A program made the position numbers and the translations under genes. Under the pieces are notes generated by a model, which was given only the letters and a program-made list of their open reading frames with translations, was not told the origin of the DNA and searched no databases. 64,000 bases of DNA, taken from NCBI GenBank assembly GCA_947629005.1, contig CANRCD010000010.1, positions 1-64,000 on the forward strand, written 5' to 3'. Below are positions 1 to 64,000 of the stretch, piece after piece (within the stretch, counting starts at the first letter, position 1; each line of letters opens with the position of its first letter). The DNA comes from an uncultured Clostridia bacterium. GTDB lineage: Bacteria > Bacillota > Clostridia > UMGS1883.

Positions 1-417
1 AAGGAACTGGCGGTGAAGAAACGCCAACAGGTACAAGCAGAGCGCCGGATAGAGGAACTTGACCGATTATTTAAGCGTATTTACGAGGACAACGCCAGCG
101 GGAAACTATCTGACAGCAGGTTTCAAATGCTCTCTGACAGCTACGAACAGGAGCAGGAAGAACTGCGGGAAAAGCTGTTGCGATTGGACAAGGAAATCAA
201 CGAACAGGAAGAACAGGCAGAGAACATTGACAGGTTTATCAGCAAGGTAAAGAAATATCTTGACTTGGACGAGCTGACGCCCGCCGTGTTGAACGATATG
301 GTAAAGGCGGTATATGTCCATACGCCGGACAAGTCAAGCGGGCATAGGGAGCAGCAGATTGACATTTCCTATGACCTTGTGGGAATACTCCCCATGTCTT
401 TACTGGAAAGCCTGTAA
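1..417 (+). CDS. Large serine recombinase, C-terminal part (5' end outside window)
   Basis: This is the C-terminal tail of a large serine recombinase of the TndX/TnpX type, the enzyme that excises and integrates conjugative or mobilisable elements of Firmicutes. The reading frame is open from base 1, so the catalytic resolvase domain lies to the left of the window. What is visible is a Glu/Lys/Gln-rich coiled-coil stretch followed by the hydrophobic end seen in DUF4368-type recombinases (Asp-Ile-Ser-Tyr-Asp-Leu-Val-Gly-Ile-Leu-Pro). Such recombinases usually lie at one extremity of their element. The truncated cotJC fragment less than 300 bases downstream fits that position. Family assignment rests on the tail only. 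Confidence 0.8.
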   Translation, partial: KELAVKKRQQVQAERRIEELDRLFKRIYEDNASGKLSDSRFQMLSDSYEQEQEELREKLLRLDKEINEQEEQAENIDRFISKVKKYLDLDELTPAVLNDMVKAVYVHTPDKSSGHREQQIDISYDLVGILPMSLLESL

Positions 418-421
418 AACG

Positions 422-458
422 GAGAAACGGCATAGCCCGAAAGCTACGCCGTTTCCCG
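422..458 (+). terminator. Hairpin after the recombinase gene
   Basis: An imperfect stem of AAACGGC-A-TAGC paired with GCTA-C-GCCGTTT begins a few bases after the recombinase stop codon. It lacks a clear run of T after the stem, so it may be a weak terminator or simply a transcript-end structure. Confidence 0.45.
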
Positions 459-623
459 AAAACAATCTTATGCTGTTTTATGAGTGCTGCCCTAATGGCG
501 GCTCTTTTTTTCTTTGTTCTCTCCCTCGCCGGGCAATGTAAACGTTCCAATTGCGCGGCTCGACAAGTGACTTTTCACTATTTTTTGCTGGCAAGTAAAT
601 TTTATTAGAAACACGCAAGATTA

Positions 624-639
624 TATAGTTGCAACTATA
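624..639. repeat. 16-bp perfect palindrome near the element end
   Basis: The sequence TATAGTTGCAACTATA is a perfect 16-bp palindrome in an AT-rich stretch about 60 bases before the presumed junction with the chromosomal cotJC fragment. TAGTTGCA/TGCAACTA half-sites resemble MarR-type operators (known for that family), but no MarR gene is visible. It could instead be part of the recombination site of the element. Confidence 0.5.
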
Positions 640-698
640 ACCAAACATTCTATGGAAACGGCTCGTCCTATAAATTTTTATTTTGTTGTCTTTACAAA

Positions 699-875
699 GT
701 CGCAGCGGAGCAAAAGGCCCGTACGGTATACGACAATATACTCACTCTTGCGGACGACCCGGACGTCATCGACGTCATCAAATTCCTCCGCGAGCGCGAG
801 GTAGTGCACTTCCAGCGCTTCGGTGAAGCGCTCCGCCGCGTAACAGACCTAAAGGATTGCAAGAAGTACTACTGA
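699..875 (+). pseudogene. cotJC: 3' fragment of cotJC (manganese-catalase-like spore coat protein)
   Basis: An open frame without its own start encodes 58 residues beginning Val-Ala-Ala-Glu-Gln-Lys-Ala-Arg and containing Phe-Leu-Arg-Glu-Arg-Glu-Val-Val-His-Phe-Gln-Arg-Phe-Gly. This matches the C-terminal part of CotJC/manganese catalase, including the Glu and His that bind the di-manganese centre in that family. The frame loses similarity at about base 699, where AT-rich element sequence begins. The gene therefore appears cut by insertion of the serine-recombinase element, with the 5' part expected on the far side of it. CotJC normally belongs to the cotJABC spore-coat operon, so this also marks the host as a spore former. 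Confidence 0.75.
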
Positions 876-893
876 TAGCCTGAAAACAATAAC

Positions 894-925
894 TGCCCGC
901 CCCATACGAGGCGGGCAATATTTTT
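894..925 (+). terminator. Intrinsic terminator after the cotJC fragment
   Basis: TGCCCGCC (894-901) pairs perfectly with GGCGGGCA (910-917) across an 8-base loop and is followed by ATATTTTT. This is the natural rho-independent terminator of the cotJ operon, now left behind with the 3' fragment. Confidence 0.85.
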
Positions 926-927
926 GC

Positions 928-1094
928 TTAAAGAATACTGCTCTTTGCCTTCGGCTGCCGATAGTTAAGCCCATGGAGGCGCTTGTACCCCATAGGATTG
1001 GGTATTCCTCGCATTTAAGCCTCTTCATGGCAAGGTAAGTTTTAATGCTGCCTGTCTTTATATGGCGGAACAGCTTATCGTACTGTACATCCAA
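928..1094 (-). other. Possible decayed coding remnant, unidentified
   Basis: The minus strand holds protein-like sequence that changes frame once. From 1094 one frame reads Met-Asp-Val-Gln-Tyr-Asp-Lys-Leu-Phe-Arg-His-Ile-Lys-Thr-Gly. A second frame then reads Asn-Pro-Met-Gly-Tyr-Lys-Arg-Leu-His-Gly-Leu-Asn-Tyr-Arg and stops at 928, just before the shared terminator. A single frameshift would join the two. I do not recognise the family, and the whole segment could be chance reading of a non-coding region. It lies between the cotJC fragment and the CE15 remnant, both of which are broken, so decay is plausible. Confidence 0.25.
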
Positions 1095-1097
1095 GTT

Positions 1098-1390
1098 TTA
1101 ATATATGTTTGAAATAGAAACAAAAACCGCATGGCCCATCGCCTTGCCGTAACGGGAGCACCCGACTACGGTCAGGCGTTTTGTGTCAATGCTTTCATGA
1201 TTTTCGAGTATTTTACAGATGATAACGAGCACCACAGTCCCTGCAAGCTCGCAGGAGAAGCTGTCGGCATTGTTGGGTTCTATCTCGTCTGCGCAGCAAA
1301 TCGCAATCACATAACCGCTTGTCATAAGCATGACAGTCGGAACACGGTCATGTGAGTTTGACAAATAAACTATTGCCGGAGCCTTAAAAT
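1098..1390 (-). pseudogene. Remnant of a CE15 glucuronoyl esterase
   Basis: About 97 residues on the minus strand carry Ile-Asp-Thr-Lys-Arg-Leu-Thr-Val-Val followed by Gly-Cys-Ser-Arg-Tyr-Gly-Lys. GCSRxGK is the nucleophile motif of CE15 4-O-methyl-glucuronoyl methylesterases, which cleave lignin-glucuronoxylan ester links. Upstream Pro-Ala-Ile-Val-Tyr-Leu and the Gly-Tyr-Val-Ile segment fit the alpha/beta-hydrolase core of that family. CE15 enzymes are about 400 residues, so the N-terminus, the acid residue and the catalytic His region are missing. The remnant starts inside the terminator of the neighbouring 2521-aa gene and has no ribosome binding site of its own. I read it as a decayed fragment; family confidence rests mainly on one motif. 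Confidence 0.5.
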
Positions 1391-1398
1391 GCGTTCGC

Positions 1399-1429
1399 AA
1401 AAGGGCCGCCGTGTTTTTCACGGCGGCCC
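1399..1429 (-). terminator. Intrinsic terminator of the 2521-aa surface protein gene
   Basis: Read on the minus strand, GGGCCGCCGTG pairs perfectly with CACGGCGGCCC over an 11-bp stem with a 5-base loop and is followed by TTTT. It begins 29 bases after the stop codon of the large gene. Confidence 0.8.
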
Positions 1430-1457
1430 CGGCTGCATGAATGGCGCCTCCGCACTA

Positions 1458-4400
1458 TCAAAGACTTATCTCAAGGCTTTCGCAGAGCGGGAGCATGGTT
1501 TCAAAAGATTTCCAGACAAATATTTTGACGCGTTTTGTTCCCTTGGCGGGAAGCAGGGCGCTGCCGTTATCTATCCGCGCTATGCCGAGCTGTTTCCCGT
1601 CGGCCCCATAGCTAACCGCAATGAACTCGGCGCTGGGAGGAACATTTTCGTATTCAACGCTGACGCGCAGTTCGTCGCCTTCGGGTAGGGCCGTTGCGGA
1701 TTTCAGTACGGGCTTGGGAGCCTCCGTGACCTCGACCTCCAGCTCTACAGTCCTGATAAGGGCCGAGGGCAGAGTGTTGTAGATGTCGCGATAGCTCATC
1801 TTTTCGCCGCTGTTCGTAACAAAGACATCCGCCGCGGGAGAGAGCACAGCCTTGAGCTTGGTTGTTCCGACAGACTTGGCTGTGATTACGCCGTTAGTCT
1901 CGGAAAGAATATCTATGTTTTCGGGAATAAGCTCAATTCGGGGATAATTGGACTGATCCTCACCCTCAAAACGTCCTCTAAGGGTCAGCATATCGCCGTC
2001 CTTCATGGTGATTTTGCCCTCATAGGCCGTGGTTCCGCTTCTGTCAGTGATGGTGACTGGTTTTTTCATGAGCCTTGCCAACTCCTCGGGGGCGCGTCTT
2101 TCAACGCTGTATGCAGCAATGCCGCCGTTTGAAATAATTCTCACATCCGCCGTTTCGACTATATCTGTTCCGTCACGGCTCTCTTTGAAAGACGAATCGG
2201 GCATATAACCGTCCACCGTCACGATGCGGGTCTCGCCGACCATGAGATCGAATTCGTCGCTTGAGGCCAGAATTCCCTCGCTGCCCACATAGACAACCTC
2301 ACCATAGGCGTTTTCACTGGAAATGTTTTTAACTTCGACCGTAAATCGGGCTCGGTTCCGGCTTGTCATCTCATGAGAAACATGAGTTATTTCAAACTTG
2401 GATAAGTTTTCCAGTTCCTTTCTGTCCTGACCGCAAATAATAGAACCCTGTATGGCACGGGCCGCTAGGGTCGTACCCTCCAAAATATCGGGAACGGACC
2501 AGGGTATCCGTACCGTAGTCTGTTCTCCTCCCGTAAGGACACCTGTATCGACGCTGCCAATAAGGACGCTTTCGCCGTCCTTTTCCATGAACAGATTAAT
2601 CCTTGTGCTCTTGGATGGCAGAGGAGACATATTCTTGACCGATATTTCTACATCTGTATTTCCCCGTCCGGAGAAGATGCTGTCCGAATTTGTAATGCTC
2701 ACTCTGAAAGCCGGCATATCAATGTCAAAGTCCGAGCACACAAGGGAGCGGTCGTCTCTGTTCTCGGCAGCCACATCGACGCCGGATATTTCGGTTATGG
2801 ATGACATACCTTTTAGATATACCATCCTGAGAATTCCGTTCCCCGCTGTCAAGCAGTCTACCTGACTGAAGTTAGCGCCCAGATCGTCCGTGAGCTGCAC
2901 GGGGGTCGTCCACGTACCCTGACATAGCCTTTCCACGATGGGATCGCCCGCTACCACGCGGCCCTTTTCGCCGTTTATATCCTCGGTAGTGTTCCAGTCA
3001 ATGAGTTTTCCGTCCTCATCCTTCTCAGGATAGCGGAGCGGATTGCCGCTTTCGTCAGTGAGGGTACGCTCCAGCCATTTAAAGGTTTTCATGGTCAGGT
3101 ATATCTGCCGCTCGGAATAGTGGTTTTCCGGCAGCGAGGCCTCGCTGCTCGAGGGATCTATGCCATCCTTGACGCGGATACTGTCTTCGCACCATAAGAT
3201 GTAGACGTTGTTCCCGTCGCATCTCACGGTGTATTCCGTAAAGGGATTTTCTTTACTGCCGCTTACCACGGTTTCCTCACCGGAATAAACGGGATAGTAT
3301 TTGTTGATGAGGAAAACCTCGGTGTCGTCCTTAGCCTTTGCGCTCACAAGATTGTCCACAATACTGCTGATATTCACGGCGGCAATATTGTCTCCACTGA
3401 CGTAATAGAGCCACCGTCCGTCAGGGGCGGATATCATCTTGAGATGACTCTGAGAAAGAGCGTCATTTGTGAGACGCATGGCGGGATAGACCTTTTGGCT
3501 GTCAAAGCTGTACAGCTGAATAAATATATCGCTGTCCTCCGTCGTCTTCTCGTCTCCGTCAAGGTCTACAAGGTAGGCCGAAACGGCGAAGTCACCGCAG
3601 CCGATGGTTTCGTTTTCGAGAATTTTGGGGTCGGCGGAAAGGGTCTTTATTTCAATTTCGCTGCTTTTAGGCTCCCTCTGCCAAAGACCGTCGTAGGGCA
3701 GGGAGCCGTCTTCAATAAGGAGGTTGGTCTCGTCCACATAAACGTACTTTGAAATATCGACAAATCTCTGACCGTACCAGTCGTTTCCAAATACTCGGGC
3801 TTCCTCCGGAGACAGGGCGCTTTCCAAAGCGGAGAGGCTTTCGCCGGTGTACTCCTCCGCCCACCGATTTTTTTCAAAGTCGTAAAGCCTGTAAGCTATC
3901 AGCGAATTCGGGTTGAGAACATCGCCCACCGTCAGTTCGCCGCCGGTTTCCTGGTACAGACTTTTAGTGTAGCTGATGACAAGGTCCTTTTTCCCGTTTT
4001 CCTCGCGGTATGCCACGGAGGCGAAATCATCCCCGTAAACATCGGAGGAGGTGGTTTTTGTTACGGACTGAATCTGCCCGAAGGTCAGGGATTTTTTGTC
4101 GAAAAACGCGCATTTTATGTTTCGGCTGTTGAGTCTGGTTGCCACATCGTCCGTGTCAATGCCGGCCTCCTCGCTTGACCATACCACAAGAAAGCTGTCG
4201 TTCAGGTCAAAGACCTTCAGATTTGCATCGCTGACCGACTTGCGGTCCACGGGCCGCGGCCACGACCATGCGCCGTCCTGATAGAGGGAGTAGTTGAGCT
4301 GCGTCCCTCTTTCATCGCTGTTCAAAAACAGCATCAGATGCTGTCCCGCGCCCAAATCGAGTATCCTTGGGGCCGCATAGGGATAGGCGCCGGCCTGGAG

Positions 4401-7400
4401 CTCGCGCTCTCTATGGCGTCCGTCATCCGCCAAGGTCACGGCTACAGCAGGATCCCAATCGCCACGGTTGGCCAGATACAGCTTTTTATCAGTGTCCTCG
4501 GGCGTTATAACGTCATATCTGTAGTCCTCGCCGGTATCCAGAAGAGAAGCCAGCGAGCCGGTGGCAAACATATCGAACTTCTTTTTTGCTATCTCCCAGT
4601 TCTTTTGAACAAGGCCTCCAAGTATATCCAGCACAAGATTTGCCGACAGGGTAACATTGCCCGCGCCCTCGCCGGCAGAGGTGAATACCATGTCAAAATC
4701 GGCTTTGCCGTCCAAGGAAACCGCGGCGATCTTATCGCTGTATATCGCGGTCCCCACCGAAAGCTTCACGCTTGGGCGGACGATGAGTCTGCCGTATATG
4801 CTCAGCCTTCTGTTTACGGAGGAGGTGCCCAGCTTGGTAAGGTCAATGGTTCCCTGATCATCCATATACAGGTAGTCGGGAGCGCCGGGATTCTTATAGA
4901 ACGGCTCAACAGCCATCATTGCGGAAATATCGCCGCTGAGGTCTCCTTTTACAAAAACCGGCATCCCTATCGGCGTCATATATTCGGCCTTTGCGCTGGC
5001 GGAGCCGTTAACATAGCCGGTTATGACAAAGTTTTTGAAATAATAGCGGTTTTCCTTTTGATCATAGCCCATAACCAGTTCCAGCGCCACATTCAGATCC
5101 GCGCTGAGATCCGAGGTGATGCCGACCTTGCGCTTGCCGTTTTTATCATCCTCGTCCACAGCCTCCTTCGCTATGTCCGAGGCGTTGTCCTTCAGTTTGT
5201 CGTCGTCCGCCTTTTGATCCGATGTTTTGTCACTGTCGGCCAGTTTTGAAACGGAATCGAGCTTTTCGGCCTCCAGCTTTACGGCTTCGGAGTTGGAGAC
5301 CGAGCCCTTACCCTGGGGACCGGCGTAGTTTTTGGAAAAGCTGGTCTTAAAGCCGTAGCTGATAATTCTGTCGTTATTATCTTCGGTTCTCACCAGTCCG
5401 GCCGATTCAAGAGCGTCGGTGGCCGCGGAATCCAGTCCGACTACCAGACCGAGATCAAATATGGCGTCAACATCGCCCATGAAATCAATAACATTGTTTA
5501 CCGGCGACCGGAAGGAGTTGATAATATTTATTACCGAAAGCTTGGGCTTATATTCCATGCCGACATTGTGGGGAATATAGTCCAGGCCCCTCTGGTCGTG
5601 TATGCGGATAACAAGATAGTCGCCCGGGGCCACGTGCTCCGTGGCTGGGTTAAAGCTGTAGTTGTAGGCGTCGGGATTGTTCTTGTTCTTCTCAAGCAGT
5701 TCGGGATCCTTTATTTCATAGTTGTGGCTGTCCTCGTTCAGGACGGCGGTATATGTTTTTTTGAGAACGCCGTCTTTGCTGTGGCGTTCCACATCCACCT
5801 TTCCCACCGTAGCTGTCCCGGGCAGCAGCTCGTCTATCTTGAAGCTGTACAGATGGCGTTTATCTTCGTTGGAAATGGCAAAATCGTCAATGGGGTCAAG
5901 GCTCGTGCCGTTAATGCGGTAGGCGTTGAAGTCCCTGACGTTAAAGGTATTGTACTCGTCTACGATAAATTCCACCGCGCTGCGGTTGACCGTCACATCG
6001 CCCGAGTACACCTTTCCGCCGTAAACCAGAGCGGAGGTATAGGTCTCGCCCGGTTCAAAATTTGATGAGGTCAGCGACCAGCTGCCGTTTTCATCGGTCG
6101 TATCCACAAGTCCGCCGGCCGTTACCGTCGCTCCCGCTATGGGAATTCTTGTCTTTTGTGGGCGAGGCTTTGAATTTTCAATAACAGTGCTCGTTTCGAG
6201 CTGTACCCTGCCCGAAAGGGTGTTGCTGATAAGCGCGCTGTTTTTGGGCTTGGGAACAATGTTGAAATAGAGCAGCACATTCCCCGTCACGGAGGGCACA
6301 TAATCAAAGGTGTCTCCGGCGTAAACCCCCTTGTTGATAACAGAGTAGCTTTGCCCAAGGGCCTTTATCTCGCTGTCGGAAAGTATGCCGTCGCGGTTTG
6401 TGTCGCCTGTGAAATCCTGCCACTGGAATTTGAAGTCGGTTTCGGAATCATCGTTAAAGCTGCCGATAAGCTTGTACGCACTGCCCGCCTTATACGGGGA
6501 GACGACTATTTCATCGCCCCTTAAAAGGCCGTTTTCATCCGGTCCTTTATACTCCGCCTTATGGTTGCCGTCTTCGTTGCCCAGATATACCGCAAAGCCC
6601 TTGCCTTGGTCGTCCGCGTTGACCGACCTGGGATTTACGGCAACGGTAATCGAGGGCTTCTGATATATCGCCTCAAGGACGTTATGAGTTTTCGGCGGGG
6701 AGAACAGCAGTTCTCCCCCTAACGGCGAATCTAGGTTGGCGGATATTTTTTCCCAATCGCTCGCCGTGTTGTACGCGGGAGAAAAATCTCTGTAGAAATC
6801 GTTAGCGGCCCCTGTCGACATATCCGCCAGCGAACGCTCTATCTCATCGGAGGTGACTTTTGCTGCCCCGTCGTTTACGCAGCTCCCGTCAAAGCCGCTG
6901 ACGATATCGTTGCCCCTGTCGGATACGAATATGCGGAGTTTATCCAGAAGTCCTGTCCTGACGGTTTCTTCGTTTTTAAAGGTTCCGGGAGCGAAAGAGG
7001 ATTTGCTCTCGTCGATTTTTATTGTAGTAAAGGCGGTTTTCTGCTTATATACCGGGAATATGCGATAGCAGGGGAAGGACTCGCCGTCGTGGGTGACGCT
7101 GAGCCTTGCCACGCTCCCGATGGGCTTGCCGTCAACGTCCTTGAGCATACCGCTGTAAAGGTCCTTTATGGAGAACTCGGTGCCCTTATAGTAATAAAAC
7201 TTCTTGTCCGCTCCGGATACGGTTTCGAACTTTATGCCCCAAAGGTAAACTCCGTCGAGGAATTCCTCCGGCATATCCGTGACCTCAAGGCTGACCGTGT
7301 CGTCGTTATAGAAAAACTTTGAGCCCGTAACATCGCTTTCGCCCTTAAACTTCAGCCTTCCCGCGAGAAAGGGCTCGCCCTCGTTCTCAAAATCCGTGGG

Positions 7401-9023
7401 AGAGGTATATACCTTCCGCTGAATCATCGCGTCATCGTCCCAGAATCCGGTCTGCACCTCTATGGGCAGGTAGTGGAGCTTCACATCCCGCGAAAAGATG
7501 CCGTAGGCCTTTTGGTTATAGCCGAAAACGGAGGTGGAAAATGTGACGGAACCGGAGCTTCGTTCCCTATCGGTCAGGGTGAAGGTGTTCGTTGTTGTAC
7601 CGTATTTGCCGTGGTGCGAAGCCTTCACGTTTCCTCCGACTGAGATGACGTTGTCCATATCGTCATAATAGCCGCTGCTGCCGTGCCAGCCGAAAAGCCA
7701 CCATCTGGTGTCGAACCAGGTGCCCTGGGAGGCTTCCTCGCTGGTGACAGAAAGCTTGCCCACCATGGAGAGGTCCAGCTCGCTGGTGACCGATGACGTC
7801 CGATTGTAGGAGGAGATGGGCAAAAAGTAGTAATCGTCGCTGCCGCCGGTCTCCACGAGCCCCTGCTGCGAAGTGGGCTCAAGCTTTACCGTGGCCGTCC
7901 GCGTCCATGGGTCGTTTGCCATGAGGGCGGCATCCCCGTCCGCAGCCTCCTCGGCGCTGGAGCCGAGGCAGCGGATATTCACTGTCGCGGCTTCGTCGGA
8001 GCCGTCTATGTAAACACTGAAACTTACGTCCTCAAGCAGAGGATGCTTTTTTATGGGAATTTCTATTTTCCGGTACTGCTGACCCGGAACAAAGGTCAGT
8101 TCGACGGCGAACCCATCGTAGAATTCACCCTCCGGCGCGGTGCCCTCGGCGGAGGAAACCGTGGCTGTGGCGTAGCGTGAAATTCCCGTTTTACGCTGTA
8201 CCGTGAGCTCGGCGCTCAGGTTTTCCCTCTCCACGCTTACCTCGGCTTCGGTGAAGGCAAAGGTTATCTCCTCAGGCTCCTCATTGTCCTTTATGTTCAT
8301 AAAGCCGGTGGGATTTTCACTGACGTCGCCGTTCACGGGGTCAAGGAGCACAAAAAGCACCTGCTCGTCATCCTCGCTGTCGCTGTCATCTATGACGTCG
8401 AACTTTATCTTTTTCATGTACTCGCCGGCCTTAAATTCAAGGGTGTATTCCACGCCGTCGAACTGACGGTACATCTCCTCGTAAGCCTGTGAAAGAGCGC
8501 TCACGTCGTCGGCGTCGGCCTCGCGCCAATTCGTATATTCCGTTTTTGTGCCCGTAAGTATCGCCTTGGCGCTGCGCATATCCTTGCCGAGAGCGCTTTG
8601 GGGATCTTCGGTCTGCGAAGCGTTCCCGTCCGACGGCCCGCCGCCGTAATAGAGAGAGTCAGCCTTCGTATTGGCGGGCAGCGCTTTGCCGGAAGCAGCG
8701 CCCGAAATTTTGAGAACATAGTCTTCGCCGTACCGAGCGGTCATATCTATTGCCTTGAATACTACACTGGCGGCTTGATCGGTATTTCCGCGCCGTACCA
8801 CGGCGAACTCCGCTTCCCTGATGTCCTCGCTTGTTTCCATTCTGGGGGTCAGAAAATCAAACATTCCCTTTGGGTAGTCCGTTTCATCCACCGAAGAAAG
8901 CAGAGTCTGCCTTATTTCCTCCTCGGCGATTCCGTTTTCGGCAAAAACAGGAACAGAGGCCGCCGCCATAACGGCAGCCATGGCCATTGCGCCCGCTCTT
9001 TTCAGGGTATTTCTGTTAAGCAT
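1458..9023 (-). CDS. Giant secreted multidomain protein with Calx-beta, CARDB-like and Big-like domains
   Basis: This 2521-residue protein begins with a signal peptide (basic start, then an Ala/Met-rich core ending Val-Phe-Ala). Two Calx-beta-like regions follow at about 40-250 and 251-355; such domains bind calcium in adhesins. Near residue 875 an EF-hand/dockerin-like loop (Asp-Thr-Asn-Arg-Asp-Gly-Ile) appears, then a carboxypeptidase-regulatory-like fold at about 945-1010 and a Lys/Asp-rich charged stretch at about 1250-1300. A long region from about 1540 to 1900 looks propeller-like, two CARDB-like domains lie at about 2100-2270, and a Big-like domain follows. The last 90 residues are the module shared with three other secreted proteins in this window. 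No catalytic motif was recognised. A surface adhesin or scaffold is likely. The start has the upstream sequence GTGAAGGATC. Confidence 0.8.
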   Translation of the reverse strand: MLNRNTLKRAGAMAMAAVMAAASVPVFAENGIAEEEIRQTLLSSVDETDYPKGMFDFLTPRMETSEDIREAEFAVVRRGNTDQAASVVFKAIDMTARYGEDYVLKISGAASGKALPANTKADSLYYGGGPSDGNASQTEDPQSALGKDMRSAKAILTGTKTEYTNWREADADDVSALSQAYEEMYRQFDGVEYTLEFKAGEYMKKIKFDVIDDSDSEDDEQVLFVLLDPVNGDVSENPTGFMNIKDNEEPEEITFAFTEAEVSVERENLSAELTVQRKTGISRYATATVSSAEGTAPEGEFYDGFAVELTFVPGQQYRKIEIPIKKHPLLEDVSFSVYIDGSDEAATVNIRCLGSSAEEAADGDAALMANDPWTRTATVKLEPTSQQGLVETGGSDDYYFLPISSYNRTSSVTSELDLSMVGKLSVTSEEASQGTWFDTRWWLFGWHGSSGYYDDMDNVISVGGNVKASHHGKYGTTTNTFTLTDRERSSGSVTFSTSVFGYNQKAYGIFSRDVKLHYLPIEVQTGFWDDDAMIQRKVYTSPTDFENEGEPFLAGRLKFKGESDVTGSKFFYNDDTVSLEVTDMPEEFLDGVYLWGIKFETVSGADKKFYYYKGTEFSIKDLYSGMLKDVDGKPIGSVARLSVTHDGESFPCYRIFPVYKQKTAFTTIKIDESKSSFAPGTFKNEETVRTGLLDKLRIFVSDRGNDIVSGFDGSCVNDGAAKVTSDEIERSLADMSTGAANDFYRDFSPAYNTASDWEKISANLDSPLGGELLFSPPKTHNVLEAIYQKPSITVAVNPRSVNADDQGKGFAVYLGNEDGNHKAEYKGPDENGLLRGDEIVVSPYKAGSAYKLIGSFNDDSETDFKFQWQDFTGDTNRDGILSDSEIKALGQSYSVINKGVYAGDTFDYVPSVTGNVLLYFNIVPKPKNSALISNTLSGRVQLETSTVIENSKPRPQKTRIPIAGATVTAGGLVDTTDENGSWSLTSSNFEPGETYTSALVYGGKVYSGDVTVNRSAVEFIVDEYNTFNVRDFNAYRINGTSLDPIDDFAISNEDKRHLYSFKIDELLPGTATVGKVDVERHSKDGVLKKTYTAVLNEDSHNYEIKDPELLEKNKNNPDAYNYSFNPATEHVAPGDYLVIRIHDQRGLDYIPHNVGMEYKPKLSVINIINSFRSPVNNVIDFMGDVDAIFDLGLVVGLDSAATDALESAGLVRTEDNNDRIISYGFKTSFSKNYAGPQGKGSVSNSEAVKLEAEKLDSVSKLADSDKTSDQKADDDKLKDNASDIAKEAVDEDDKNGKRKVGITSDLSADLNVALELVMGYDQKENRYYFKNFVITGYVNGSASAKAEYMTPIGMPVFVKGDLSGDISAMMAVEPFYKNPGAPDYLYMDDQGTIDLTKLGTSSVNRRLSIYGRLIVRPSVKLSVGTAIYSDKIAAVSLDGKADFDMVFTSAGEGAGNVTLSANLVLDILGGLVQKNWEIAKKKFDMFATGSLASLLDTGEDYRYDVITPEDTDKKLYLANRGDWDPAVAVTLADDGRHRERELQAGAYPYAAPRILDLGAGQHLMLFLNSDERGTQLNYSLYQDGAWSWPRPVDRKSVSDANLKVFDLNDSFLVVWSSEEAGIDTDDVATRLNSRNIKCAFFDKKSLTFGQIQSVTKTTSSDVYGDDFASVAYREENGKKDLVISYTKSLYQETGGELTVGDVLNPNSLIAYRLYDFEKNRWAEEYTGESLSALESALSPEEARVFGNDWYGQRFVDISKYVYVDETNLLIEDGSLPYDGLWQREPKSSEIEIKTLSADPKILENETIGCGDFAVSAYLVDLDGDEKTTEDSDIFIQLYSFDSQKVYPAMRLTNDALSQSHLKMISAPDGRWLYYVSGDNIAAVNISSIVDNLVSAKAKDDTEVFLINKYYPVYSGEETVVSGSKENPFTEYTVRCDGNNVYILWCEDSIRVKDGIDPSSSEASLPENHYSERQIYLTMKTFKWLERTLTDESGNPLRYPEKDEDGKLIDWNTTEDINGEKGRVVAGDPIVERLCQGTWTTPVQLTDDLGANFSQVDCLTAGNGILRMVYLKGMSSITEISGVDVAAENRDDRSLVCSDFDIDMPAFRVSITNSDSIFSGRGNTDVEISVKNMSPLPSKSTRINLFMEKDGESVLIGSVDTGVLTGGEQTTVRIPWSVPDILEGTTLAARAIQGSIICGQDRKELENLSKFEITHVSHEMTSRNRARFTVEVKNISSENAYGEVVYVGSEGILASSDEFDLMVGETRIVTVDGYMPDSSFKESRDGTDIVETADVRIISNGGIAAYSVERRAPEELARLMKKPVTITDRSGTTAYEGKITMKDGDMLTLRGRFEGEDQSNYPRIELIPENIDILSETNGVITAKSVGTTKLKAVLSPAADVFVTNSGEKMSYRDIYNTLPSALIRTVELEVEVTEAPKPVLKSATALPEGDELRVSVEYENVPPSAEFIAVSYGADGKQLGIARIDNGSALLPAKGTKRVKIFVWKSFETMLPLCESLEISL

Positions 9024-9167
9024 GATCCTTCACTCTCTTGTCTTTTATATTTTCGTAAGGAGCCGAAACACATATTTTATTCGCCGACTCCGTGTCTATC
9101 CGTTTATTCGCTCGGTGTAAAAACCGTCCGTCCAAACAGGCTGCCGCTTACCGAAAATAAAATTTTG

Positions 9168-11837
9168 TCATGGCTCCAATATCTCCGCTTCGGCCGCCTG
9201 ACACAGCGGAGACAGCTTTTTGCCGCCGTCCCAGACAAACACCCGAACAATGGCGGCGTTTTCGGCCGGCAGCGACGCCGTGAAGCTGCCGCTTATGGCA
9301 TCGGCCCTGACCGCGGCCGTCATCCGTCCGTCCCTTGTATACGCCGCGGCGTAGGCCTGTGCCTCGTCCGAAACCATTTCGGTCAGGAAATTCACCGCCA
9401 AAAGGTCACCGTCCTTCACCGCGTTAACATAGGCTATTCCCTGCTCCGTCCGTTCGGTCTGCTTTACATAGATCTCGGTGTCGCCGGAAAATACCGTTGT
9501 ATCGTCCACGGGTACGGTCATGTCCGCGTCAAGATAGAAGCCGTCGATAACAAAGCCGGAGCTTGGATTTACCGCGCCGAGATCGGGAGCGGTTCCCTTC
9601 TTAAAGCGTTGCGAACCCAGAACGTCATCCCCGCTCACAAAGAGAACATCGCAGAGTTCGTCAGAAAATTTTGCGGTCAGGGCCCTGTCCCGAGTAACAA
9701 CAAATCTGAGGACGGGCTCGGCGCTGACAAGGAGATTGTCCTCGTACCAGCCGGAAAAGCTTTCGCCCTCCAAAGGGAAAGCCGTCAGACCGGCCCATTC
9801 GCCGGTGTGCAGACTGCCTCCGCCGGTCACGTTGCCCGCGCCTTCCGCTTTTACTTCAATGCTGAAGCTGTCATCCTCAACCATAGCTTCGCGCGACACG
9901 GGGTCGCCGTCGCTGTCCTCAAAGGTGTATTCTCCGTCGCCGTCAGTCATGACGGTGGCCCTGCCGGTCAAAATATCTCCGTTGGCAACTTCGGCTGTGT
10001 AGTTTACAATTTCGGTCCCTTCGCCGGGGTTGTTCTCCTGAACGCTGTAGCTCACCTGACCGTCGCTTTCCGAGATGACCCTTGTGGTGTACTCCCCGTC
10101 CACGGGGATATAAATGACCGCCTGACCGTTTTCGTCGATATAGGACAGCAGACCGTCCTCAATTTCCTTAATCTCGCCGTCGTATACCGCCGCCACCAAA
10201 CCGCCCTCGCTGTCATAAACCTCCAGGTCGTCGACAGTCTTGCCGGAACTGTCCGAATCGAGTTCGAGACTCCTGGCGCCGCCGTCTGTGGCGTTGAAAT
10301 AAACTCTGCGGGTGCTTCCGTCATACAGGTCGTTTCCGCTTATGGCGTCGAGCCAGGCAAGGCAAAGCTCCGGATAGTGGGCGGCGCCCAGCTTATCGAC
10401 GTTTGAATATATCTGTATCAAATCGGTAAGGCCTATATCATAAACGAGATCTGTGAGCAGTTTCAGCGACTCGCCGCTCACCGGTTGCTGTACGCCGGCG
10501 GCCCAAAGAGCCTCTGTCAGAGAAGCCCGAAGCTTGCGGTATTCGCCGAGATCTCTGGTGGATTTTCGGAAAAAGCTGAAAATCGTATCTCCGATGACAT
10601 AGAGCATTCCTCCCCGACGGGACATGGCCTTGTTAAGCCCTTTTATGAAGTCCGCCGCCCTGTCCTCGCCGATGATGTTTTCGCCTATATTGACGAAGAG
10701 TTCCTGATATTTTTCGGTGTAATTTGAAGGGCTGCCAATGATTTTTGCCGCCTTGTCCAAAATGGAGTCCAAAGTAATTCCCTGCGTTTCGTAGTTTTCA
10801 AGATTGTATTTGTCTTTTCTGTACTCCTCGGAGCAGTATTGGTCATAAAGGCTCCTCATAGCCTTTGACAACCGATTGTACTTGTCCGGGCTTGTCCATA
10901 GCTTGGAGGGTAGGAAGAGGGTATTGCCCCTTCGCCAGTAGCCCCATTCTTCCATAATAGCCTTGGGGACGGGGTCGTTGTAGTTCACGATGCTGAAAAT
11001 GTTGCCGTAGAGCTCGTCGCTGCCGTCAAAGCGTATACCCGCCGGAGTTTCAAAGCAATAGGCGTATATGTTATCGGGTCGGAGGCTCACTTCGCTGCCA
11101 AGAATGTCGGGTTCTTCGTCGAGGCGGGCCGCCGTGAGGTTAGTTGTGGCCGCCGCGCGGCTGAAGCCGGTTATCCAAAGCTTTACGCTGCCCGTGATGT
11201 TTTTGCCTTTTATGTATTCCTGCAAAAAGCTCACTACCTGACGGCTGGCATTTCTAAAACCCTCGTGCAGCTCTTCCGTCCCTATGCGGAAATTCCCGCC
11301 CCATTCGTTTTTATAGTTGGCGCCGCGGACGCCCACGGCGATAAGAGTATAGTCGCCGTCGGAATATCTGACACGCTTGCTGGCGGCCGAGACCGCTATG
11401 GAATCCGACTTAGGCTTTTTTATGTAGAATTCATTATAGGCATAGTCGCTAAAACCCATTTGCAGCATGAGACTGTAAGCGTTTCTGTACTGTGAGGAAT
11501 AGTCAAAGTCGCCTTCGGCGTTCTTCGTCGTCACTCCGAAGGCGGACATGGCGAGCCTCAGAGACATTTTGGACAAATTGTGATTGTATTTGTAGGCGCT
11601 GCCTGAAAAAAATTCGTCATTGTAATAGAAATCGAATCTGTGCAAATAATTTTTTCGGCTCGACTCGAATTCAAAGAAGCCGGTCTTTGATTGGGGAATG
11701 CTGTAAGTATCGTCGGTCCTGACAGGTCCCGTGTAATATATTGCCGGTCCGGCGGTTTCCGCCGTGAAGCCGGGCACGGACGACAGCGCCAGCGCCGCGC
11801 ACAAAATCAGGGCCAGCAGTTTTTTTATTCTCGTCAT
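9168..11837 (-). CDS. Secreted lipase-like alpha/beta hydrolase with InlB-type repeats
   Basis: The 889-residue protein has a signal peptide (residues 1-25, Leu/Ala-rich core). A DUF2974/Mbeg1-like lipase domain spans roughly residues 50-430. Its nucleophile elbow is Thr-Gly-Phe-Ser-Arg-Ala-Ala-Ala, with the candidate catalytic serine at 226. Family members hydrolyse acyl lipids, but the substrate here is unknown. Beta-rich linker sequence follows, then a divergent bacterial repeat and an InlB-type repeat at about 660-800, and last the C-terminal module shared with neighbouring secreted proteins, ending Val-Phe-Val-Trp-Asp-Gly-Gly-Lys-Lys-Leu-Ser-Pro-Leu-Cys. The start is preceded by AGGAGGG. 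It lies 144 bases upstream of the 2521-aa gene on the same strand and diverges from the protease gene. Confidence 0.75.
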   Translation of the reverse strand: MTRIKKLLALILCAALALSSVPGFTAETAGPAIYYTGPVRTDDTYSIPQSKTGFFEFESSRKNYLHRFDFYYNDEFFSGSAYKYNHNLSKMSLRLAMSAFGVTTKNAEGDFDYSSQYRNAYSLMLQMGFSDYAYNEFYIKKPKSDSIAVSAASKRVRYSDGDYTLIAVGVRGANYKNEWGGNFRIGTEELHEGFRNASRQVVSFLQEYIKGKNITGSVKLWITGFSRAAATTNLTAARLDEEPDILGSEVSLRPDNIYAYCFETPAGIRFDGSDELYGNIFSIVNYNDPVPKAIMEEWGYWRRGNTLFLPSKLWTSPDKYNRLSKAMRSLYDQYCSEEYRKDKYNLENYETQGITLDSILDKAAKIIGSPSNYTEKYQELFVNIGENIIGEDRAADFIKGLNKAMSRRGGMLYVIGDTIFSFFRKSTRDLGEYRKLRASLTEALWAAGVQQPVSGESLKLLTDLVYDIGLTDLIQIYSNVDKLGAAHYPELCLAWLDAISGNDLYDGSTRRVYFNATDGGARSLELDSDSSGKTVDDLEVYDSEGGLVAAVYDGEIKEIEDGLLSYIDENGQAVIYIPVDGEYTTRVISESDGQVSYSVQENNPGEGTEIVNYTAEVANGDILTGRATVMTDGDGEYTFEDSDGDPVSREAMVEDDSFSIEVKAEGAGNVTGGGSLHTGEWAGLTAFPLEGESFSGWYEDNLLVSAEPVLRFVVTRDRALTAKFSDELCDVLFVSGDDVLGSQRFKKGTAPDLGAVNPSSGFVIDGFYLDADMTVPVDDTTVFSGDTEIYVKQTERTEQGIAYVNAVKDGDLLAVNFLTEMVSDEAQAYAAAYTRDGRMTAAVRADAISGSFTASLPAENAAIVRVFVWDGGKKLSPLCQAAEAEILEP

Positions 11838-11871
11838 GCCTTTCCCTCCTGAAACTAAAATATTTAATTTT

Positions 11872-11901
11872 ATTTTATCATGTATTGGTGGTTCTTTGCA
11901 A
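11872..11901 (-). promoter_or_regulatory. Candidate sigma-A promoter for the lipase-like gene
   Basis: On the minus strand TTGCAA (11901-11896) is followed by an 18-base spacer and TAAAAT (11877-11872), about 35 bases upstream of the start codon at 11837. The -10 box differs from consensus at one position. Confidence 0.5.
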
Positions 11902-11998
11902 CAGTTTTTTTAATAAAGATGAAAAATTTTCCTTTTTTGGGTATTAATAGCAGATGATTAAACAAGCTCGTCCGTATAACTCATCCGTATGAAAAGAT

Positions 11999-12027
11999 TT
12001 GACATTTGTTTCCTAATATGGTACAAT
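11999..12027 (+). promoter_or_regulatory. Sigma-A promoter of the papain-type protease gene
   Basis: TTGACA (11999-12004), a 17-base spacer and TACAAT (12022-12027) form a near-consensus sigma-A promoter. It lies 45 bases upstream of the AGGGAGG ribosome binding site and the start at 12073. Confidence 0.85.
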
Positions 12028-12072
12028 TGTATAAAATATAGGTTTAAACAGGTTAAAAGGGAGGTTTTAGTC

Positions 12073-15000
12073 ATGAAAAGATTGTTATCGGTATTACTGT
12101 CGGTAATACTGGCCCTGTCCGTTTTGGCACTGGCGCCGGCGTATGCGGCCGCCGCCTCGGCGGATTTGTCCGCTGAGGCGGGCGCTATGGCGGATGTGAG
12201 TTTTCCCACCAGCTTTGATTTGCGGGCTGCGGATTTGGACGGCAGCGGCGTACTGAAGAATTACGTCACGCCTGTAAAGCGCCAGGAGCCATTCGGCTCC
12301 TGCTGGGGATTTTCGGCCATTGCCGCGGCGGAGACCAGTATACTGACAGAACTGAAAATGTCCTATGACGAATGGAAAGACACCCTGGGCTGGGATATGG
12401 ACCTGTCCGAGCACCATCTCATGTGGTTTGCGAACACTCCTCTCCCTGAGGACAATGTCAATAATCAGACCGGAGAAGGAATTATCGTTCCCGACGACGA
12501 CAAAAACCCCAATATGCGTATGAACGGCGGCGGGGTATCGGTCATGGCTACCTCGGTATTTTCCTCTGGCATCGGGCCGGTGCGTGAAGATTATTACCCT
12601 TACATGGGCGCGAACGGCGATATTATGTATCTTACTCCCGAAGGACAGTTCTCTTATGACGACGGGGGCGGCGTCAACGTGCCCACCTGCTACAGCGATC
12701 TTGACGATTGGAGTATTGACGAGAGCCATCGCTTCGGGCAGTTTTTCCCGCTTGAAGAAAGCTTTCTGCTTCCGGATCCGGCACGGTTTGTGCCGGCAAA
12801 TGACGGCAGCGGAAACAGCGTTTATGAATATAATCCTGTCGGCACAAACGCTGCCAAGGAACAGCTTCTGCAGGGCCGCCCCGTACAGGTCGGCTATTGC
12901 AGCAACCCTATTTACCTCAACACGGACACATGGGGACATTACACTCCTCTCAACAAAAAAGAAGATCCCATCAACGGAGCAGCGTTCGATCACGCGGTCA
13001 CCATAGTCGGATGGGATGACAACTTCCCGAAGGAATTTTTTAATCAGGGAAATGGAATTCCGCCCGCAAACGGGGCTTGGATAGTAAAAAACAGCTGGGG
13101 AAGCGAGAGCAATGAGTTCCCCAACAAATATAACTGGGGAGATGACGGATATTTCTATCTGTCCTACTATGACCATACTCTTTCCGTTATGGAGGCTCTC
13201 GATTTTGACACCATCGGCAGCGCCAGCGGAGTATATTACAACTTCAAATACAACTATCTTCCGGCGACCACGTATGGAAACTACCTTGTCTTTGACGAGC
13301 CGAGTTATATGGCGAACAACTTTACCGCAAAATTCGGCGACATGATTCTGAGCACCCTGACTTTACAGACTAAGTCGCAGGATACCACGACCACCTTCGA
13401 GGTATATGAGCTTGACGATTCAAGTTCCTCGCCCACGTCAGGCAAGCTGCTGGCGCGTGCGACAAAAACCTTCCCTTACGGCGGCTATCATCGTGTAAAC
13501 TTGGAAAAACCGCTGTTTATCCGCAAGGGTACGCGGTTCAGCGTAGTTGTGACAAACATGACTGCCGACGGAAGATATGAGATAGTGTGCGACTACAACT
13601 ATTCCCAACTGACGTCAAGAGTTCAGACGGCTTTGGTGGAGGAGCCCACCTATCCTTACACATACGCGAATTCCGTAATAAACAAAGGTGAGAGCCTTAT
13701 CGGAAACACCCTTTTTGATGACCTCGTAGCGTGGAACGACTGGAAGGACATTGTCAGCGACAGCGAGAATATGGGCGTAGAATTTCTTAATTCTATTGAT
13801 TTTATGGGAACTCTGACTGCCACGGAATCGGCTCGCGACGCGTTTAAAAACGCTAAAAGGGAATATTCCGAGACCCATCCCAGAACGGATTTCAGCGTCC
13901 TGCCTGAGGATCTTGTGCCCTTATACAACGACTGGCAGAATTTGGCCGCAAATCTTGCGGTGACCTTCAACGCAATTCAAAACAGAGACTATAATTATTT
14001 TGATCTCAGTGAGGATGAAGTGGGGCAAATCAGCGACATGGCCTTCTATGTCCGCGACAATTTCCCTATAGGCGTGATTGGCATTCCTGTGGAAATAAAG
14101 GATTATATGCTGTATTACGACGGCGCGACCAGCCGCCTTTACTCAGAGTACGACTTTGAGACCCATAAATACAGCAACCCCGTTGAGATCCCGGGTGCTA
14201 CGGGAGAGGGCAGCACTCTGACGCTCAATTCGGATTTCCAGTTTGCTACGACCTGTGCGGACGGGCTGTTCCTCGGCGAAGGCACGACCCTTAACGTCCC
14301 CAGAGGAGAGCGGCCTTCAATATACAGCGGCATTTCGGAAGTGACTGTGCCGGGAATAACCCCTGAGAACTCCTTCGGAGCAGTGGCCCTGGGCGCGTAT
14401 CCGGACTGTACGCTGAATATAGACGGCATTCTGGAGGTAACCTCGGGCGACTCAACAAACGCCATTAACATAGCCGTTTTCGGCTTCGGCAAGCTGAACA
14501 TCACCGGCCTGGGCAGTCTCGTCGCCAGAAGCGGCGTCAGCAGATTTGATGAAACGTCGCCGGGCACGGCCGCCAATTCCGTGGGAATATATTCCTACGG
14601 CGACCTCAATATTTCTCTCGCCGTCGTCAGGGTATCTGCGGGCGATTCTTCCGCAAACAGTCTGTGTATGGTGACGGATTTGCCTAACTCCATCACCGTC
14701 AGCGGCGGCTCCAATATCACGGTGCAAAGCGGAAGCAGCGGAGGCCGGGACACTGACGCCAGCTTCGGCTGTGCCGTTATGAATCTTACGGTCAGGGACC
14801 ACTCAAATCTGAACATCATTGCCGCCGACTCGGGCGGCGGTCTGTGCGGCGGACTCCAAGTCTACTGTGACGAGTCGAACAGCGGCAGAATAACCCTCTT
14901 AAACAACAGCACGCTGACAGTGACCGGCGTCAGCCCTAACAACAGCTATGGCATCGTACCCTTCAAGATTGTGCCTGTAATCGTTCAAATGGATGGGGAT

Positions 15001-15417
15001 TGCGCGTTCACGGTCGAAGGGCAGACCATGGCCTCCTACTCCGCCGAGCTTAGGGGAGTTTCAGTCCTGTCTGAGGGAGTAATCGTAACGTATGACAGCG
15101 AAAGAAACAGCTATGTTGATGCGGACGGACGGCCTGTAAAGAAGCTGACGATTTTCCCCGAGTATGACATAAGCTATATTAACGGCGCCGCGTACGTTAC
15201 GGCTCCGGCCGGAAGCTGCACGGTTATTTTCGCCGCCTATGATGAAAACGAAAGACTTGTAGGCACACAGTCAATAGAGCTTGAATTTGACAGATGGGTA
15301 ACGCAGGTGGTGACGCCGGGCGGCTTTGGCGCGGAGGTCAAAAAAGTAAAGATTATGCTCTGGAACAGCCTGAACGAAATGATGGCGCTGTGCGACGCGG
15401 TGGTTTTGAACGGATAA
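12073..15417 (+). CDS. Secreted papain-family (C1A) cysteine protease, surface-associated
   Basis: The start at 12073 was chosen because AGGGAGG lies just upstream and a signal peptide follows; the frame is open further upstream but would overlap the promoter. The 1114-residue protein has the C1A catalytic set: Gln71 and Cys77 in Gln-Glu-Pro-Phe-Gly-Ser-Cys-Trp, His307 in Phe-Asp-His-Ala, and Asn340 in Lys-Asn-Ser-Trp-Gly. After the protease comes a lectin-like beta-sandwich (about 390-530) commonly linked to clostridial C1A enzymes. A helical segment follows, then a repetitive Gly/Asn/Ser-rich stretch (about 690-980) resembling a beta-helix. The end is the shared C-terminal module with Met-Leu-Trp-Asn-Ser. 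It is likely secreted and retained at the cell surface; the substrate is unknown. Confidence 0.85.
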   Translation: MKRLLSVLLSVILALSVLALAPAYAAAASADLSAEAGAMADVSFPTSFDLRAADLDGSGVLKNYVTPVKRQEPFGSCWGFSAIAAAETSILTELKMSYDEWKDTLGWDMDLSEHHLMWFANTPLPEDNVNNQTGEGIIVPDDDKNPNMRMNGGGVSVMATSVFSSGIGPVREDYYPYMGANGDIMYLTPEGQFSYDDGGGVNVPTCYSDLDDWSIDESHRFGQFFPLEESFLLPDPARFVPANDGSGNSVYEYNPVGTNAAKEQLLQGRPVQVGYCSNPIYLNTDTWGHYTPLNKKEDPINGAAFDHAVTIVGWDDNFPKEFFNQGNGIPPANGAWIVKNSWGSESNEFPNKYNWGDDGYFYLSYYDHTLSVMEALDFDTIGSASGVYYNFKYNYLPATTYGNYLVFDEPSYMANNFTAKFGDMILSTLTLQTKSQDTTTTFEVYELDDSSSSPTSGKLLARATKTFPYGGYHRVNLEKPLFIRKGTRFSVVVTNMTADGRYEIVCDYNYSQLTSRVQTALVEEPTYPYTYANSVINKGESLIGNTLFDDLVAWNDWKDIVSDSENMGVEFLNSIDFMGTLTATESARDAFKNAKREYSETHPRTDFSVLPEDLVPLYNDWQNLAANLAVTFNAIQNRDYNYFDLSEDEVGQISDMAFYVRDNFPIGVIGIPVEIKDYMLYYDGATSRLYSEYDFETHKYSNPVEIPGATGEGSTLTLNSDFQFATTCADGLFLGEGTTLNVPRGERPSIYSGISEVTVPGITPENSFGAVALGAYPDCTLNIDGILEVTSGDSTNAINIAVFGFGKLNITGLGSLVARSGVSRFDETSPGTAANSVGIYSYGDLNISLAVVRVSAGDSSANSLCMVTDLPNSITVSGGSNITVQSGSSGGRDTDASFGCAVMNLTVRDHSNLNIIAADSGGGLCGGLQVYCDESNSGRITLLNNSTLTVTGVSPNNSYGIVPFKIVPVIVQMDGDCAFTVEGQTMASYSAELRGVSVLSEGVIVTYDSERNSYVDADGRPVKKLTIFPEYDISYINGAAYVTAPAGSCTVIFAAYDENERLVGTQSIELEFDRWVTQVVTPGGFGAEVKKVKIMLWNSLNEMMALCDAVVLNG

Positions 15418-15482
15418 ATCGCCTACGCGTTGAGGATCTGTACAGCAACATTTTGTGCGGTTTCCTGTATTGCAAAAATCAT

Positions 15483-15518
15483 GAGGCGGGGCGGCTTGAC
15501 TTCAAGCCGCCCCGCCTC
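15483..15518 (+). terminator. Perfect 17-bp inverted repeat after the protease gene
   Basis: GAGGCGGGGCGGCTTGA (15483-15499) and its exact reverse complement (15502-15518) are separated by two bases. This is a very stable stem 65 bases after the stop codon. No T-run follows, so termination efficiency is uncertain; it could also protect the transcript end. Confidence 0.6.
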
Positions 15519-15761
15519 GCAAAGACGGACAATTATTTGCAGTCCGTTATATTCGTCTTTTCGGCTAAAGATATTCTCCAAATATGAAAGTAGATAATAG
15601 AAAAATTATATGAAGAAAATTCTATTAATCTTTTAAAGCGTAATATTGTACTCTTGGTTGTGATTGGGGTCCACGCGTATATCTCCAACTGTTCTCCTTT
15701 CATTTGTACAGCCTCTTTTATAAGAACTATACATTTTTGGTATAATTTATCAACAGTACTT
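15519..15761. other. AT-rich intergenic stretch without a recognised gene
   Basis: Together with the hairpin just before it, this forms a 344-base gap between the convergent protease and TauE-type genes. It is AT-rich and contains a TATAAT on the plus strand near 15739, but this would point into the back of the permease gene. I see no convincing coding sequence or RNA. Confidence 0.4.
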
Positions 15762-16532
15762 CTACCGCAAAAGATTAACCGTCAGAATCGCCGCCCCCAA
15801 GATGGTGAGCACGACGCCCGTGGCCCTGTTAAGCGTTTTTGCGCTCGCCTTATTGGCAAGCATGGCGGCTATCCTCGCCCACAGCAGAGTAAAGGCTACG
15901 CAAAATATCAGGCACCGCGTATCGGGTATGCCGCCGATGGCAAAGTGGCTGACAGCTCCTGTAAACGCCGTAAACGCCATAATAAAAACGCTTGTGCCCA
16001 CAGCGGTCTTAAGCTCATATCCCAGCACGCTTGTCAGCAGAAGCAGCATCATCATTCCGCCTCCCGCCCCGATAAAGCCGCAGATAAACCCAACCGCCGT
16101 GCCGCACACAGCCGACTGCACAAGGCGTTTTTTTACGCTTACGGCGGCCATTGTCTCCTTTGTCGTCATGACGGGTTTAACGATGAACTTAATGCCAAGC
16201 AGCATAGTCATAAATACGGAAAAGCTGCCCATTGTGCGGTTGGGCACCTTGCTTGCCACCCAGCTTCCCACCAGAGTAAATATAAGTACGGCGGCCATCA
16301 TTACAAGGCCGTTTTTTATGTCCAGATTTTTATTTTTGCCGTATGTGTAGGCGCTGACCGCACTGGCCAGCACATCGCTTGCCAAAGCGATACCTACCGC
16401 CTCATAAGCAGGCATACCGAGAAAGGTTATGAGCATGGGACTGATTACAGCCGCTGCGCTCATTCCCGCAAATCCGGTTCCCAGTCCCGCTCCGGTTCCC
16501 GCGAGAAAGCATATCAAAAGCTTCGACGTCAT
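15762..16532 (-). CDS. TauE/SafE family membrane permease
   Basis: This 256-residue, very hydrophobic protein has about eight membrane segments arranged as two homologous halves. The glycine-rich Gly-Ala-Gly-Leu-Gly-Thr-Gly-Phe-Ala-Gly near the N-terminus and Gly-Phe-Ile-Gly-Ala-Gly-Gly-Gly in the second half are typical of TauE/SafE (DUF81) permeases, which move small anions such as sulfite or sulfoacetate. The substrate cannot be read from the sequence. The gene starts 37 bases after the TetR gene on the same strand, so the two are probably co-transcribed. Confidence 0.85.
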   Translation of the reverse strand: MTSKLLICFLAGTGAGLGTGFAGMSAAAVISPMLITFLGMPAYEAVGIALASDVLASAVSAYTYGKNKNLDIKNGLVMMAAVLIFTLVGSWVASKVPNRTMGSFSVFMTMLLGIKFIVKPVMTTKETMAAVSVKKRLVQSAVCGTAVGFICGFIGAGGGMMMLLLLTSVLGYELKTAVGTSVFIMAFTAFTGAVSHFAIGGIPDTRCLIFCVAFTLLWARIAAMLANKASAKTLNRATGVVLTILGAAILTVNLLR

Positions 16533-16569
16533 TTTACGTACTCCTCCAAATATAAAATATCCTAAGAGG

Positions 16570-17142
16570 CTATGAAACGGCCTGCACTCCCCGCAGTATC
16601 ATGCGCTCCACAAGGGCGGCCATCTGTGCGGAGGTCTCCCTCATGCCGCCGTCAAGCCACGCCACGCACACGCCTATGCAGCCGGAGGTAATGTAGTTAT
16701 AGAAATACTCAAACTCGCCGCCGCTTTTTATGTTCAGCATAATATGCGCATCGGCGAGGCATTTTTCGCGGACGATATTCTTCAGCTTGTCCATAAAGGC
16801 CGCGTCGCCGTTTCTCCCCACAAGCGCGCCCGCGAGCTCCGCGTTCTCGGCCAAAAGGGAGAACAGCTCGCTTAAAAGCGGGAACAGCTCGTCGGCGCCC
16901 TCCCTGCTCGTGTGGCTTTTTACAATACGGTCAAACTTTTCAAGCATCTCGTCCTGAAGCCGACGCGCCATATCGTAAATATCGCGGTAGTGCAGGTAAA
17001 AGGTGCCGCGGTTAATGTCGGCTAACTCGGCCACTTCCCTGACGCTTATGGCGCTCAGAGGCTTTTGCATTAACAACTCGGCCAGCGCCTTGGTCATCAG
17101 CTTTTTTGTTTTTCTCACGCGGCGATCCTCATTTTCAGCCAT
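16570..17142 (-). CDS. TetR family transcriptional regulator
   Basis: The 190-residue protein has an N-terminal TetR helix-turn-helix at about residues 10-60, including Ile-Asn-Arg-Gly-Thr-Phe-Tyr-Leu-His-Tyr, and a helical C-terminal ligand/dimer domain. The start at 17142 was preferred over an in-frame codon 33 bases upstream because AGGAGGA lies 8 bases before it. It diverges from the MMPL fusion gene, the classic layout for a TetR repressor controlling an RND-type transporter. A 10-bp sequence occurs in inverted copies in the shared intergenic region, one of them inside this gene's own promoter, which suggests autorepression. Confidence 0.85.
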   Translation of the reverse strand: MAENEDRRVRKTKKLMTKALAELLMQKPLSAISVREVAELADINRGTFYLHYRDIYDMARRLQDEMLEKFDRIVKSHTSREGADELFPLLSELFSLLAENAELAGALVGRNGDAAFMDKLKNIVREKCLADAHIMLNIKSGGEFEYFYNYITSGCIGVCVAWLDGGMRETSAQMAALVERMILRGVQAVS

Positions 17143-17176
17143 AATTTTTCCTCCTAATGAACATTTTCCCGCCATT

Positions 17177-17267
17177 GTGTTGATTATGCTGCAAAATCCG
17201 GCGAAACTGCATATTGCGGCCTTTAATGTTCGTGTGTATAATACTATTATAATTGTTTAATCAACAC
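17177..17267. promoter_or_regulatory. Probable TetR operator pair
   Basis: GTGTTGATTA at 17177-17186 and its reverse complement TAATCAACAC at 17258-17267 flank the divergent promoter region. The right copy sits inside the spacer of the tetR promoter and just downstream of the predicted start of the MMPL transcript. It also forms an imperfect dyad, TGTT(N5)AACA (17254-17266). One repressor bound there could block both genes. Confidence 0.6.
17214..17242 (+). promoter_or_regulatory. Candidate promoter of the MMPL fusion gene
   Basis: TTGCGG (17214-17219), a 17-base spacer and TATAAT (17237-17242) point toward the start at 17296. The -35 box is weak and the -10 box is perfect. Confidence 0.6.
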
Positions 17268-17274
17268 TTGTCAA
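17246..17274 (-). promoter_or_regulatory. Consensus sigma-A promoter of the tetR-tauE unit
   Basis: On the minus strand TTGACA (17274-17269), exactly 17 bases, and TATAAT (17251-17246) give a perfect consensus promoter. The candidate operator occupies most of its spacer. The leader to the TetR start is about 100 bases. Confidence 0.85.
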
Positions 17275-17295
17275 TATTTATAGGGGGAATTTATC

Positions 17296-20200
17296 ATGGG
17301 CAAGCCTATGGAAAAGGTCGCGGCCTTCATTGTGGACCGCCGAAAAGGCTTCTACCTTATATACATACTTCTTGCAATATTCAGCGTATTCTCCTCGGGT
17401 TGGGTCAAGGTTGACAACAATCTGACCGATTATCTTGACGAAGCCTCGGAAACCCGCCGCGGGCTGACTATAATGGACGACGAGTTCACCACCTACGCCA
17501 CGGCGGAGGTAATGGTGGACAACATCTCCTATTCCGACGCCGAAGCGCTCAAAGCGGAGCTTGAGAAAATTGAAGGCGTAAAAGAGATCGCCTTCGACGA
17601 TACCGACGCCCACTATAGCCGTGCGGCGGCGCTGTTTTCGGTGACGTTCAGCGGCGAAAGCGACGACCCTATCTGCGAGGAGGCCCTTAACAAAATAGAA
17701 AGCCGGCTTAAGGATTACGACCTTTACGTTTCGGCGGAGCTCGGCAACACCAAAGCCGAAACCACGGCCGCGGAAATGCGGATAGTTATGATCATCGCCT
17801 GCGTCATCATCGTTTCGGTTCTTACGCTGACCTCGCGCACCTACATGGAAATACCGGTGATGATAATCACATTCGGCATCTCGGCGCTGCTGAACAAGGG
17901 CACCAACTATTTTTTCGGCACCATCTCGTTTGTTTCTAACTCGATCTCTGTAGTGCTTCAGCTTGCGCTGGCCATAGACTATGCCATAATCCTCTGCCAC
18001 CGCTACACCGAGGAAAGGGAACGCCTCGGGCCGCGCGAGTCCGTAATTCAGGCCCTGAGCAAGGCCATACCCGAAATTTCGGGAAGCTGCCTGACAACGC
18101 TTTCCGGCCTTGGCGCCATGAGCTTTATGCACTTCAAGCTTGGCCTCGATATGAGCATGGTATTGATAAAGGCGATAATAATAAGCATAATCACAGTTTT
18201 TACGCTCATGCCCGGGCTGCTGCTTTCGTTCAGCCCGCTGATAGACAAATCGCACCACCGCAGCTTTGTGCCGAAAATAACCGCGTGGAACAATATTGTC
18301 GTAAAGCTGAGATACATAATGCCGGTTCTGTTTTTCGCCGCGGTAATAGCTTCCTTTTTCCTGTCAAAGGCTTGCCCTTACGTTTACAGCACCACAAACC
18401 TTTCCACCATAAATAAAAACGAATCCCAGATAGCAAAGGAAATCATTGACGATACTTTCAGCTCCGAAAATGTGCTGGCCGTGCTAATTCCGTCGGGCGA
18501 TTACGAAAAGGAACAGGCCCTCGCGAATGAGCTTGAAGGCTTCGACGAGGTTAAAAGCGTGACGGCCCTCGCCTCCGTCGAGGCAAAGGACGGCTACAGC
18601 GTGGGCGACAGGCTCAGCCCCCGTGAGTTCGCCGAGCTGACAGATATAGATGTGGAGCTTGTGCGCCTCGTTTATACGGCATACGCCTCGAAGGAGGAAA
18701 GCTACGGACGCATTGTGGGCGGGATCGACGATTACCGCATAGCTCTTGTGGATCTGTTCGACTTTGTATACGAGATGACGGAGGAGGGCTATGTTGACCT
18801 TGACGACAGCGCCGCCGACACTCTGAAGGAGCTGAACGAAAAGCTCTCCGACGGTAAGCTCCAGCTCGAGGGAGACGACTACAGCCGACTTGTACTTAAC
18901 CTCAATCTGCCTGAGGAAAGCGCCGAAACCTTTGAATTTCTCAAAACCGTCAGAAGCACGGCGGAAAAGTATTACAGCGACGTCACTCTTTCGGGAAATT
19001 CCACCAACGACTATGATTTGTCCTCTACCTTCGATCACGACAACACTCTCATAAGCATACTCTCGATTTTGTTTGTAATGCTGGTGCTCTTCTTCACCTT
19101 CCAATCGGCGGGCATACCCATAATCCTTATCCTTGTAATTCAGGGCAGCGTGTGGATTAACTTCTCCTTCCCCACGCTGATGAACAAGCCGCTGTTTTTC
19201 CTGAGCTACCTCATCGTCAGCTCGATACAGATGGGCGCGAACATCGACTACGCCATCGTAATCACCAACCGCTATACCGATCTCCGCCGCGAGATGCCCA
19301 AGCTGGACGCCATAAAGCAGTCGCTCGACCTCGCCTTCCCAACGATATTTACCTCGGGATCTATACTGGCGGCGGCGGGCGCGGCCATAGGCTTGCTTTC
19401 GTCGGAGCCGTCTATCTCGTCCATAGGCGTGTGCCTGAGCCGAGGGACGCTGCTCTCCATCGTTCTGGTCATGGGAGTGCTGCCGCAGCTTCTGGTGCTG
19501 GGAGACTTCATCATTGAAAAAACGTCGTTCTCGATAAAGAATATTAAGCACGCCGGAGCCGGAGCCATGGCGGCTGTGCTGGCCGCGGGGCTTGTGCCGG
19601 CCGTGCGCGCGGAGGACGCGGCAATCACCATTTCCACCCGCGAGGAGCTCATCGCCTTTGCGAAGAATTGCACCCTCGACACTTGGTCCGTCGGCAAAAC
19701 GGCAACGCTCACGGCGGATATCGACATGGAGGATATAACCTTTTCGCCCATACCGACCTTTGGCGGCGTCTTTGACGGAGGCGGACACAGAATAAACAAC
19801 CTCTCCATAACGACAAACGGTACCGGCATGGGACTGTTCCGCTGCGTGCAGGCGAACGGCAAAATATTAAATCTTAACGTCGGAGGCAAGGTCACGCCCG
19901 GCGGCAGCAAGAGCAGCGCGGGCGGCATTGCCGGTGAAAACTATGGAGTGATACAGGGCTGCACCTTTGCCGGAATGGTCGAGGGCGAAAACAATATCGG
20001 CGGCATTGCCGGCAAAAACCACGGGCAGATACTCTCCTGCGTAGTGAGCGGCAGCGTGGAAGGACAAAACTCCACCGGCGGCATTGCCGGCGAGAACAGA
20101 GGTTATATTTCCGGCTGCGAAAACCGCGCCGCTGTGAACACCTCTCCCGAGGAAAAGAAGCGCAGCCTTTCCGACATTGACGCCGACGCGGGCTCAATGG

Positions 20201-23034
20201 TGGAAAACCTTCTGACCCGCCGTGAGGAAAACGAGGAAGAAAGCGTGCTCGGCCACACCGACACCGGCGGCATTACCGGCCACAGCGACGGCATAATCGA
20301 GGGCTGCAAAAACAGCGGCGATATCGGATATAAGCACATCGGATACAACGTAGGCGGCATAGCGGGCCGCCAGTCGGGCTATATGCTTGGCTGCGAAAAC
20401 ATTGGCTCGGTTCTGGGCCGCAAGGACGTAGGCGGCATTGTCGGACAGGCGGAGCCGTATATAACTCTGACAGTGAACGAGACCTCTCTCGGCGAGGTCC
20501 GAAACGAGCTTGATAAGCTTAACAATTTGGTTAGCGGCCTGATTGCCGATACCCGCTCCGTCAGCGGCGAAGCGGGAGCTTATCTTGACGATATAAAGCG
20601 GCGGACCGAAACCGCCCGCGACGATGCCGAAACCATGGCGGACGGAGCCGAGAGCTTTGTCCGCGACAACACTGCTGAGTTGAACGCCCTTTCGGCCTCG
20701 CTTTCAAATGCCGTCGGGCGTCTGAGCGATACGGCCGACGGCCTGACCAGCGGCGGCGACAAGATAAACTCAGCAATGGACGACTTTTCCGCCGCCCTTG
20801 ACAGCGTGGAGCTGAATTTTCCCGACCTTGACGGCGAGCTCAGCGATATTCGCGGGGCTGATTTTGACAACGTGCGAAACGCGCTTGAGGATATACGCCG
20901 CGCGGAAAGCGATCTGAGCGACGCCCGCTCTCGGGCGAGGAACGCTCTCCGCGCGCTGGACGACGGCATAAGCGCCAAGAGCGAGGCCGAGGAGCTGACC
21001 GCGCTGAAGGCTCTCGCCGCGGCGGTAAAATCCGCCGCCGCGGCGCGTCAGGGAGTGAAGGCTTCGGTTGAAATAATCGAAAATCTTCTCCGCACCCGCC
21101 CCGACAGCTTTGCGGACGTGATCTCCGACGCCGAGGCCATAGCCGCGCAGCTTAGAACCATAGCCGACGGGCTTGACAGCGACGTCTCGGCGCTCAAAGC
21201 CATATCCGACGCCATTGACGAGCTAATTTTAAATACCGAGCTTAACTTCGGTTCATTCAGAAGCGCCGCCAGCCGCGCTAAAAGCGCTATGGACGACCTT
21301 GACAGCGGCCTTGTGAAAATCACCGGCGGCCTTAGCGACCTTGCCGCCGCTCTCGACAGCGCGGAGGCGGGGAACGCCCTCGACGCCGCGGACAGCGCCG
21401 AGGATAAAATCGCGGACTTTGCCGACGAGGCCGACGCGCGGCTCAGCGAGGCGAAGGCGAAGCTCAGCTCCGGTTTCAGCTCCCTTTCACTCGCGGCCGA
21501 GGACATAAGCGCGAGCATTGACGGCGCGAGAAACGTGATTTCCGACTTCTCCTCCGAGACGGACCCACAGTTTGTGTCCGTAAGCGATGATTTCACAGCC
21601 GCCGGACGGAATATGCTTGACAGCTTCGCCGGAATATCTGACAGTCTCAGCGGCCTCCGTTCAACAATTACCGACGCGGACGGGCTGGACTCCCTCAGCA
21701 GGATAAGCGACCAGTTAAGCCTTGTTATGGAGCTTGCCGCGGGCGAGGCCGAGGACTTTAAAAACGGCGCCGAGGCCGACAAAATTGTCGATGCATCGGA
21801 TGAAAATATTGAAAGCTCGCGTCAGGGCAAGGTCAGCAGATGTGTAAACTCCGCCGCGGTCGATGGCGACCGCAATGTGGGCGGCGTGGCAGGAGCGTTG
21901 GCCGTGGAATACGCCCGCGACCCCGAGGACGAAATCGAAAAGCCGGACGCGCTCAACTTTACGTATACCACCAAGGCCATTCTGGCAAACTGTATCAGCG
22001 ATGGCTGCGTCACCGGCAAAAAGGACTGCGTGGGCGGCATTGTAGGTTTGGCGGACATAGGCACGGTTTACGAATGCGAAAGCTACGGCCCTGCCGAAAG
22101 CTCCTCCGGCGGTTACGTAGGCGGCGTGGCGGGCCGCGCTTCGGCCAGACTTCGCCGCTGTTACTCAAAGGCGGCCGTCAAGGGGAAAAAATATGTAGGC
22201 GGCATAGCAGGCAAGGGCGAGAAGCTCTCGGCCTGCGTAAGCCTGTCGGCCGCGGAAGGCGAAGAATGTGTGGGCGGCGTTATCGGCGGCTGCGGGGACA
22301 GGAGCGCCTCGGCGTGGAATTATTTTATCGACCGCGGCGTGGGCGGCATTGACGGCATAAGCTACTCCGGCATAGCCGAGCCGGCCGACTACTCGGCCAT
22401 TGCCGCCATGAACGGAATACCCGCCCGCCTTATCAGCTTTACCGTCACCTTCATTGCCGACGGAAAAACCGTGAATGTTCAGGAGATAGCCTACGGCGGC
22501 GACACCGCCCGTATCGAATATCCCGAAATTCCCGAAAAGGACGGCTGCTTTGGCCGTTGGCCGGAAATAACGGACAAAACCGTGACCGGCGACATCGAGC
22601 TTATATGCGAGTACAATCCGTACATAACCGTAATTTCCAGCCCCGAAAAGAGCGGCGAACTGCCGCTGGCCTTAGCGGAGGGCAGCTTTACCGACAAGGC
22701 GGAAATACACGCTGTAAAAACGGGCGAGGACATATATGATATCGAACTCAACGGACTTTCGGAAGAGGGCAGCATTACACTGCGGCTTCTGGCTTCCGAC
22801 GGCGGCAAGCTGTCCGGCAGGACTGCCGTCCAAATAAAGACGGACGGCGGCTGGCAGCGAGTATCCTCCAAAGCCAGAGGGCAGTATGTCATATTTGAAG
22901 CGTCCGGCCCCCGTGTCACTGTACGGCTGATACATGAACGCTCGGGCATACTGCTGTCAATTATAATCTTGGCGGCGCTGATACTCGCGGCGGCGGCCGC
23001 AGTATTAATCGTAAAGAGGAAACGGCGCCCATAA
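17296..23034 (+). CDS. MMPL/RND transporter fused to GLUG-repeat and helical surface ectodomain
   Basis: Residues 1 to about 750 are an MMPL-type RND exporter, with a first membrane helix near residue 20, extracytoplasmic loops at about 37-165 and 350-585, and two groups of membrane helices. At about 749-775 lies a segment like a signal peptide (Lys-Asn-Ile-Lys-His, then an Ala/Gly/Val core ending Val-Arg-Ala). GLUG repeats with Gly-Gly-Ile-Ala-Gly motifs follow at about 775-1055, a long Ala/Asp/Ser-rich helical region at about 1068-1511, a second GLUG block at about 1514-1675, an InlB-like domain, a last membrane helix at about 1881-1905 and a basic tail. The frame is continuous. MMPL proteins export lipids or hydrophobic compounds; the cargo here is unknown. 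Topology suggests the GLUG part faces outward. Confidence 0.8.
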   Translation: MGKPMEKVAAFIVDRRKGFYLIYILLAIFSVFSSGWVKVDNNLTDYLDEASETRRGLTIMDDEFTTYATAEVMVDNISYSDAEALKAELEKIEGVKEIAFDDTDAHYSRAAALFSVTFSGESDDPICEEALNKIESRLKDYDLYVSAELGNTKAETTAAEMRIVMIIACVIIVSVLTLTSRTYMEIPVMIITFGISALLNKGTNYFFGTISFVSNSISVVLQLALAIDYAIILCHRYTEERERLGPRESVIQALSKAIPEISGSCLTTLSGLGAMSFMHFKLGLDMSMVLIKAIIISIITVFTLMPGLLLSFSPLIDKSHHRSFVPKITAWNNIVVKLRYIMPVLFFAAVIASFFLSKACPYVYSTTNLSTINKNESQIAKEIIDDTFSSENVLAVLIPSGDYEKEQALANELEGFDEVKSVTALASVEAKDGYSVGDRLSPREFAELTDIDVELVRLVYTAYASKEESYGRIVGGIDDYRIALVDLFDFVYEMTEEGYVDLDDSAADTLKELNEKLSDGKLQLEGDDYSRLVLNLNLPEESAETFEFLKTVRSTAEKYYSDVTLSGNSTNDYDLSSTFDHDNTLISILSILFVMLVLFFTFQSAGIPIILILVIQGSVWINFSFPTLMNKPLFFLSYLIVSSIQMGANIDYAIVITNRYTDLRREMPKLDAIKQSLDLAFPTIFTSGSILAAAGAAIGLLSSEPSISSIGVCLSRGTLLSIVLVMGVLPQLLVLGDFIIEKTSFSIKNIKHAGAGAMAAVLAAGLVPAVRAEDAAITISTREELIAFAKNCTLDTWSVGKTATLTADIDMEDITFSPIPTFGGVFDGGGHRINNLSITTNGTGMGLFRCVQANGKILNLNVGGKVTPGGSKSSAGGIAGENYGVIQGCTFAGMVEGENNIGGIAGKNHGQILSCVVSGSVEGQNSTGGIAGENRGYISGCENRAAVNTSPEEKKRSLSDIDADAGSMVENLLTRREENEEESVLGHTDTGGITGHSDGIIEGCKNSGDIGYKHIGYNVGGIAGRQSGYMLGCENIGSVLGRKDVGGIVGQAEPYITLTVNETSLGEVRNELDKLNNLVSGLIADTRSVSGEAGAYLDDIKRRTETARDDAETMADGAESFVRDNTAELNALSASLSNAVGRLSDTADGLTSGGDKINSAMDDFSAALDSVELNFPDLDGELSDIRGADFDNVRNALEDIRRAESDLSDARSRARNALRALDDGISAKSEAEELTALKALAAAVKSAAAARQGVKASVEIIENLLRTRPDSFADVISDAEAIAAQLRTIADGLDSDVSALKAISDAIDELILNTELNFGSFRSAASRAKSAMDDLDSGLVKITGGLSDLAAALDSAEAGNALDAADSAEDKIADFADEADARLSEAKAKLSSGFSSLSLAAEDISASIDGARNVISDFSSETDPQFVSVSDDFTAAGRNMLDSFAGISDSLSGLRSTITDADGLDSLSRISDQLSLVMELAAGEAEDFKNGAEADKIVDASDENIESSRQGKVSRCVNSAAVDGDRNVGGVAGALAVEYARDPEDEIEKPDALNFTYTTKAILANCISDGCVTGKKDCVGGIVGLADIGTVYECESYGPAESSSGGYVGGVAGRASARLRRCYSKAAVKGKKYVGGIAGKGEKLSACVSLSAAEGEECVGGVIGGCGDRSASAWNYFIDRGVGGIDGISYSGIAEPADYSAIAAMNGIPARLISFTVTFIADGKTVNVQEIAYGGDTARIEYPEIPEKDGCFGRWPEITDKTVTGDIELICEYNPYITVISSPEKSGELPLALAEGSFTDKAEIHAVKTGEDIYDIELNGLSEEGSITLRLLASDGGKLSGRTAVQIKTDGGWQRVSSKARGQYVIFEASGPRVTVRLIHERSGILLSIIILAALILAAAAAVLIVKRKRRP

Positions 23035-23098
23035 TTTCGCCCACACGCAAAATCACGCTCGTTTTACTCCGAGCATATTATAACCTTGGGGGTGCAAT

Positions 23099-23548
23099 AT
23101 GTTCGGAAACAGACAGCGCTATAATGCAAGAGCCGCGGTAAAGGGCAGCGACGACTACCCGCATATATGCGGCGAAGTGACTTTCAGGCAGACGCGGAGG
23201 GGCGTTTTGGTTACGGCTGAAATTCACGGTCTGCCATGCGACAGCGGCTCCGGTATATTCGGGTTTCATATCCACGACGGAGCGTGCTGCACGGGAAACG
23301 AGGCGGACGCGTTCGCGGATGCCGGCGGTCATTATAACCCCGCCGAAAAGCCTCATCCGTACCATGCAGGCGACCTGCCGCCGCTGTTCGGTAATAACGG
23401 ATACGCCTATATGTCGTTTCTGACCGAAAGGTTTACCGTAAGTGAGATTGCAGGCAAGGTCGTCATCATTCACAGCCGGCCGGATGATTTCACATCTCAG
23501 CCCGCGGGGAACGCCGGAACTAAAATAGCCTGCGGCAAAATCGTATAA
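23099..23548 (+). CDS. sodC: Cu/Zn superoxide dismutase family protein
   Basis: The 149-residue protein keeps the full metal site of Cu/Zn superoxide dismutase: His57 and His59 in Phe-His-Ile-His, bridging His78 in Gly-Gly-His-Tyr-Asn-Pro, His86, His89 and Asp92 in His-Ala-Gly-Asp-Leu, and His125 in Val-Ile-Ile-His-Ser. Cysteines at about 63/64 and in Ile-Ala-Cys-Gly near the end fit the family disulfide. Unlike Bacillus YojM, no copper ligand is missing. There is no signal peptide, so the protein appears cytoplasmic, which is unusual for a bacterial SodC. GGGGGTG precedes the start by 6 bases. It is followed at once by a terminator and is probably monocistronic. Confidence 0.88.
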   Translation: MFGNRQRYNARAAVKGSDDYPHICGEVTFRQTRRGVLVTAEIHGLPCDSGSGIFGFHIHDGACCTGNEADAFADAGGHYNPAEKPHPYHAGDLPPLFGNNGYAYMSFLTERFTVSEIAGKVVIIHSRPDDFTSQPAGNAGTKIACGKIV

Positions 23549-23575
23549 AACGGCTCCTTTTAACGCATACGCAAA

Positions 23576-23614
23576 CAGACCGCCGGTTCCGAGCGACCGG
23601 CGGTCTGTCTTTTT
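23576..23614 (+). terminator. Intrinsic terminator after sodC
   Basis: CAGACCGCCGGT (23576-23587) pairs perfectly with ACCGGCGGTCTG (23596-23607) and is followed by TCTTTTT. It lies between convergent genes and may also serve the bile salt hydrolase gene. Confidence 0.9.
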
Positions 23615-23631
23615 ATAACCATATTTACCGC

Positions 23632-24603
23632 TCAATTTTGCATAAAAATCTGCTGCCCTTCGATAAGCGGATAACTGACAAGCTTATCGGCGTCCAGATT
23701 TTCGCGGTGCATATCAACGCCCGTTATGCGGCTGTTTTCGTAGGTAGTATAATAATATATCCCCTTATCTGTGTTGCAGCAGGAGGAATATATGGTGTAT
23801 TCATACCCGTGCTCTACCTTGCAGCAGCCCCGCTGCTGAGCGACGGAAGCAAGGATATGGAAAAACTGGCTGACGCTTTCCGACTCGGATTCGCCTGAAA
23901 ATGAATTCATTTTTGTAAAGGCAGCCTTTACAAAGCGAGAAGCCGACGACAGATCCCCCGGCAGCCCAAGACCGCCCATTCCCCGACTGTATGGCCTGAG
24001 ACCGAGAGCCTCCGCAAAGCGGTTTTCGGGGTCCGCGGGGGACAAACTCATATAGTTCGTCAGGTTCGTCAGATGATATTCGAAGGTCGGATTATTCGTC
24101 AAAATTCCTACAGGATTATCGTAGACCTTCAGCCCGTCCTCGACCGACTCGACTACTATGCTTTCGTTCCTATCCGAAATCATCCAGTGCAGGGGCGACA
24201 GCGGAAGCTGCGGACTAAAATCCTCATTCAGCAAATTCAGGCGGGAAAGCTTCTCCCGAGCCTCGCCCACAGTGGCGCAGCCGCCCAATATCCACGGAAT
24301 AAATTCAAAGGGAGCCACGTTATCCTTTCCCTCGGCCTCGCACTTGTAATCGGCATTTTTCGGGAAGTTTAATCCCGCCATGCTGAGGCCCTTTTCATTT
24401 GTGGCGTCGTAATAAAGGGGATAATTCTCCTGAACGAAGGCCATGCCTATCATGGCATAGTGCTCCTTCATCTCCCCCATTCGCCGGAAATTGAAAGGGT
24501 AGTTCCGCGGCGTCACTGTGACAGTCTGGTTATAAGCAAACTCGTAGTCCAAATTCCGCCCGAAATAGTGATCCTTTGTTCTGTATGTTGCCGCTGTGCA
24601 CAT
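23632..24603 (-). CDS. bsh: Choloylglycine (bile salt) hydrolase
   Basis: This Ntn-hydrolase deconjugates glycine- or taurine-linked bile salts. The start at 24603 was chosen because it follows GGAGGTAACGAC and makes Cys2 the N-terminal nucleophile after Met removal, as the family requires. Expected active-site residues are present: Cys2, Arg16, Asp19 (Gly-Arg-Asn-Leu-Asp-Tyr), Asn79 in Gly-Leu-Asn-Phe-Pro, Asn170 or Asn171, and Arg223. The segment Gly-Met-Gly-Gly-Leu-Gly-Leu-Pro-Gly-Asp-Leu-Ser-Ser favours bile salt hydrolase over penicillin V acylase. The length of 323 residues is normal for the family, and no signal peptide is seen, so it is cytoplasmic. The gene supports a gut habitat. 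Confidence 0.92.
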   Translation of the reverse strand: MCTAATYRTKDHYFGRNLDYEFAYNQTVTVTPRNYPFNFRRMGEMKEHYAMIGMAFVQENYPLYYDATNEKGLSMAGLNFPKNADYKCEAEGKDNVAPFEFIPWILGGCATVGEAREKLSRLNLLNEDFSPQLPLSPLHWMISDRNESIVVESVEDGLKVYDNPVGILTNNPTFEYHLTNLTNYMSLSPADPENRFAEALGLRPYSRGMGGLGLPGDLSSASRFVKAAFTKMNSFSGESESESVSQFFHILASVAQQRGCCKVEHGYEYTIYSSCCNTDKGIYYYTTYENSRITGVDMHRENLDADKLVSYPLIEGQQIFMQN

Positions 24604-24670
24604 TGTCGTTACCTCCGTTGTATTTTTTATTTTGAAGCCCGCCGACCCGCGAAGATATTCTTTATTTTTT

Positions 24671-24699
24671 ATTTTATCACATTTCTTCCGCTTTGGCAA
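24671..24699 (-). promoter_or_regulatory. Candidate promoter of the bile salt hydrolase gene
   Basis: On the minus strand TTGCCA (24699-24694), a 17-base spacer and TAAAAT (24676-24671) lie about 67 bases upstream of the start codon. Confidence 0.55.
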
Positions 24700-24771
24700 T
24701 AGCTTTTTTCGCGGCTACTCGGCGTATATGCGGGATAGGCGTTATTTTCTTTTCACATCTAAATATCAAGC

Positions 24772-24808
24772 AAAACGGCGCGTAAATCCAAATCGGATTT
24801 ACGCGCCG
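24772..24808 (-). terminator. Intrinsic terminator of the GH43-GH43-GH51 gene
   Basis: Read on the minus strand, CGGCGCGTAAATCC and GGATTTACGCGCCG form a perfect 14-bp stem with a 5-base loop, followed by TTTT. It lies about 92 bases after the stop codon of the glycosidase gene. Confidence 0.8.
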
Positions 24809-24900
24809 CAGCGCTATGCGAAAGTATATAGCCTTGCCCGCTCCGCTTTGCAATGGGCAATTAAGCCTTTGCTAAAACGGGAGGCCGCTATAAGCGTAAA

Positions 24901-27900
24901 TTATTGCGCCTTCTCCACCGCGGGAGGGGCAAGGGGCCTGAGTTCCTTATCCCATACATAGGCCCTAACCTCGGCCGCGTCGGGAAGATCAAGAGCGAGT
25001 CTGCCGATGAAGCTTCTTCTCTTGACGGATACGAGCCTGCCCTCGGAGTCGTAGGCGGCCACCGCGGCTGTGGCCTCGGTCTCGGCCGTAAACACAGCCT
25101 TGCCGCCCTCTATACCGGCGGAATAGCCTTCTATCCTTTCGCCGTCAACGGTGACCATTGCCACAGCGTAAAGGTTTGTGCCGAGAATTTTGCCCTCTAT
25201 CGGGTATACGCCGCCGCTCGCGAAGGCGCCGCCCTTGGGTACGCGCCAATCCACCTCAAGTTCACGCACGGAGCCGTCGCTCATGTTGACTGGCGCGGTG
25301 ACGGGCAGGTCGTAAAGACCACATTCCACGGTTTCGGAGGAAACGGCGAATACGTCCTTGGTGTGGATACGGAGAACAGCGAAGGCGAGCCCTCCGAGCT
25401 CGTAGGAAAAGTCGTCCGAAACGCCGTCCACAAGCTCCTCACGCGTGGTGATAATGTCCGGTGAGCCGGCGCTGTTAGTCTGGTCGGGCCTGTCGCCGCT
25501 GAGTATGTACGCCGTAGCCGTGGGATTGATATAGGCCGCGTTATCGAGGCGGATATTCACCTTGGCGCGGTCACGGCTCGTGTTGACAAGCTTGATAATT
25601 ATGTCGCCGCTCTCATCGTCGGCGGAGGCCGAGGCGTAGACCGGCCCCTTTGTCAGTCCGATATACTGATCGTGGATAAGCGCGCCGTCCAGATAGCAGC
25701 GAGCGTGGTCGCCGCTTACCTCAATCTTAATCTTATGCCACTCGTTTTCGGTAACGCTGCCGGGAATTTCGGCGGTGACGTCGGTCTTGGCTCCGTCAGA
25801 CACGCGCTGGATGGCGTGGCGCGCATTGCTCCAGCCGCCTATGTTCCAGAACAGATAATTGTTTTCGTCCTCGTAGTTGAAGGGGATGATGAAGCCCTCT
25901 CCGCCGCCGGTTTTCATGGCCTCAAGCTCAAGAGTGTAGTTTTTCGCCGAAATCGGAGCCACGGCCAGCGCGCCCTCAACATTAGTATCGGTCTGGGAGA
26001 TGACGCCGTCCGAGGCGCTCCACGCGCCCGTGCTGCCGCCGGCGGGACTGACGGAGGTTTTTTGTCCGGTATCGGTATCGGTTACGGTGATATTCCTGAA
26101 TTTGGCCGATGTGAGCCATGTGCCGACGCCGACGCCGTTTGTCGCGGAGCCTCCCGCATGGGTCAGCTCGGAGGCGAGGGTGTGGCTGCCGTTGTTGTTG
26201 GCGTACATAGACTGCACATAGTAATCGGGCGAGCCGTAGACAAGCGCGTTGTTAAACCAGATCATGTCGGGCGCCCACTGGTTCGCCCCCAGCTTAGCCA
26301 GCAGAGGAGCATAGGACGCGAGCGCCACGACGTCGGCGTTCTTTTCAAGGCCCGTCATGTAGGCGGCCTCGGTGAGGGCGGCATAGAGCGTGTTGCCGTA
26401 GGCCCCGTTCGCGGCGTACTCACCGGCGAACACCTTAAAGCTCTCTCTGTCGTATGCGTCGTAACGATTAACATTGGCAAGGAACCACTCGGGAGCGCGA
26501 TAGTAGTGCTCATCGACGGCGTAGCTGAAGTTCTTGTCGTCCTTGTGTTCCCTAAGCCAGTTCCACGCATTGTCAAAGTCAATGCCCTCGGAGTTGGGGC
26601 CCGAGGTGGATATGAGCTTCATTTCGGGATAACTCTCATGGATAGCCTGCTCAAAGGCCTCATAGCGGCGGAAGAAATTGTTGCCGTTGTCGGCCCAGCC
26701 GTTTTCGTCCACTCTGTTAGCGGAATAGTCGGATGTATCCCACTGCTCGTTGCCGATGCCGATATACTTTAGCCCAAAGGGCTCGGGATGGCCCATATCG
26801 GCGCGGAGCTTGGCCCATTCGCTTTCGGCGGGATCACCGTTGGCAAATTCGATGAGATCAAGGGCGTCCTGAATATAAATGTTATAAAGGTCATCGCGGC
26901 TCGAGGCGTCGCCCCTTTGATACTGGCAGCCGATTCCCACGCTGAGCACGGGCAGCGGCTCTGCGCCTATATCCTCGCACAGCAGGAAATACTCGTAAAA
27001 GCCGAGGCCTAGCGTCTGGCAATAATCGTAGGCATTGGCGCCCGTCTGCCTGCGGTTCCAGTTCTCCCTGCGGCTCTCGACAGGGCCGACGCTGTCCTTC
27101 CAACTGTAGCGGTTGGACAAGTCGTAGCCCTCGACGACGCAGCCGCCCGGGAAGCGCACAAAGCCGGGGTGCATATCGGCCAGCAACTGCACGATGTCCT
27201 TGCGCAGGCCGTTTTCGCGGCCGTTGAAGGTATCGCGGCTCATGACGGAGATCATGTCGAGGTCAAGAGCTCCGGCCTCGCTTAATGTCACGCGGACGGT
27301 AGCGTTTTCGGCAAAGCCATCGGTTTCAATAACGCCGGAGTACTTGGCAAAGTCCTCGCCAAAGCCCGAGAACGACGTGCTGCCGAGAACGGCGTTGCCG
27401 TTGACGATGGATACCGTTACCGTGCCGTCGTAATCGCCGCGGGCAAAGACGCTCGCGTTGAAGCTTTCGCCCTCATGCACGGCAAAGCCGCCGTAGCAGT
27501 CGTTTGCCACTCCGCCGCCGGCCTCGGCCGTCAGGCGGAGGTAGGTGGGATTGTTTTCGTTGAGCGGATTCTCCTTGAGATACTCAGCCGAGGCGTTCTC
27601 CTCCGTCCAGCCCTGACCGGGCAGCGGAGTGTATGCCTCTCCCCTGTCGGGATTGCAGTGAGCTGCCTCGAAGGAACGGTTCTTAACGGCCTCGCTGTAC
27701 ATTCCGCCGTCGGCCGCGTAGTTGATATCCTCGAAGAAAATACCGTACATATCCTCGCTTATGTCGACGCCCTTATTCGCCGCGTCCACGGCGAGGCTGT
27801 AGTCCTCAGGCGCAATACCGCAGCTTTCGGCCACCTCGGCGGCGGAAAGAGCACGGCAGTAAATTTTTACGTTATCGTAGCTGCCGGCAAAATAGCTGTC

Positions 27901-30900
27901 GTTAGGCCATGTGGACTTGCCGAGGTTGACGCTGAGGTTATTGCCGAGATGGAAAAGCGTTTTGGTGACGGCGCTCTCGCCCAGCATCCTGCCGTCGAGG
28001 TATACGGTGAGCTCGTCGGGGGTGGCGGTTACGGTATAGTTGTGCCACTCGCCCTTTTGCACGCTGTTTACGGCTTCCACGGCTTCCTCGTGGCCGTTGC
28101 TGCTTATCGTCATTGCCGCGCGGGCGCTGCCGGACTTTGTGCGGAGGAAGAAGTAGTCGTTTGTATCGTCGCCGACGGCAAAGGTGAAGAAGAAATCCTT
28201 ATCGGTATTGACAAGAACATCCATCGAAACGGTAAAAGCGTCGCGCCTGTCGAATATACCTCTGGGCAGGCTGAAATATCCGCCCGCGGAACCGTCGAGC
28301 GTCAGCACGCCGCCGTCTATCTTGGCGCTTCCGTGGAGCTCTCCCTCGCTGTCGGCTCCGTCCTGCTCAAAGGTATAGGTGTATTCCGGAGGCGTTCCCT
28401 CGGCGTCGGCGGGAAGCGGGCCCCACTTTTCCATCACGGCGTCGTATTCGTCGCGGGTAATTGCCAGCATAACGCCGTGCTTCGCGCCGGTAGGCATCTT
28501 ATAGCCGTAGGTCAGCCGCCTGAACACTCCGGATGCAATGTCGTCGGTTATCAGCGGGAAGAATCCCACGCCCCTGTTTTCGCCCTGATATCCGTCCAGC
28601 ATCAGGCAGCAGCGGCCGTCTATCATTTTGAATATGGCCGGACCCTCTACGCCCTTTATGTTTTCAACGTCCGAAGCGACTCTCGTGTAGGGGCCGCTAA
28701 GGCTGTCGGCGGCCTCAATGAACACGCTGAGACTCTCCTCATTCTTCGTAATGCGGTAATACTTGCCTCCCTCGTATATCATCGTGGTGTCGATAACGGA
28801 GGGATAGCCCTCGCCGCCAAGGAAAATTTCGGGCTCGGTAAAAGTGCGGAAGTCGCGCGTGCGGGCGCACTGAATGACCTTTTTGCCGATGTCGTCCCGC
28901 TGCGAGGCCCAGTAAATCAGATAATCTTGCTTATCCACATCGTAAATGGCCTCGGGCGCCCACGTGCAGCCCATGCGGTCGTCGCTGACCTTTATCATGC
29001 GCTGCTCGCTCCAATTGACAAGGTCATCGCTCTCCCAGAACATGAGGTACTTGCTGCCATTTCCGCCGTAGCTGCCCCAGTCGCCGCCGTTTGCGTCAAG
29101 GTCGGTGGCCATCAGGTAGAAGCGGTCGCCCTCGTAGCTTCTGATAATGTAGGGGTCGCGCAGGCCCCTCGTCCCCATCGTGGACTCGATGACGGGGAAA
29201 TTCCCGTTAAGGTCGCGCCAGTTAAGGCCGTCGTCGCTGATGGCGAGGTGGATTTGCTGAACCTCCCTTTCGCCGTTGACATTGCCGCGGAAATAGGCGT
29301 AGATATAGCCGACCTTCTCCTGCGCGGCGGGCTTGGCCTTTACGGTAAATTCAAAATCACGCGAGGCTCTTGCCCCGTTTCTCTCAACAGTGGCGGTGAG
29401 GGTTACGCTTTTGTCAGTCTCTCCCCTTGTGACAAAGCCGTCGGGCGTAATCGCCGCGTCGTTCGAGGCCCAGCTTATGTTAAGACCGCCGACGGTCTCG
29501 GGCACGGTTATGTGTCCGCGGACGTTGTCCGCGTCGGGGAAGGACAGGCCGCTGAGCAGGCCCTGAAGCTCGAGCTCCTCATCACTGACGGAGCCGTCAT
29601 TGACATAAATCGTGGCGGTGACGTCTCTGTATTCGGGCCGAAGATAGCGGTCGGGCGTCATATAGAGCACAGGCTCGCCGTCAAAGCCATAGTGAACCGT
29701 TTTGGCGGTCATATTCCTGAGATTTGTGCCCGCGGGCATATAGTGAACAACAAGCACGTCTCTGCCGTATTCGTCCTTGGTAAAAGAATTGTGGCCGGGG
29801 CCGGGCTCCGCCAAATTGTGCTCGGAGGCAAGAACAGGATAGCCCGTAACCTGCCAGCTTTCGGGGTTAAGCAGGTCGCCGCCCTCGTCCGCCGTCATAA
29901 GGCCGAGGCAGTATGTCGGGTCAACGCCGCTGCCCGAGAACGTAAGATAGAGCTTGCCGCCGTGCTTAAGCACGTTGGGGCCCTCGTCAACGGTTGCAAG
30001 GCGGCGGTCCCAGCCGTAGGAGGGAACGCGAAGCGTCACGGGGTCGGTTGTGATTTTCGCCGGCTCCGAGGGGTCCATCTCGGCTATGACGAGCTGCGAA
30101 TTGCCGATGCCCGCCGCCGTAATGGGCCGCTCCGCCCATATATAATAGTGCCTGCCGCCGTCCTCAAGGTATGTCATATCAAGGGTAATTCCCTCGGCGA
30201 TAAGAGGCTCGCCGTTTGCCCTTGTTATGCGCTCGGGCGCGCTCCACGCCCCGATGTCGGTCGGTTCGCCCTCGCAGGTAATTACGCGGCACTGCACGCC
30301 GCTCCAGTCGCCGTTGGTACTGGAGGCAAACAGGCAGCGGAGCTTGCCGCCGATCTCGTGGAGCTCGGGCGCCCAGTTATGGCTGCGCATATCGCCCGAC
30401 GCCCTATGCTCGAAAATCTTTATGTCCTGTGCCGAGGCGAGGCCCTCGATGGTGTCGGCCTCACGGAGGTACAAATCGAGCTGATTGCCGTATTCGTCGG
30501 TGGAAATAAAGTAGTACTTACCGTTATATTTATATATCACCGGATCGGCGCGGCCCGCTATCATCGGGCTGGCGTAGTCCGCCACGGCGGCTTTTCCCGT
30601 CACGGTATAAGCTCCGTTGCGGCTGAAATCCACAGCCTTGAGCTCGTCGGCGTTCCACTCCACGGGAATGACCTCCGTCGAGCCGTCGCTGTAGTTGGCG
30701 GTGAGGCCCGGCAGCTCAGTCACGGCCTTGTTGGGGGTTGTGGTCACGGTAACGGGCTCAACCGAGGTGTTTTTCACCTCGCCGAGCTTCTTGCGCAGAT
30801 AGTCGGCCTCGCCGCCGGAAAGCCGCAGTATGCCTGTGACACAGCCGTTCACGCCGTTCACGCGGATTCGGCCGGAGCCGTCAATCGCGGGGGCTGCGCC

Positions 30901-32214
30901 CGATACGGGCGTGAAATGGACAAGGTCCTCGGTTTCCCAGCGCTCATTTCTCGCGTCGGAGCCGTCAAGCCTGCGCGTCTCTGCACTGACGCCGATTTTG
31001 CCGTCCTCGGTGCGGTAGAGTTCGGGAGCGGAAAGCGTCCTTGTGGCGCCGGCTGCGGTGCCGTCGTCAAGGTCCGCCTCGGCATAAAGCACGCCGAGGC
31101 CAAAGTTCAATTCCTCCCAGCCGTCCTCCCCGCGCAGCGCGAGGTGCATGGACGAATTGACAGCGGCCATTTCGCGGCTGTCGTATGACAGGGGGCTCAT
31201 CTTGGTATAGGCGACGGCAAAGTCGTCATCCGTACCCATTAGCATTATGTTAAAATCCTTCGTAACTCCGTCCACGGAGGCCGTTACGACGGAGTATTTT
31301 GTTTCGGGGCCGACGGCTCTGTCTCCGCTCCAGCTGACGGCCCTGCCAAGAGATTCGGCGGGAAACGCGTAGCTCTCGTCGATGTTATACGGGATATCCA
31401 GCGCGTCAAGAGCCTGCTGCGGCTCGGCCTCGCCGAACATACCGGCGGTTATTTTGAGCCCGCCTATGGCCGTGTGCGTGAGGTCGGCGTTATAATAGCC
31501 CTCGACGACGTCAAGGCTGCCGAAACCGTTTATCTCGCCCTCAAGCTCCCTTGTGTAGACGCAGACGCCGTCCTTTTCCAGCGAAACTCCGTGGCCGCCG
31601 TCGCCGTTGTTCCACGCTGCCAGCGAAAAGGGCTGCCGCTTGTTCACGTTCTTTTCAAGCAGAGAGCCAAGGTTAGTCTTGTCGCTTGCCGACAGGGCGG
31701 CCCACACGCCGTTGATATCGAAGCGCACGGCCAAAATGAGCTTCCCGTCCGTGTCACGGAAGTAATAGTCGTGGTAGCAGATTCCCGTATCGCCGACCTT
31801 AAGGTTAAAGTCGAGCAGCACAAAATCCGCGCCTCGGCCATAGCCCGCGGCGGGAGCGATAAGGCGGCCCAAGCCGGAATTGTTCTTATCGTTTTCAAAG
31901 AAGGCCCTTTCGGACGTCAGGCTCGTACCCCTGCCGTCCCTGTAAAACTGGACTACGTAGTCGTCAAATCCGGCGTAATACTTGTAGTTAACGCTTGAAT
32001 TGTTCTCGTCGGCCACCCATCCCGGCCAATAGCTTGCCACAGGCTGGTCGGCTACGGTCGTATCGCCGGTATTCGGCGCGGTGAACAGCGTTTCGCCCTT
32101 CTCCCTTAGCTCGGCCGCCGTGTGAACGGGCGTTTCGGCCGCAAAGCTGAGCGGCGGAAGCGCGCCCAGCGCGATGGCGGAGGCCGCCAGAAGGGACAAT
32201 AGTTTTCTTGTCAT
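24901..32214 (-). CDS. Secreted GH43-GH43-GH51 arabinofuranosidase/xylosidase multi-enzyme
   Basis: The 2437-residue protein has a signal peptide, a beta-sandwich N-terminal region and an Ig-like domain. A GH43 five-bladed propeller follows at about 545-870, then a second Ig-like domain and a second GH43 at about 968-1265. A LamG-type domain spans about 1277-1449 and a GH51 alpha-L-arabinofuranosidase about 1472-2025. In GH51 the acid/base is Glu1823 (Gly-Asn-Glu-Gln-Trp) and the nucleophile Glu1932 (Phe-Ala-Gly-Glu-Tyr). Another LamG-like fold, an Ig-like part and the shared C-terminal module (Tyr-Val-Trp-Asp) complete it. Together the domains fit removal of arabinose and xylose branches from arabinoxylan or arabinan outside the cell. 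AAGGAGTGG precedes the start. It is the last gene of the minus-strand glycan operon. Confidence 0.88.
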   Translation of the reverse strand: MTRKLLSLLAASAIALGALPPLSFAAETPVHTAAELREKGETLFTAPNTGDTTVADQPVASYWPGWVADENNSSVNYKYYAGFDDYVVQFYRDGRGTSLTSERAFFENDKNNSGLGRLIAPAAGYGRGADFVLLDFNLKVGDTGICYHDYYFRDTDGKLILAVRFDINGVWAALSASDKTNLGSLLEKNVNKRQPFSLAAWNNGDGGHGVSLEKDGVCVYTRELEGEINGFGSLDVVEGYYNADLTHTAIGGLKITAGMFGEAEPQQALDALDIPYNIDESYAFPAESLGRAVSWSGDRAVGPETKYSVVTASVDGVTKDFNIMLMGTDDDFAVAYTKMSPLSYDSREMAAVNSSMHLALRGEDGWEELNFGLGVLYAEADLDDGTAAGATRTLSAPELYRTEDGKIGVSAETRRLDGSDARNERWETEDLVHFTPVSGAAPAIDGSGRIRVNGVNGCVTGILRLSGGEADYLRKKLGEVKNTSVEPVTVTTTPNKAVTELPGLTANYSDGSTEVIPVEWNADELKAVDFSRNGAYTVTGKAAVADYASPMIAGRADPVIYKYNGKYYFISTDEYGNQLDLYLREADTIEGLASAQDIKIFEHRASGDMRSHNWAPELHEIGGKLRCLFASSTNGDWSGVQCRVITCEGEPTDIGAWSAPERITRANGEPLIAEGITLDMTYLEDGGRHYYIWAERPITAAGIGNSQLVIAEMDPSEPAKITTDPVTLRVPSYGWDRRLATVDEGPNVLKHGGKLYLTFSGSGVDPTYCLGLMTADEGGDLLNPESWQVTGYPVLASEHNLAEPGPGHNSFTKDEYGRDVLVVHYMPAGTNLRNMTAKTVHYGFDGEPVLYMTPDRYLRPEYRDVTATIYVNDGSVSDEELELQGLLSGLSFPDADNVRGHITVPETVGGLNISWASNDAAITPDGFVTRGETDKSVTLTATVERNGARASRDFEFTVKAKPAAQEKVGYIYAYFRGNVNGEREVQQIHLAISDDGLNWRDLNGNFPVIESTMGTRGLRDPYIIRSYEGDRFYLMATDLDANGGDWGSYGGNGSKYLMFWESDDLVNWSEQRMIKVSDDRMGCTWAPEAIYDVDKQDYLIYWASQRDDIGKKVIQCARTRDFRTFTEPEIFLGGEGYPSVIDTTMIYEGGKYYRITKNEESLSVFIEAADSLSGPYTRVASDVENIKGVEGPAIFKMIDGRCCLMLDGYQGENRGVGFFPLITDDIASGVFRRLTYGYKMPTGAKHGVMLAITRDEYDAVMEKWGPLPADAEGTPPEYTYTFEQDGADSEGELHGSAKIDGGVLTLDGSAGGYFSLPRGIFDRRDAFTVSMDVLVNTDKDFFFTFAVGDDTNDYFFLRTKSGSARAAMTISSNGHEEAVEAVNSVQKGEWHNYTVTATPDELTVYLDGRMLGESAVTKTLFHLGNNLSVNLGKSTWPNDSYFAGSYDNVKIYCRALSAAEVAESCGIAPEDYSLAVDAANKGVDISEDMYGIFFEDINYAADGGMYSEAVKNRSFEAAHCNPDRGEAYTPLPGQGWTEENASAEYLKENPLNENNPTYLRLTAEAGGGVANDCYGGFAVHEGESFNASVFARGDYDGTVTVSIVNGNAVLGSTSFSGFGEDFAKYSGVIETDGFAENATVRVTLSEAGALDLDMISVMSRDTFNGRENGLRKDIVQLLADMHPGFVRFPGGCVVEGYDLSNRYSWKDSVGPVESRRENWNRRQTGANAYDYCQTLGLGFYEYFLLCEDIGAEPLPVLSVGIGCQYQRGDASSRDDLYNIYIQDALDLIEFANGDPAESEWAKLRADMGHPEPFGLKYIGIGNEQWDTSDYSANRVDENGWADNGNNFFRRYEAFEQAIHESYPEMKLISTSGPNSEGIDFDNAWNWLREHKDDKNFSYAVDEHYYRAPEWFLANVNRYDAYDRESFKVFAGEYAANGAYGNTLYAALTEAAYMTGLEKNADVVALASYAPLLAKLGANQWAPDMIWFNNALVYGSPDYYVQSMYANNNGSHTLASELTHAGGSATNGVGVGTWLTSAKFRNITVTDTDTGQKTSVSPAGGSTGAWSASDGVISQTDTNVEGALAVAPISAKNYTLELEAMKTGGGEGFIIPFNYEDENNYLFWNIGGWSNARHAIQRVSDGAKTDVTAEIPGSVTENEWHKIKIEVSGDHARCYLDGALIHDQYIGLTKGPVYASASADDESGDIIIKLVNTSRDRAKVNIRLDNAAYINPTATAYILSGDRPDQTNSAGSPDIITTREELVDGVSDDFSYELGGLAFAVLRIHTKDVFAVSSETVECGLYDLPVTAPVNMSDGSVRELEVDWRVPKGGAFASGGVYPIEGKILGTNLYAVAMVTVDGERIEGYSAGIEGGKAVFTAETEATAAVAAYDSEGRLVSVKRRSFIGRLALDLPDAAEVRAYVWDKELRPLAPPAVEKAQ

Positions 32215-32241
32215 TATTTTCCACTCCTTTTTATATGGATT

Positions 32242-34092
32242 TTATCTTAAAGCGCAGAGAGCCGCGCCGGTAATTCCGGCGTCGCCCAGCAGACGCGCGG
32301 GGCGGATCTCGGTTCTGGCGCAATATTTATTGAAGTCACGGGCGCGGACAAAGTCTATGAGCGGGCCGAAGAAGTCCGTCCCCTGATTGGATATGCCTCC
32401 GCCCACCGCTATGACGGCGGGCTGGAGCAGATTCACCAGCGACACGAGTCCGAGGCCCACATTGCGTATATAGGCGTTCACAACGTCCTTGGCGGCCGCG
32501 TCGCCCCTCGCCGCGCAGACAAAGGCCGTCCTGCCGTCAAGGCCGTTTTTTTCCGCCTCAACGCGCAGAGCAAGGCCGTTCGGGCCGTCCATGGCCTCGC
32601 GCGTCATACGCACAAGGGCCGAAGCCGAAGCCATGGCCTCCCAGCAGCCGCGGTTCCCACAGGTACAAAGCGGGCCGTCAGGGTCGATTATTATATGCCC
32701 CGGCTCGAAGCCCGCGCCGTTGAAGCCGCGATACAGCTCGCCGCCGAAAACGCCCCCGCCGCCGACGCCGGTGCCAAGCGTGATGAGCACAAGGCTGCTC
32801 TCGCCGCCGACGGACTGCTCGCCCAAGGCCGCGGCGTTGGCGTCGTTTTCGAGCGTCACCGGACGGCCCAGACGACCCCGAAGCATAGCCGCAAGCGGTA
32901 CATCCCGCATGGGGATGTTGTTGGAATAGCGCACCACTCCGGCGGCGGCGTCCACGGTTCCGGGACAGCCCACGCCCACCGCTCTGACAGCCGCGAAGCT
33001 TTCCCCCGCTACGGAACGGCAAAGCTCCGCCATGTCGTCTGCAATTTCGTCAACCGGCCTTTGCGGCAGGGTGGGCGCGGAAGCCTTCCTGATTATGCGG
33101 CCGCGCTCGTCGGTAAGGCCGGCGGCGATGTTCGTACCGCCAAGGTCTATGCCCACATAAAGGGCCGCCCTGCGAGACACGATCAGTGTCATATCTCCCT
33201 TGAAGCCGACGAGGCCGTAACGGTGAGGAACAATAAAGGCGGCGCCCTTTTTTATTTCCGTTCCGTCGGCAAAGCCCGCGCCGTCAATCACAGCAACGGC
33301 GGCAAAGTCCGGCCAGCTCAGCTTGGCCTCGGAACTGACGGTGATTTTTTCAACCGTGTAAAACTCGCAGCTCACAAGCCGTTCACGGGTAAAGCCATCG
33401 CCGGAGACGGTTTCAGTCTCACACTCGGCCGGCACGTATGGGCAGACTGCAACGTCGAGAGCGCGCTCGGTGTGGAGGGTGCGTGGCTTTCCGTCCTCAA
33501 GCCTGCCGTAATCGTAAAGACGGTAAGTAACGTCGCTGCTCTGCTGAGTTTCAAGCACCGTCACTCCGCCGCCGAGGGCGTGAATCGTCCCCGGCTCTAT
33601 CTGAAAGAAATCCCCCTTATGCACGGGCCGTCGTCTGAGCAGCTCCGTCCAGCGGCCTTCTTCAGCCATGGAGCGCAGCTCAGCGGGAGTTTCGGCGTTG
33701 TGCCCAAGCACAATATCCGCGTTGGGGCGGCTTTCCAGCACGTACCAGCACTCGGTCTTGCCGAAGCTGTTTTCGTGCTCACGGGCGTAGGCGTTGTCTG
33801 GATGAACCTGTACGCTCAGGTCGGAGGCGGTGTTAATAAGCTTTATCAAAAGCGGAAATTCACCCTCTCCGCCGCCGAATATATCCCTGTGGGCGTTCCA
33901 AAGCTCGGAGAGCTTCATTCCCGCATATCTGCCCGAGGCAACCGCGCAGTCGCCCGCGGGGTGCGCGCTTATCAGCCAGCACTCGCCGTCGCCGTCCTGC
34001 GCGCGCTCAAAACCGAAGGCTGTCCTGAGCCGTTTGCCGCCCCAGACGGTTTTTTTAAATGCAGGCTCAAGAAATATAAGTTCACTTTCCAC
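32242..34092 (-). CDS. Mannose-6-phosphate isomerase fused to ROK-family sugar kinase
   Basis: Residues 1 to about 310 are a class I phosphomannose isomerase, with metal-binding residues in Gln-Val-His-Pro-Asp-Asn, Lys-Thr-Glu-Cys-Trp-Tyr and Pro-Gly-Thr-Ile-His. Residues from about 312 are a ROK kinase: Gly-Ile-Asp-Leu-Gly-Gly-Thr phosphate loop, catalytic Asp in Glu-Asn-Asp-Ala-Asn, Gly-Thr-Gly-Val-Gly-Gly-Gly, and the zinc motif Cys-Thr-Cys-Gly-Asn-Arg-Gly-Cys. The GTG at 34092 was chosen because GGAGGTG stands 6 bases before it; it begins one base after the GH43 stop, so translation is probably coupled. A glucokinase or fructokinase plus isomerase could channel hexoses into glycolysis. 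The real substrates are not shown by the sequence. Confidence 0.88.
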   Translation of the reverse strand: MESELIFLEPAFKKTVWGGKRLRTAFGFERAQDGDGECWLISAHPAGDCAVASGRYAGMKLSELWNAHRDIFGGGEGEFPLLIKLINTASDLSVQVHPDNAYAREHENSFGKTECWYVLESRPNADIVLGHNAETPAELRSMAEEGRWTELLRRRPVHKGDFFQIEPGTIHALGGGVTVLETQQSSDVTYRLYDYGRLEDGKPRTLHTERALDVAVCPYVPAECETETVSGDGFTRERLVSCEFYTVEKITVSSEAKLSWPDFAAVAVIDGAGFADGTEIKKGAAFIVPHRYGLVGFKGDMTLIVSRRAALYVGIDLGGTNIAAGLTDERGRIIRKASAPTLPQRPVDEIADDMAELCRSVAGESFAAVRAVGVGCPGTVDAAAGVVRYSNNIPMRDVPLAAMLRGRLGRPVTLENDANAAALGEQSVGGESSLVLITLGTGVGGGGVFGGELYRGFNGAGFEPGHIIIDPDGPLCTCGNRGCWEAMASASALVRMTREAMDGPNGLALRVEAEKNGLDGRTAFVCAARGDAAAKDVVNAYIRNVGLGLVSLVNLLQPAVIAVGGGISNQGTDFFGPLIDFVRARDFNKYCARTEIRPARLLGDAGITGAALCALR

Positions 34093-34093
34093 G

Positions 34094-35641
34094 TTATTCA
34101 CCTCCATACGCGGAGTAGGTCACGCGGCGAAACTCGGCCCATTTTTCCTTATATAAAAGGTCCTGACAGCATATACCCGCCATGGCCCCCGTGAAGCCGA
34201 GAAAAACGTGCTCATCGGTTAAAATCGTCATGTCCAGCTCCCCGCAAACGGGCGTTAAGCCCGCGCCCGCGCCCGCATAAAAGCGCAGCCGCGCGCCGTC
34301 TATCTCCGCGCGGAGCTCGATATCGGCATTTTCCGGCACGGCGACGAAGCCACTTGGATAGGATAGCCGCTTGTTGTCGCAGCTAAGCGCCCGAACCTGC
34401 TTCACGCCGCCGCTGCGCGTCACGTACAGGTAGTGCCAGTGGCAGGTATCGTAAAACAGAACGAGGCCTGCCAGATGTTTTTCACAGTCCGGCTCAAAGG
34501 AGAGACGCACCGTAAAGCCGACCCGCGCGCTGTCGAGCCTGCGGGCCAGCAGCGACTGGTCGAACAGGCTGTTAAGCCCGTCCCGCCCGCGCAGGCGAAG
34601 CCCGCCCGCGCCGAGCTCCATATCGGGTCCAAGGGGCCGCCGCAGGCTTTGGAAGCAACTTGGCAGAGCCCCCGCTGTGAGGTCGCAGTCCGCGCTCTCC
34701 TCGGGAAAGACAAACTCGCTCAGGCCCTTGGGCTCGGGCACGAACACGCGCGGATTCTCGCCGCCGCCCCAGAGCCGCAGCCAGCCGCCGTCATCCCACT
34801 CCACTTTCTGCACGCAGACCTCACGCCCGAAAAAACAGTGTCCGGAACTTGAATACCTTGCTGCCAGATGCACCATGTAAAGCCCGTCCGGCGTTTCCAC
34901 AAGGTCGGCGTGGCCGGCCTTCTGAAGCGGTAGGTCGGGGTTGTCCCTCGAGTGGAGCAGAATAAAGGGGCAGTCCTCCCACGGACCGAAAAGCGAGCCT
35001 GCGCGGGAAAGCTGCGCCGAATGGCGCACTCCTGTGCCTCCCTGCGCCTTTAAAAGGTAATATACGCCGCCGAAATTGTACAGGTGCGAGCCCTCCACCA
35101 GCTCGCCGGAGGGCGAGGAATAAAGCGGCCTGAGCTCGCCAGTTAAGCGCTTTGCGGCGGGGTCGTATTCCTGTATGTAAAGACCGTTGAAGCGCCGGTT
35201 TTCGCCGTAGTGATTGTCGAGGCTTATAAGCCACTTGCGCCCGTCTCTGTCGTGAAAAAGCGATGGATCGAAGCCAATCGAATTAAGGTATACCGGCCGC
35301 GACCATGGGCCGTCAATGCTTTCGGCGGTTATCAGGTAGTTGTCGGTGGCCATCATTGGGCCGCGCTCGCGGACGTTTGTATAAACAAGATATATCCGTT
35401 TGCCGTCGTAGGAAAGGTCAGGCGCCCATACGCCGCCGCCGTCAGGCACGGCTCGAAGGTCAAGCAGAGCTTCGTCCGCCAGCGGGCGCGAGTGCAGCCG
35501 CCAGTGCTTTAAGTCGCGGGAGTGATATATGCTGACGCCGGGCCACCACTCGAAGGTGGAGGCCGCTATGTAGTAATCGTCGCCCACACGGATAATCGAG
35601 GGGTCGGGGTTGAAGCCGCGGATAACAGGATTTTCTATCAT
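34094..35641 (-). CDS. Intracellular GH43 beta-xylosidase/arabinofuranosidase
   Basis: This 515-residue GH43 enzyme has the propeller catalytic triad at Asp13 (Asn-Pro-Asp-Pro-Ser), Asp125 (Gly-Phe-Asp-Pro-Ser) and Glu183 (Glu-Gly-Ser-His-Leu-Tyr). A concanavalin-like C-terminal beta-sandwich (about 325-505) is typical of intracellular GH43 beta-xylosidases, where it shapes the active site. There is no signal peptide. AGGTG stands 5 bases before the start. The gene follows the GH88 gene by 9 bases and abuts the isomerase-kinase gene, so it is in the middle of an operon. It probably acts on imported xylo- or arabino-oligosaccharides. Confidence 0.9.
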   Translation of the reverse strand: MIENPVIRGFNPDPSIIRVGDDYYIAASTFEWWPGVSIYHSRDLKHWRLHSRPLADEALLDLRAVPDGGGVWAPDLSYDGKRIYLVYTNVRERGPMMATDNYLITAESIDGPWSRPVYLNSIGFDPSLFHDRDGRKWLISLDNHYGENRRFNGLYIQEYDPAAKRLTGELRPLYSSPSGELVEGSHLYNFGGVYYLLKAQGGTGVRHSAQLSRAGSLFGPWEDCPFILLHSRDNPDLPLQKAGHADLVETPDGLYMVHLAARYSSSGHCFFGREVCVQKVEWDDGGWLRLWGGGENPRVFVPEPKGLSEFVFPEESADCDLTAGALPSCFQSLRRPLGPDMELGAGGLRLRGRDGLNSLFDQSLLARRLDSARVGFTVRLSFEPDCEKHLAGLVLFYDTCHWHYLYVTRSGGVKQVRALSCDNKRLSYPSGFVAVPENADIELRAEIDGARLRFYAGAGAGLTPVCGELDMTILTDEHVFLGFTGAMAGICCQDLLYKEKWAEFRRVTYSAYGGE

Positions 35642-35650
35642 AAAAACACC

Positions 35651-36736
35651 TCACCAGAACAGGAATTTGCCGCCCCTGAGCTTGTAAATGGCCTCGGCAT
35701 AAAAGAAATCGCCGTAGATTACGGGAAGGCCCCGCCGCCCGTGGTACGCCTCGGCGCCCATCGTGAGCAGAGCGTCGGTCTCGGGGCTGAAATCGCAGTA
35801 TTTTTCAAGAGCCAGCACGGTTTCTATAGCCGCGCGGCGGTACTTTTCCTCCCCCAGTTCCAGCAGCCCGCAGGCAGCTATGGCCGAGGCCGTAGAGTCA
35901 ATAATGTCGGGCTCGGCGGGCGCGCGAAAGTCCGCGCGGGCAACATAGCCGGTCTTTTCCACGCAGGAGATGAAGTAGTCGGCCACGCGTCGCGCTGCGG
36001 CGAGATACCTTTCGTCTCCGGTGTGGATATAGCTGAGCGCGAAGCCGTAAATCGCCCATGCCTGTCCCCTTGACCATGAAGAGCCAACGCCGTAGCCCTG
36101 TCCGCCGAAGCTCTCAATATATGACCCGTCGGAGGGGCTGAGGCTGACGATGTGGCTGACGGAGCCGTCGTCCCTAATGTGCGAACGAAGCACCGTATCG
36201 GCATGAAGGCGGGCCACATAGCCGTAGCGCGGATCGCCGTGCTCCTTTTCGGCCCAGTAAAGCAGAGGGATGTTCATCATGCTGTCGATTATTACCCAGC
36301 CAACGCGGTCGTCGTTCCACGAGCGTATAAAACGCCCCATAGGATTGAACCGCGCGGCGAGAATGTCAGCGGCGTAAAGCGTCCTGAGACGGGATTTTTC
36401 GCCACCGAACAGGCGGTAATTCACGCCCGAGGAGATATGCCACATAAAGCCCACGTCGTGGTGCAGGCCGTCATATTTCAAAAACGCGCCGTCGAGCAGC
36501 AGTTCGGCCTTCTCTGCGACGGCGCGGTAAACTCCGCGCCCTGTGCCGAGGTACATCAGCCACATCAACGCCGGCCAGAAGCCGTTTGTCCACCATGTTA
36601 TATCAGTCTCGGCCTTGTTATCGTGAACGCCGTCCACCGCCGTATAGGGGAGCTTATCCGCCGAGCGAACCGCTGTGCGGCAGAGTTTTTCGTCAATTTT
36701 ACGCCAGATTGTATCTATTATTTCAGGGCTGTACAT
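35651..36736 (-). CDS. GH88 unsaturated glucuronyl hydrolase
   Basis: GH88 enzymes remove the 4,5-unsaturated uronic acid that polysaccharide lyases leave on oligosaccharides. The 361-residue protein has an alpha/alpha-barrel with candidate catalytic Asp94 (His-His-Asp-Val-Gly-Phe) and Asp151 (Val-Ile-Ile-Asp-Ser-Met). The spacing matches the Asp88/Asp149 pair known from Bacillus UGL. Ser-Trp-Ser-Arg-Gly-Gln-Ala-Trp is also typical. The start ATG at 36736 was chosen over a GTG 9 bases upstream because AGGAAG lies at good spacing only for the ATG. There is no signal peptide, so it acts inside the cell. It is the first gene of the operon and implies that a lyase product is imported. Confidence 0.9.
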   Translation of the reverse strand: MYSPEIIDTIWRKIDEKLCRTAVRSADKLPYTAVDGVHDNKAETDITWWTNGFWPALMWLMYLGTGRGVYRAVAEKAELLLDGAFLKYDGLHHDVGFMWHISSGVNYRLFGGEKSRLRTLYAADILAARFNPMGRFIRSWNDDRVGWVIIDSMMNIPLLYWAEKEHGDPRYGYVARLHADTVLRSHIRDDGSVSHIVSLSPSDGSYIESFGGQGYGVGSSWSRGQAWAIYGFALSYIHTGDERYLAAARRVADYFISCVEKTGYVARADFRAPAEPDIIDSTASAIAACGLLELGEEKYRRAAIETVLALEKYCDFSPETDALLTMGAEAYHGRRGLPVIYGDFFYAEAIYKLRGGKFLFW

Positions 36737-36756
36737 AGCTATCACTTCCTATGTAT

Positions 36757-36785
36757 ATTTTATCAAAGCCGCGGCCCTCGGGCAA
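36757..36785 (-). promoter_or_regulatory. Candidate promoter of the GH88 glycan operon
   Basis: On the minus strand TTGCCC (36785-36780), a 17-base spacer and TAAAAT (36762-36757) lie 21 bases upstream of the GH88 start. The boxes are only moderately close to consensus. Confidence 0.45.
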
Positions 36786-36867
36786 CAGTATTATGCTGCC
36801 GTTTTGCCCCGTCTTTTTACCGAAATTCATGCGGGCATTTCGGTATATTTACCGTGAAAAACGTCCC

Positions 36868-36896
36868 TTGTGTTTTTTTGCGCAATGAGATATTAT
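36868..36896 (+). promoter_or_regulatory. Candidate promoter of the 1077-aa unknown protein gene
   Basis: TTGTGT (36868-36873), a 17-base spacer and TATTAT (36891-36896) lie just upstream of the ribosome binding site at 36903-36910. Confidence 0.45.
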
Positions 36897-36917
36897 GAAT
36901 GTAAGGGAGATGATAAA

Positions 36918-39900
36918 ATGCTCGACACCATTCGCTTCGGCGACGAAAAAAGCGAAGCCGCGCACGGCTTTTGCGGCGAAAGATCCGCTATTGCCGCGCC
37001 CGAGCGCGGCGAAAGCTGCCGCATTGCCCTGCCCGCCGAGCCCGTCGGCCGTTTCGGCGGTGAGCTCGGTTTCACGTTGAAGGTTCACCCCACAAAGCAA
37101 AATTACGTATCCGTGCGCCTGTTCAGCGGCGACGTATACACTCCGATTTTTCTTGTCATTGACGGAATGCAGCTCGGCTACGCAAAGTGCGGCGATTACG
37201 AGGCGCTTAACCTATGCTACGGCGGCTTTTTTCCACGGGCGTTCTTTTATTGCACCTCGGCCTTGCCGCTGTGGCTGACGCGCGGCAAAACCGAGCTTCG
37301 CCTATCGCTGCGCCAAGCCCAGCCTTACGAGGACGTGACTGAGCCCAAGGGCCGCATATTCGCGGCGCACACCCATTTAAATCCCATGCTCCCTCCGGCG
37401 GACAGGCCCGTTATGGAGCCGAAGGCTCTGCCGCACGCGGACTACTCCGCCTCCGAGACCAACGCCCTTTGCGAAAAGTACATTTCCGCCCAGCGGGCCG
37501 CATTCAACGCTTCACTCAACGCACTGCGCCGCGGGGAGACGATATCCATAACCAAGTATGTCGAAAGTATGCGCCAGTTCTGCATGATGCTTTACGAGCC
37601 CTACTGCCCCGCCGCGTCCGACGCCGAAAAGGGCGAGGCGGTGGCCCTTGCGCTGAACTGCATAGACCTTTACGTGCGCGGCTACTTTGCCGACGTCCGC
37701 ACTCTTGCCCGAACCACTCACCAGAGCGACTGGGGCGGTTATTACGGCGAGTTGGGACAGACGCTGTATATTCTTGAACCCCTTATAAAAAACGACCGAA
37801 TTTTCGGAGCGGAGCGCTTTGCGGGCTACCTTTCCGAGCCCTTTGGCGCGGACATCGCGGAGGGCGAGTTTTCCATGAGCGCGGCCGGATTAAGCCGCAA
37901 GGACGCTTGGGAGCGCTGCCTCAAGGCCAATTTTGACTTTGCCTCCGCCCGCCAGAGCTACATATACAACCAGACCTACTACACATACGAGGGGGCGTGG
38001 AAATCCATGGCCGGCCTCGGCGTAATCGGCAGCGGGCTCTACGTCGGCGACGAGGGCTGCCGCCGCATACTGCGCGAGGCGCTGGGGCTCGAGCGCTGGC
38101 TGGGCGAACACCGCCTCGCCGATGAGAACGGCCGCGAGCTAGACCTTTACCATTGTCTGTTCCACCACGACAAGGAGGCCGTTTTTACCAATGATTTTAT
38201 TCAGGTTGTCTGCCGCGGCAAGGCCGTACAGCTCAAGGACGAAAACGGCGATTTTCTGCGCCGCCTGCCCTACGGCCGCAATTACCGCCCGCTGTCGCTT
38301 GGCGGCCTGACGCGCGAAAACGGCTATGTGGGCAACTACGGCGAGACAGCCAACTACCTTCCCGAATGGGTGTACCGCACTTGGAACCACGGCGACCGCG
38401 AGCTGTCGGACGAAATCATGCGGGCGGCGCTGAGGAACATACACGCCCGCGGCTTTATGCGATATCAGACAACGGACGCCGAGGGGAACCGCATTATGCA
38501 CATGGAGCAGGGCATAGACGAGCGCAATCCCGCCATGCCCGGGAAAATCGCCTACGCTACCGACATATATGACAACCGCCGCTTTCTTTTTGCCTCGCTG
38601 CAAGGCCACATGGCGGAGAGCCCCGAGCGCTACGGCGGAGCGGAGTGGGACATATACCGCGCATACGCCGCCGAAGCTGTGGACTTTGCTCGCCAGCAGC
38701 GGCTGGACGGGCGGCTGGATTTCATTCTTGAGGAACCCTCGGCCAACTACAACGACTTCCGCGTTGACCGCACCTTAAGGGATATCCTCGCGGGCGGGCC
38801 CGAACACGTCCTCCCCCACACCGATTACCGTCTCTACAACGGAGAAATTCCCGTCGGCGAGACGGAATTTGCCCGCTTAGACATCGACACCCTGACGCTT
38901 TCACTGCGCGACGGCGAAACCTCAATTTTTGCGGCGCTGAGCCTTCGGGGCCGCGGCTACTGCGCCGTGGGGCGCGCCCACGTCCGTCAGAGCGGAGCGG
39001 CGCAGCTTTTGCAGTTTACCACCGACGGCATTTTTGAGGAGGACGGCAAATATATCCGTCCGCAGAACAACAACATGGATTTCATCGCCGACGACGCTTC
39101 CGCCCTTGCCGGCTTTGCCGAAGCGCGCCAAGCCCTCTGCGGCGAGGAGACGCCCATTACCTACCAAAAGGGAATCGGACACGTGCTGCGAGAAAACCTT
39201 GAGGTCGATACCCCATTTTCCGGCTATCCGGACGTTATCCGAACAAGGATAGGCCGCTACTATATAATTGTAAACACCACCCGCGAAAGCTACGAAAACG
39301 CCCGTTCCTTCACGGTTCCGACGCCCGAAAGCGGCGCAATATACGATATGGTGAGCAAAACGAAAGTCAACGCCGAGGGCGGCGCGGTGACCGTTCCCCC
39401 GCTAACGGCCCTTGTGCTGCGGCTTGAGGGAGAAGGCGCGGAGCTGCCGCCTTACCGCGTGAATATTCTGAACGTACTGCCCGACGGCGGCGGCAATCTG
39501 CTGCAATGGAAGCACGCCGCAGGAGCCGAGGAATACCGCATATACAGAAACGGCCGCCTTGCGGCGGCGGTAAACGGCAATGTCTGGCTCGACGCCGAAG
39601 CAGCTCCCGAGGAGGACTGCACCTATGCCGTGGCGGCGGCAAACGCCGCGGGCGAAGGCACGGCCTCCTGCCCCAAAACCGTCAGGACACGTGAGCGCGG
39701 CAAGGCAGTAACGCTCCGCGTGGGGAGCGGACCGCTGGGCTTCGGCGAGGGAGACGACTACAAGGCCCTCGAACGCAACATTCGTGATTCCCTCGTTTTC
39801 ACAGCCAAGGCATACGTCGGCAACGTCAGTCTGACGGAAAAACTTTCGGATGGAGGACTTATGCTGCGCGAAAACGCCGAGGCAAACGCGCGTTACGCCT

Positions 39901-40151
39901 ATCTGGGATACGAGCGCGGGCGGCTCGTTTTCCGCGTCAGGACAAAGAACACCATGTACAGCCCAAAAGGCAGGCTCAGTCCGCTGACCTTCGGGCTTGA
40001 GGGCGGGCCCTTTCTCAGGCTGACACGAGATTTTGCCGCCCACACCGTAAGCGCGTGGAGCTCCGACGACGGCGAAAGCTGGCGGCTGCTCCGCCGCGAA
40101 ACCTTCCCCGCTCCGGAAATACTTTATGCGGGAACCGTCGCGCCATTTTGA
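36918..40151 (+). CDS. Large intracellular glycan-locus protein of unknown family, with FN3 and beta-sandwich C-terminus
   Basis: The start at 36918 follows AAGGGAGA by 7 bases. The 1077-residue protein has no signal peptide. I do not recognise the main part. Residues about 1-140 look like a beta-sandwich, and about 175-640 are rich in helices with Trp, Tyr and Asp/Glu clusters (for example Thr-His-Gln-Ser-Asp-Trp-Gly-Gly-Tyr), reminiscent of alpha/alpha-barrel glycoside hydrolases or lyases. A beta-rich segment at about 650-840 resembles the terminal domain of such enzymes. A fibronectin type III domain (about 850-925) and a concanavalin-like or DUF1349-like end follow. It diverges from the GH88 operon, so a role in uronate-containing oligosaccharide breakdown is plausible but not shown. 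Confidence 0.6.
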   Translation: MLDTIRFGDEKSEAAHGFCGERSAIAAPERGESCRIALPAEPVGRFGGELGFTLKVHPTKQNYVSVRLFSGDVYTPIFLVIDGMQLGYAKCGDYEALNLCYGGFFPRAFFYCTSALPLWLTRGKTELRLSLRQAQPYEDVTEPKGRIFAAHTHLNPMLPPADRPVMEPKALPHADYSASETNALCEKYISAQRAAFNASLNALRRGETISITKYVESMRQFCMMLYEPYCPAASDAEKGEAVALALNCIDLYVRGYFADVRTLARTTHQSDWGGYYGELGQTLYILEPLIKNDRIFGAERFAGYLSEPFGADIAEGEFSMSAAGLSRKDAWERCLKANFDFASARQSYIYNQTYYTYEGAWKSMAGLGVIGSGLYVGDEGCRRILREALGLERWLGEHRLADENGRELDLYHCLFHHDKEAVFTNDFIQVVCRGKAVQLKDENGDFLRRLPYGRNYRPLSLGGLTRENGYVGNYGETANYLPEWVYRTWNHGDRELSDEIMRAALRNIHARGFMRYQTTDAEGNRIMHMEQGIDERNPAMPGKIAYATDIYDNRRFLFASLQGHMAESPERYGGAEWDIYRAYAAEAVDFARQQRLDGRLDFILEEPSANYNDFRVDRTLRDILAGGPEHVLPHTDYRLYNGEIPVGETEFARLDIDTLTLSLRDGETSIFAALSLRGRGYCAVGRAHVRQSGAAQLLQFTTDGIFEEDGKYIRPQNNNMDFIADDASALAGFAEARQALCGEETPITYQKGIGHVLRENLEVDTPFSGYPDVIRTRIGRYYIIVNTTRESYENARSFTVPTPESGAIYDMVSKTKVNAEGGAVTVPPLTALVLRLEGEGAELPPYRVNILNVLPDGGGNLLQWKHAAGAEEYRIYRNGRLAAAVNGNVWLDAEAAPEEDCTYAVAAANAAGEGTASCPKTVRTRERGKAVTLRVGSGPLGFGEGDDYKALERNIRDSLVFTAKAYVGNVSLTEKLSDGGLMLRENAEANARYAYLGYERGRLVFRVRTKNTMYSPKGRLSPLTFGLEGGPFLRLTRDFAAHTVSAWSSDDGESWRLLRRETFPAPEILYAGTVAPF

Positions 40152-40295
40152 AGCCTTGGGATTAAATACTGATAAACGCAAATTTTTTAATAAGTCGTGA
40201 TTATGGGCCATTGCGGCCTTATACTGCGCAAAACAGGCGAACTTCCGCGCGACCTTTTTTACGGCGAATTTTTTTCAACTTTTTTCATTTTACAC

Positions 40296-40324
40296 TTGAC
40301 AAACATGATACATCGTGTTACTAT
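40296..40324 (+). promoter_or_regulatory. Sigma-A promoter of the padR gene
   Basis: TTGACA (40296-40301), a 17-base spacer and TACTAT (40319-40324) precede the PadR start at 40358. Confidence 0.8.
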
Positions 40325-40345
40325 GTATATAGATAATCTATGTAT
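40308..40345. promoter_or_regulatory. Probable PadR operator
   Basis: ATACAT (40308-40313) and ATGTAT (40323-40328) form a perfect inverted repeat with a 9-base spacer overlapping the -10 box, and a further ATGTAT lies at 40340-40345. ATGTA-N8-TACAT-like dyads are known PadR targets, so autorepression is likely. Confidence 0.65.
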
Positions 40346-40357
40346 GAGGTGATGAAA

Positions 40358-40720
40358 ATGTCCGTAGACAAGGAACTGATGAAGGGGAGCACGTCTATAC
40401 TGATTTTGTCGCTCCTGAGCGGCGAGGACATGTACGGCTATATGCTGACGCAGCGGCTGCATCAGGCGTCGGACGACGTGTTTGAGATGAAGGAGGGCAC
40501 CCTTTACCCCATGCTCCACGCGCTGGAAAACGAGGGCGCAATCGAGAGCTACTGGGCCGAGGCCGCGGGCCGCGGGCGTAAGTACTATCGGCTGACCTCC
40601 GCGGGCCGCGCCCTGCTGGAGAGAAAAAAGGATGAATGGCGCGTATATTCGCGGGCGGTGGACAAAGTAGTGGGCACGGCTCGCCGCCGCCTTTGGGGAG
40701 GTGAGCCTTGTGAGGGATAA
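40358..40720 (+). CDS. PadR family transcriptional regulator
   Basis: The start at 40358 follows GAGGTGATGAAA. The 120-residue protein has the PadR winged helix-turn-helix: Leu-Leu-Ser-Gly-Glu-Asp-Met-Tyr-Gly-Tyr near residue 25, and Lys-Glu-Gly-Thr-Leu-Tyr-Pro-Met-Leu-His as the recognition region. Gly-Arg-Gly-Arg-Lys-Tyr-Tyr in the wing is typical. It is a short PadR-s2-type protein. The stop codon overlaps the next gene, as is usual when PadR is paired with a membrane protein carrying a permease-prefix domain. Confidence 0.92.
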   Translation: MSVDKELMKGSTSILILSLLSGEDMYGYMLTQRLHQASDDVFEMKEGTLYPMLHALENEGAIESYWAEAAGRGRKYYRLTSAGRALLERKKDEWRVYSRAVDKVVGTARRRLWGGEPCEG

Positions 40721-41975
40721 AACGAACGCCTTCCTTGACGAGGTCTGCCTGCGAATAAGGGAAAAATCCGTACACAAGGCCGTTCGCCGCGAGCTCGAGT
40801 CCCACATAGAAGAGCTTACGGCGGGGCTTGCCGCCTCGGGCTTAAGTCCGGACGAGGCCGAGGAGCAGGCCCTCGCGCGCATGGGCAGCGCCGAGGAGAT
40901 TGGTCAAAAGCTCGACCGCCAGCACCGGCCAAAAACAGAGTGGAGCTGCCTGCTGCTGACGGCGGTGCTAGCCGCTTTGGGGCTTTTTGTCAACCGCTCC
41001 CCCGCCGCTATAGCCGACAGGCTCAGCGCTCTCGCCATAGGGGCGGCGGTTCTGACAGTCGCCATGCTTTTTGACTATAACAAGCTCAGGCGCCTTTCAC
41101 TGCCGCTGTTTTTGGGACTGTGCGGGCTGTCGGCGGGAATGTGGCTTCTCATGCCTCTCGGATATTACGGCGGCTTTTACCTGACGCTAACGGTGTATTT
41201 GAAGCAGCTCTTTTTTCCGCTGTTTGCAGGGGCCTCGCTCGCCGTCCGCCGCGACGGAGGCGTCAGGGACGCGCTGCTCGTCACCGCCCTTGCCGGCGCG
41301 GCGCTGGTCTGCTCGGTCATGGGGCAGGCGAGCTACCTGTTTGTCTACCTGCTGTCCTTTGTCATAATTTTTGTCGCAATGGCGGCCCGAGGCTGGTTCG
41401 CAAAGAAGCGGTTCGCACTTATTCCGCTCGCGGGCTTGACCGCCCTTTCGGCGTTGACGGCGGCCGCCGTCGGGCCGCGCCTTAGGGAAACCCTGCTCGT
41501 CTTTGCGGGGCGCGGCAGCTACGAGCCGCTGGGCGCCGGCTATCTGACGGCCAATCTCGCCCGTCTGCTTGGCAGCGCAGGCGCGCTGAACGGGGCCGAC
41601 CCTGACGCGGTAAGGGTAATTGACAATTTTAACGAATACACCTTTGCCTCGGTGGTGGGCCGTTACGGCTATCTCGCGGCGGCGGCCATAATAGTCGTGG
41701 TTGCGACTCTGCTTATACGGCTGCTGCGGGCCTCGGGCAGGGCAAAGGGCGAATACGGCCGCAGCCTCAGCCTTTGCTGCTGCGCTTTGATTTTATCAAA
41801 GTTTGTTTCTAACATACTGCTCAACTTCAACGTCATACCCTACATGGGCGTTACGCTGCCTCTTGTGGCACGCGGCGGCAGCGACCTCGTTATGACCTCG
41901 CTGCTGATCGGGCTTATCCTTTCGGTCTACCGCCGCAGGGAGCTCTTTCCCGAGGCCGCCGCAGTAGACGCATAA
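40710..41975 (+). CDS. Permease-prefix domain fused to a divergent FtsW/RodA/SpoVE (SEDS)-like protein
   Basis: The start GTG at 40710 was chosen because GGGGAGGTGA lies 5-6 bases upstream; it overlaps the padR stop. Residues 1 to about 75 form a helical permease-prefix (DUF1700-like) domain with Glu-Leu-Glu-Ser-His-Ile-Glu-Glu-Leu. About ten membrane helices follow. Near the end Asn-Val-Ile-Pro-Tyr-Met-Gly-Val-Thr-Leu-Pro-Leu-Val-Ala-Arg-Gly-Gly-Ser corresponds to the SEDS signature of FtsW/RodA, but the usual Ser-Tyr-Gly-Gly-Ser is Ala-Arg-Gly-Gly-Ser. The His-Thr-Asp-Phe region reads Asn-Glu-Tyr-Thr-Phe. SEDS proteins polymerise peptidoglycan, but the changed residues leave activity uncertain. 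Confidence 0.75.
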   Translation: MRDKTNAFLDEVCLRIREKSVHKAVRRELESHIEELTAGLAASGLSPDEAEEQALARMGSAEEIGQKLDRQHRPKTEWSCLLLTAVLAALGLFVNRSPAAIADRLSALAIGAAVLTVAMLFDYNKLRRLSLPLFLGLCGLSAGMWLLMPLGYYGGFYLTLTVYLKQLFFPLFAGASLAVRRDGGVRDALLVTALAGAALVCSVMGQASYLFVYLLSFVIIFVAMAARGWFAKKRFALIPLAGLTALSALTAAAVGPRLRETLLVFAGRGSYEPLGAGYLTANLARLLGSAGALNGADPDAVRVIDNFNEYTFASVVGRYGYLAAAAIIVVVATLLIRLLRASGRAKGEYGRSLSLCCCALILSKFVSNILLNFNVIPYMGVTLPLVARGGSDLVMTSLLIGLILSVYRRRELFPEAAAVDA

Positions 41976-41979
41976 CGCA

Positions 41980-42003
41980 AAAAGCCGCCCTCGGGCGGCT
42001 TTT
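41980..42003. terminator. Bidirectional terminator between convergent genes
   Basis: AAAAGCCGCCC (41980-41990) and GGGCGGCTTTT (41993-42003) form a perfect 11-bp inverted repeat with A-runs and T-runs at its ends, serving the SEDS-like gene on the plus strand and the DUF4234 gene on the minus strand. Confidence 0.88.
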
Positions 42004-42020
42004 AACTTTGTCGGCATGAA

Positions 42021-42380
42021 CTATCGCACGGCCTTTTCCATAAGCTTATTGAAGTTATCGCACAGCAGATATATGCTGAAAAACGGCACTATCATGCAAA
42101 TCGTCATGATGATTGGGTCCTCCACGTCGAACACGACGCCCAACGACGCGGCCTCGTCGGCCTCGGCGCGGAACACCGTGTAGTACCAATAATACATGAA
42201 CAGCCCGCAGGTGAGAATACCCAAAAGCAGCGCCGGCAAAAATTCCATCGGCCGCTTGGGCGTATGCGCCAGCATAAGCCGAAGCTCCTTGTCGTACTCA
42301 TAGAGGAAAATTATTCCATAGATACCGCAGGTCACAAGGCTGAGCAGAATGACCTTCAAAAACTCCTTCTTCTGTATCAC
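42021..42380 (-). CDS. DUF4234-like small membrane protein
   Basis: The 119-residue protein has three or four hydrophobic segments and the pattern Val-Thr-Cys-Gly-Ile-Tyr-Gly-Ile-Ile-Phe near the N-terminus, as in DUF4234 proteins. The GTG at 42380 was chosen because AGGAGTG lies 6 bases before it. The gene starts just after the CBS-domain gene stop. Function is unknown. Confidence 0.65.
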   Translation of the reverse strand: MIQKKEFLKVILLSLVTCGIYGIIFLYEYDKELRLMLAHTPKRPMEFLPALLLGILTCGLFMYYWYYTVFRAEADEAASLGVVFDVEDPIIMTICMIVPFFSIYLLCDNFNKLMEKAVR

Positions 42381-42385
42381 GCTTA

Positions 42386-42811
42386 TCACTCCTGTTTGTC
42401 ATTTTCCTGCTTCTTCAATTTATCAAAGCAGTACTGTAAAATATCCTTTCTGGTAACAATGCCGATGAACACGTTCGTGTCGTCGATAACGGGCACAAAA
42501 TTCTGATTTATGGCGAGGTTCATCAAATCCTCAATATCTGAATCCGCGCCGATGGCATCTTTGCGTGAGTGGCGGCGGACCTCGCTGAGCGGCGTCTGCT
42601 CGGCGACCTTAAGATCAAAATTACATCTGTTTTTCAAGCTCCACAGAACATCGCCCTCGGTGAGTATGTCCACATAAGCGCCGTCGCGGTCGATTACCGG
42701 CACGGAGGCATAATGGTGGAATTCCATCTTTTCCATGGCCTGACGCAGAGTGAAGTCGTTATATAAGTAAACGACTTGACTTTTAGGCGTCAAAAATCTC
42801 AATATATTCAA
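42386..42811 (-). CDS. Two-CBS-domain protein
   Basis: The 141-residue protein consists of two CBS domains, at about residues 8-65 and 75-135, each with the Pro-Val-Ile-Asp pattern (Ser-Val-Pro-Val-Ile-Asp and Phe-Val-Pro-Val-Ile-Asp). CBS pairs bind adenine nucleotides and usually regulate a partner enzyme or transporter. The start appears to be TTG at 42811, with AGGGTG 7 bases upstream. It is probably co-transcribed with the DUF4234 and DUF6062 genes; the partner is unknown. Confidence 0.88.
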   Translation of the reverse strand: MNILRFLTPKSQVVYLYNDFTLRQAMEKMEFHHYASVPVIDRDGAYVDILTEGDVLWSLKNRCNFDLKVAEQTPLSEVRRHSRKDAIGADSDIEDLMNLAINQNFVPVIDDTNVFIGIVTRKDILQYCFDKLKKQENDKQE

Positions 42812-42822
42812 ATCAAATCACC

Positions 42823-43518
42823 CTAAAATTTAACCAATTTGTTTACGGCGCGCGGTACCGCGTCCTTGCTGTTTTTCCAGTCGGCGTCGCGGTTATTGAA
42901 GTCGAACTTACGGGTAAACCAGTTTACGTCGCCGTTGAGCTCCTCCAGCTTTTCGCTCTGGGTGGACACGATAAAATCCACAAACTCGTCAAGCCGCTTG
43001 CCGCCAAGCTCCGTACCGGCGGCGCGCAGCACAAGAAGAATGTGCGGCAAACACAGCCCCTCGGACTCCTCAAGCTTTTTACGGAATTCGGGCTCCTTAT
43101 CCCACAGATAAACGAGGTTTGCCGCCGCGTCAAATACGTGGCCGTTCAACTTATCGCACACAGCGCAGCCGTCGATAATGCTCTCAAGCTCGCCGCAGAG
43201 GGCCTCGGCGTTTTTCTTAGCGGCGAAAAGGCCCCCTTTGCCGCCCTTTTTCTCCAGACGGCCGCGCAGTTCCTCAAGATGTGTATCCAGCATAAGGGCG
43301 AGGCTCAGCGGACTTCCGGCAGCTTCCATTATATGAAGGTGCCTGCGGCAAAAGCCCTTTTTGTTTGTCATTATCCTTATCTCGGGCTCCATTTTGGACG
43401 CGCCCATAAAATACTCCACAGCGTCGTTTTCAAGCTTTTCCTCCAGCGCGCACATAACGCAGCCGCAGCCGGCGTTCAGCGCGTCGGTCAGTGGAATGCT
43501 GTAAATTCTTTCTTTCAT
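42823..43518 (-). CDS. DUF6062-like cysteine-rich protein
   Basis: The start at 43518 follows GGAGAGA at good spacing; upstream in-frame codons would run through the promoter. The 231-residue helical protein has two matching halves, each with a Cys-rich pair: Cys-Gly-Cys-Val-Met-Cys with Gly-Phe-Cys-Arg-Arg-His, and Gly-Cys-Ala-Val-Cys with Gly-Leu-Cys-Leu-Pro-His. Such Cys/His sets look like metal-binding sites. The family is common in Clostridia and its function is not known. Confidence 0.75.
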   Translation of the reverse strand: MKERIYSIPLTDALNAGCGCVMCALEEKLENDAVEYFMGASKMEPEIRIMTNKKGFCRRHLHIMEAAGSPLSLALMLDTHLEELRGRLEKKGGKGGLFAAKKNAEALCGELESIIDGCAVCDKLNGHVFDAAANLVYLWDKEPEFRKKLEESEGLCLPHILLVLRAAGTELGGKRLDEFVDFIVSTQSEKLEELNGDVNWFTRKFDFNNRDADWKNSKDAVPRAVNKLVKF

Positions 43519-43555
43519 TTTAGTTCTCTCCGATTTATCAAAACTGTATATTTTA

Positions 43556-43584
43556 ATTATAGCACAAATGAAATGGCAGGTCAA
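43556..43584 (-). promoter_or_regulatory. Sigma-A promoter of the DUF6062-CBS-DUF4234 unit
   Basis: On the minus strand TTGACC (43584-43579), a 17-base spacer and TATAAT (43561-43556) lie upstream of the start at 43518. Confidence 0.8.
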
Positions 43585-43604
43585 GGGAAATTTTGACCCG
43601 CCAT
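43573..43604 (-). terminator. Hairpin after spoIIID overlapping the next promoter
   Basis: ATGGCAGGTCAA (43573-43584) and TTGACCCGCCAT (43593-43604) can form a 12-bp stem with one G-U pair in the minus-strand transcript. It begins just after the spoIIID stop and includes the -35 box of the following gene. The T-run is poor. Confidence 0.55.
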
Positions 43605-43607
43605 AAT

Positions 43608-43886
43608 TTATCTTACCTGACCTGCCGCGCACTCGCGGGCAAGCTCCTCGTACTTATGCTTTGTGGCCATGCCGCCTCGAATATGGCGCTCGGCCTTGTT
43701 TTTATCCAACACCTGCTTGGCCCGTGCCGCAAGGGTGGGGTTTATCCTCAAAAGCCGCTCGGTAACGTCCTTGTGAACGCTGGACTTTGACAGTGAAAAC
43801 ACCTTCGCAGCCCCGCGCACGGTGGCGTTGTTTTCAATTATGTAATTGGCCAGCTCGACGGCCCGCTCCTCAATGTAGTCTTTCAT
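43608..43886 (-). CDS. spoIIID: Sporulation transcriptional regulator SpoIIID
   Basis: SpoIIID is a small DNA-binding protein of the mother cell that adjusts sigma-E and sigma-K regulons during sporulation. The 92-residue protein has the family helix-turn-helix at about residues 20-45 (Thr-Val-Arg-Gly-Ala-Ala-Lys-Val-Phe, then Ser-Lys-Ser-Ser-Val-His-Lys-Asp-Val-Thr) and the conserved Arg-Ile-Asn-Pro-Thr-Leu-Ala. AGGGGGATAGCCT precedes the start. A sigma-E-like promoter is visible upstream. It shows that the host makes endospores. Confidence 0.96.
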   Translation of the reverse strand: MKDYIEERAVELANYIIENNATVRGAAKVFSLSKSSVHKDVTERLLRINPTLAARAKQVLDKNKAERHIRGGMATKHKYEELARECAAGQVR

Positions 43887-43908
43887 AGGCTATCCCCCTT
43901 TTCGTTAC

Positions 43909-43937
43909 AGATTATGAACGGCGGGGAACGGTTATGA
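43909..43937 (-). promoter_or_regulatory. Candidate sigma-E promoter of spoIIID
   Basis: On the minus strand TCATAAC (43937-43931) is followed by 14 bases and CATAATCT (43916-43909). This is close to the sigma-E consensus of an ATA-centred -35 box and CATACA-like -10 box at 14-base spacing. SpoIIID is sigma-E dependent in Bacillus subtilis. Confidence 0.6.
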
Positions 43938-43947
43938 TAAAAAAACT

Positions 43948-43976
43948 TTGACAAACCCGAAAATATGTGCTATAAT
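43948..43976 (+). promoter_or_regulatory. Consensus promoter of the tRNA-Leu gene
   Basis: TTGACA (43948-43953), exactly 17 bases and TATAAT (43971-43976) form a perfect sigma-A promoter 12 bases before the tRNA. Confidence 0.9.
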
Positions 43977-43988
43977 CAGATTTGATGA

Positions 43989-44072
43989 GCGGGCGTGGCG
44001 GAATTGGCAGACGCGCAAGATTTAGGTTCTTGTGTCATTGACGTGCAGGTTCAAGTCCTGTCGCCCGCACCA
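43989..44072 (+). tRNA. tRNA-Leu (anticodon UAG)
   Basis: An 84-base cloverleaf is visible. The acceptor arm GCGGGCG (43989-43995) pairs with CGCCCGC (44062-44068), and the anticodon arm CAAGA/TCTTG encloses the loop TTTAGGT, giving anticodon TAG at 44023-44025. The T-arm contains GGTTCAAGTCC, and the variable arm is long as in tRNA-Leu. Discriminator A and an encoded CCA end the gene at 44072. The prophage late region begins about 190 bases downstream. Confidence 0.95.
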
Positions 44073-44166
44073 AACGACGCGAATTTGAACACGCGAGCGG
44101 TCTATTTCGTAGGTGTGGCCGTCGCTGTGGTCGTCAAGTTCGCAAGAAAACGCCGTTAGGCAACAA

Positions 44167-44206
44167 AAAAGAACCCCGAGGGATATAACGCCCTCGGGGT
44201 TCTTTT
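44167..44206. terminator. Bidirectional terminator between tRNA-Leu and prophage late operon
   Basis: GAACCCCGAGGG (44171-44182) pairs with CCCTCGGGGTTC (44191-44202) with A-runs before and TTTTA after. It can stop transcripts from both sides. The 94 bases between the tRNA and this stem hold no gene that I can support. Confidence 0.9.
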
Positions 44207-44258
44207 AGTTTATTTTCCCCGCCCCTTACCCAGCCGGAAACCGACCGTCACATTTATT

Positions 44259-45197
44259 TTACTTGCCCGTGATGTATTTCACGGCATTGCGCACCATAAC
44301 AGCAGCCTCGGCGCGAGAAATTGCTCCATCAGGATTGAACAGGCCGTTACTGAGGCCGTGAACAATTCCCATGCGAGCCAATTCTGTGATCTCCTTGGTC
44401 GCCCAATGATCGACAGTATCAGGGAATACGACGTCCACGGGATCACGCAAAAGGGCCGTCCATGTCAATGGGCCAACGCTACCGTCAACCTCCAGCCCGC
44501 TGTCGGCCTGAAATTTTTTGACGGCTTCAAGGGTAAGAGGCCCGAAAGATCCGTCCACGTCTAAGTCGCTACCCCATACGTTAAGTCGCGTCTGGAGGCG
44601 CTCGACGGCGTTTCCGCTGTCTCCCTCCCGCAATACCGGGGTAGGGTCTTCGGCCGTCGAGCCGGCCAATTTGTCCCAAAAATCGGTGAGCCACAAGGTG
44701 TTTTTCGCGCTGGTTCCGCACCAATAATCAGGGCAACGCTTCCCGGTCACGTCAAAGTGACGGATCACATGTTCGGGGGACACGTTGTATTTTTCCATGA
44801 GCGACTTGGTGAGTTCAATAGCGTTTCCTATCGTGGCCTCCGAGGGGTAAATTCTCCCGTTTTTGCAATCGTCGCAGAGTTCGATTGAAAGGCTGTTTGT
44901 GTTTGTAACAGCGCCATATAACTTACCGCCGCCGGTGCTGGCGCAGTCGGCGTATTTTGAACCTCCAACGGACCACGCCACATAGTTATCCGGGACGCTC
45001 TGCGTCACACTGTCGCTGTCCACGAAATAATGGGCGGACGCTTTCACGGTGTTATTGTGAAAATAATTCCCGTTGCCCTCGTCAGTGTCGCCGTCGTTGG
45101 CCGTGAAATGGATCACGATATATTTTATTTTTGAAGGGTTGCGCTCGGCGCCGTAGTTCGATTTTGAGGCGATGTTCGTTTTAAAAATATAGCTCAT
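44259..45197 (-). CDS. Prophage endolysin: N-acetylmuramoyl-L-alanine amidase with PG-binding and SLH domains
   Basis: This 312-residue lysin cuts the amide bond between muramic acid and the peptide stem. The Amidase_2 domain covers residues 1 to about 170 with zinc ligands His30 (Ile-Val-Ile-His-Phe), His147 (Ile-Arg-His-Phe-Asp-Val) and Cys155 (Lys-Arg-Cys-Pro-Asp). A PG_binding_1 domain lies at about 188-255 and a single S-layer-homology domain at about 256-310 (Phe-Pro-Asp-Thr...Ala-Thr-Lys-Glu-Ile). Its ATG overlaps the holin stop by 4 bases. Use of an SLH domain for wall targeting is unusual in endolysins and suggests a pyruvylated wall polymer in the host. Confidence 0.9.
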   Translation of the reverse strand: MSYIFKTNIASKSNYGAERNPSKIKYIVIHFTANDGDTDEGNGNYFHNNTVKASAHYFVDSDSVTQSVPDNYVAWSVGGSKYADCASTGGGKLYGAVTNTNSLSIELCDDCKNGRIYPSEATIGNAIELTKSLMEKYNVSPEHVIRHFDVTGKRCPDYWCGTSAKNTLWLTDFWDKLAGSTAEDPTPVLREGDSGNAVERLQTRLNVWGSDLDVDGSFGPLTLEAVKKFQADSGLEVDGSVGPLTWTALLRDPVDVVFPDTVDHWATKEITELARMGIVHGLSNGLFNPDGAISRAEAAVMVRNAVKYITGK

Positions 45198-45430
45198 TCG
45201 CCCGCCTCCTCGGTGGGTTCATTAATCGCAACGGTATTATTTCCGGCGTCGGCGAGGCCCTCTCCTATTATGTAGGCGATTAAGGACGCCCCGGCCATGA
45301 TTATGGCCGTTACCTCCGTGACGCTGTTTTCCTGAGCGCCAGCCGCTATCATTACGGCCGTAACAAACCCCGTGACAGCCGCCCAGAATTTCCGACTTGT
45401 AAGTTTTCTTGCCCAATCGATTTTTTTCAT
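45194..45430 (-). CDS. Phage holin
   Basis: The 78-residue protein has two hydrophobic segments (about 14-32 and 41-57) with Ile-Ile-Met-Ala-Gly-Ala-Ser-Leu-Ile-Ala-Tyr-Ile-Ile-Gly-Glu-Gly-Leu, typical of small holins of Clostridia phages. The basic N-terminus reads Trp-Ala-Arg-Lys-Leu-Thr-Ser-Arg-Lys. Holins open the membrane for the endolysin, whose gene overlaps this one. AAAGGTGG precedes the start. Confidence 0.88.
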   Translation of the reverse strand: MKKIDWARKLTSRKFWAAVTGFVTAVMIAAGAQENSVTEVTAIIMAGASLIAYIIGEGLADAGNNTVAINEPTEEAGE

Positions 45431-45453
45431 TGTGTTTTTCCACCTTTCTTAAA

Positions 45454-45903
45454 TTATAAAAATGAATTTTCTTTGATACATTTTTGATATACCGCCCTTA
45501 TCCGTTCAATCGTGGCGACGGCGATACTGTTTTTAAAATCCCTATTTTCATCGCAGTATTTTTCATAGTAATCAACGTCCGCCAGGATTTGGTCGAAATG
45601 CTCTTTCGTGTGTTCCTTGCCATGGAGTATCTCGTCGCCGAAATGTAATATCCGGCTGCGGCAGGTTATGGCCTCCCGCTCCTCGCTTTCGGTGCGCAGA
45701 GAGTTAAGGTCTGCCCTCAACTGCTCGACCTTCTCGATAACTTCTCCGTTTATGGCCCGACCTAATTTCCGGGCGAGCCAACTCCACGGATTGATGTTGA
45801 TTTTGCTGACTTGAAGCAGGGTCAAGATTATGGCCACCATTCCTCCTCCGGCGGCCAATATTTCTCCTGATGTCAGCTCCGATATTATCTCCAATAAATT
45901 CAT
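45454..45903 (-). CDS. Membrane-anchored phage protein next to the lysis genes
   Basis: The likely start is the ATG at 45903, although GGAGG is 14 bases away; another ATG at 45939 has no ribosome binding site. The 149-residue protein has one membrane helix near residues 18-32, a Trp-rich juxtamembrane part (Asn-Pro-Trp-Ser-Trp-Leu) and a charged helical domain containing His-Thr-Lys-Glu-His-Phe. Proteins of this shape occur in lysis regions of many gut Firmicutes phages. Function is not established; it may assist lysis. Confidence 0.65.
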   Translation of the reverse strand: MNLLEIISELTSGEILAAGGGMVAIILTLLQVSKININPWSWLARKLGRAINGEVIEKVEQLRADLNSLRTESEEREAITCRSRILHFGDEILHGKEHTKEHFDQILADVDYYEKYCDENRDFKNSIAVATIERIRAVYQKCIKENSFL

Positions 45904-45931
45904 TGCTCTACAATGTACCTCCGTATAAGTG

Positions 45932-46063
45932 TTATTCATCCATAAGATTACCCGCCCCGCGCTCAGAGAGCAGGCGCTTCACCTGTTCCCTGAGTTTTGC
46001 CGGGACTTCATCAAATGTTTTTACTCCTTGGATGATTTTATTTGCCCAAAGCTGTGCAATCAC
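45932..46063 (-). CDS. CD1375-like small phage protein
   Basis: A 43-residue frame starts at GTG 46063 with AGGGGGCG upstream. It reads Met-Ile-Ala-Gln-Leu-Trp-Ala-Asn-Lys-Ile-Ile, then Thr-Phe-Asp-Glu-Val-Pro-Ala-Lys-Leu and a basic Arg-Glu-Gln-Val-Lys-Arg-Leu-Leu helix. This pattern is characteristic of the small CD1375/XkdX-like proteins that sit between tail-fibre and lysis genes in Clostridia prophages. Its role is unknown. Confidence 0.8.
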   Translation of the reverse strand: MIAQLWANKIIQGVKTFDEVPAKLREQVKRLLSERGAGNLMDE

Positions 46064-46098
46064 AGTTTTTCGCCCCCTTTCGCGTAATCCTCTACATA

Positions 46099-46539
46099 TT
46101 ATGCGTATACCACCTCGCTCATTTCCAACAGGCAGCCGCTCAAAAACTCGTTTTCCTCCCGGAGCCGCAGAATTTCCCGTCGCATCTCGCCGACGGTCAT
46201 GACCGTTTCGGCGGGAAGCTCCGGCTCCTCCAACTCAGGCTCTGCGGGAGGTTCGGGCTCCGGTTCTACAGGGGTAAGGCCCTCATCAAGCTGTTTACGA
46301 AGTTCCAAGTATTCTTCCTCGGAAATTTCCTCCGCTTCAACAACGGGGAATACCGGCGCGTCCGAATTGACCGGATTGAGCCACCGAACCCGGTATACTT
46401 CCATTCCGTCCGAGGACTGTATGTATTGCGCGTCCGCCGCCTCGCACCCTATAAGTATCCTGTGCTTTTCCTGCCAGCGCAAGAAAACGTAATTTACGTC
46501 TATCACCATGCCGTCTTTTAATATTTTATAATAATTCAT
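46099..46539 (-). CDS. Phage protein of unknown function downstream of the large tail protein
   Basis: The start at 46539 follows AAGGGG. The 146-residue protein has an N-terminal beta-rich part starting Met-Asn-Tyr-Tyr-Lys-Ile-Leu-Lys-Asp-Gly, a Glu/Pro-rich linker at about 80-112 and a C-terminal coiled-coil with Met-Arg-Arg-Glu-Ile-Leu-Arg-Leu-Arg-Glu-Glu-Asn-Glu. It lies 20 bases after the 2107-aa gene and could be an accessory or chaperone for it, by analogy with tail-fibre assembly genes in that position. I do not recognise the family. Confidence 0.6.
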   Translation of the reverse strand: MNYYKILKDGMVIDVNYVFLRWQEKHRILIGCEAADAQYIQSSDGMEVYRVRWLNPVNSDAPVFPVVEAEEISEEEYLELRKQLDEGLTPVEPEPEPPAEPELEEPELPAETVMTVGEMRREILRLREENEFLSGCLLEMSEVVYA

Positions 46540-46559
46540 GCTTTTCCCCTTTCTATCGC

Positions 46560-49500
46560 TTATATTGAGAAGCATGGGCAGACTCCATACGGCGAGCTAT
46601 TACAGTGGAAGTTCCACGCGTCTGCGGTCTGGACGGAGCCATCGGCAACGACACCGCAGTAACCCCGCTCGGAAGTAACACAAGCTCCGCGAAGCCAGTA
46701 ACTTGAAGAGGCGACCCATTGTCCATCGTGATAAATTTGGTTTTTCCACACATCGCCCTCCCTAACTTCCGAAGTAGTCGTCGGGTCTGTATCTCCCTGA
46801 TGATAAGTCGCGCCTTCAGGCACCGCAAGTCCACGGAACTTCGCCCTGGATTGATTATTTACAAAGAATGAAATTTGATGGCCTTCATATATCCACGGGT
46901 CGGACATAGTGCTCGATATTTCAGCATAAGCGGGTATCCAGATTTTAGCGTCCATAGTTTGAACATCCCCGCTTACACCATCTAAATAATTATTATAGTT
47001 GACACGGCACGACCGAAGCATCGACTGCCACTCATAGGGAAGCGCCGGAAAGACGCGCCCTATCAGCCACTTATACATCTGAGATTCGGGAAAGCCTCCG
47101 GCATTAGCGTTATTTGTTCCGTTCATATAACGCGTGCGCTCTAGTAGCGACGCGCAGATGAAGTCAACAGACGTGTTCTGTTCACCGCCGCCCGAGACGC
47201 GGAAGTTACCCAAACTGGCAACTTCGAAGAGATAGGTCTCGTGGGGCCAGCACACAAGTTGTCTGCATACCGCGTCGCCTAAATCACCCTTCCAAAGCCG
47301 GCAAGAGTAAAGGTCGCCCGTGGCATAGTCGCTATACTGACCGCCTGTAGATTTAGCAGCCCCAAGGATAAGCTCTGCGTCTGTAACAGTGTCAATAGTT
47401 TTCGTCAGTTCCTGGGTTGTGATATTGTCCTCATAAGCGTTGGAAGAATAAACTTGCACGTTGCGGCTTCCTTTAGTGTGTCGCATAACCATAATTTCCC
47501 GGTTTGTCTTTGCGCCGCTGTTAAGGCTGTTCGTTCCCCACTGCATAGATGGGCCGTCATTGTAGCGCAGCTTGAAGCCCATAAAACCCTCGTCCTCAAA
47601 GCAACAGAGCATAGTTTGATTTGCCGTTTCAGCGGTGAACTTTACATCGGTGACAAGGGTCCAAGACGTATCCTCCTCAAATAATTTTATACCTGTGTCA
47701 ATGTGTGTCTTTCCGTCAAACTTAGTTTCCTGGGCTACGAGGTCTTGGTATTCAACATTATTAAAGTCGGGGTCAAATCCAAATGTAATAGCGGCTCGGT
47801 CCTTGATTGTGAAGTATTCAGCCGCCTTACCGCTCTGTCTCACGGCATAAATCTCTGTAGCGGACATATCAGATATGTCCTTGCCGGAAGCGGGCAGACC
47901 TGCCGAATCCCACAGGGCATAAACATCTACATCGCCGTTGATGAAGCCGGTAGACTTGTCCCAGCCCTTGAACAAATAGTAGTTGTATTGGGCTTCCTCC
48001 TCTGTCCTTGTTGGAATGTCGCCCTCGTATACCACCTCAGAGCCGTAATCGACGGTTTTCTCAGACAGTTTAATACCCGGCTGTGCCCACCATGTTACAG
48101 TGTACTGCCTGGGCTTTTCGCTGTAAGCCGCAGCGATAGTTACCGGGGCTGTGATCGGGCCAAGTGAACGATCCCACCCAGAGTAGGTGTAAACGGTTGA
48201 AACACTTGATGGCCTGGTTGGCATCTCAATAAGCTCGGTCGCAACGGGGTCGGGGGCGTTGTCGCCACGGTCAACGTAGCACGAATACAATAACGTTCCG
48301 TCGTAGTTCTCAAAACGCACCTCGTACTGCTGAATATACGAGCCGCAGGTTATTGTCAAATCGTCGCCCCAAATCTTTTTGTAGTGCGCCTCCTTGGACT
48401 GCCGAAGAACCGGCACATAAACCTGACCGGTCAATACGCTGCTCGGCGTATCGTGGGACTGCTCATCGTAGCCGCGCATACCGGCGAGGCGGTCTAATAT
48501 CGCCTCCATCTTGTTTGCTTCCGCGTTCCAGTCAAACTCCGGCTGTCCCTCGACAGTCCAATTTACGCCTAAAATTCTGGCACGGTTCAGGCCGGTTGCC
48601 TTGTCTACAAGGTCGAGCGTGTCTACAGCTGGGCTGTTCTCCACCGTAAGGCTCTGTAGGTTCCCATAATTTTCAAGCGTCAGGTCTGTCAAATACAGCA
48701 GGTTCTTACAGGTCAACGCCGTTATGCCCGGCAGGTGCGCCGTCGCTATCTTGCCGCCCGGCGCGAAGTTTACGCCGGTTATGCCGCTGCCTCCCGCGAG
48801 GAATGTTTCAAGGTTGACACAGCCCGTCAGGTCTATGCTTTGGGTCAGACCGGGGAGGTTCTGTAAATCGAGGTGTTCCAGCAATATGTTGTTGCCTATA
48901 CCGAACTCCGTCATGGCTCCGTTTGAATACTCATCGTCACCGCTGCCAATCTGCAAATCGGTCAGCTTTACCGCGTAGTTGAAATTCGCATAGGAGGGAT
49001 AGAAGTCCGAAACGTCGCCTATGGACTGTATCAGCGAGGCGTTGTACACGTACATTTCGGTATCGCTCAGGTCGTAGCCGGGGTTGGGAATGTTGTAGCT
49101 CTGCCCACGCTTGCCGCGCTGCCGCGAGGTCAAATTACCAAACCGCGTAACTATATACGTGTCCGCATACGGAACGATGTCATAATCGCCCTCGGTGCCG
49201 CTTTCGCCGCGCATAGTGATAACGTCGGCGGACGCTACCGGGCCTACATATTTACTGGAAATATATTTTTCCTGATATACGTTGAACTGCCGCCGCTGGT
49301 GCCGCTTGTTTCCGTGCATCATCGGCAAATATGTGGTTGTGCCGTCCTCCTCGTAGGGCCGGAAATACTTGCGACGCATATCCGCCATCCACAGGCGCTC
49401 GGGCTTTACGTCCTGATAGTCCTCACACATTCTGCGAATTACTTCAGCGGTAAAGGCGTTCTGCTGCTCAAGGTTGCGGTACATCTCCGCAAGCTGGTCA

Positions 49501-52500
49501 TAACAGTTCTCGCGGATAAGTTGCCACAGTCGGCTGTCGTGGGCGTTGAACACCCAAGCGCCATCTATCTGGTCTGTGTCCTCCAAGCCGTAGGTCAGCG
49601 TCAGGCCGCCCTCGTTGTCGTTGCCCATGGCGGTGTCGTGGTCGTAGGCAAAACAGATGTCCCAATGCTCGCCGTCGCTGGTGTGCCAGAACGTATTCTT
49701 AGCGCGGTTATCAATCATACAAAATCTCTCGGTGAAAATGTAGTGGAACAGAGCGCTCTCCAAGACAAGGTGCTGCGGAGCCTCCGCAAGGAAATCCTCG
49801 CTCCTGACGTGTACGACCCAAGTCAAGAACTTTTGCCAACTGTCCTGACAGGCCTTTACCTCTTCCGCCGCGTCCTCATCTCGGACATAGCGGAACTCAA
49901 ACGCTCCGTCGCCGTCCCACAACTCGTGGGTCAAATCGTCCGACAGGAAGCGTCCCTGCTCAGAACCGTTGTTCAGGTTTTCAACAATACATTCCTTCGC
50001 GTTCTCGGGGTCCATGCCCATGGCGTCGTTGTTTTTCTTGCTGTTGCCGAAATCGCCGCAGCCGTAGAAGTGCCACTGACCGTCATTATATACAACGGCG
50101 TTTTCCGTGTCCGTTTCCTGAATGAAAACAACGCAGGGGTGGAATTCCATGGTATCGCGGACGCGGGGGTCGTCAATTCTCGCCTGACGCTTGTAGGGAT
50201 TGTATGTATTGTACCAGTCGGACAGGCGGGAGTTGTTGCAGTTCTCCGAGCTGGCCACGTTCAGCTTGATGTTGAAATACTTTTCGGGTATGCTGTTCTC
50301 GGTCATAGCATACTTGTCGCCAGTGCTGCCGTCGCCGAAGGTGAAACCGCCCTTGAGGTTTATGTCGATATTACGAGCGCTGTCTCCATAATGCTCGGAG
50401 CTGGTACCCTGTCCTTTGTGTGTGCCTTTCGCCGTCCAGTTATCCTCCTTGGCGCGTCCGTTTTTATAAATCATTTGTACTGTGGTGTTGTCAACTTCAT
50501 ATTTCTTGCCCTGCGTAAATACGGGAGCCGATATTTTTATGACGCGTAAATCCGGGCATTTTTCGGCAAGGGTATCCGGATCAAGGCTGCCGGAGGCGTC
50601 CAAAATATCATTGCGGGTATAACGGGCTATCATCTCATTGGCGTTCTTTGCGTCGCAGATAAAGTTATCCAAAATCTCATCGTCCGACAAGCTGGTTTCA
50701 TATACCTTCATGCGGTAAATCCACACATCACAATCCTCGGAGCCTATGGTTATACCCACGGGCTTCGACTGCACGAAACTGTCCGCTTCTCCCGTGCCGT
50801 ACAGCTTTACGCGGGAAGGTATCGCGTCAACATAAGAAATCATTTCCGGGTGGCTGCTGTCGGGCAGAATATTGAACTCCAGCTCAATGAAATTATCCTC
50901 GCAATAGGGGACAGTCAGGTCGTTGGTCTGGGATTTCAGCACAGCTTGCTGTGCGGCCACGGTCAAGCCTATGCCGTCGCTGCCCTTACAGCTTATTGCC
51001 ATGGCGTCGTAGTTGCGGACGTTGGTGGTTTTGAAAATTATCTTTATTTCCTTGCCGGTGGCCTTGGCGTCCCTGTTGAATACCGCGTAGGGGATTGTCG
51101 CCGTCGTTCCGGCCTTGACGCAGAAATATGTATCGCCGTCCGCGTCTATCTGATAGCCGCCGTTTGTCTTGTCGAAGTCGTCTGATACGGTCATGGATAG
51201 GCTGTCGTTAATCTTTAGCCAGTCTGCGGCGGCGTTGGACTTGCCGCTGGGGTTAAAGTCAAATGCCAGCCCCGTTGTTACCGGCTCAACGTCCAAGCTT
51301 AATTCTTCAATGGTCGCGGTTATGGTCTTTTCGGTCTCGCCACAGATGATTTTCAATGTCTTTACACCTGATGTGGTGCTGCGATACGCCCAGGTCTGGG
51401 CCGTGCGTCCTATATCGGACAATTCCGCCGCAGTGGTTTCACCCTCTTTTAACGTCACTGTCGTTGTACGGTTCTGCGGGTCGTAGACGATATATTCAAT
51501 CGGTGCAGTGTTATACTGCGTGGCAGTAAATTCCTGCATACGGCAGCCTATGATGGGCGTGGTTTCCTCCGGGTCTACCCAAATGATGTCCTTGTATAAC
51601 GGATCCGACTGAACGTCAATCCCGTTTATCCTGCCCTTCATATACACCTTTAACAGATGTGCGCCGTGGTCTCTGGCCGTTATGGACAGGGTCTGCTGCC
51701 GCCCGGTGACGTTGGTGGTAATCGAACTAATTTGACTGCCGTCCAGCTCAAATATTACTTCCTTGCTGATATCGCCGTAGGGCGTATATGCGAACAAAAC
51801 ATCGCCGCTGTAGAACGTATTGTCGTCAAACGTGCTTTCAACGCGAAAATCTACAACAGTAATCGTCCACGTCTTTGACGCCATTGCCCCCTCGCTATCG
51901 GTTATGCGCAGCTTGACGGTATTCGCGCCGTTGCGCAGATGCCGGCGTATATCGTAGCTGTTTTCGCCCTGTACAACGGATATATTTGTAGCTACAACGG
52001 TATTGCCGACGCTCCAAGTCGCCGTGCCGTTGCCGGTGGTGTCGCCGCTGCTGTCCACCGATGAAAACCGAAATTTAATTACCGCCGTATCGTCTGTGGA
52101 GAGTACGGCGGTGTTCTCGTTGGTCACACGTTCAATCTTCACCGTGGTTGACGTGCCGCCGCCCCCGCCGCCACCGGTGATTTTAAACTGCGCTTTTGGC
52201 TCTCCGTCCTCAAGCAGCGTGAAGGTTTCGTCCTCATAGGTTGCGTCGTAGTCTTTGCCGGGATTTTTCTCTACATCGGCGACGCGGGCAGTGAGCGCCG
52301 CTATATCCTCCGTGGCCTCACCAACGGAACTAAGGGCGGACTCCGCGCTGGCTTTCGCCGACTGTGCCTCGCTCGCGGCCAACTCAGCGCTATTGCGAGC
52401 GGTTTCGGCAGCACTTCGGGCAGCTTCGGCGGCTTCAGCGGCACTCTCTGACGCTTCAAGCGCTTTACTGGCTATGTCGCCCGCTGCCTGTGCGATTTCC

Positions 52501-52883
52501 GCGACGTATATCGGTTCGCAGTCCTCTATGTCCTCTCCGTCCTGTGTAAAATGTAAGTATCCGGACTCATCGACGCGACCGCCGTTAAAGGCGAGGCCGC
52601 CGGTGTCGATTTCCACGGTTTTGGTCGAGTCGTCCCAGAATGTGATTTTTATACCCTCTGGCACGGAAGTAATACTTTTGACAAGGTTGGGGTACATGCT
52701 TTTTATTGTCTCTTTATTCACATATTCCTCGCTGAGTTTTAGCACTTCCGCTATTTTTTCGGCGACTCGTTGCATTGTGGCGCGGCGCAGGGACTCCACG
52801 CCTTCTTCGGGCTGAGTTATGAGGAAATGGGCGTCATTGCTTGGCGCCGCTTCTTGTACAGCATTAATATTTGTTTGTGCCAT
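46560..52883 (-). CDS. Giant prophage tail-associated protein with CotH-like segment and C-type-lectin-like end
   Basis: The start at 52883 follows AAGGAGTG; a GTG 9 bases earlier is inside that site. The 2107-residue protein has an Ala/Glu/Ser-rich coiled coil (about 128-205), a poly-Gly linker near 235, Ig-like domains (about 245-520) and a long middle region. There Asp1058-Asn-Arg-Ala-Lys-Asn1063 and Phe-Ala-Tyr-Asp1081-His-Asp1083-Thr-Ala-Met-Gly resemble the Asn and Asp-x-Asp active region of CotH protein kinases. A leucine-rich-like stretch (about 1328-1440), InlB-type repeats (about 1525-1645) and a LamG-like domain (about 1732-1890) follow. The end reads Tyr-Trp-Leu-Arg-Gly ... Gly-Val-Cys-Pro-Cys-Phe-Ser-Ile, as in DUF6273 and C-type-lectin folds. 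It is the likely receptor-binding protein. Confidence 0.75.
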   Translation of the reverse strand: MAQTNINAVQEAAPSNDAHFLITQPEEGVESLRRATMQRVAEKIAEVLKLSEEYVNKETIKSMYPNLVKSITSVPEGIKITFWDDSTKTVEIDTGGLAFNGGRVDESGYLHFTQDGEDIEDCEPIYVAEIAQAAGDIASKALEASESAAEAAEAARSAAETARNSAELAASEAQSAKASAESALSSVGEATEDIAALTARVADVEKNPGKDYDATYEDETFTLLEDGEPKAQFKITGGGGGGGTSTTVKIERVTNENTAVLSTDDTAVIKFRFSSVDSSGDTTGNGTATWSVGNTVVATNISVVQGENSYDIRRHLRNGANTVKLRITDSEGAMASKTWTITVVDFRVESTFDDNTFYSGDVLFAYTPYGDISKEVIFELDGSQISSITTNVTGRQQTLSITARDHGAHLLKVYMKGRINGIDVQSDPLYKDIIWVDPEETTPIIGCRMQEFTATQYNTAPIEYIVYDPQNRTTTVTLKEGETTAAELSDIGRTAQTWAYRSTTSGVKTLKIICGETEKTITATIEELSLDVEPVTTGLAFDFNPSGKSNAAADWLKINDSLSMTVSDDFDKTNGGYQIDADGDTYFCVKAGTTATIPYAVFNRDAKATGKEIKIIFKTTNVRNYDAMAISCKGSDGIGLTVAAQQAVLKSQTNDLTVPYCEDNFIELEFNILPDSSHPEMISYVDAIPSRVKLYGTGEADSFVQSKPVGITIGSEDCDVWIYRMKVYETSLSDDEILDNFICDAKNANEMIARYTRNDILDASGSLDPDTLAEKCPDLRVIKISAPVFTQGKKYEVDNTTVQMIYKNGRAKEDNWTAKGTHKGQGTSSEHYGDSARNIDINLKGGFTFGDGSTGDKYAMTENSIPEKYFNIKLNVASSENCNNSRLSDWYNTYNPYKRQARIDDPRVRDTMEFHPCVVFIQETDTENAVVYNDGQWHFYGCGDFGNSKKNNDAMGMDPENAKECIVENLNNGSEQGRFLSDDLTHELWDGDGAFEFRYVRDEDAAEEVKACQDSWQKFLTWVVHVRSEDFLAEAPQHLVLESALFHYIFTERFCMIDNRAKNTFWHTSDGEHWDICFAYDHDTAMGNDNEGGLTLTYGLEDTDQIDGAWVFNAHDSRLWQLIRENCYDQLAEMYRNLEQQNAFTAEVIRRMCEDYQDVKPERLWMADMRRKYFRPYEEDGTTTYLPMMHGNKRHQRRQFNVYQEKYISSKYVGPVASADVITMRGESGTEGDYDIVPYADTYIVTRFGNLTSRQRGKRGQSYNIPNPGYDLSDTEMYVYNASLIQSIGDVSDFYPSYANFNYAVKLTDLQIGSGDDEYSNGAMTEFGIGNNILLEHLDLQNLPGLTQSIDLTGCVNLETFLAGGSGITGVNFAPGGKIATAHLPGITALTCKNLLYLTDLTLENYGNLQSLTVENSPAVDTLDLVDKATGLNRARILGVNWTVEGQPEFDWNAEANKMEAILDRLAGMRGYDEQSHDTPSSVLTGQVYVPVLRQSKEAHYKKIWGDDLTITCGSYIQQYEVRFENYDGTLLYSCYVDRGDNAPDPVATELIEMPTRPSSVSTVYTYSGWDRSLGPITAPVTIAAAYSEKPRQYTVTWWAQPGIKLSEKTVDYGSEVVYEGDIPTRTEEEAQYNYYLFKGWDKSTGFINGDVDVYALWDSAGLPASGKDISDMSATEIYAVRQSGKAAEYFTIKDRAAITFGFDPDFNNVEYQDLVAQETKFDGKTHIDTGIKLFEEDTSWTLVTDVKFTAETANQTMLCCFEDEGFMGFKLRYNDGPSMQWGTNSLNSGAKTNREIMVMRHTKGSRNVQVYSSNAYEDNITTQELTKTIDTVTDAELILGAAKSTGGQYSDYATGDLYSCRLWKGDLGDAVCRQLVCWPHETYLFEVASLGNFRVSGGGEQNTSVDFICASLLERTRYMNGTNNANAGGFPESQMYKWLIGRVFPALPYEWQSMLRSCRVNYNNYLDGVSGDVQTMDAKIWIPAYAEISSTMSDPWIYEGHQISFFVNNQSRAKFRGLAVPEGATYHQGDTDPTTTSEVREGDVWKNQIYHDGQWVASSSYWLRGACVTSERGYCGVVADGSVQTADAWNFHCNSSPYGVCPCFSI

Positions 52884-52913
52884 TTTTTTCACTCCTTTTG
52901 GTTTATCTCCCTA

Positions 52914-54143
52914 TTATGTCCACCACGCCGTTGGCGGGCTTGTGTTAAACCCTTCCGTTGTTGGCCGTTGTTTAGCTTCGAGAATAGGGGTGCCGTTTGT
53001 GTCCGTTCCCCAGTAAATTATACTTGCTGGCGTGGGCATTGCGCTGGTGTAATGCACTCGGCCGTCGCCGTCGCGGTAGCTGAACGCTATTGCCGAAGCG
53101 GTGCGTTCGCATGTAACTCGCAGCTCGCCACCGAGCGCAAAGGAATTTGAGGAAAAGCGCACGTCGACCGTGTGATTTCTGTCGTTTGGCTGATTTGATA
53201 AATCTAACAACGTGACAGGCGCCCAAAATTCATAGGAGGATAGGTCGAGTGTGGCCCACGTCGACGCTGATTTGTCAAAGGCCGAGGTCTGTGGCGTTAT
53301 GTATGGCATATATAGGAGCGCATTTGCGGCCGCGGCGATTGCGGCCCGCTGCGCGGTTGACACGGGTTTGTTGGCGTCGCTGGTGTTGTCTACATTGCCG
53401 AGTCCAATCTGTGTCTTAGTGACATTATGGGGGTTGTTGGTTGCACTGATATGATGTATCAGTCGCGCGATCGCGTTCCTGATCTTGCCGAGCATAACGC
53501 TGAGAGTTTCGCCGCTGGTTATATTGTTCAAGGGGATTGTCGCAGGATTGCTTTGTTGCGAGCTTGTCAACGCCGCAAAAGTGGGCGTTTGATTGTTGGT
53601 GCTCACGTTCGGCACGTTGCCGAGTCCAATCTGTGTCTTAGTGACATTATGGGGGTTTGTCTCGTTGGCAACGTGGGCGTTGAAGTCCTCCAGCCGGGCA
53701 TAACCTGAATACTCGCCTATCGTGGCGGTTACATGTTCGGCGTCGCCTACGACGATTTCCAGTTTGAAGGTGATCCGTTCGTATGAGCTTGTGCTATACG
53801 CAGGCAAATAAGCCGCATTTTCCCCAGCATTTGCGTAAGCGTATAATATCTCGCCGCCGCCGGGATCATCGGCATATACGCCAAACTCCGTGGCGATTAT
53901 CCCGTGGTCGAGTGCTGCGTTGTCAAAACTTCCTTCCATCTCCACAAGGCCTTCTCCCGGAGTTATCGAATTTATTTTAATATCGACTTCGGGATTTACC
54001 AACGACACGAGAGCTTTATATCTATTGCCCGGATCGGCGCCGGAACCGAGGGCGAGTTTAGTAAAATTGATTGTCCCACCGGCGAGGCCCTTTACAATAA
54101 GGGCGTTGCCGGCGGCCGTCAATTTTAATTTCGGAAAATACAT
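52914..54143 (-). CDS. Tail fibre protein (P2 gpH-like N-terminus)
   Basis: The 409-residue protein starts with a tail-fibre N-terminal domain (DUF3751-like, about residues 1-155) that attaches fibres to the baseplate. Two copies of His-Asn-Val-Thr-Lys-Thr-Gln-Ile-Gly-Leu-Gly-Asn-Val follow at about residues 163 and 237, a repeat typical of trimeric phage fibres. The C-terminal part (about 290-409) is beta-rich and probably forms the tip. AGGAGGAACAG precedes the start. The gene follows gpI and precedes the giant tail protein, the expected fibre position. Confidence 0.85.
   Translation of the reverse strand: MYFPKLKLTAAGNALIVKGLAGGTINFTKLALGSGADPGNRYKALVSLVNPEVDIKINSITPGEGLVEMEGSFDNAALDHGIIATEFGVYADDPGGGEILYAYANAGENAAYLPAYSTSSYERITFKLEIVVGDAEHVTATIGEYSGYARLEDFNAHVANETNPHNVTKTQIGLGNVPNVSTNNQTPTFAALTSSQQSNPATIPLNNITSGETLSVMLGKIRNAIARLIHHISATNNPHNVTKTQIGLGNVDNTSDANKPVSTAQRAAIAAAANALLYMPYITPQTSAFDKSASTWATLDLSSYEFWAPVTLLDLSNQPNDRNHTVDVRFSSNSFALGGELRVTCERTASAIAFSYRDGDGRVHYTSAMPTPASIIYWGTDTNGTPILEAKQRPTTEGFNTSPPTAWWT
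53395..53657. repeat. 41-bp perfect direct repeat within the tail fibre gene
   Basis: The 41 bases at 53395-53435 and 53617-53657 are identical and encode the repeated Thr-Lys-Thr-Gln-Ile-Gly-Leu-Gly-Asn-Val motif. Identity at the DNA level, including third positions, suggests recent duplication or recombination, and recombination between copies would delete 222 bp in frame. Confidence 0.9.
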
Positions 54144-54158
54144 TTTTTCTGTTCCTCC

Positions 54159-54803
54159 TTAATATTCTGTTAGGACGTTGCCGAGTTCGTCGCACAAGGT
54201 TTCTCCCAATTCGTTCACGAGCCAGTCAAATTCAAATTCTTCTTTGTCCATAGTGTTGGCGTACTCGTACTCATGGACGGTCGCAAATCCTACAAACAGA
54301 TCGGTTTCTTCGGTCGTGTACATTTCGATCCCATCGAGGTGAGCGCTGGCACGTTTAACATATTCAATGGCCTTGTGAACTTTTGCAAAATCGAAGGCGT
54401 TTAAAGCGTTGAGGTTGACGCGAAAATGCCCCGGTTCGCCGCCGTATTCGTACCACTCTAATATCTCGGGTACTACGCCATAGCCGGCTTTTACTGCTTC
54501 AACTACGGCCCATTTTGTACCTGATTTCTCTTTGAGGAGGACGGCGGCCTTGATTGTTGCCCGTTTATTTTCCAATTCCATGCCCGTGTCGTACCATTCG
54601 ACGCTCATCTCCCACGCCATTTCGTCCAATTCCGGGCCGGTCATGTTGTCGATTTGATCCCATTCGCGTAGCCGGGGTATATCAGCAGCGAGTGCTCGAA
54701 AAATATCGTTCAAGGCCTTTGCAAAGGCTCTATTTGCCTCATTGTCGCGCATAAAGACAGGAAGCAGCCGCAATATATCAACGTCCGACAGCTTCATTCC
54801 CAC
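54159..54803 (-). CDS. Tail protein I (P2 gpI-like)
   Basis: The 214-residue protein carries the gpI pattern near the N-terminus: Ser-Asp-Val-Asp-Ile-Leu-Arg-Leu-Leu-Pro, then Leu-Arg-Glu-Trp-Asp, Glu-Leu-Asp-Glu-Met-Ala-Trp and the Val-Glu-Trp-Tyr-Asp segment. In P2, gpI helps assemble the baseplate with gpJ. The GTG at 54803 was chosen because AGGGAGG stands 8 bases upstream. It follows gpJ by 3 bases. Confidence 0.88.
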   Translation of the reverse strand: MGMKLSDVDILRLLPVFMRDNEANRAFAKALNDIFRALAADIPRLREWDQIDNMTGPELDEMAWEMSVEWYDTGMELENKRATIKAAVLLKEKSGTKWAVVEAVKAGYGVVPEILEWYEYGGEPGHFRVNLNALNAFDFAKVHKAIEYVKRASAHLDGIEMYTTEETDLFVGFATVHEYEYANTMDKEEFEFDWLVNELGETLCDELGNVLTEY

Positions 54804-54806
54804 GCT

Positions 54807-55934
54807 TTACCCCTCCCTTATTTCGTGTTTTACCGTCAACTTGCCGGAAAACTTCGCTACGTCGGCCTTGCCGAGCGCGGTATACGTTGGCGCAGTCAAA
54901 GTCACGCGGCTGGCTCCCGGCAGGCCATCGACAACGCCCTCCGGCGAAAGGATCAGCTTTCGCAAATAGTCAGGGTTTATATCGCGATCCAGCGCCGTAT
55001 CTTGCCATGCTATGTATTGATCTATCGCGCCGCCCGATCCCTCAATCGCCTTTATGCAGTCGGCCTCGTCGGCGAGGGTGGTGTAATATGTTAGGTCTAT
55101 ATCATACTCGGTCACATTCGGCGCTTTGGCCGTTACATGATCGGTTAGGGGGCGCACGTCGTCGGCGTTTACACTTGTAAGAACCTTTTGCAGAACGCCC
55201 TCGTCGGGAATACCGCCGCCATGCAACAGTACCGTAATTACTACCTCACAGGCTGAGGGCGAGTCCACGGCCACGTCTGCGATTGTGCTATCGGCAGCAA
55301 GGGCCCAATATTTGTATGACGCGATTGATCCGGCCGTCGTGGTCTTATTCGGGGCATTGCGTATTCTTTCCCGGTAGGGTTCGTCCTCCTCACGGTCGCT
55401 GCCGCCATAGGTCACGTCGATGTTACTCACGCCGTCTATGTATGGCACGAGGTCCACAAGCGTGTTGACGCCGCCGGCAGGGATCCCGTTATATGTGCCG
55501 CCGCCGCTGTCTGCCGTGGCTGGCACGTCAATATATGCCCCTCCAACCGTCAATACAGCCGTCCGGTCAGTTGCAAAGTAACGGACAAAATCGCCGGTCG
55601 CTCTCGTTCCGGCCGGGATCGTTACGTTGACGCCGACAGCCTCGTTGAGTGTGAAGCGTAGGGTTGTTTTTGCGGCCGATGGTTGCATACGGGGAACGCC
55701 TCGACTTTCGCCGATTGCGTCCAGTACCTCGGCGCGAGCATACCGCAATAATTTTTGACGGCAGGCGTCATTAACGGTATTATAAACCGTGACAACAACA
55801 TTGCTTAGGGCCTCGCCATATATGCGCCGCTCGTCGCCGGGGTATAGAGGCTCGGCAACATCATTTTCTAACGATTTTAATATTGCCGCAAGAATTTCCC
55901 CGGCGTTGGTTTCGATAAAATTTAATTCGCTCAT
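54807..55934 (-). CDS. Baseplate wedge protein J
   Basis: The 375-residue protein belongs to the baseplate J-like family: an N-terminal helical part, then Val-Thr-Ile-Pro-Ala-Gly-Thr-Arg-Ala near residue 103, the Gly-Gly-Thr-Tyr-Asn-Gly-Ile-Pro-Ala-Gly turn, and Glu-Pro-Tyr-Arg-Glu-Arg-Ile-Arg in the middle. It connects the wedge to the sheath initiation ring in contractile tails. Its ATG overlaps the gpW/gp25 stop by 4 bases. Confidence 0.92.
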   Translation of the reverse strand: MSELNFIETNAGEILAAILKSLENDVAEPLYPGDERRIYGEALSNVVVTVYNTVNDACRQKLLRYARAEVLDAIGESRGVPRMQPSAAKTTLRFTLNEAVGVNVTIPAGTRATGDFVRYFATDRTAVLTVGGAYIDVPATADSGGGTYNGIPAGGVNTLVDLVPYIDGVSNIDVTYGGSDREEDEPYRERIRNAPNKTTTAGSIASYKYWALAADSTIADVAVDSPSACEVVITVLLHGGGIPDEGVLQKVLTSVNADDVRPLTDHVTAKAPNVTEYDIDLTYYTTLADEADCIKAIEGSGGAIDQYIAWQDTALDRDINPDYLRKLILSPEGVVDGLPGASRVTLTAPTYTALGKADVAKFSGKLTVKHEIREG

Positions 55935-56212
55935 TTTTCGCCCTCTTTTCGGGTTATATTTGCCATAGTGTAAAAATCACCGTTTGCGGCGTTGGAGGCC
56001 ATAACCTCCACATTGTCAACGGTCACACGGGGCTCGTATGTTTCCAAAAGCCACTCGGCGTCAGCCTGTGCCTCGTCGGTGACGTTTGGTTGGTCGATAA
56101 GGCGTCCGTCCCGGCCGCGTACTCTGTCATAAGGCACCTCGCCGCGCACAATCCGTAAAAGGTTAGAAGCGCACACGTCCGGGGAACTGTTGCCTGTCGA
56201 TCTCATTGTCAA
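55931..56212 (-). CDS. gpW/gp25-family baseplate wedge protein
   Basis: This 93-residue protein resembles T4 gp25 and P2 gpW, which nucleate sheath assembly. It is shorter than typical members, and the central Asp-Arg-Val-Arg-Gly-Arg-Asp-Gly and the end pattern Leu-Glu-Thr-Tyr-Glu-Pro-Arg-Val fit the family (the latter matches the conserved Glu-Pro-Arg). Position directly before gpJ is as in P2. Stop and next start overlap by 4 bases. Confidence 0.78.
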   Translation of the reverse strand: MTMRSTGNSSPDVCASNLLRIVRGEVPYDRVRGRDGRLIDQPNVTDEAQADAEWLLETYEPRVTVDNVEVMASNAANGDFYTMANITRKEGEK

Positions 56213-56220
56213 AACCTCCT

Positions 56221-56901
56221 TTACACGAGTGTTACCTCGTTGAGATATACCCAGCTACTGATCCCGCTGTCGGCGCCTAAAAGCACGCGGTTCCCGTCTA
56301 TCTTGCTCACTTTATGGCTTTGATTTTTTACCCATTCAGGTATTGTCTGGCCCGTAGCATACTTTGTGCCGGTTGGTTTTACATAGCTGCCGACTTTGAT
56401 CGACTCCTCGCTCGCCTTGCCGACGGCTGCGTTGGTTATTTTCTTTTGAGCCTTATCGTCGGCACTCGGTCCAATGTCGAGGGCGCTTGTGTCTACCTTG
56501 ACGCTGGAGGTGCTGGCGTCGTATTCTTTAAACTCAAAGGCTAATGTTGCCAACCGCAAGCGGCCAAAGTCGTCAATCTTTGTATTACTCACACTTACTT
56601 TGCGAAGTTGGAGCTTGGGGCCCAACCTTGTGCCAGCAAGGTAAAAATAATTTACCTGTGTGACGAGAGCCTCCCAGCTCTCGATTTCGGCCCTAACGTC
56701 AATGCCTGCGCCGGAGTGCAACACAGTGTCAAAGGTTAAGGGGAAAAGCTCTTTGCCTCGTTGGTTTGTGGTTTGGTTTTCCTCGGTGCTACTGTTATTG
56801 TCGGCCACCTGAGTGTACGAAAACGCTAAATTTGTCAGTGCGACAATCCTTTCGGCACTGACGGCCCAAGTTTTCGGGCCCCATTTTGCCATTACTGCCA
56901 T
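56221..56901 (-). CDS. Tail-tip or gpU-like protein with SH3-like C-terminus
   Basis: The 226-residue protein has an N-terminal half (Lys-Trp-Gly-Pro-Lys-Thr-Trp start, then beta-rich sequence with Phe-Pro-Leu-Thr-Phe) that resembles gpU or tube-capping proteins of contractile tails. A flexible linker rich in Lys, Ala and Asp follows, then a C-terminal SH3-like domain (about 165-226). The position between gpV and gpW differs from P2, where gpU lies next to gpX and gpD. GGAGGGCGTCGC precedes the start. Family assignment is tentative. Confidence 0.55.
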   Translation of the reverse strand: MAVMAKWGPKTWAVSAERIVALTNLAFSYTQVADNNSSTEENQTTNQRGKELFPLTFDTVLHSGAGIDVRAEIESWEALVTQVNYFYLAGTRLGPKLQLRKVSVSNTKIDDFGRLRLATLAFEFKEYDASTSSVKVDTSALDIGPSADDKAQKKITNAAVGKASEESIKVGSYVKPTGTKYATGQTIPEWVKNQSHKVSKIDGNRVLLGADSGISSWVYLNEVTLV

Positions 56902-56913
56902 GCGACGCCCTCC

Positions 56914-57261
56914 TTATTTCGGTTGACTTGTCGTGCCGCTGCCGGTATCAACGCCACCGTGGACGTGGTTCTTTAGGCTGATATTGCCGGCGGTCACGTC
57001 GTCGATTGCGGAGAGGATTGTTACAGCCAAAGCGTCAAGCGTTGCGCCCCATTCTCCGTCTGCACGGCCGAGAATTAGGCCGGTGGCGTCGTCAAACTCC
57101 ACATACACCACGGGGGTGCCCTTGCTCAAATTTCCGGCCTTGCCGCGAAGGTGCCACGGTATGACAAGTTTTGAGGTTGACTTTTCGCCAGCGTCGGCCG
57201 GCACAACGCGGGCCATATTTCCGTCAATGGTGCTTATTGCGCCTTTATTGATCTGCGCCAT
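56914..57261 (-). CDS. Baseplate spike protein (gpV-like)
   Basis: The 115-residue protein has an OB-like fold (Val-Val-Tyr-Val-Glu-Phe-Asp-Asp near the middle) and ends with Leu-Lys-Asn-His-Val-His-Gly-Gly-Val-Asp-Thr-Gly. The His-x-His pair near the end matches the iron-binding apex of P2 gpV-type spikes, which pierce the cell envelope. Its ATG shares one base with the gpD stop (TGATG), so translation is coupled. It is much shorter than P2 gpV (211 residues) but typical for Firmicutes phages. Confidence 0.82.
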   Translation of the reverse strand: MAQINKGAISTIDGNMARVVPADAGEKSTSKLVIPWHLRGKAGNLSKGTPVVYVEFDDATGLILGRADGEWGATLDALAVTILSAIDDVTAGNISLKNHVHGGVDTGSGTTSQPK

Positions 57262-58178
57262 CAATACCCCTCCAAAATATCCCTAAAGTAAAGGGTTGTT
57301 TTGTTGCCCACATAGTCATGTCGGGCTTTGTAAACAAATACACGGCCGTCCCACGCGCACGCTTTAGGGGTTGTTAGATTTAGTATGCTCGCGGCGGCGT
57401 ATTCCCGAAGCAACGACTTGGAGAATTGACCTTTTCTCCCGTATTTGTTGGCATTGCGCAACAGCCCCTTTGCAAACCGGGCCGCTTCACCGTTGCTCGT
57501 GGATCGGATATTGTCCGGCCGAAGCACCGCGCCGGAGATACTGTTAGGGGCTGCGAATTTGCCAAAGGTGGCGCCGCTGGATATTTCGCACGAGCCGTAA
57601 CAGTCCCCTCGGTTGTCGCGGTATACAAAATTACCGTTTTCCCCAACTTGCAACTCGCCCGTTGCCGGTTGGCTTTCGAGATATTGTTCGCCGTAAACTA
57701 TCAACCTTCCGTCGTAAATCAACATTTGGCAGCCTTCCAACGTGCAGAGGCGAGAGAAAAATTTAAAATCGGTTTCATTTTCCTGTTTAAGGTATTGGTA
57801 TATTTGATCCGTGCAGCCGTAGCTCTCGAAGGTCAAACCGTGATTTCCTGCAAATTCGTTAGCAAGCTGCAAAAAGTGAACGCCCTCCCAACTTTTTGAT
57901 CGTTTGGAGGTGCCGGAGGGCGGCATTGACATAGCCCGTACCGTAAAAATACCGTTTTGCGGCCGCGTGGTGTGTATGAACATTTTCCCGGTGTCGGCCG
58001 TTCCGTCTGTGAAGCGAATTTCGTCGCCACTGGCCGGTCCCCATTTGCTCCACAGACCGCCGCTGTCAAGGAAGCGGACAACAAGCGTGTCCGCTTCCTT
58101 TTCGGCGTGCATTTCGTGGACGCAATAATTAACGCCCACGTCGTTGTAAATATCCGTCCCCTTATAGTACAAATTCAC
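57261..58178 (-). CDS. Baseplate hub protein D (late control D family)
   Basis: The start GTG at 58178 was chosen because AGGGAGG lies upstream at good spacing and GTGA overlaps the gpX stop; an ATG 27 bases earlier lacks a site. The 305-residue protein has the gpD pattern: an N-terminal beta domain, Gly-Lys-Met-Phe-Ile-His-Thr-Thr-Arg-Pro, and Gln-Glu-Asn-Glu-Thr-Asp-Phe-Lys-Phe-Phe-Ser-Arg-Leu in the middle, which is typical of T4 gp27/P2 gpD hubs. It joins the tube to the spike. Confidence 0.88.
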   Translation of the reverse strand: MNLYYKGTDIYNDVGVNYCVHEMHAEKEADTLVVRFLDSGGLWSKWGPASGDEIRFTDGTADTGKMFIHTTRPQNGIFTVRAMSMPPSGTSKRSKSWEGVHFLQLANEFAGNHGLTFESYGCTDQIYQYLKQENETDFKFFSRLCTLEGCQMLIYDGRLIVYGEQYLESQPATGELQVGENGNFVYRDNRGDCYGSCEISSGATFGKFAAPNSISGAVLRPDNIRSTSNGEAARFAKGLLRNANKYGRKGQFSKSLLREYAAASILNLTTPKACAWDGRVFVYKARHDYVGNKTTLYFRDILEGY

Positions 58179-58411
58179 GACGTGCCACCTCCCTGTCGGC
58201 GCCATGGCGGGAGCGTTTCGCGGGTTTCGGCATTTTCGACGATAGGCAGCCGGAGGGAGGCGCCGGCCTCGAAAATTAACACGTCTGCATAATTGGGGTT
58301 AAAGTCTATAATGTAGTGAGCGAGGGTTTCCTCGCCGTACATTTCGAGGGCCAAGGCGTCGAACGTGTCGCCTTCGCGAGTGATATATTTTTTGTAGCCC
58401 TTAACGCGCAT
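58175..58411 (-). CDS. Tail protein X (LysM-like)
   Basis: The 78-residue protein is a single LysM-like domain: Ile-Thr-Arg-Glu-Gly-Asp-Thr-Phe-Asp-Ala-Leu-Ala-Leu near the N-terminus and Ala-Gly-Ala-Ser-Leu-Arg-Leu-Pro at the end, as in P2 gpX. It links the tube end to the hub. The start overlaps the tape-measure stop by 11 bases, and the stop overlaps the gpD start by 4. Confidence 0.88.
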   Translation of the reverse strand: MRVKGYKKYITREGDTFDALALEMYGEETLAHYIIDFNPNYADVLIFEAGASLRLPIVENAETRETLPPWRRQGGGTS

Positions 58412-61400
58412 ACTCCGACGCCTCCCTCATCTCCAAAAATTCGTCGAGCCAGTCGATAAATTCTGCCTCGTGGTTTCTGATCTGCTCCATAAACTCGTCG
58501 TCGGGTTTGTTGCCGGTGCTATTGATAACAGGCGCCCACGTCAAGCCTGACATGTCGTAGTATATAATCATGCTGTTGCTCTCGCTTATGCCGCCCAGAG
58601 AGAAGTCGTCAAGGGTGAGTAGCTCGCCGGCCTTGCGGGTTAGGGCCCTGTCGTCAAATTTTCCGGGATCGCCCGGCTGTTTAGAAGGTTCGGGAAAGTC
58701 AATGTCGGGCAATTCCACGACTACGTTCACGGCGTTGTCAATATTGCCGTTATTTATCCCTGCCGCCCTGTTTATGGCCGTTTGAAGTATGTCGGCCAGT
58801 TTATCCCACAGGAGATCAAGGGGAAGCACTGCCTCGGCGCCAGCCTCGCCGACGCCTTGCAAGCCGTTGGGCGTGTTGAATATTGTCGGTTCGTCGAATA
58901 TGCCGCCGACGGCGTTCCAGCTTACGCTGAATTTCGGAACACTCACCTTGCCTCCATCACCATAGGGTACGGAGTTGGTCGTCACGCTTATAACCGGCAG
59001 CCGAGGCTTTGGTATTGTTATCACCATGTTGGAAAATGCCGATTTAATGGTGCTAACAGCTTTTTGCGCCCATGACGTGAGCGTGCTGCTTATGCTGTTT
59101 AAGGCGTTAGTTGCGTTGGTTTCCGCTTTCGTCCAGCCGCTGTCAAGGGCGGCGTTCATGTTGTCTGAAAGTGATTTAGTCGCCGAGGTAACGGCTGCAC
59201 TACCGCTGGTGATCCCGGAAGCGATTGCTTGCGCTCCAGAGGCGCCGGCGGTCTGCATGTTGGCCGTTAAGCCGGTGGTGTCAACTGTTAGCGCGGTCGT
59301 GTCAATCGTACTTGTTGCCACCGCCGTGTTGAGCCCGGAGATCAGGGCTGTGCCCCCCGCGGTGCCCGCCGTCTGCATGTTGGCTGTGAGCGTTGCCTCG
59401 TCGAGCCCTATAGTGGACGTGTCCACTGTTGCGCCGTTCAAAGATGTTGTTAGACCTGTTGTGAATGACTGGCCGCTCATTGTTCCGGCTGCCGTTGCAG
59501 ACGCGGTATCGATTGATGAAAACGCGCTTGACGACACGCTGGTGGCGGCGTTTTGCGCTGCGCTGGCTCCTGAGCTTATGCCGTCAGCATAGGCCGTCGT
59601 TGTTTTTGTCGCTGCTGACGCCGCTTCGCTCGATCCGTCGCTGTCGCCAAACCACCCAAACACTGTGTCAACTATGCCGCCAATAAAATCAATGGCGCCT
59701 TTGAATACGCCCACAATAGCGTCCCATATACCCGTAAAAACGCTCTTGACGCCTTCCCACGCTTGTTCCCAGTTGCCCGTAAACACGCCAACAAGGAAGT
59801 CGATCAAGCCTCCGAGACATTGCGTTAATCCGTCAATAATCGGGGTTATTGCATTTATCGCCGCTCCGAAAACGCCCGTTAAAATCGTTGCCACAGCTTG
59901 CAATACCGGCATGAGCGGTTGTAATACGGCGGTTATTAACGTCGTTAATATGTTTATCAACGGCGTTATCGCTGCCATTATAAGGCTAAGGATTGAGCCA
60001 ATTAACGAGGTAAACAGGCTTAGGATCGGTTGCAAAAGCCCGATTAGTAAGTTAAGGATTGGCGTCAAAAGGTTCAATATTTGCACGAGTGCCGGGAGTA
60101 CGGCCTGCACGATCTGAATTATGGGCGGGAGCAGCATTTGAATAAGCTGTACCACTATCGGCAGGATTGAGGAAATAATAACTTGGAGCACCGGTGTGAT
60201 AAGTTGAAGTAACTGGATCAGAGCCGGCACTATTGACATGACGATCTCAATAATCGGGGGTATTAGTTCACCCAAGAGAGTCCCTGCCATTTCTGTGATA
60301 ACAGGCACGAGCTCTTGAAGTAACGGGGTGATTGCCGGAACGAGTTGCTCGATCAACGGCTGAATTTGTGCCGTCATATCCTGAATAATTGGGATTAGGC
60401 TTTCCATAAGGTCGCCCACGACAGGCATTAACGCATTGATTGAGTCAAACATGGTCGAGGCCAAAGGTTCGAGGGCGACCTGCGCTTTTTGCTTGAATAC
60501 TTGCAGGCGTTCGGCAAAGTCGTATGTGTCCTCGGCCGCACCGCCGATTGTTTCGCTGCTTCTCTCCAATTCGGCGGTGAGGGCGGCGACGTCAACGGTT
60601 CCTGCCCTTATTGCTGCCGCCATAGTTGACGCGGCGCGGGTGCCGAATATTTCCGTAGCAATAGACATCGCCTCGGTCATATCGGCTGCGTTTTTAATTT
60701 TGTCGGTATAAACGGTGAGTCCTTCGGAAGCGCTGAGGCCTTCCTTGGCAAATGAACTGACTGATTTTTTCATGGCGCCGAGCACCTCGGAGGTGTTGAC
60801 GCCGGCCTTGTCGAGTTGTCCGATCAAGGCCACTGATTGCTCGAAATTATATCCGAGTTCTTGAAGTTGCGGCCCGAATTGCTGAGTTTTGCTCATCAGA
60901 TCGGAAAAGCCAACGCCGGTGCTTTGGGAGGCTCTAAAAACGTAGTCCATGGCGTCGCCCATGTTTTCGGCGTCGATTTTCCAGATTTGAAGCGCTTGGC
61001 TTGACTCCTCGATCACGCTGTCGAGGTTCTCGTCGAGCATGTCGGCAACTTGGATCGCCTTTTTTGAAACATTTTGAAGCGCCGGGCCGGTGAGTCCAAG
61101 TCTGGTGTTATAGTCTGCAATCGCCTTGCTTGCGTCGCCCATAGTAGTTGGGACACTGGAATATACGGCGTCAAAGTCTGCCATGAGCCCGTTTAAGGCT
61201 TCGCCGGTGGCTCCTGTGCCAATTCGTATAGCGTCACTCGCAGCGTCAAACTGGCTACCGAGGTCTGTCAAATATTTCCCGGCCTCGATTACCGCCTTGC
61301 CTGTTGCTATTGCAATGCCGCCGGCGGCTGCGGCAACGCCCAACGCCTTAACATTGATCCCGCCTAATTTGCCGGTTACGTCCTCAATGGATTTTTGCAA

Positions 61401-61457
61401 CGTCGGGCTTATTGCGCCGCTGATTTCAAGGACTGTTTGCAGGGTTTTTCCGGCCAT
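58401..61457 (-). CDS. Tail tape measure protein (TP901 type)
   Basis: The 1018-residue protein sets the tail length. Its first part (about 60-330) is a TP901-like core with Tyr-Val-Phe-Arg-Ala-Ser-Gln-Ser-Thr-Gly. Residues about 346-532 form a long hydrophobic array of short Pro/Ile/Leu/Gln-rich repeats such as Leu-Leu-Pro-Pro-Ile-Ile-Gln-Ile-Val. A Trp-rich helix and a Thr/Ser/Ala-rich stretch follow, and the end is charged. CGGAGGTGAGAGC precedes the ATG and also contains the stop of the frameshift extension of the upstream gene. Confidence 0.94.
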   Translation of the reverse strand: MAGKTLQTVLEISGAISPTLQKSIEDVTGKLGGINVKALGVAAAAGGIAIATGKAVIEAGKYLTDLGSQFDAASDAIRIGTGATGEALNGLMADFDAVYSSVPTTMGDASKAIADYNTRLGLTGPALQNVSKKAIQVADMLDENLDSVIEESSQALQIWKIDAENMGDAMDYVFRASQSTGVGFSDLMSKTQQFGPQLQELGYNFEQSVALIGQLDKAGVNTSEVLGAMKKSVSSFAKEGLSASEGLTVYTDKIKNAADMTEAMSIATEIFGTRAASTMAAAIRAGTVDVAALTAELERSSETIGGAAEDTYDFAERLQVFKQKAQVALEPLASTMFDSINALMPVVGDLMESLIPIIQDMTAQIQPLIEQLVPAITPLLQELVPVITEMAGTLLGELIPPIIEIVMSIVPALIQLLQLITPVLQVIISSILPIVVQLIQMLLPPIIQIVQAVLPALVQILNLLTPILNLLIGLLQPILSLFTSLIGSILSLIMAAITPLINILTTLITAVLQPLMPVLQAVATILTGVFGAAINAITPIIDGLTQCLGGLIDFLVGVFTGNWEQAWEGVKSVFTGIWDAIVGVFKGAIDFIGGIVDTVFGWFGDSDGSSEAASAATKTTTAYADGISSGASAAQNAATSVSSSAFSSIDTASATAAGTMSGQSFTTGLTTSLNGATVDTSTIGLDEATLTANMQTAGTAGGTALISGLNTAVATSTIDTTALTVDTTGLTANMQTAGASGAQAIASGITSGSAAVTSATKSLSDNMNAALDSGWTKAETNATNALNSISSTLTSWAQKAVSTIKSAFSNMVITIPKPRLPVISVTTNSVPYGDGGKVSVPKFSVSWNAVGGIFDEPTIFNTPNGLQGVGEAGAEAVLPLDLLWDKLADILQTAINRAAGINNGNIDNAVNVVVELPDIDFPEPSKQPGDPGKFDDRALTRKAGELLTLDDFSLGGISESNSMIIYYDMSGLTWAPVINSTGNKPDDEFMEQIRNHEAEFIDWLDEFLEMREASEYAR

Positions 61458-61461
61458 GCTC

Positions 61462-61599
61462 TCACCTCCGTTTGTACCTGTGTGGGTTTTTAAACGTCGT
61501 GGACTTGCGGTGCTGCTTCTCTATTCGTTCGCGCTCTTTTGCTAAGTCCTCGGCGGCCTCGGCGTACTCCAAGATGAAGTCCGTTACTCGTTTTTCTTG
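61462..61599 (-). CDS. -1 frameshift extension of the tail assembly chaperone
   Basis: The chaperone's zero frame ends AAG AAA AAC GAG TAA. A shift of -1 at the A-run (61598-61589 on the minus strand) opens a frame of 42 codons: Arg-Val-Thr-Asp-Phe-Ile-Leu-Glu-Tyr-Ala ... Lys-Asn-Pro-His-Arg-Tyr-Lys-Arg-Arg. It stops at 61462, inside the ribosome binding site of the tape measure gene. P2 gpE+E' and lambda G-T are made by the same kind of frameshift, and the position directly before the tape measure is the expected one. The fused product would be about 176 residues. The extension is highly charged and helical, as in that family. Confidence 0.8.
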   Translation of the reverse strand, partial: QEKRVTDFILEYAEAAEDLAKERERIEKQHRKSTTFKNPHRYKRR

Positions 61600-61991
61600 G
61601 AGGTCGGAGGTGCTTGTGTGGTAGACTCGGGCGTAGTCGCGGCAAGCTCGCCGGAGTCGCTTTCCGGTGACTCCGGCTCCGATTTCAAAATAAAATTTCT
61701 TCCTATACCCATAAGCGCCACGGTGTCGTGTCCCTTTATGCGTTCGAGATCGGAAAAATCGTAGTCGGGATTTACCGCTATAATTGCAGCCATGCCGATA
61801 TAGATATGCAGGCCATAATCAAACTCAGCCGCCGGCGTTATGCCGACGTTCTTCATGCCGGCAGCCACCTTTCTTTTGCCCTCGGCTTCGGCAAAGAGGG
61901 CTACGGTGATCTCGTTGGTGTCGTAGTCCATTTCTGCGACGTCTTTATTGTTAATTTTTATGGGGTTTATCAATTTTAACGTATTTTTCAT
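61584..61991 (-). CDS. Tail assembly chaperone (gpE-like)
   Basis: The 135-residue protein starts Met-Lys-Asn-Thr-Leu-Lys-Leu and has a central helix with the gpE-like Phe-Asp-Tyr-Gly-Leu-His-Ile-Tyr-Ile-Gly-Met segment. Its tail is rich in Glu, Pro, Ser and Thr. In P2-like phages this protein guides tape-measure assembly. AAAGGAGCC precedes the start. A -1 frameshift at the end adds 42 residues. A terminator lies between this gene and the tube gene upstream. Confidence 0.85.
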   Translation of the reverse strand: MKNTLKLINPIKINNKDVAEMDYDTNEITVALFAEAEGKRKVAAGMKNVGITPAAEFDYGLHIYIGMAAIIAVNPDYDFSDLERIKGHDTVALMGIGRNFILKSEPESPESDSGELAATTPESTTQAPPTSKKNE

Positions 61992-62006
61992 TGTTAGGCT
62001 CCTTTC

Positions 62007-62045
62007 AAAATAAAAAGGCCGGCGGTTGCTTGGTCGCCGGCCTTT
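62007..62045 (-). terminator. Intrinsic terminator between tail tube and chaperone genes
   Basis: On the minus strand AAAGGCCGGCG (62045-62035) pairs perfectly with CGCCGGCCTTT (62024-62014) and is followed by TTATTTT. It lies 13 bases after the tube stop. Partial termination here would favour sheath and tube over downstream tail genes. Confidence 0.85.
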
Positions 62046-62057
62046 GGATTGATAACT

Positions 62058-62564
62058 TTAGAGCAGATTGTTAATCGGCTCCATATAGTCCACGCCCAAG
62101 ATACGCAAAGTTTGAGCGAGGCGATCCACGCAGTAAAGCTCCTCGCCGTTGACGAAAAGCTGCACGCGGGTGATGTTATAGGTGTGCTCCGTTTCAGTTA
62201 CGCTTCCAACTTCTACGCCGAGTTCCGGCGTCGTGGCCGGAAGTGTGCGCACAAAGGCCTTGCAGCCCTCGACGTTCTGTGATCCGTCCTCGCGGACAAC
62301 ATTCTGCACCCACCGAAATTCAAAATTGTGCGCTTCGAGCTTGCTCATAGTCCCAAGGCCACGGTCGAGGCCGATCTTGGTGATTGCAAGCTCCATATTT
62401 TCAAGCAGACCGATAAGGGGAACGGTTAAATTGCCCATGGCCTGCACGTCAGCCGTTACAAACTCAATGCCGCCAATGGTAAAGCTCGTGTCCTTTGCCA
62501 CGAGTTCGCCGTTGTCGCGCACTGTGTCGGCCACGACGCCGCTTTTTATGTCGATCCATGCCAT
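62058..62564 (-). CDS. Major tail tube protein (P2 FII-like)
   Basis: The 168-residue protein builds the inner tube of the contractile tail. It fits the P2 FII family: beta-rich, with Gly-Gly-Ile-Glu-Phe-Val-Thr-Ala-Asp-Val near residue 31, Gly-Leu-Leu-Glu-Asn-Met-Glu-Leu-Ala-Ile, and an end with Asp-Arg-Leu-Ala-Gln-Thr-Leu-Arg. AAGGAGGAG precedes the start. It follows the sheath gene by 16 bases and is followed by a terminator. Confidence 0.9.
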   Translation of the reverse strand: MAWIDIKSGVVADTVRDNGELVAKDTSFTIGGIEFVTADVQAMGNLTVPLIGLLENMELAITKIGLDRGLGTMSKLEAHNFEFRWVQNVVREDGSQNVEGCKAFVRTLPATTPELGVEVGSVTETEHTYNITRVQLFVNGEELYCVDRLAQTLRILGVDYMEPINNLL

Positions 62565-62580
62565 AGCTTACTCCTCCTTT

Positions 62581-63999
62581 TTATTCGCTAAAGAAGGCGG
62601 CAAAGCCCTCGTCGGTATAACGCACGCGGACCTTTGCGGACTTCATGGGCGGGGTGTTAGTCGCTGCTATATCCCAAACAAAGTCACCGTTCACCATGTC
62701 AGACACGGGGTTTTCGGTTTCGAGAAAAGCAACAGTCGGGGTGCCAATTATGGCTCCCATGCCGTGAAGGACGTCGAGCTTTTCCCTCTCACGGTTCAGT
62801 ATGGTGTCACGGTCGTTGGGGCTCAGGGGGGCGTCAATCTTTGTGCCGTGTTCGATCTGGAAATTATTCGTAATATACATTAACATGCGAATATTCACGT
62901 CGAAAATAGCGCGGGCGTCCATGTTTCCACCGTAGGAATAGGCGGCCGTATGCGGGCCCCAAAGAACCCACTGACCGGCCCAAAATACCGCTGTGGTTAT
63001 GCCTTTCTCGTTTAGGCTGTTGGCGGTCTGCTGGTCAAATCCTTTGTTTTTCGACTCGGTGCCAAAATACTGTTGCACCGCCATGATCTCCTTGTTCGAG
63101 GGACTCTCAAAGGGAATATTTCTGTGCGATGTGTCCACGCGCAGCATGGTGGCCGTTGCGACAGTCGAGAGGTGGAACACGCGGCCGCTGCCGTCCGTCA
63201 CTTTGGGCCAGTACACTTTTGACAGCTCGCTCGTGTAGCCGTTATCCTCTTTCCATTCGATTGCCTTCTCGATCGTGGCGTTGTCCGCGATCGGTATGTC
63301 GGCATTTACAAAACCGTCCCAATGGCCGTTAAGTTTCTGCACCGTGCTTACCATGGCGGCGTAAACGGCGGGCTTATCGCTCCAGCCGGGGGCGGCCAGT
63401 ATGTCAAGGACAGCGTTGTGGTACTGATACAGCAGGCTGAACGCATGAAGGCCCGTATACTCGCCCTCGGCGGTTGCCTGACCGATAATGTTCGCGGCCT
63501 CGATCTTCGAGGTGTCCACTTTGTAATATGTAGCCTGCAAGGACGCGCCAGCTTCCGTGAGCAAAGTAACTATTACGGAGTGTTTGAGATAGTTATAGCT
63601 TAGGGTATAGTCCGTACCCTCCACCTTATCCGCAATCGCGAAGGTGTCAAGGATAATGTCAGCGTCCTCAAATTCGGCCCTCTTGTTGGTGAAAGTGAGC
63701 TCCTGCGTAGTCTGTTCGGTGGCCCTGTGAGTGTCGGGGTCCAGCACGTTGACAACGAAAATTGGGCCAACATTGCCCACGGTGTTATCGAAATGCTCGG
63801 CGAACGCTTCGCAAAGCGTGTACCTTTCCCAATCGTCGGAGTAGCCGAGTTTTTTCTCAACGTCGCTCATGTTGGCGACCTTGACCGGCATGTTGACAAT
63901 TCCCTTGTCAGCATAGCCGCGAATTAAATTGACCGGGGCCGTGCCTATATAGGCCGCCACAACGCCGGACTGCGTGGCGTCTGCCACGCTGCTTTCGGC
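62581..63999 (-). CDS. Tail sheath protein (5' end outside window)
   Basis: This frame is open to the window edge; a GTG at 63987 has no ribosome binding site, so the true start lies beyond base 64000. About 473 residues are visible. They show the sheath pattern of contractile-tail phages: Val-Ala-Ala-Tyr-Ile-Gly-Thr-Ala-Pro-Val-Asn-Leu near the start, a propeller of beta strands, Phe-Trp-Ala-Gly-Gln-Trp-Val-Leu-Trp-Gly-Pro-His-Thr-Ala and an Asp-Val-Asn-Ile-Arg-Met segment near the C-terminal domain. The sheath contracts to drive the tube through the envelope. Confidence 0.92.
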   Translation of the reverse strand, partial: AESSVADATQSGVVAAYIGTAPVNLIRGYADKGIVNMPVKVANMSDVEKKLGYSDDWERYTLCEAFAEHFDNTVGNVGPIFVVNVLDPDTHRATEQTTQELTFTNKRAEFEDADIILDTFAIADKVEGTDYTLSYNYLKHSVIVTLLTEAGASLQATYYKVDTSKIEAANIIGQATAEGEYTGLHAFSLLYQYHNAVLDILAAPGWSDKPAVYAAMVSTVQKLNGHWDGFVNADIPIADNATIEKAIEWKEDNGYTSELSKVYWPKVTDGSGRVFHLSTVATATMLRVDTSHRNIPFESPSNKEIMAVQQYFGTESKNKGFDQQTANSLNEKGITTAVFWAGQWVLWGPHTAAYSYGGNMDARAIFDVNIRMLMYITNNFQIEHGTKIDAPLSPNDRDTILNREREKLDVLHGMGAIIGTPTVAFLETENPVSDMVNGDFVWDIAATNTPPMKSAKVRVRYTDEGFAAFFSE

Positions 64000-64000
64000 G

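Follow-up and report, generated by a model that had tools for sequence, protein, structure and literature searches.

A CotH-type kinase-fold domain in a predicted tail adhesin of a Clostridia contractile-tail prophage

The window analyzed here is a 64,000-nucleotide stretch of an uncultured Clostridia bacterium (assembly GCA_947629005.1, contig CANRCD010000010.1, positions 1 to 64,000). It carries a prophage that encodes a sheath, a tape measure, and a baseplate, together with a multidomain protein of 2107 residues (Table 1). The gene for this protein sits between a tail-fibre gene and an endolysin gene, within the tail module and adjoining the baseplate and fibre genes. Sequence and gene context identify its product as an adhesin of the contractile tail, predicted to be present in the virion and to bind the host. 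The open reading frame starts with the ATG at 52883, with a second open start, a GTG, lying three codons before it. The N-terminal coiled-coil region has a weak match to the tail-fibre family PHROG 2636 (E 2.8e-4). Pfam detects no laminin-G/ConA-like domain at about 535-745 in the window protein and finds Laminin_G_3 at the corresponding place in two homologues, L006 and L009. The leucine-rich-repeat-like segment is proposed on the basis of an LRR match in L009.

Table 1. Features of the adhesin gene, its product, and its neighbours in the window.
Feature	Residues	Coordinates	Strand	Basis or remark
Adhesin gene, whole		46560..52883	minus	2107 aa; multidomain tail adhesin, CotH-type domain central
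Ala/Glu-rich probable coiled coil, N-terminal stalk	130-205	52269..52496	minus	sequence
Probable laminin-G/ConA-like lectin domain	~535-745	50649..51281	minus	directly before CotH domain; presumed from homologues
CotH kinase-fold domain	778-1215	49239..50552	minus	AlphaFold2, VIA-align, Foldseek, Pfam
QGTSS motif	825-829	50397..50411	minus	probable place of RGxSS motif of cellular CotH; position match by eye
K873	873	50265..50267	minus	97/97; in search pattern, partly ascertained
N884	884	50232..50234	minus	97/97, outside patterns; probably N of CotH RN motif, matched by eye
K949	949	50037..50039	minus	97/97; included in a search pattern
E968	968	49980..49982	minus	97/97; outside all search patterns
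Catalytic loop DNRAKN	1058-1063	49695..49712	minus	D1058 = CotH D228; profile-profile alignment with cellular CotH
Hairpin loop, split site in relatives	1069-1073	49665..49679	minus	fused in window; comparison with relatives
YDHDTAMG	1080-1087	49623..49646	minus	D1081 = CotH D251 metal Asp; Y1080 at place of WD tryptophan; alignment, conservation
Leucine-rich-repeat-like segment	~1245-1510	48354..49151	minus	putative; sequence pattern
DUF6273 domain, C-type-lectin fold, probable receptor-binding end	1885-2107	46563..47231	minus	Pfam, AlphaFold2, VIA-align
Place of DGR variable repeat in relatives	last 45	46563..46697	minus	VR/TR in relatives
Tail-fibre gene, upstream neighbour		52914..54143	minus	PHROG 7037, E 9e-34
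Endolysin (amidase), downstream neighbour		44259..45197	minus	PHROG 1493, E 3e-42

The initial annotation, made from the letters of the DNA, had described a CotH-like segment in a tail protein, and the tail-gene context, Pfam, and fold comparison all bear this out. The AlphaFold2 model of residues 778-1215 (pLDDT 93.2, pTM 0.91) has the CotH variant of the protein-kinase fold. VIA-align superimposes this model on Bacillus cereus CotH (5jd9) with Z 30.4 and an rmsd of 3.4 over 336 of 358 residues, and the next-best chain reaches a Z of only 9.8. Foldseek also returns CotH (E 3e-11), with no other family near. The kinase-like outcome that the annotation had proposed to look for by structure prediction was therefore found. 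At the level of profiles, Pfam CotH (PF08757) scores 22.8 bits on the full-length protein (E 7.8e-5), just under the cut-off of 23.8, which is exceeded by segment 760-1240 taken alone (25.8 bits) and in the genome search (26.2 bits). The same profile matches 62 of 97 homologous segments (best E 1.7e-11), and a profile-profile alignment of the phage family with cellular CotH gives E 1.6e-6. Neither the segment nor an 11-row profile matched anything in PDB sequence searches; CotH was reached only via fold comparison and the Pfam profile. Single cellular CotH sequences used as queries did not find the phage domain, for which a 12-row profile was needed. Profile, modeled fold, and catalytic residues together assign the domain to the CotH kinase family (PF08757).

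With solved CotH (5jd9, 5jda), the phage domain shares the fold, the catalytic Asp, the Asn at +5, and the metal Asp at +23. It differs in being embedded in a 2107-residue tail adhesin, in its sequence (about 12% identity), in the QGTSS motif of the N-lobe, and in that its activity is predicted. The annotation had singled out DNRAKN followed some 20 residues later by YDHDTAMG; the order is real, although the spacing is 16 residues, and the Trp and Phe it saw around the motifs are F1065, W1066, and W1074. The distance from D1058 to N1063 is identical in 5jd9, and D1081 lies 23 residues beyond D1058, as in CotH. The CotH variants D228Q and D251A are inactive (PMC7821199).

Conservation of the Lys, Asn, and Asp residues, another check put forward by the annotation, points the same way. 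D1058 and N1063 are invariant in the 11 proteins of a smaller set and in 97 homologues, in which K873 and K949 are also fully conserved. Because these four residues belonged to the patterns used in the homologue search, their complete conservation is partly by construction, and the argument is carried by the sequences found with plain tblastn and by residues outside the patterns. D1081 and D1083 are present in 97/97 homologues, as are N884, E968, and Y1080, and the Q, G, and last S of QGTSS are also invariant, at a mean column identity of 28%. Since D1081, D1083, N884, E968, and Y1080 were not used in the search, their invariance argues for a chemical role and not only a packing role. Reuse of the fold for adhesion only, which the annotation had offered as an option, is less likely because the active site is invariant. 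Two positions appear to depart from cellular CotH in a hand alignment. In CotH, Y142 and W245 sandwich the adenine, and at the place of W245 the phage domain seems to have Tyr (Y1080, 97/97). The conserved Glu of the N-lobe YLxxE motif seems to be Asn, followed at +2 by an invariant Lys. These replacements suggest that nucleotide handling may differ from that of CotH.

At the C-terminus, the DUF6273 domain (Pfam, 33.6 bits) is modeled with a pLDDT of 93.1. Its best VIA-align match is 9qa6 (Z 14.8), followed by middling values for the Treponema variable protein 2y3c (Z 6.2) and C-type lectins (about 5-6.5), and the model has a C-type-lectin fold. VR/TR pairs are present in about 40 relatives. 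No RVT_1 match occurs in the genome, which is 97% complete, and no second copy of the gene's 3' end exists in the window or the genome. Without a reverse transcriptase and a template repeat, the window copy is not DGR-diversified.

The annotation gave the impression that the arrangement was unprecedented, which does not hold. CotH was listed among DGR targets (Ye 2014, PMC4159848), and phages are known to encode fusions of CotH domains with hypervariable C-type lectins, which were called "currently unstudied" (Benler 2021, PMC8008677). Those proteins have an identical architecture, with a central CotH domain and a C-terminal C-type-lectin fold, and the window differs from them in that its genome lacks a reverse transcriptase and a template repeat. 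Relatives are found on more than 300 viral contigs. One of them is the DGR-target tail fibre of hankyphage p00 (BK010646; PMC6199706, PMC12135933), which is homologous over 356-1488, including the catalytic residues, at about 23% identity. Unlike the window genome, hankyphage carries a DGR, which mutates the end of the tail fibre (PMC12135933). Pfam does not detect a CotH domain in the hankyphage protein, and a term search for "kinase" in PMC6199706 and PMC12135933 found none. Phage G gp353 and crAss-like cr272_1, both uncharacterised, share the predicted fold and conserved motifs at about 20% identity. The same is true of siphovirus and myovirus entries in BFVD named "CotH kinase protein" and "Spore coat protein H kinase fold".

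The corresponding gene of 57 distinct relatives consists of two cistrons, with the break in the hairpin between the catalytic Asp/Asn and the metal Asp. Hespellia stercorisuis DSM 15480 and Faecalicatena orotica are examples of hosts of this split form. A strong Shine-Dalgarno sequence precedes 48/49 second starts of split genes and occurs at the corresponding site in 1/140 fused genes. In the other 8 of the 57 cases, the script found no ATG, which may reflect other start codons or assembly errors. Each half retains its share of the active site, and purifying selection on both is strong (dN/dS 0.01-0.07 in comparisons with unsaturated synonymous sites). With the split inside the active site, a working domain would need to be rebuilt from two chains. 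The natural split and the selection on both halves make it probable that the CotH-type domain has a second role as a fibre joint. As far as the literature search reached, a split within the CotH domain is new. The three possible frame relations between the cistrons occur in 32, 13, and 12 cases, whereas the strong Shine-Dalgarno sequence and, where found, the ATG are constant; programmed frameshifting was rejected on these grounds. Stop-codon read-through was rejected on the same observations, and both TGA and TAA are used. Three relatives (L049, L056, and L093) have a single in-frame TAG elsewhere in the domain and may come from TAG-recoding phages. Parsimony gives two gains of the split and one re-fusion; an independent double origin was not upheld, as a single origin is compatible with the AU test (p 0.08).

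The best guess for the function of the domain is that it modifies the tail in an ATP-dependent manner while the tail is being assembled. In this proposal, the N-terminal stalk would anchor the adhesin to the baseplate, the C-terminal lectin-fold domain would bind the host, and the CotH-family kinase domain, with its active site intact, would lie between the two ends. The domain would take Mg-ATP in the host cytoplasm while tails are produced and may phosphorylate either its own adhesin chain or a tail protein next to it, much as CotH phosphorylates coat proteins in spore assembly. A second, structural role would be to join the proximal part of the fibre to the distal part. That the protein is a tail adhesin with an active CotH-type kinase of this kind, which also acts as a fibre joint, has about an even chance of being correct. 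A more specific version, less likely than not, makes the active kinase itself the coupling joint. In the large branch with split genes, catalysis, and perhaps maturation of the fibre, would then take place only after the base and receptor-binding halves dock, with the window protein representing the one-piece form.

A joint stabilized by nucleotide and metal without catalysis, in which Mg and nucleotide would glue the two lobes or two split proteins together, is possible to a similarly limited degree. A split at the active-site hairpin makes the domain a two-chain junction, long fibres need joints, and Mg/AMP is present in the 5jda crystal of CotH. However, D1058, K1062, and N1063 are retained along with the metal Asp, and pseudokinases typically lose one of the catalytic-loop or metal residues. 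The annotation had suggested a kinase that modifies a surface protein of the spore or cell as the phage attaches. In this reading an extracellular kinase would phosphorylate a protein, or else a glycan, on the host surface. The probable receptor-binding end on the same polypeptide and the secreted CotH proteins of related bacteria (L174) would fit this role, but it is unlikely, as ATP is present where the tail is made and has no evident source outside the cell. Moreover, the window offers no hint of a surface substrate, and the lectin domain already accounts for surface binding. Kinase-fold enzymes of other chemistry exist, as in AMPylation by SelO, and the N-lobe residues seem unlike those of cellular CotH. 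A transferase performing AMPylation or another nucleotide-dependent modification of the fibre is nonetheless improbable, with no positive sign of another product. A chance resemblance without a kinase fold, which the low identity to CotH and the empty PDB searches might suggest, is scarcely credible against the confident model, its Z of 30 to CotH, the profile-profile alignment, and the Pfam matches in relatives.

Protein kinases that form part of phage virions have received little study, and many gut phages carry members of this family. Because the family includes hankyphage, which is inducible in Bacteroides laboratory strains, the presence of working kinases in phage tails is directly testable. 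A kinase domain split between its catalytic loop and its metal Asp across dozens of phages is also a natural experiment on domain assembly. Split CotH domains would yield ready-made two-piece kinases and a modular means of coupling tail fibres.

The 2107-residue tail adhesin belongs to a prophage in a host genome assembled to 2.0 Mb and 97% completeness. Its gene lies at the customary site for receptor-binding tail proteins of a contractile-tail prophage (table). The tail-fibre gene upstream holds a 44-base direct repeat (window 53392-53435 and 53614-53657; repeated NPHNVTKTQIGLGNV motif). Two other large genes lie in the window. The first (24901-32214, minus strand) combines GH43, alpha-L-arabinofuranosidase, and laminin-G domains in one 2437-residue product, probably a large host enzyme degrading polysaccharide. 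The second (1458-9023) encodes a 2521-residue protein with Calx-beta domains and no other family match.

Genes around the CotH-containing tail gene, and examples of the split form in relatives
Feature	Coordinates	Strand	Place in gene-strand order or remark
Tail sheath	62581-63987		first
Tape measure	58401-61457		after sheath
Baseplate wedge	54807-55934		after tape measure
Another tail protein	54159-54803		after baseplate wedge
Tail fibre	52914-54143		directly before CotH tail gene
CotH-containing tail gene, 2107 residues	46560-52883	minus
Amidase endolysin	44259-45197		after CotH tail gene and small genes
Split-gene examples (loci of relatives)	L134:7951-7963, L140:7930-7950, L071:7950-7975		about 54 other loci

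The initial annotation proposed a CotH-like kinase segment in the middle of this protein, and the motifs on which it drew are at residues 1058-1063 (DNRAKN) and 1080-1087 (YDHDTAMG). Fold prediction bears the proposal out. The AlphaFold2 model of residues 760-1240, built from 97 sequences, has a mean pLDDT of 93.2 and a pTM of 0.91, and a Foldseek search of the PDB with it returned only two CotH entries at E < 0.001 (3e-11). VIA-align superposes model residues 19-456 (protein 778-1215) on CotH with Z 30.4 and rmsd 3.4, covering 336 of 358 CotH residues; the runners-up, HipA, a bacterial Ser/Thr kinase, and Fam20, score Z < 10. The Pfam CotH family is matched by the whole protein (E 7.8e-5), by segment 760-1240 (25.8 bits, above the curated cut-off of 23.8), and by 62 of 97 homologous segments. 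Among models of viral proteins, that of phage G gp353 has the same fold, as do those of crAss-like phages and several further phage proteins, some of which already bear the name CotH.

The active site is conserved. Profile-profile comparison with 12 cellular CotH proteins (E 1.6e-6) matches the D1058/N1063/D1081 region to their catalytic region, and the Asp-Asn and Asp-Asp distances of the solved CotH sequence (5 and 23) recur identically in the window protein. CotH has equivalents of PKA D166, N171, and D184 (PMC12189002), and substitution D228Q or D251A abolishes its activity (PMC7821199). D1058, N1063, D1081, and D1083 are unchanged in 11 of 11 proteins at 21-67% identity, a set collected by tblastn or by patterns without the catalytic motifs. 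Across 97 sequences, Q825, G826, N838, K873, S879, N884, K949, E968, N972, K1062, Y1080, and N1090 are also invariant. Because D1058, N1063, K873, and K949 were contained in search patterns used to gather part of the relatives, the conservation argument relies on the off-pattern residues and the 11-protein set. The residue preceding the metal Asp is Tyr in all 97 sequences, whereas it is Trp in crAss-like cr272_1 and in CotH, where it forms part of the adenine sandwich. The N-lobe match, aligned by hand, is less clear.

Profile searches returned 310 relatives from viral contigs and 102 from genomes (80 kept from each), with hosts in Bacillota, Bacteroidota, and Synergistota. In the host's family, one genome (G013) encodes a secreted stand-alone CotH with phage-type motifs (locus L174; 23% identity to a phage domain), whose sequence links phage and cellular forms; the phage domain may derive from it, or it from the phage domain. 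The window protein's C-terminal domain is predicted with high confidence, and its model has a C-type-lectin fold, matching a Treponema variable protein at Z 6.2 and an IgA peptidase domain at Z 14.8. CotH is listed among target domains of diversity-generating reverse-transcriptase systems (DGRs) (PMC4159848), and its pairing with a hypervariable lectin in phages has been mentioned as an occasional find that is "currently unstudied" (PMC8008677). To this group the window protein adds a further member.

A DGR-type reverse transcriptase lies nearby in 43 fetched loci. In about 40, the CotH gene has a variable repeat close to its 3' end that departs from the template nearly always at adenines. The nearest relatives of the window C-terminal domain (L094, L021, L095, L025, and L022) are DGR targets; in the window's own genome, neither a reverse transcriptase nor a second copy (template repeat) was found. 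The tail fibre of hankyphage undergoes DGR mutagenesis (PMC12135933), and the target has been described as lacking similarity to characterised proteins (PMC6199706). In Bacteroides hankyphage p00, where a reverse transcriptase and both a variable and a template repeat are annotated, the target gene (L006:4585-11322) is homologous to window protein residues 356-1488 and encodes a CotH-type domain whose catalytic residues are intact; a Pfam search of it gives no CotH match. The literature searched, with incomplete coverage and including the hankyphage papers, yielded no mention of a CotH domain in this fibre, of family-wide active-site conservation, or of the split form described below. Four loci (L072, L075, L082, and L090) have diverged second copies of the gene's 3' end downstream of the CotH gene, with no adenine bias and no reverse transcriptase found close by; these are perhaps cassettes for exchanging the receptor-binding end. 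Three otherwise intact CotH tail genes contain a single in-frame TAG (L049:4794, L056:7832, and L093:7574) and are candidates for TAG-recoding phages.

In many relatives the CotH domain is spread over two reading frames, broken at one constant place past the catalytic loop (VDSRAKNMFPSFMG) and ahead of YDxDT. In the AlphaFold2 model this is a hairpin loop between two strands, matching residues 1069-1073. With a targeted scan included, the split form is counted at 64 loci, of which 57 are distinct. An ATG usually opens the second frame, whose product typically begins M-K-K-K-I-V-F-L-P-Y-D-F-D, and a strong Shine-Dalgarno precedes this codon in 48 of the 49 split cases where an ATG start was found; among distinct fused genes, 1 of 140 has both at this position. 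In 27 split cases the stop and start codons share a four-base ATGA; elsewhere the gap between them reaches up to 135 bases. These starts, the varying spacing, and the occurrence of all three frame relations indicate two translated genes; the frame relations and Shine-Dalgarno-led starts rule out frameshifting and read-through. Both halves retain their catalytic residues, and purifying selection on each is strong (dN/dS 0.01-0.07 in non-saturated comparisons). Parsimony favours two origins of the split, but a single origin is not rejected in the AU test. A fused relative nested within the split group (L131:4454-11896) is a re-fusion, its linker (GGPVTQEGRKMDRKV) resembling an old ribosome site and start codon, now translated. 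A short extra frame of about 28 codons lies between the halves at L137:7960-8050 (also L207), and at L132 the second gene carries the DGR variable repeat.

On the favoured reading, by analogy with CotH and the spore coat, the domain would use ATP to modify the fibre or neighbouring proteins, probably by phosphorylating them, and would also act as a joint. The main rival is a purely structural joint with bound nucleotide. Action on the host surface during attachment is possible, but has no evident ATP source; the producing cell is preferred as the site of modification because ATP is plentiful there. In the split phages, the CotH domain is the most likely place where the two proteins dock, because no other way of attaching the receptor-binding half is evident. 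Docking there would make the domain a joint.
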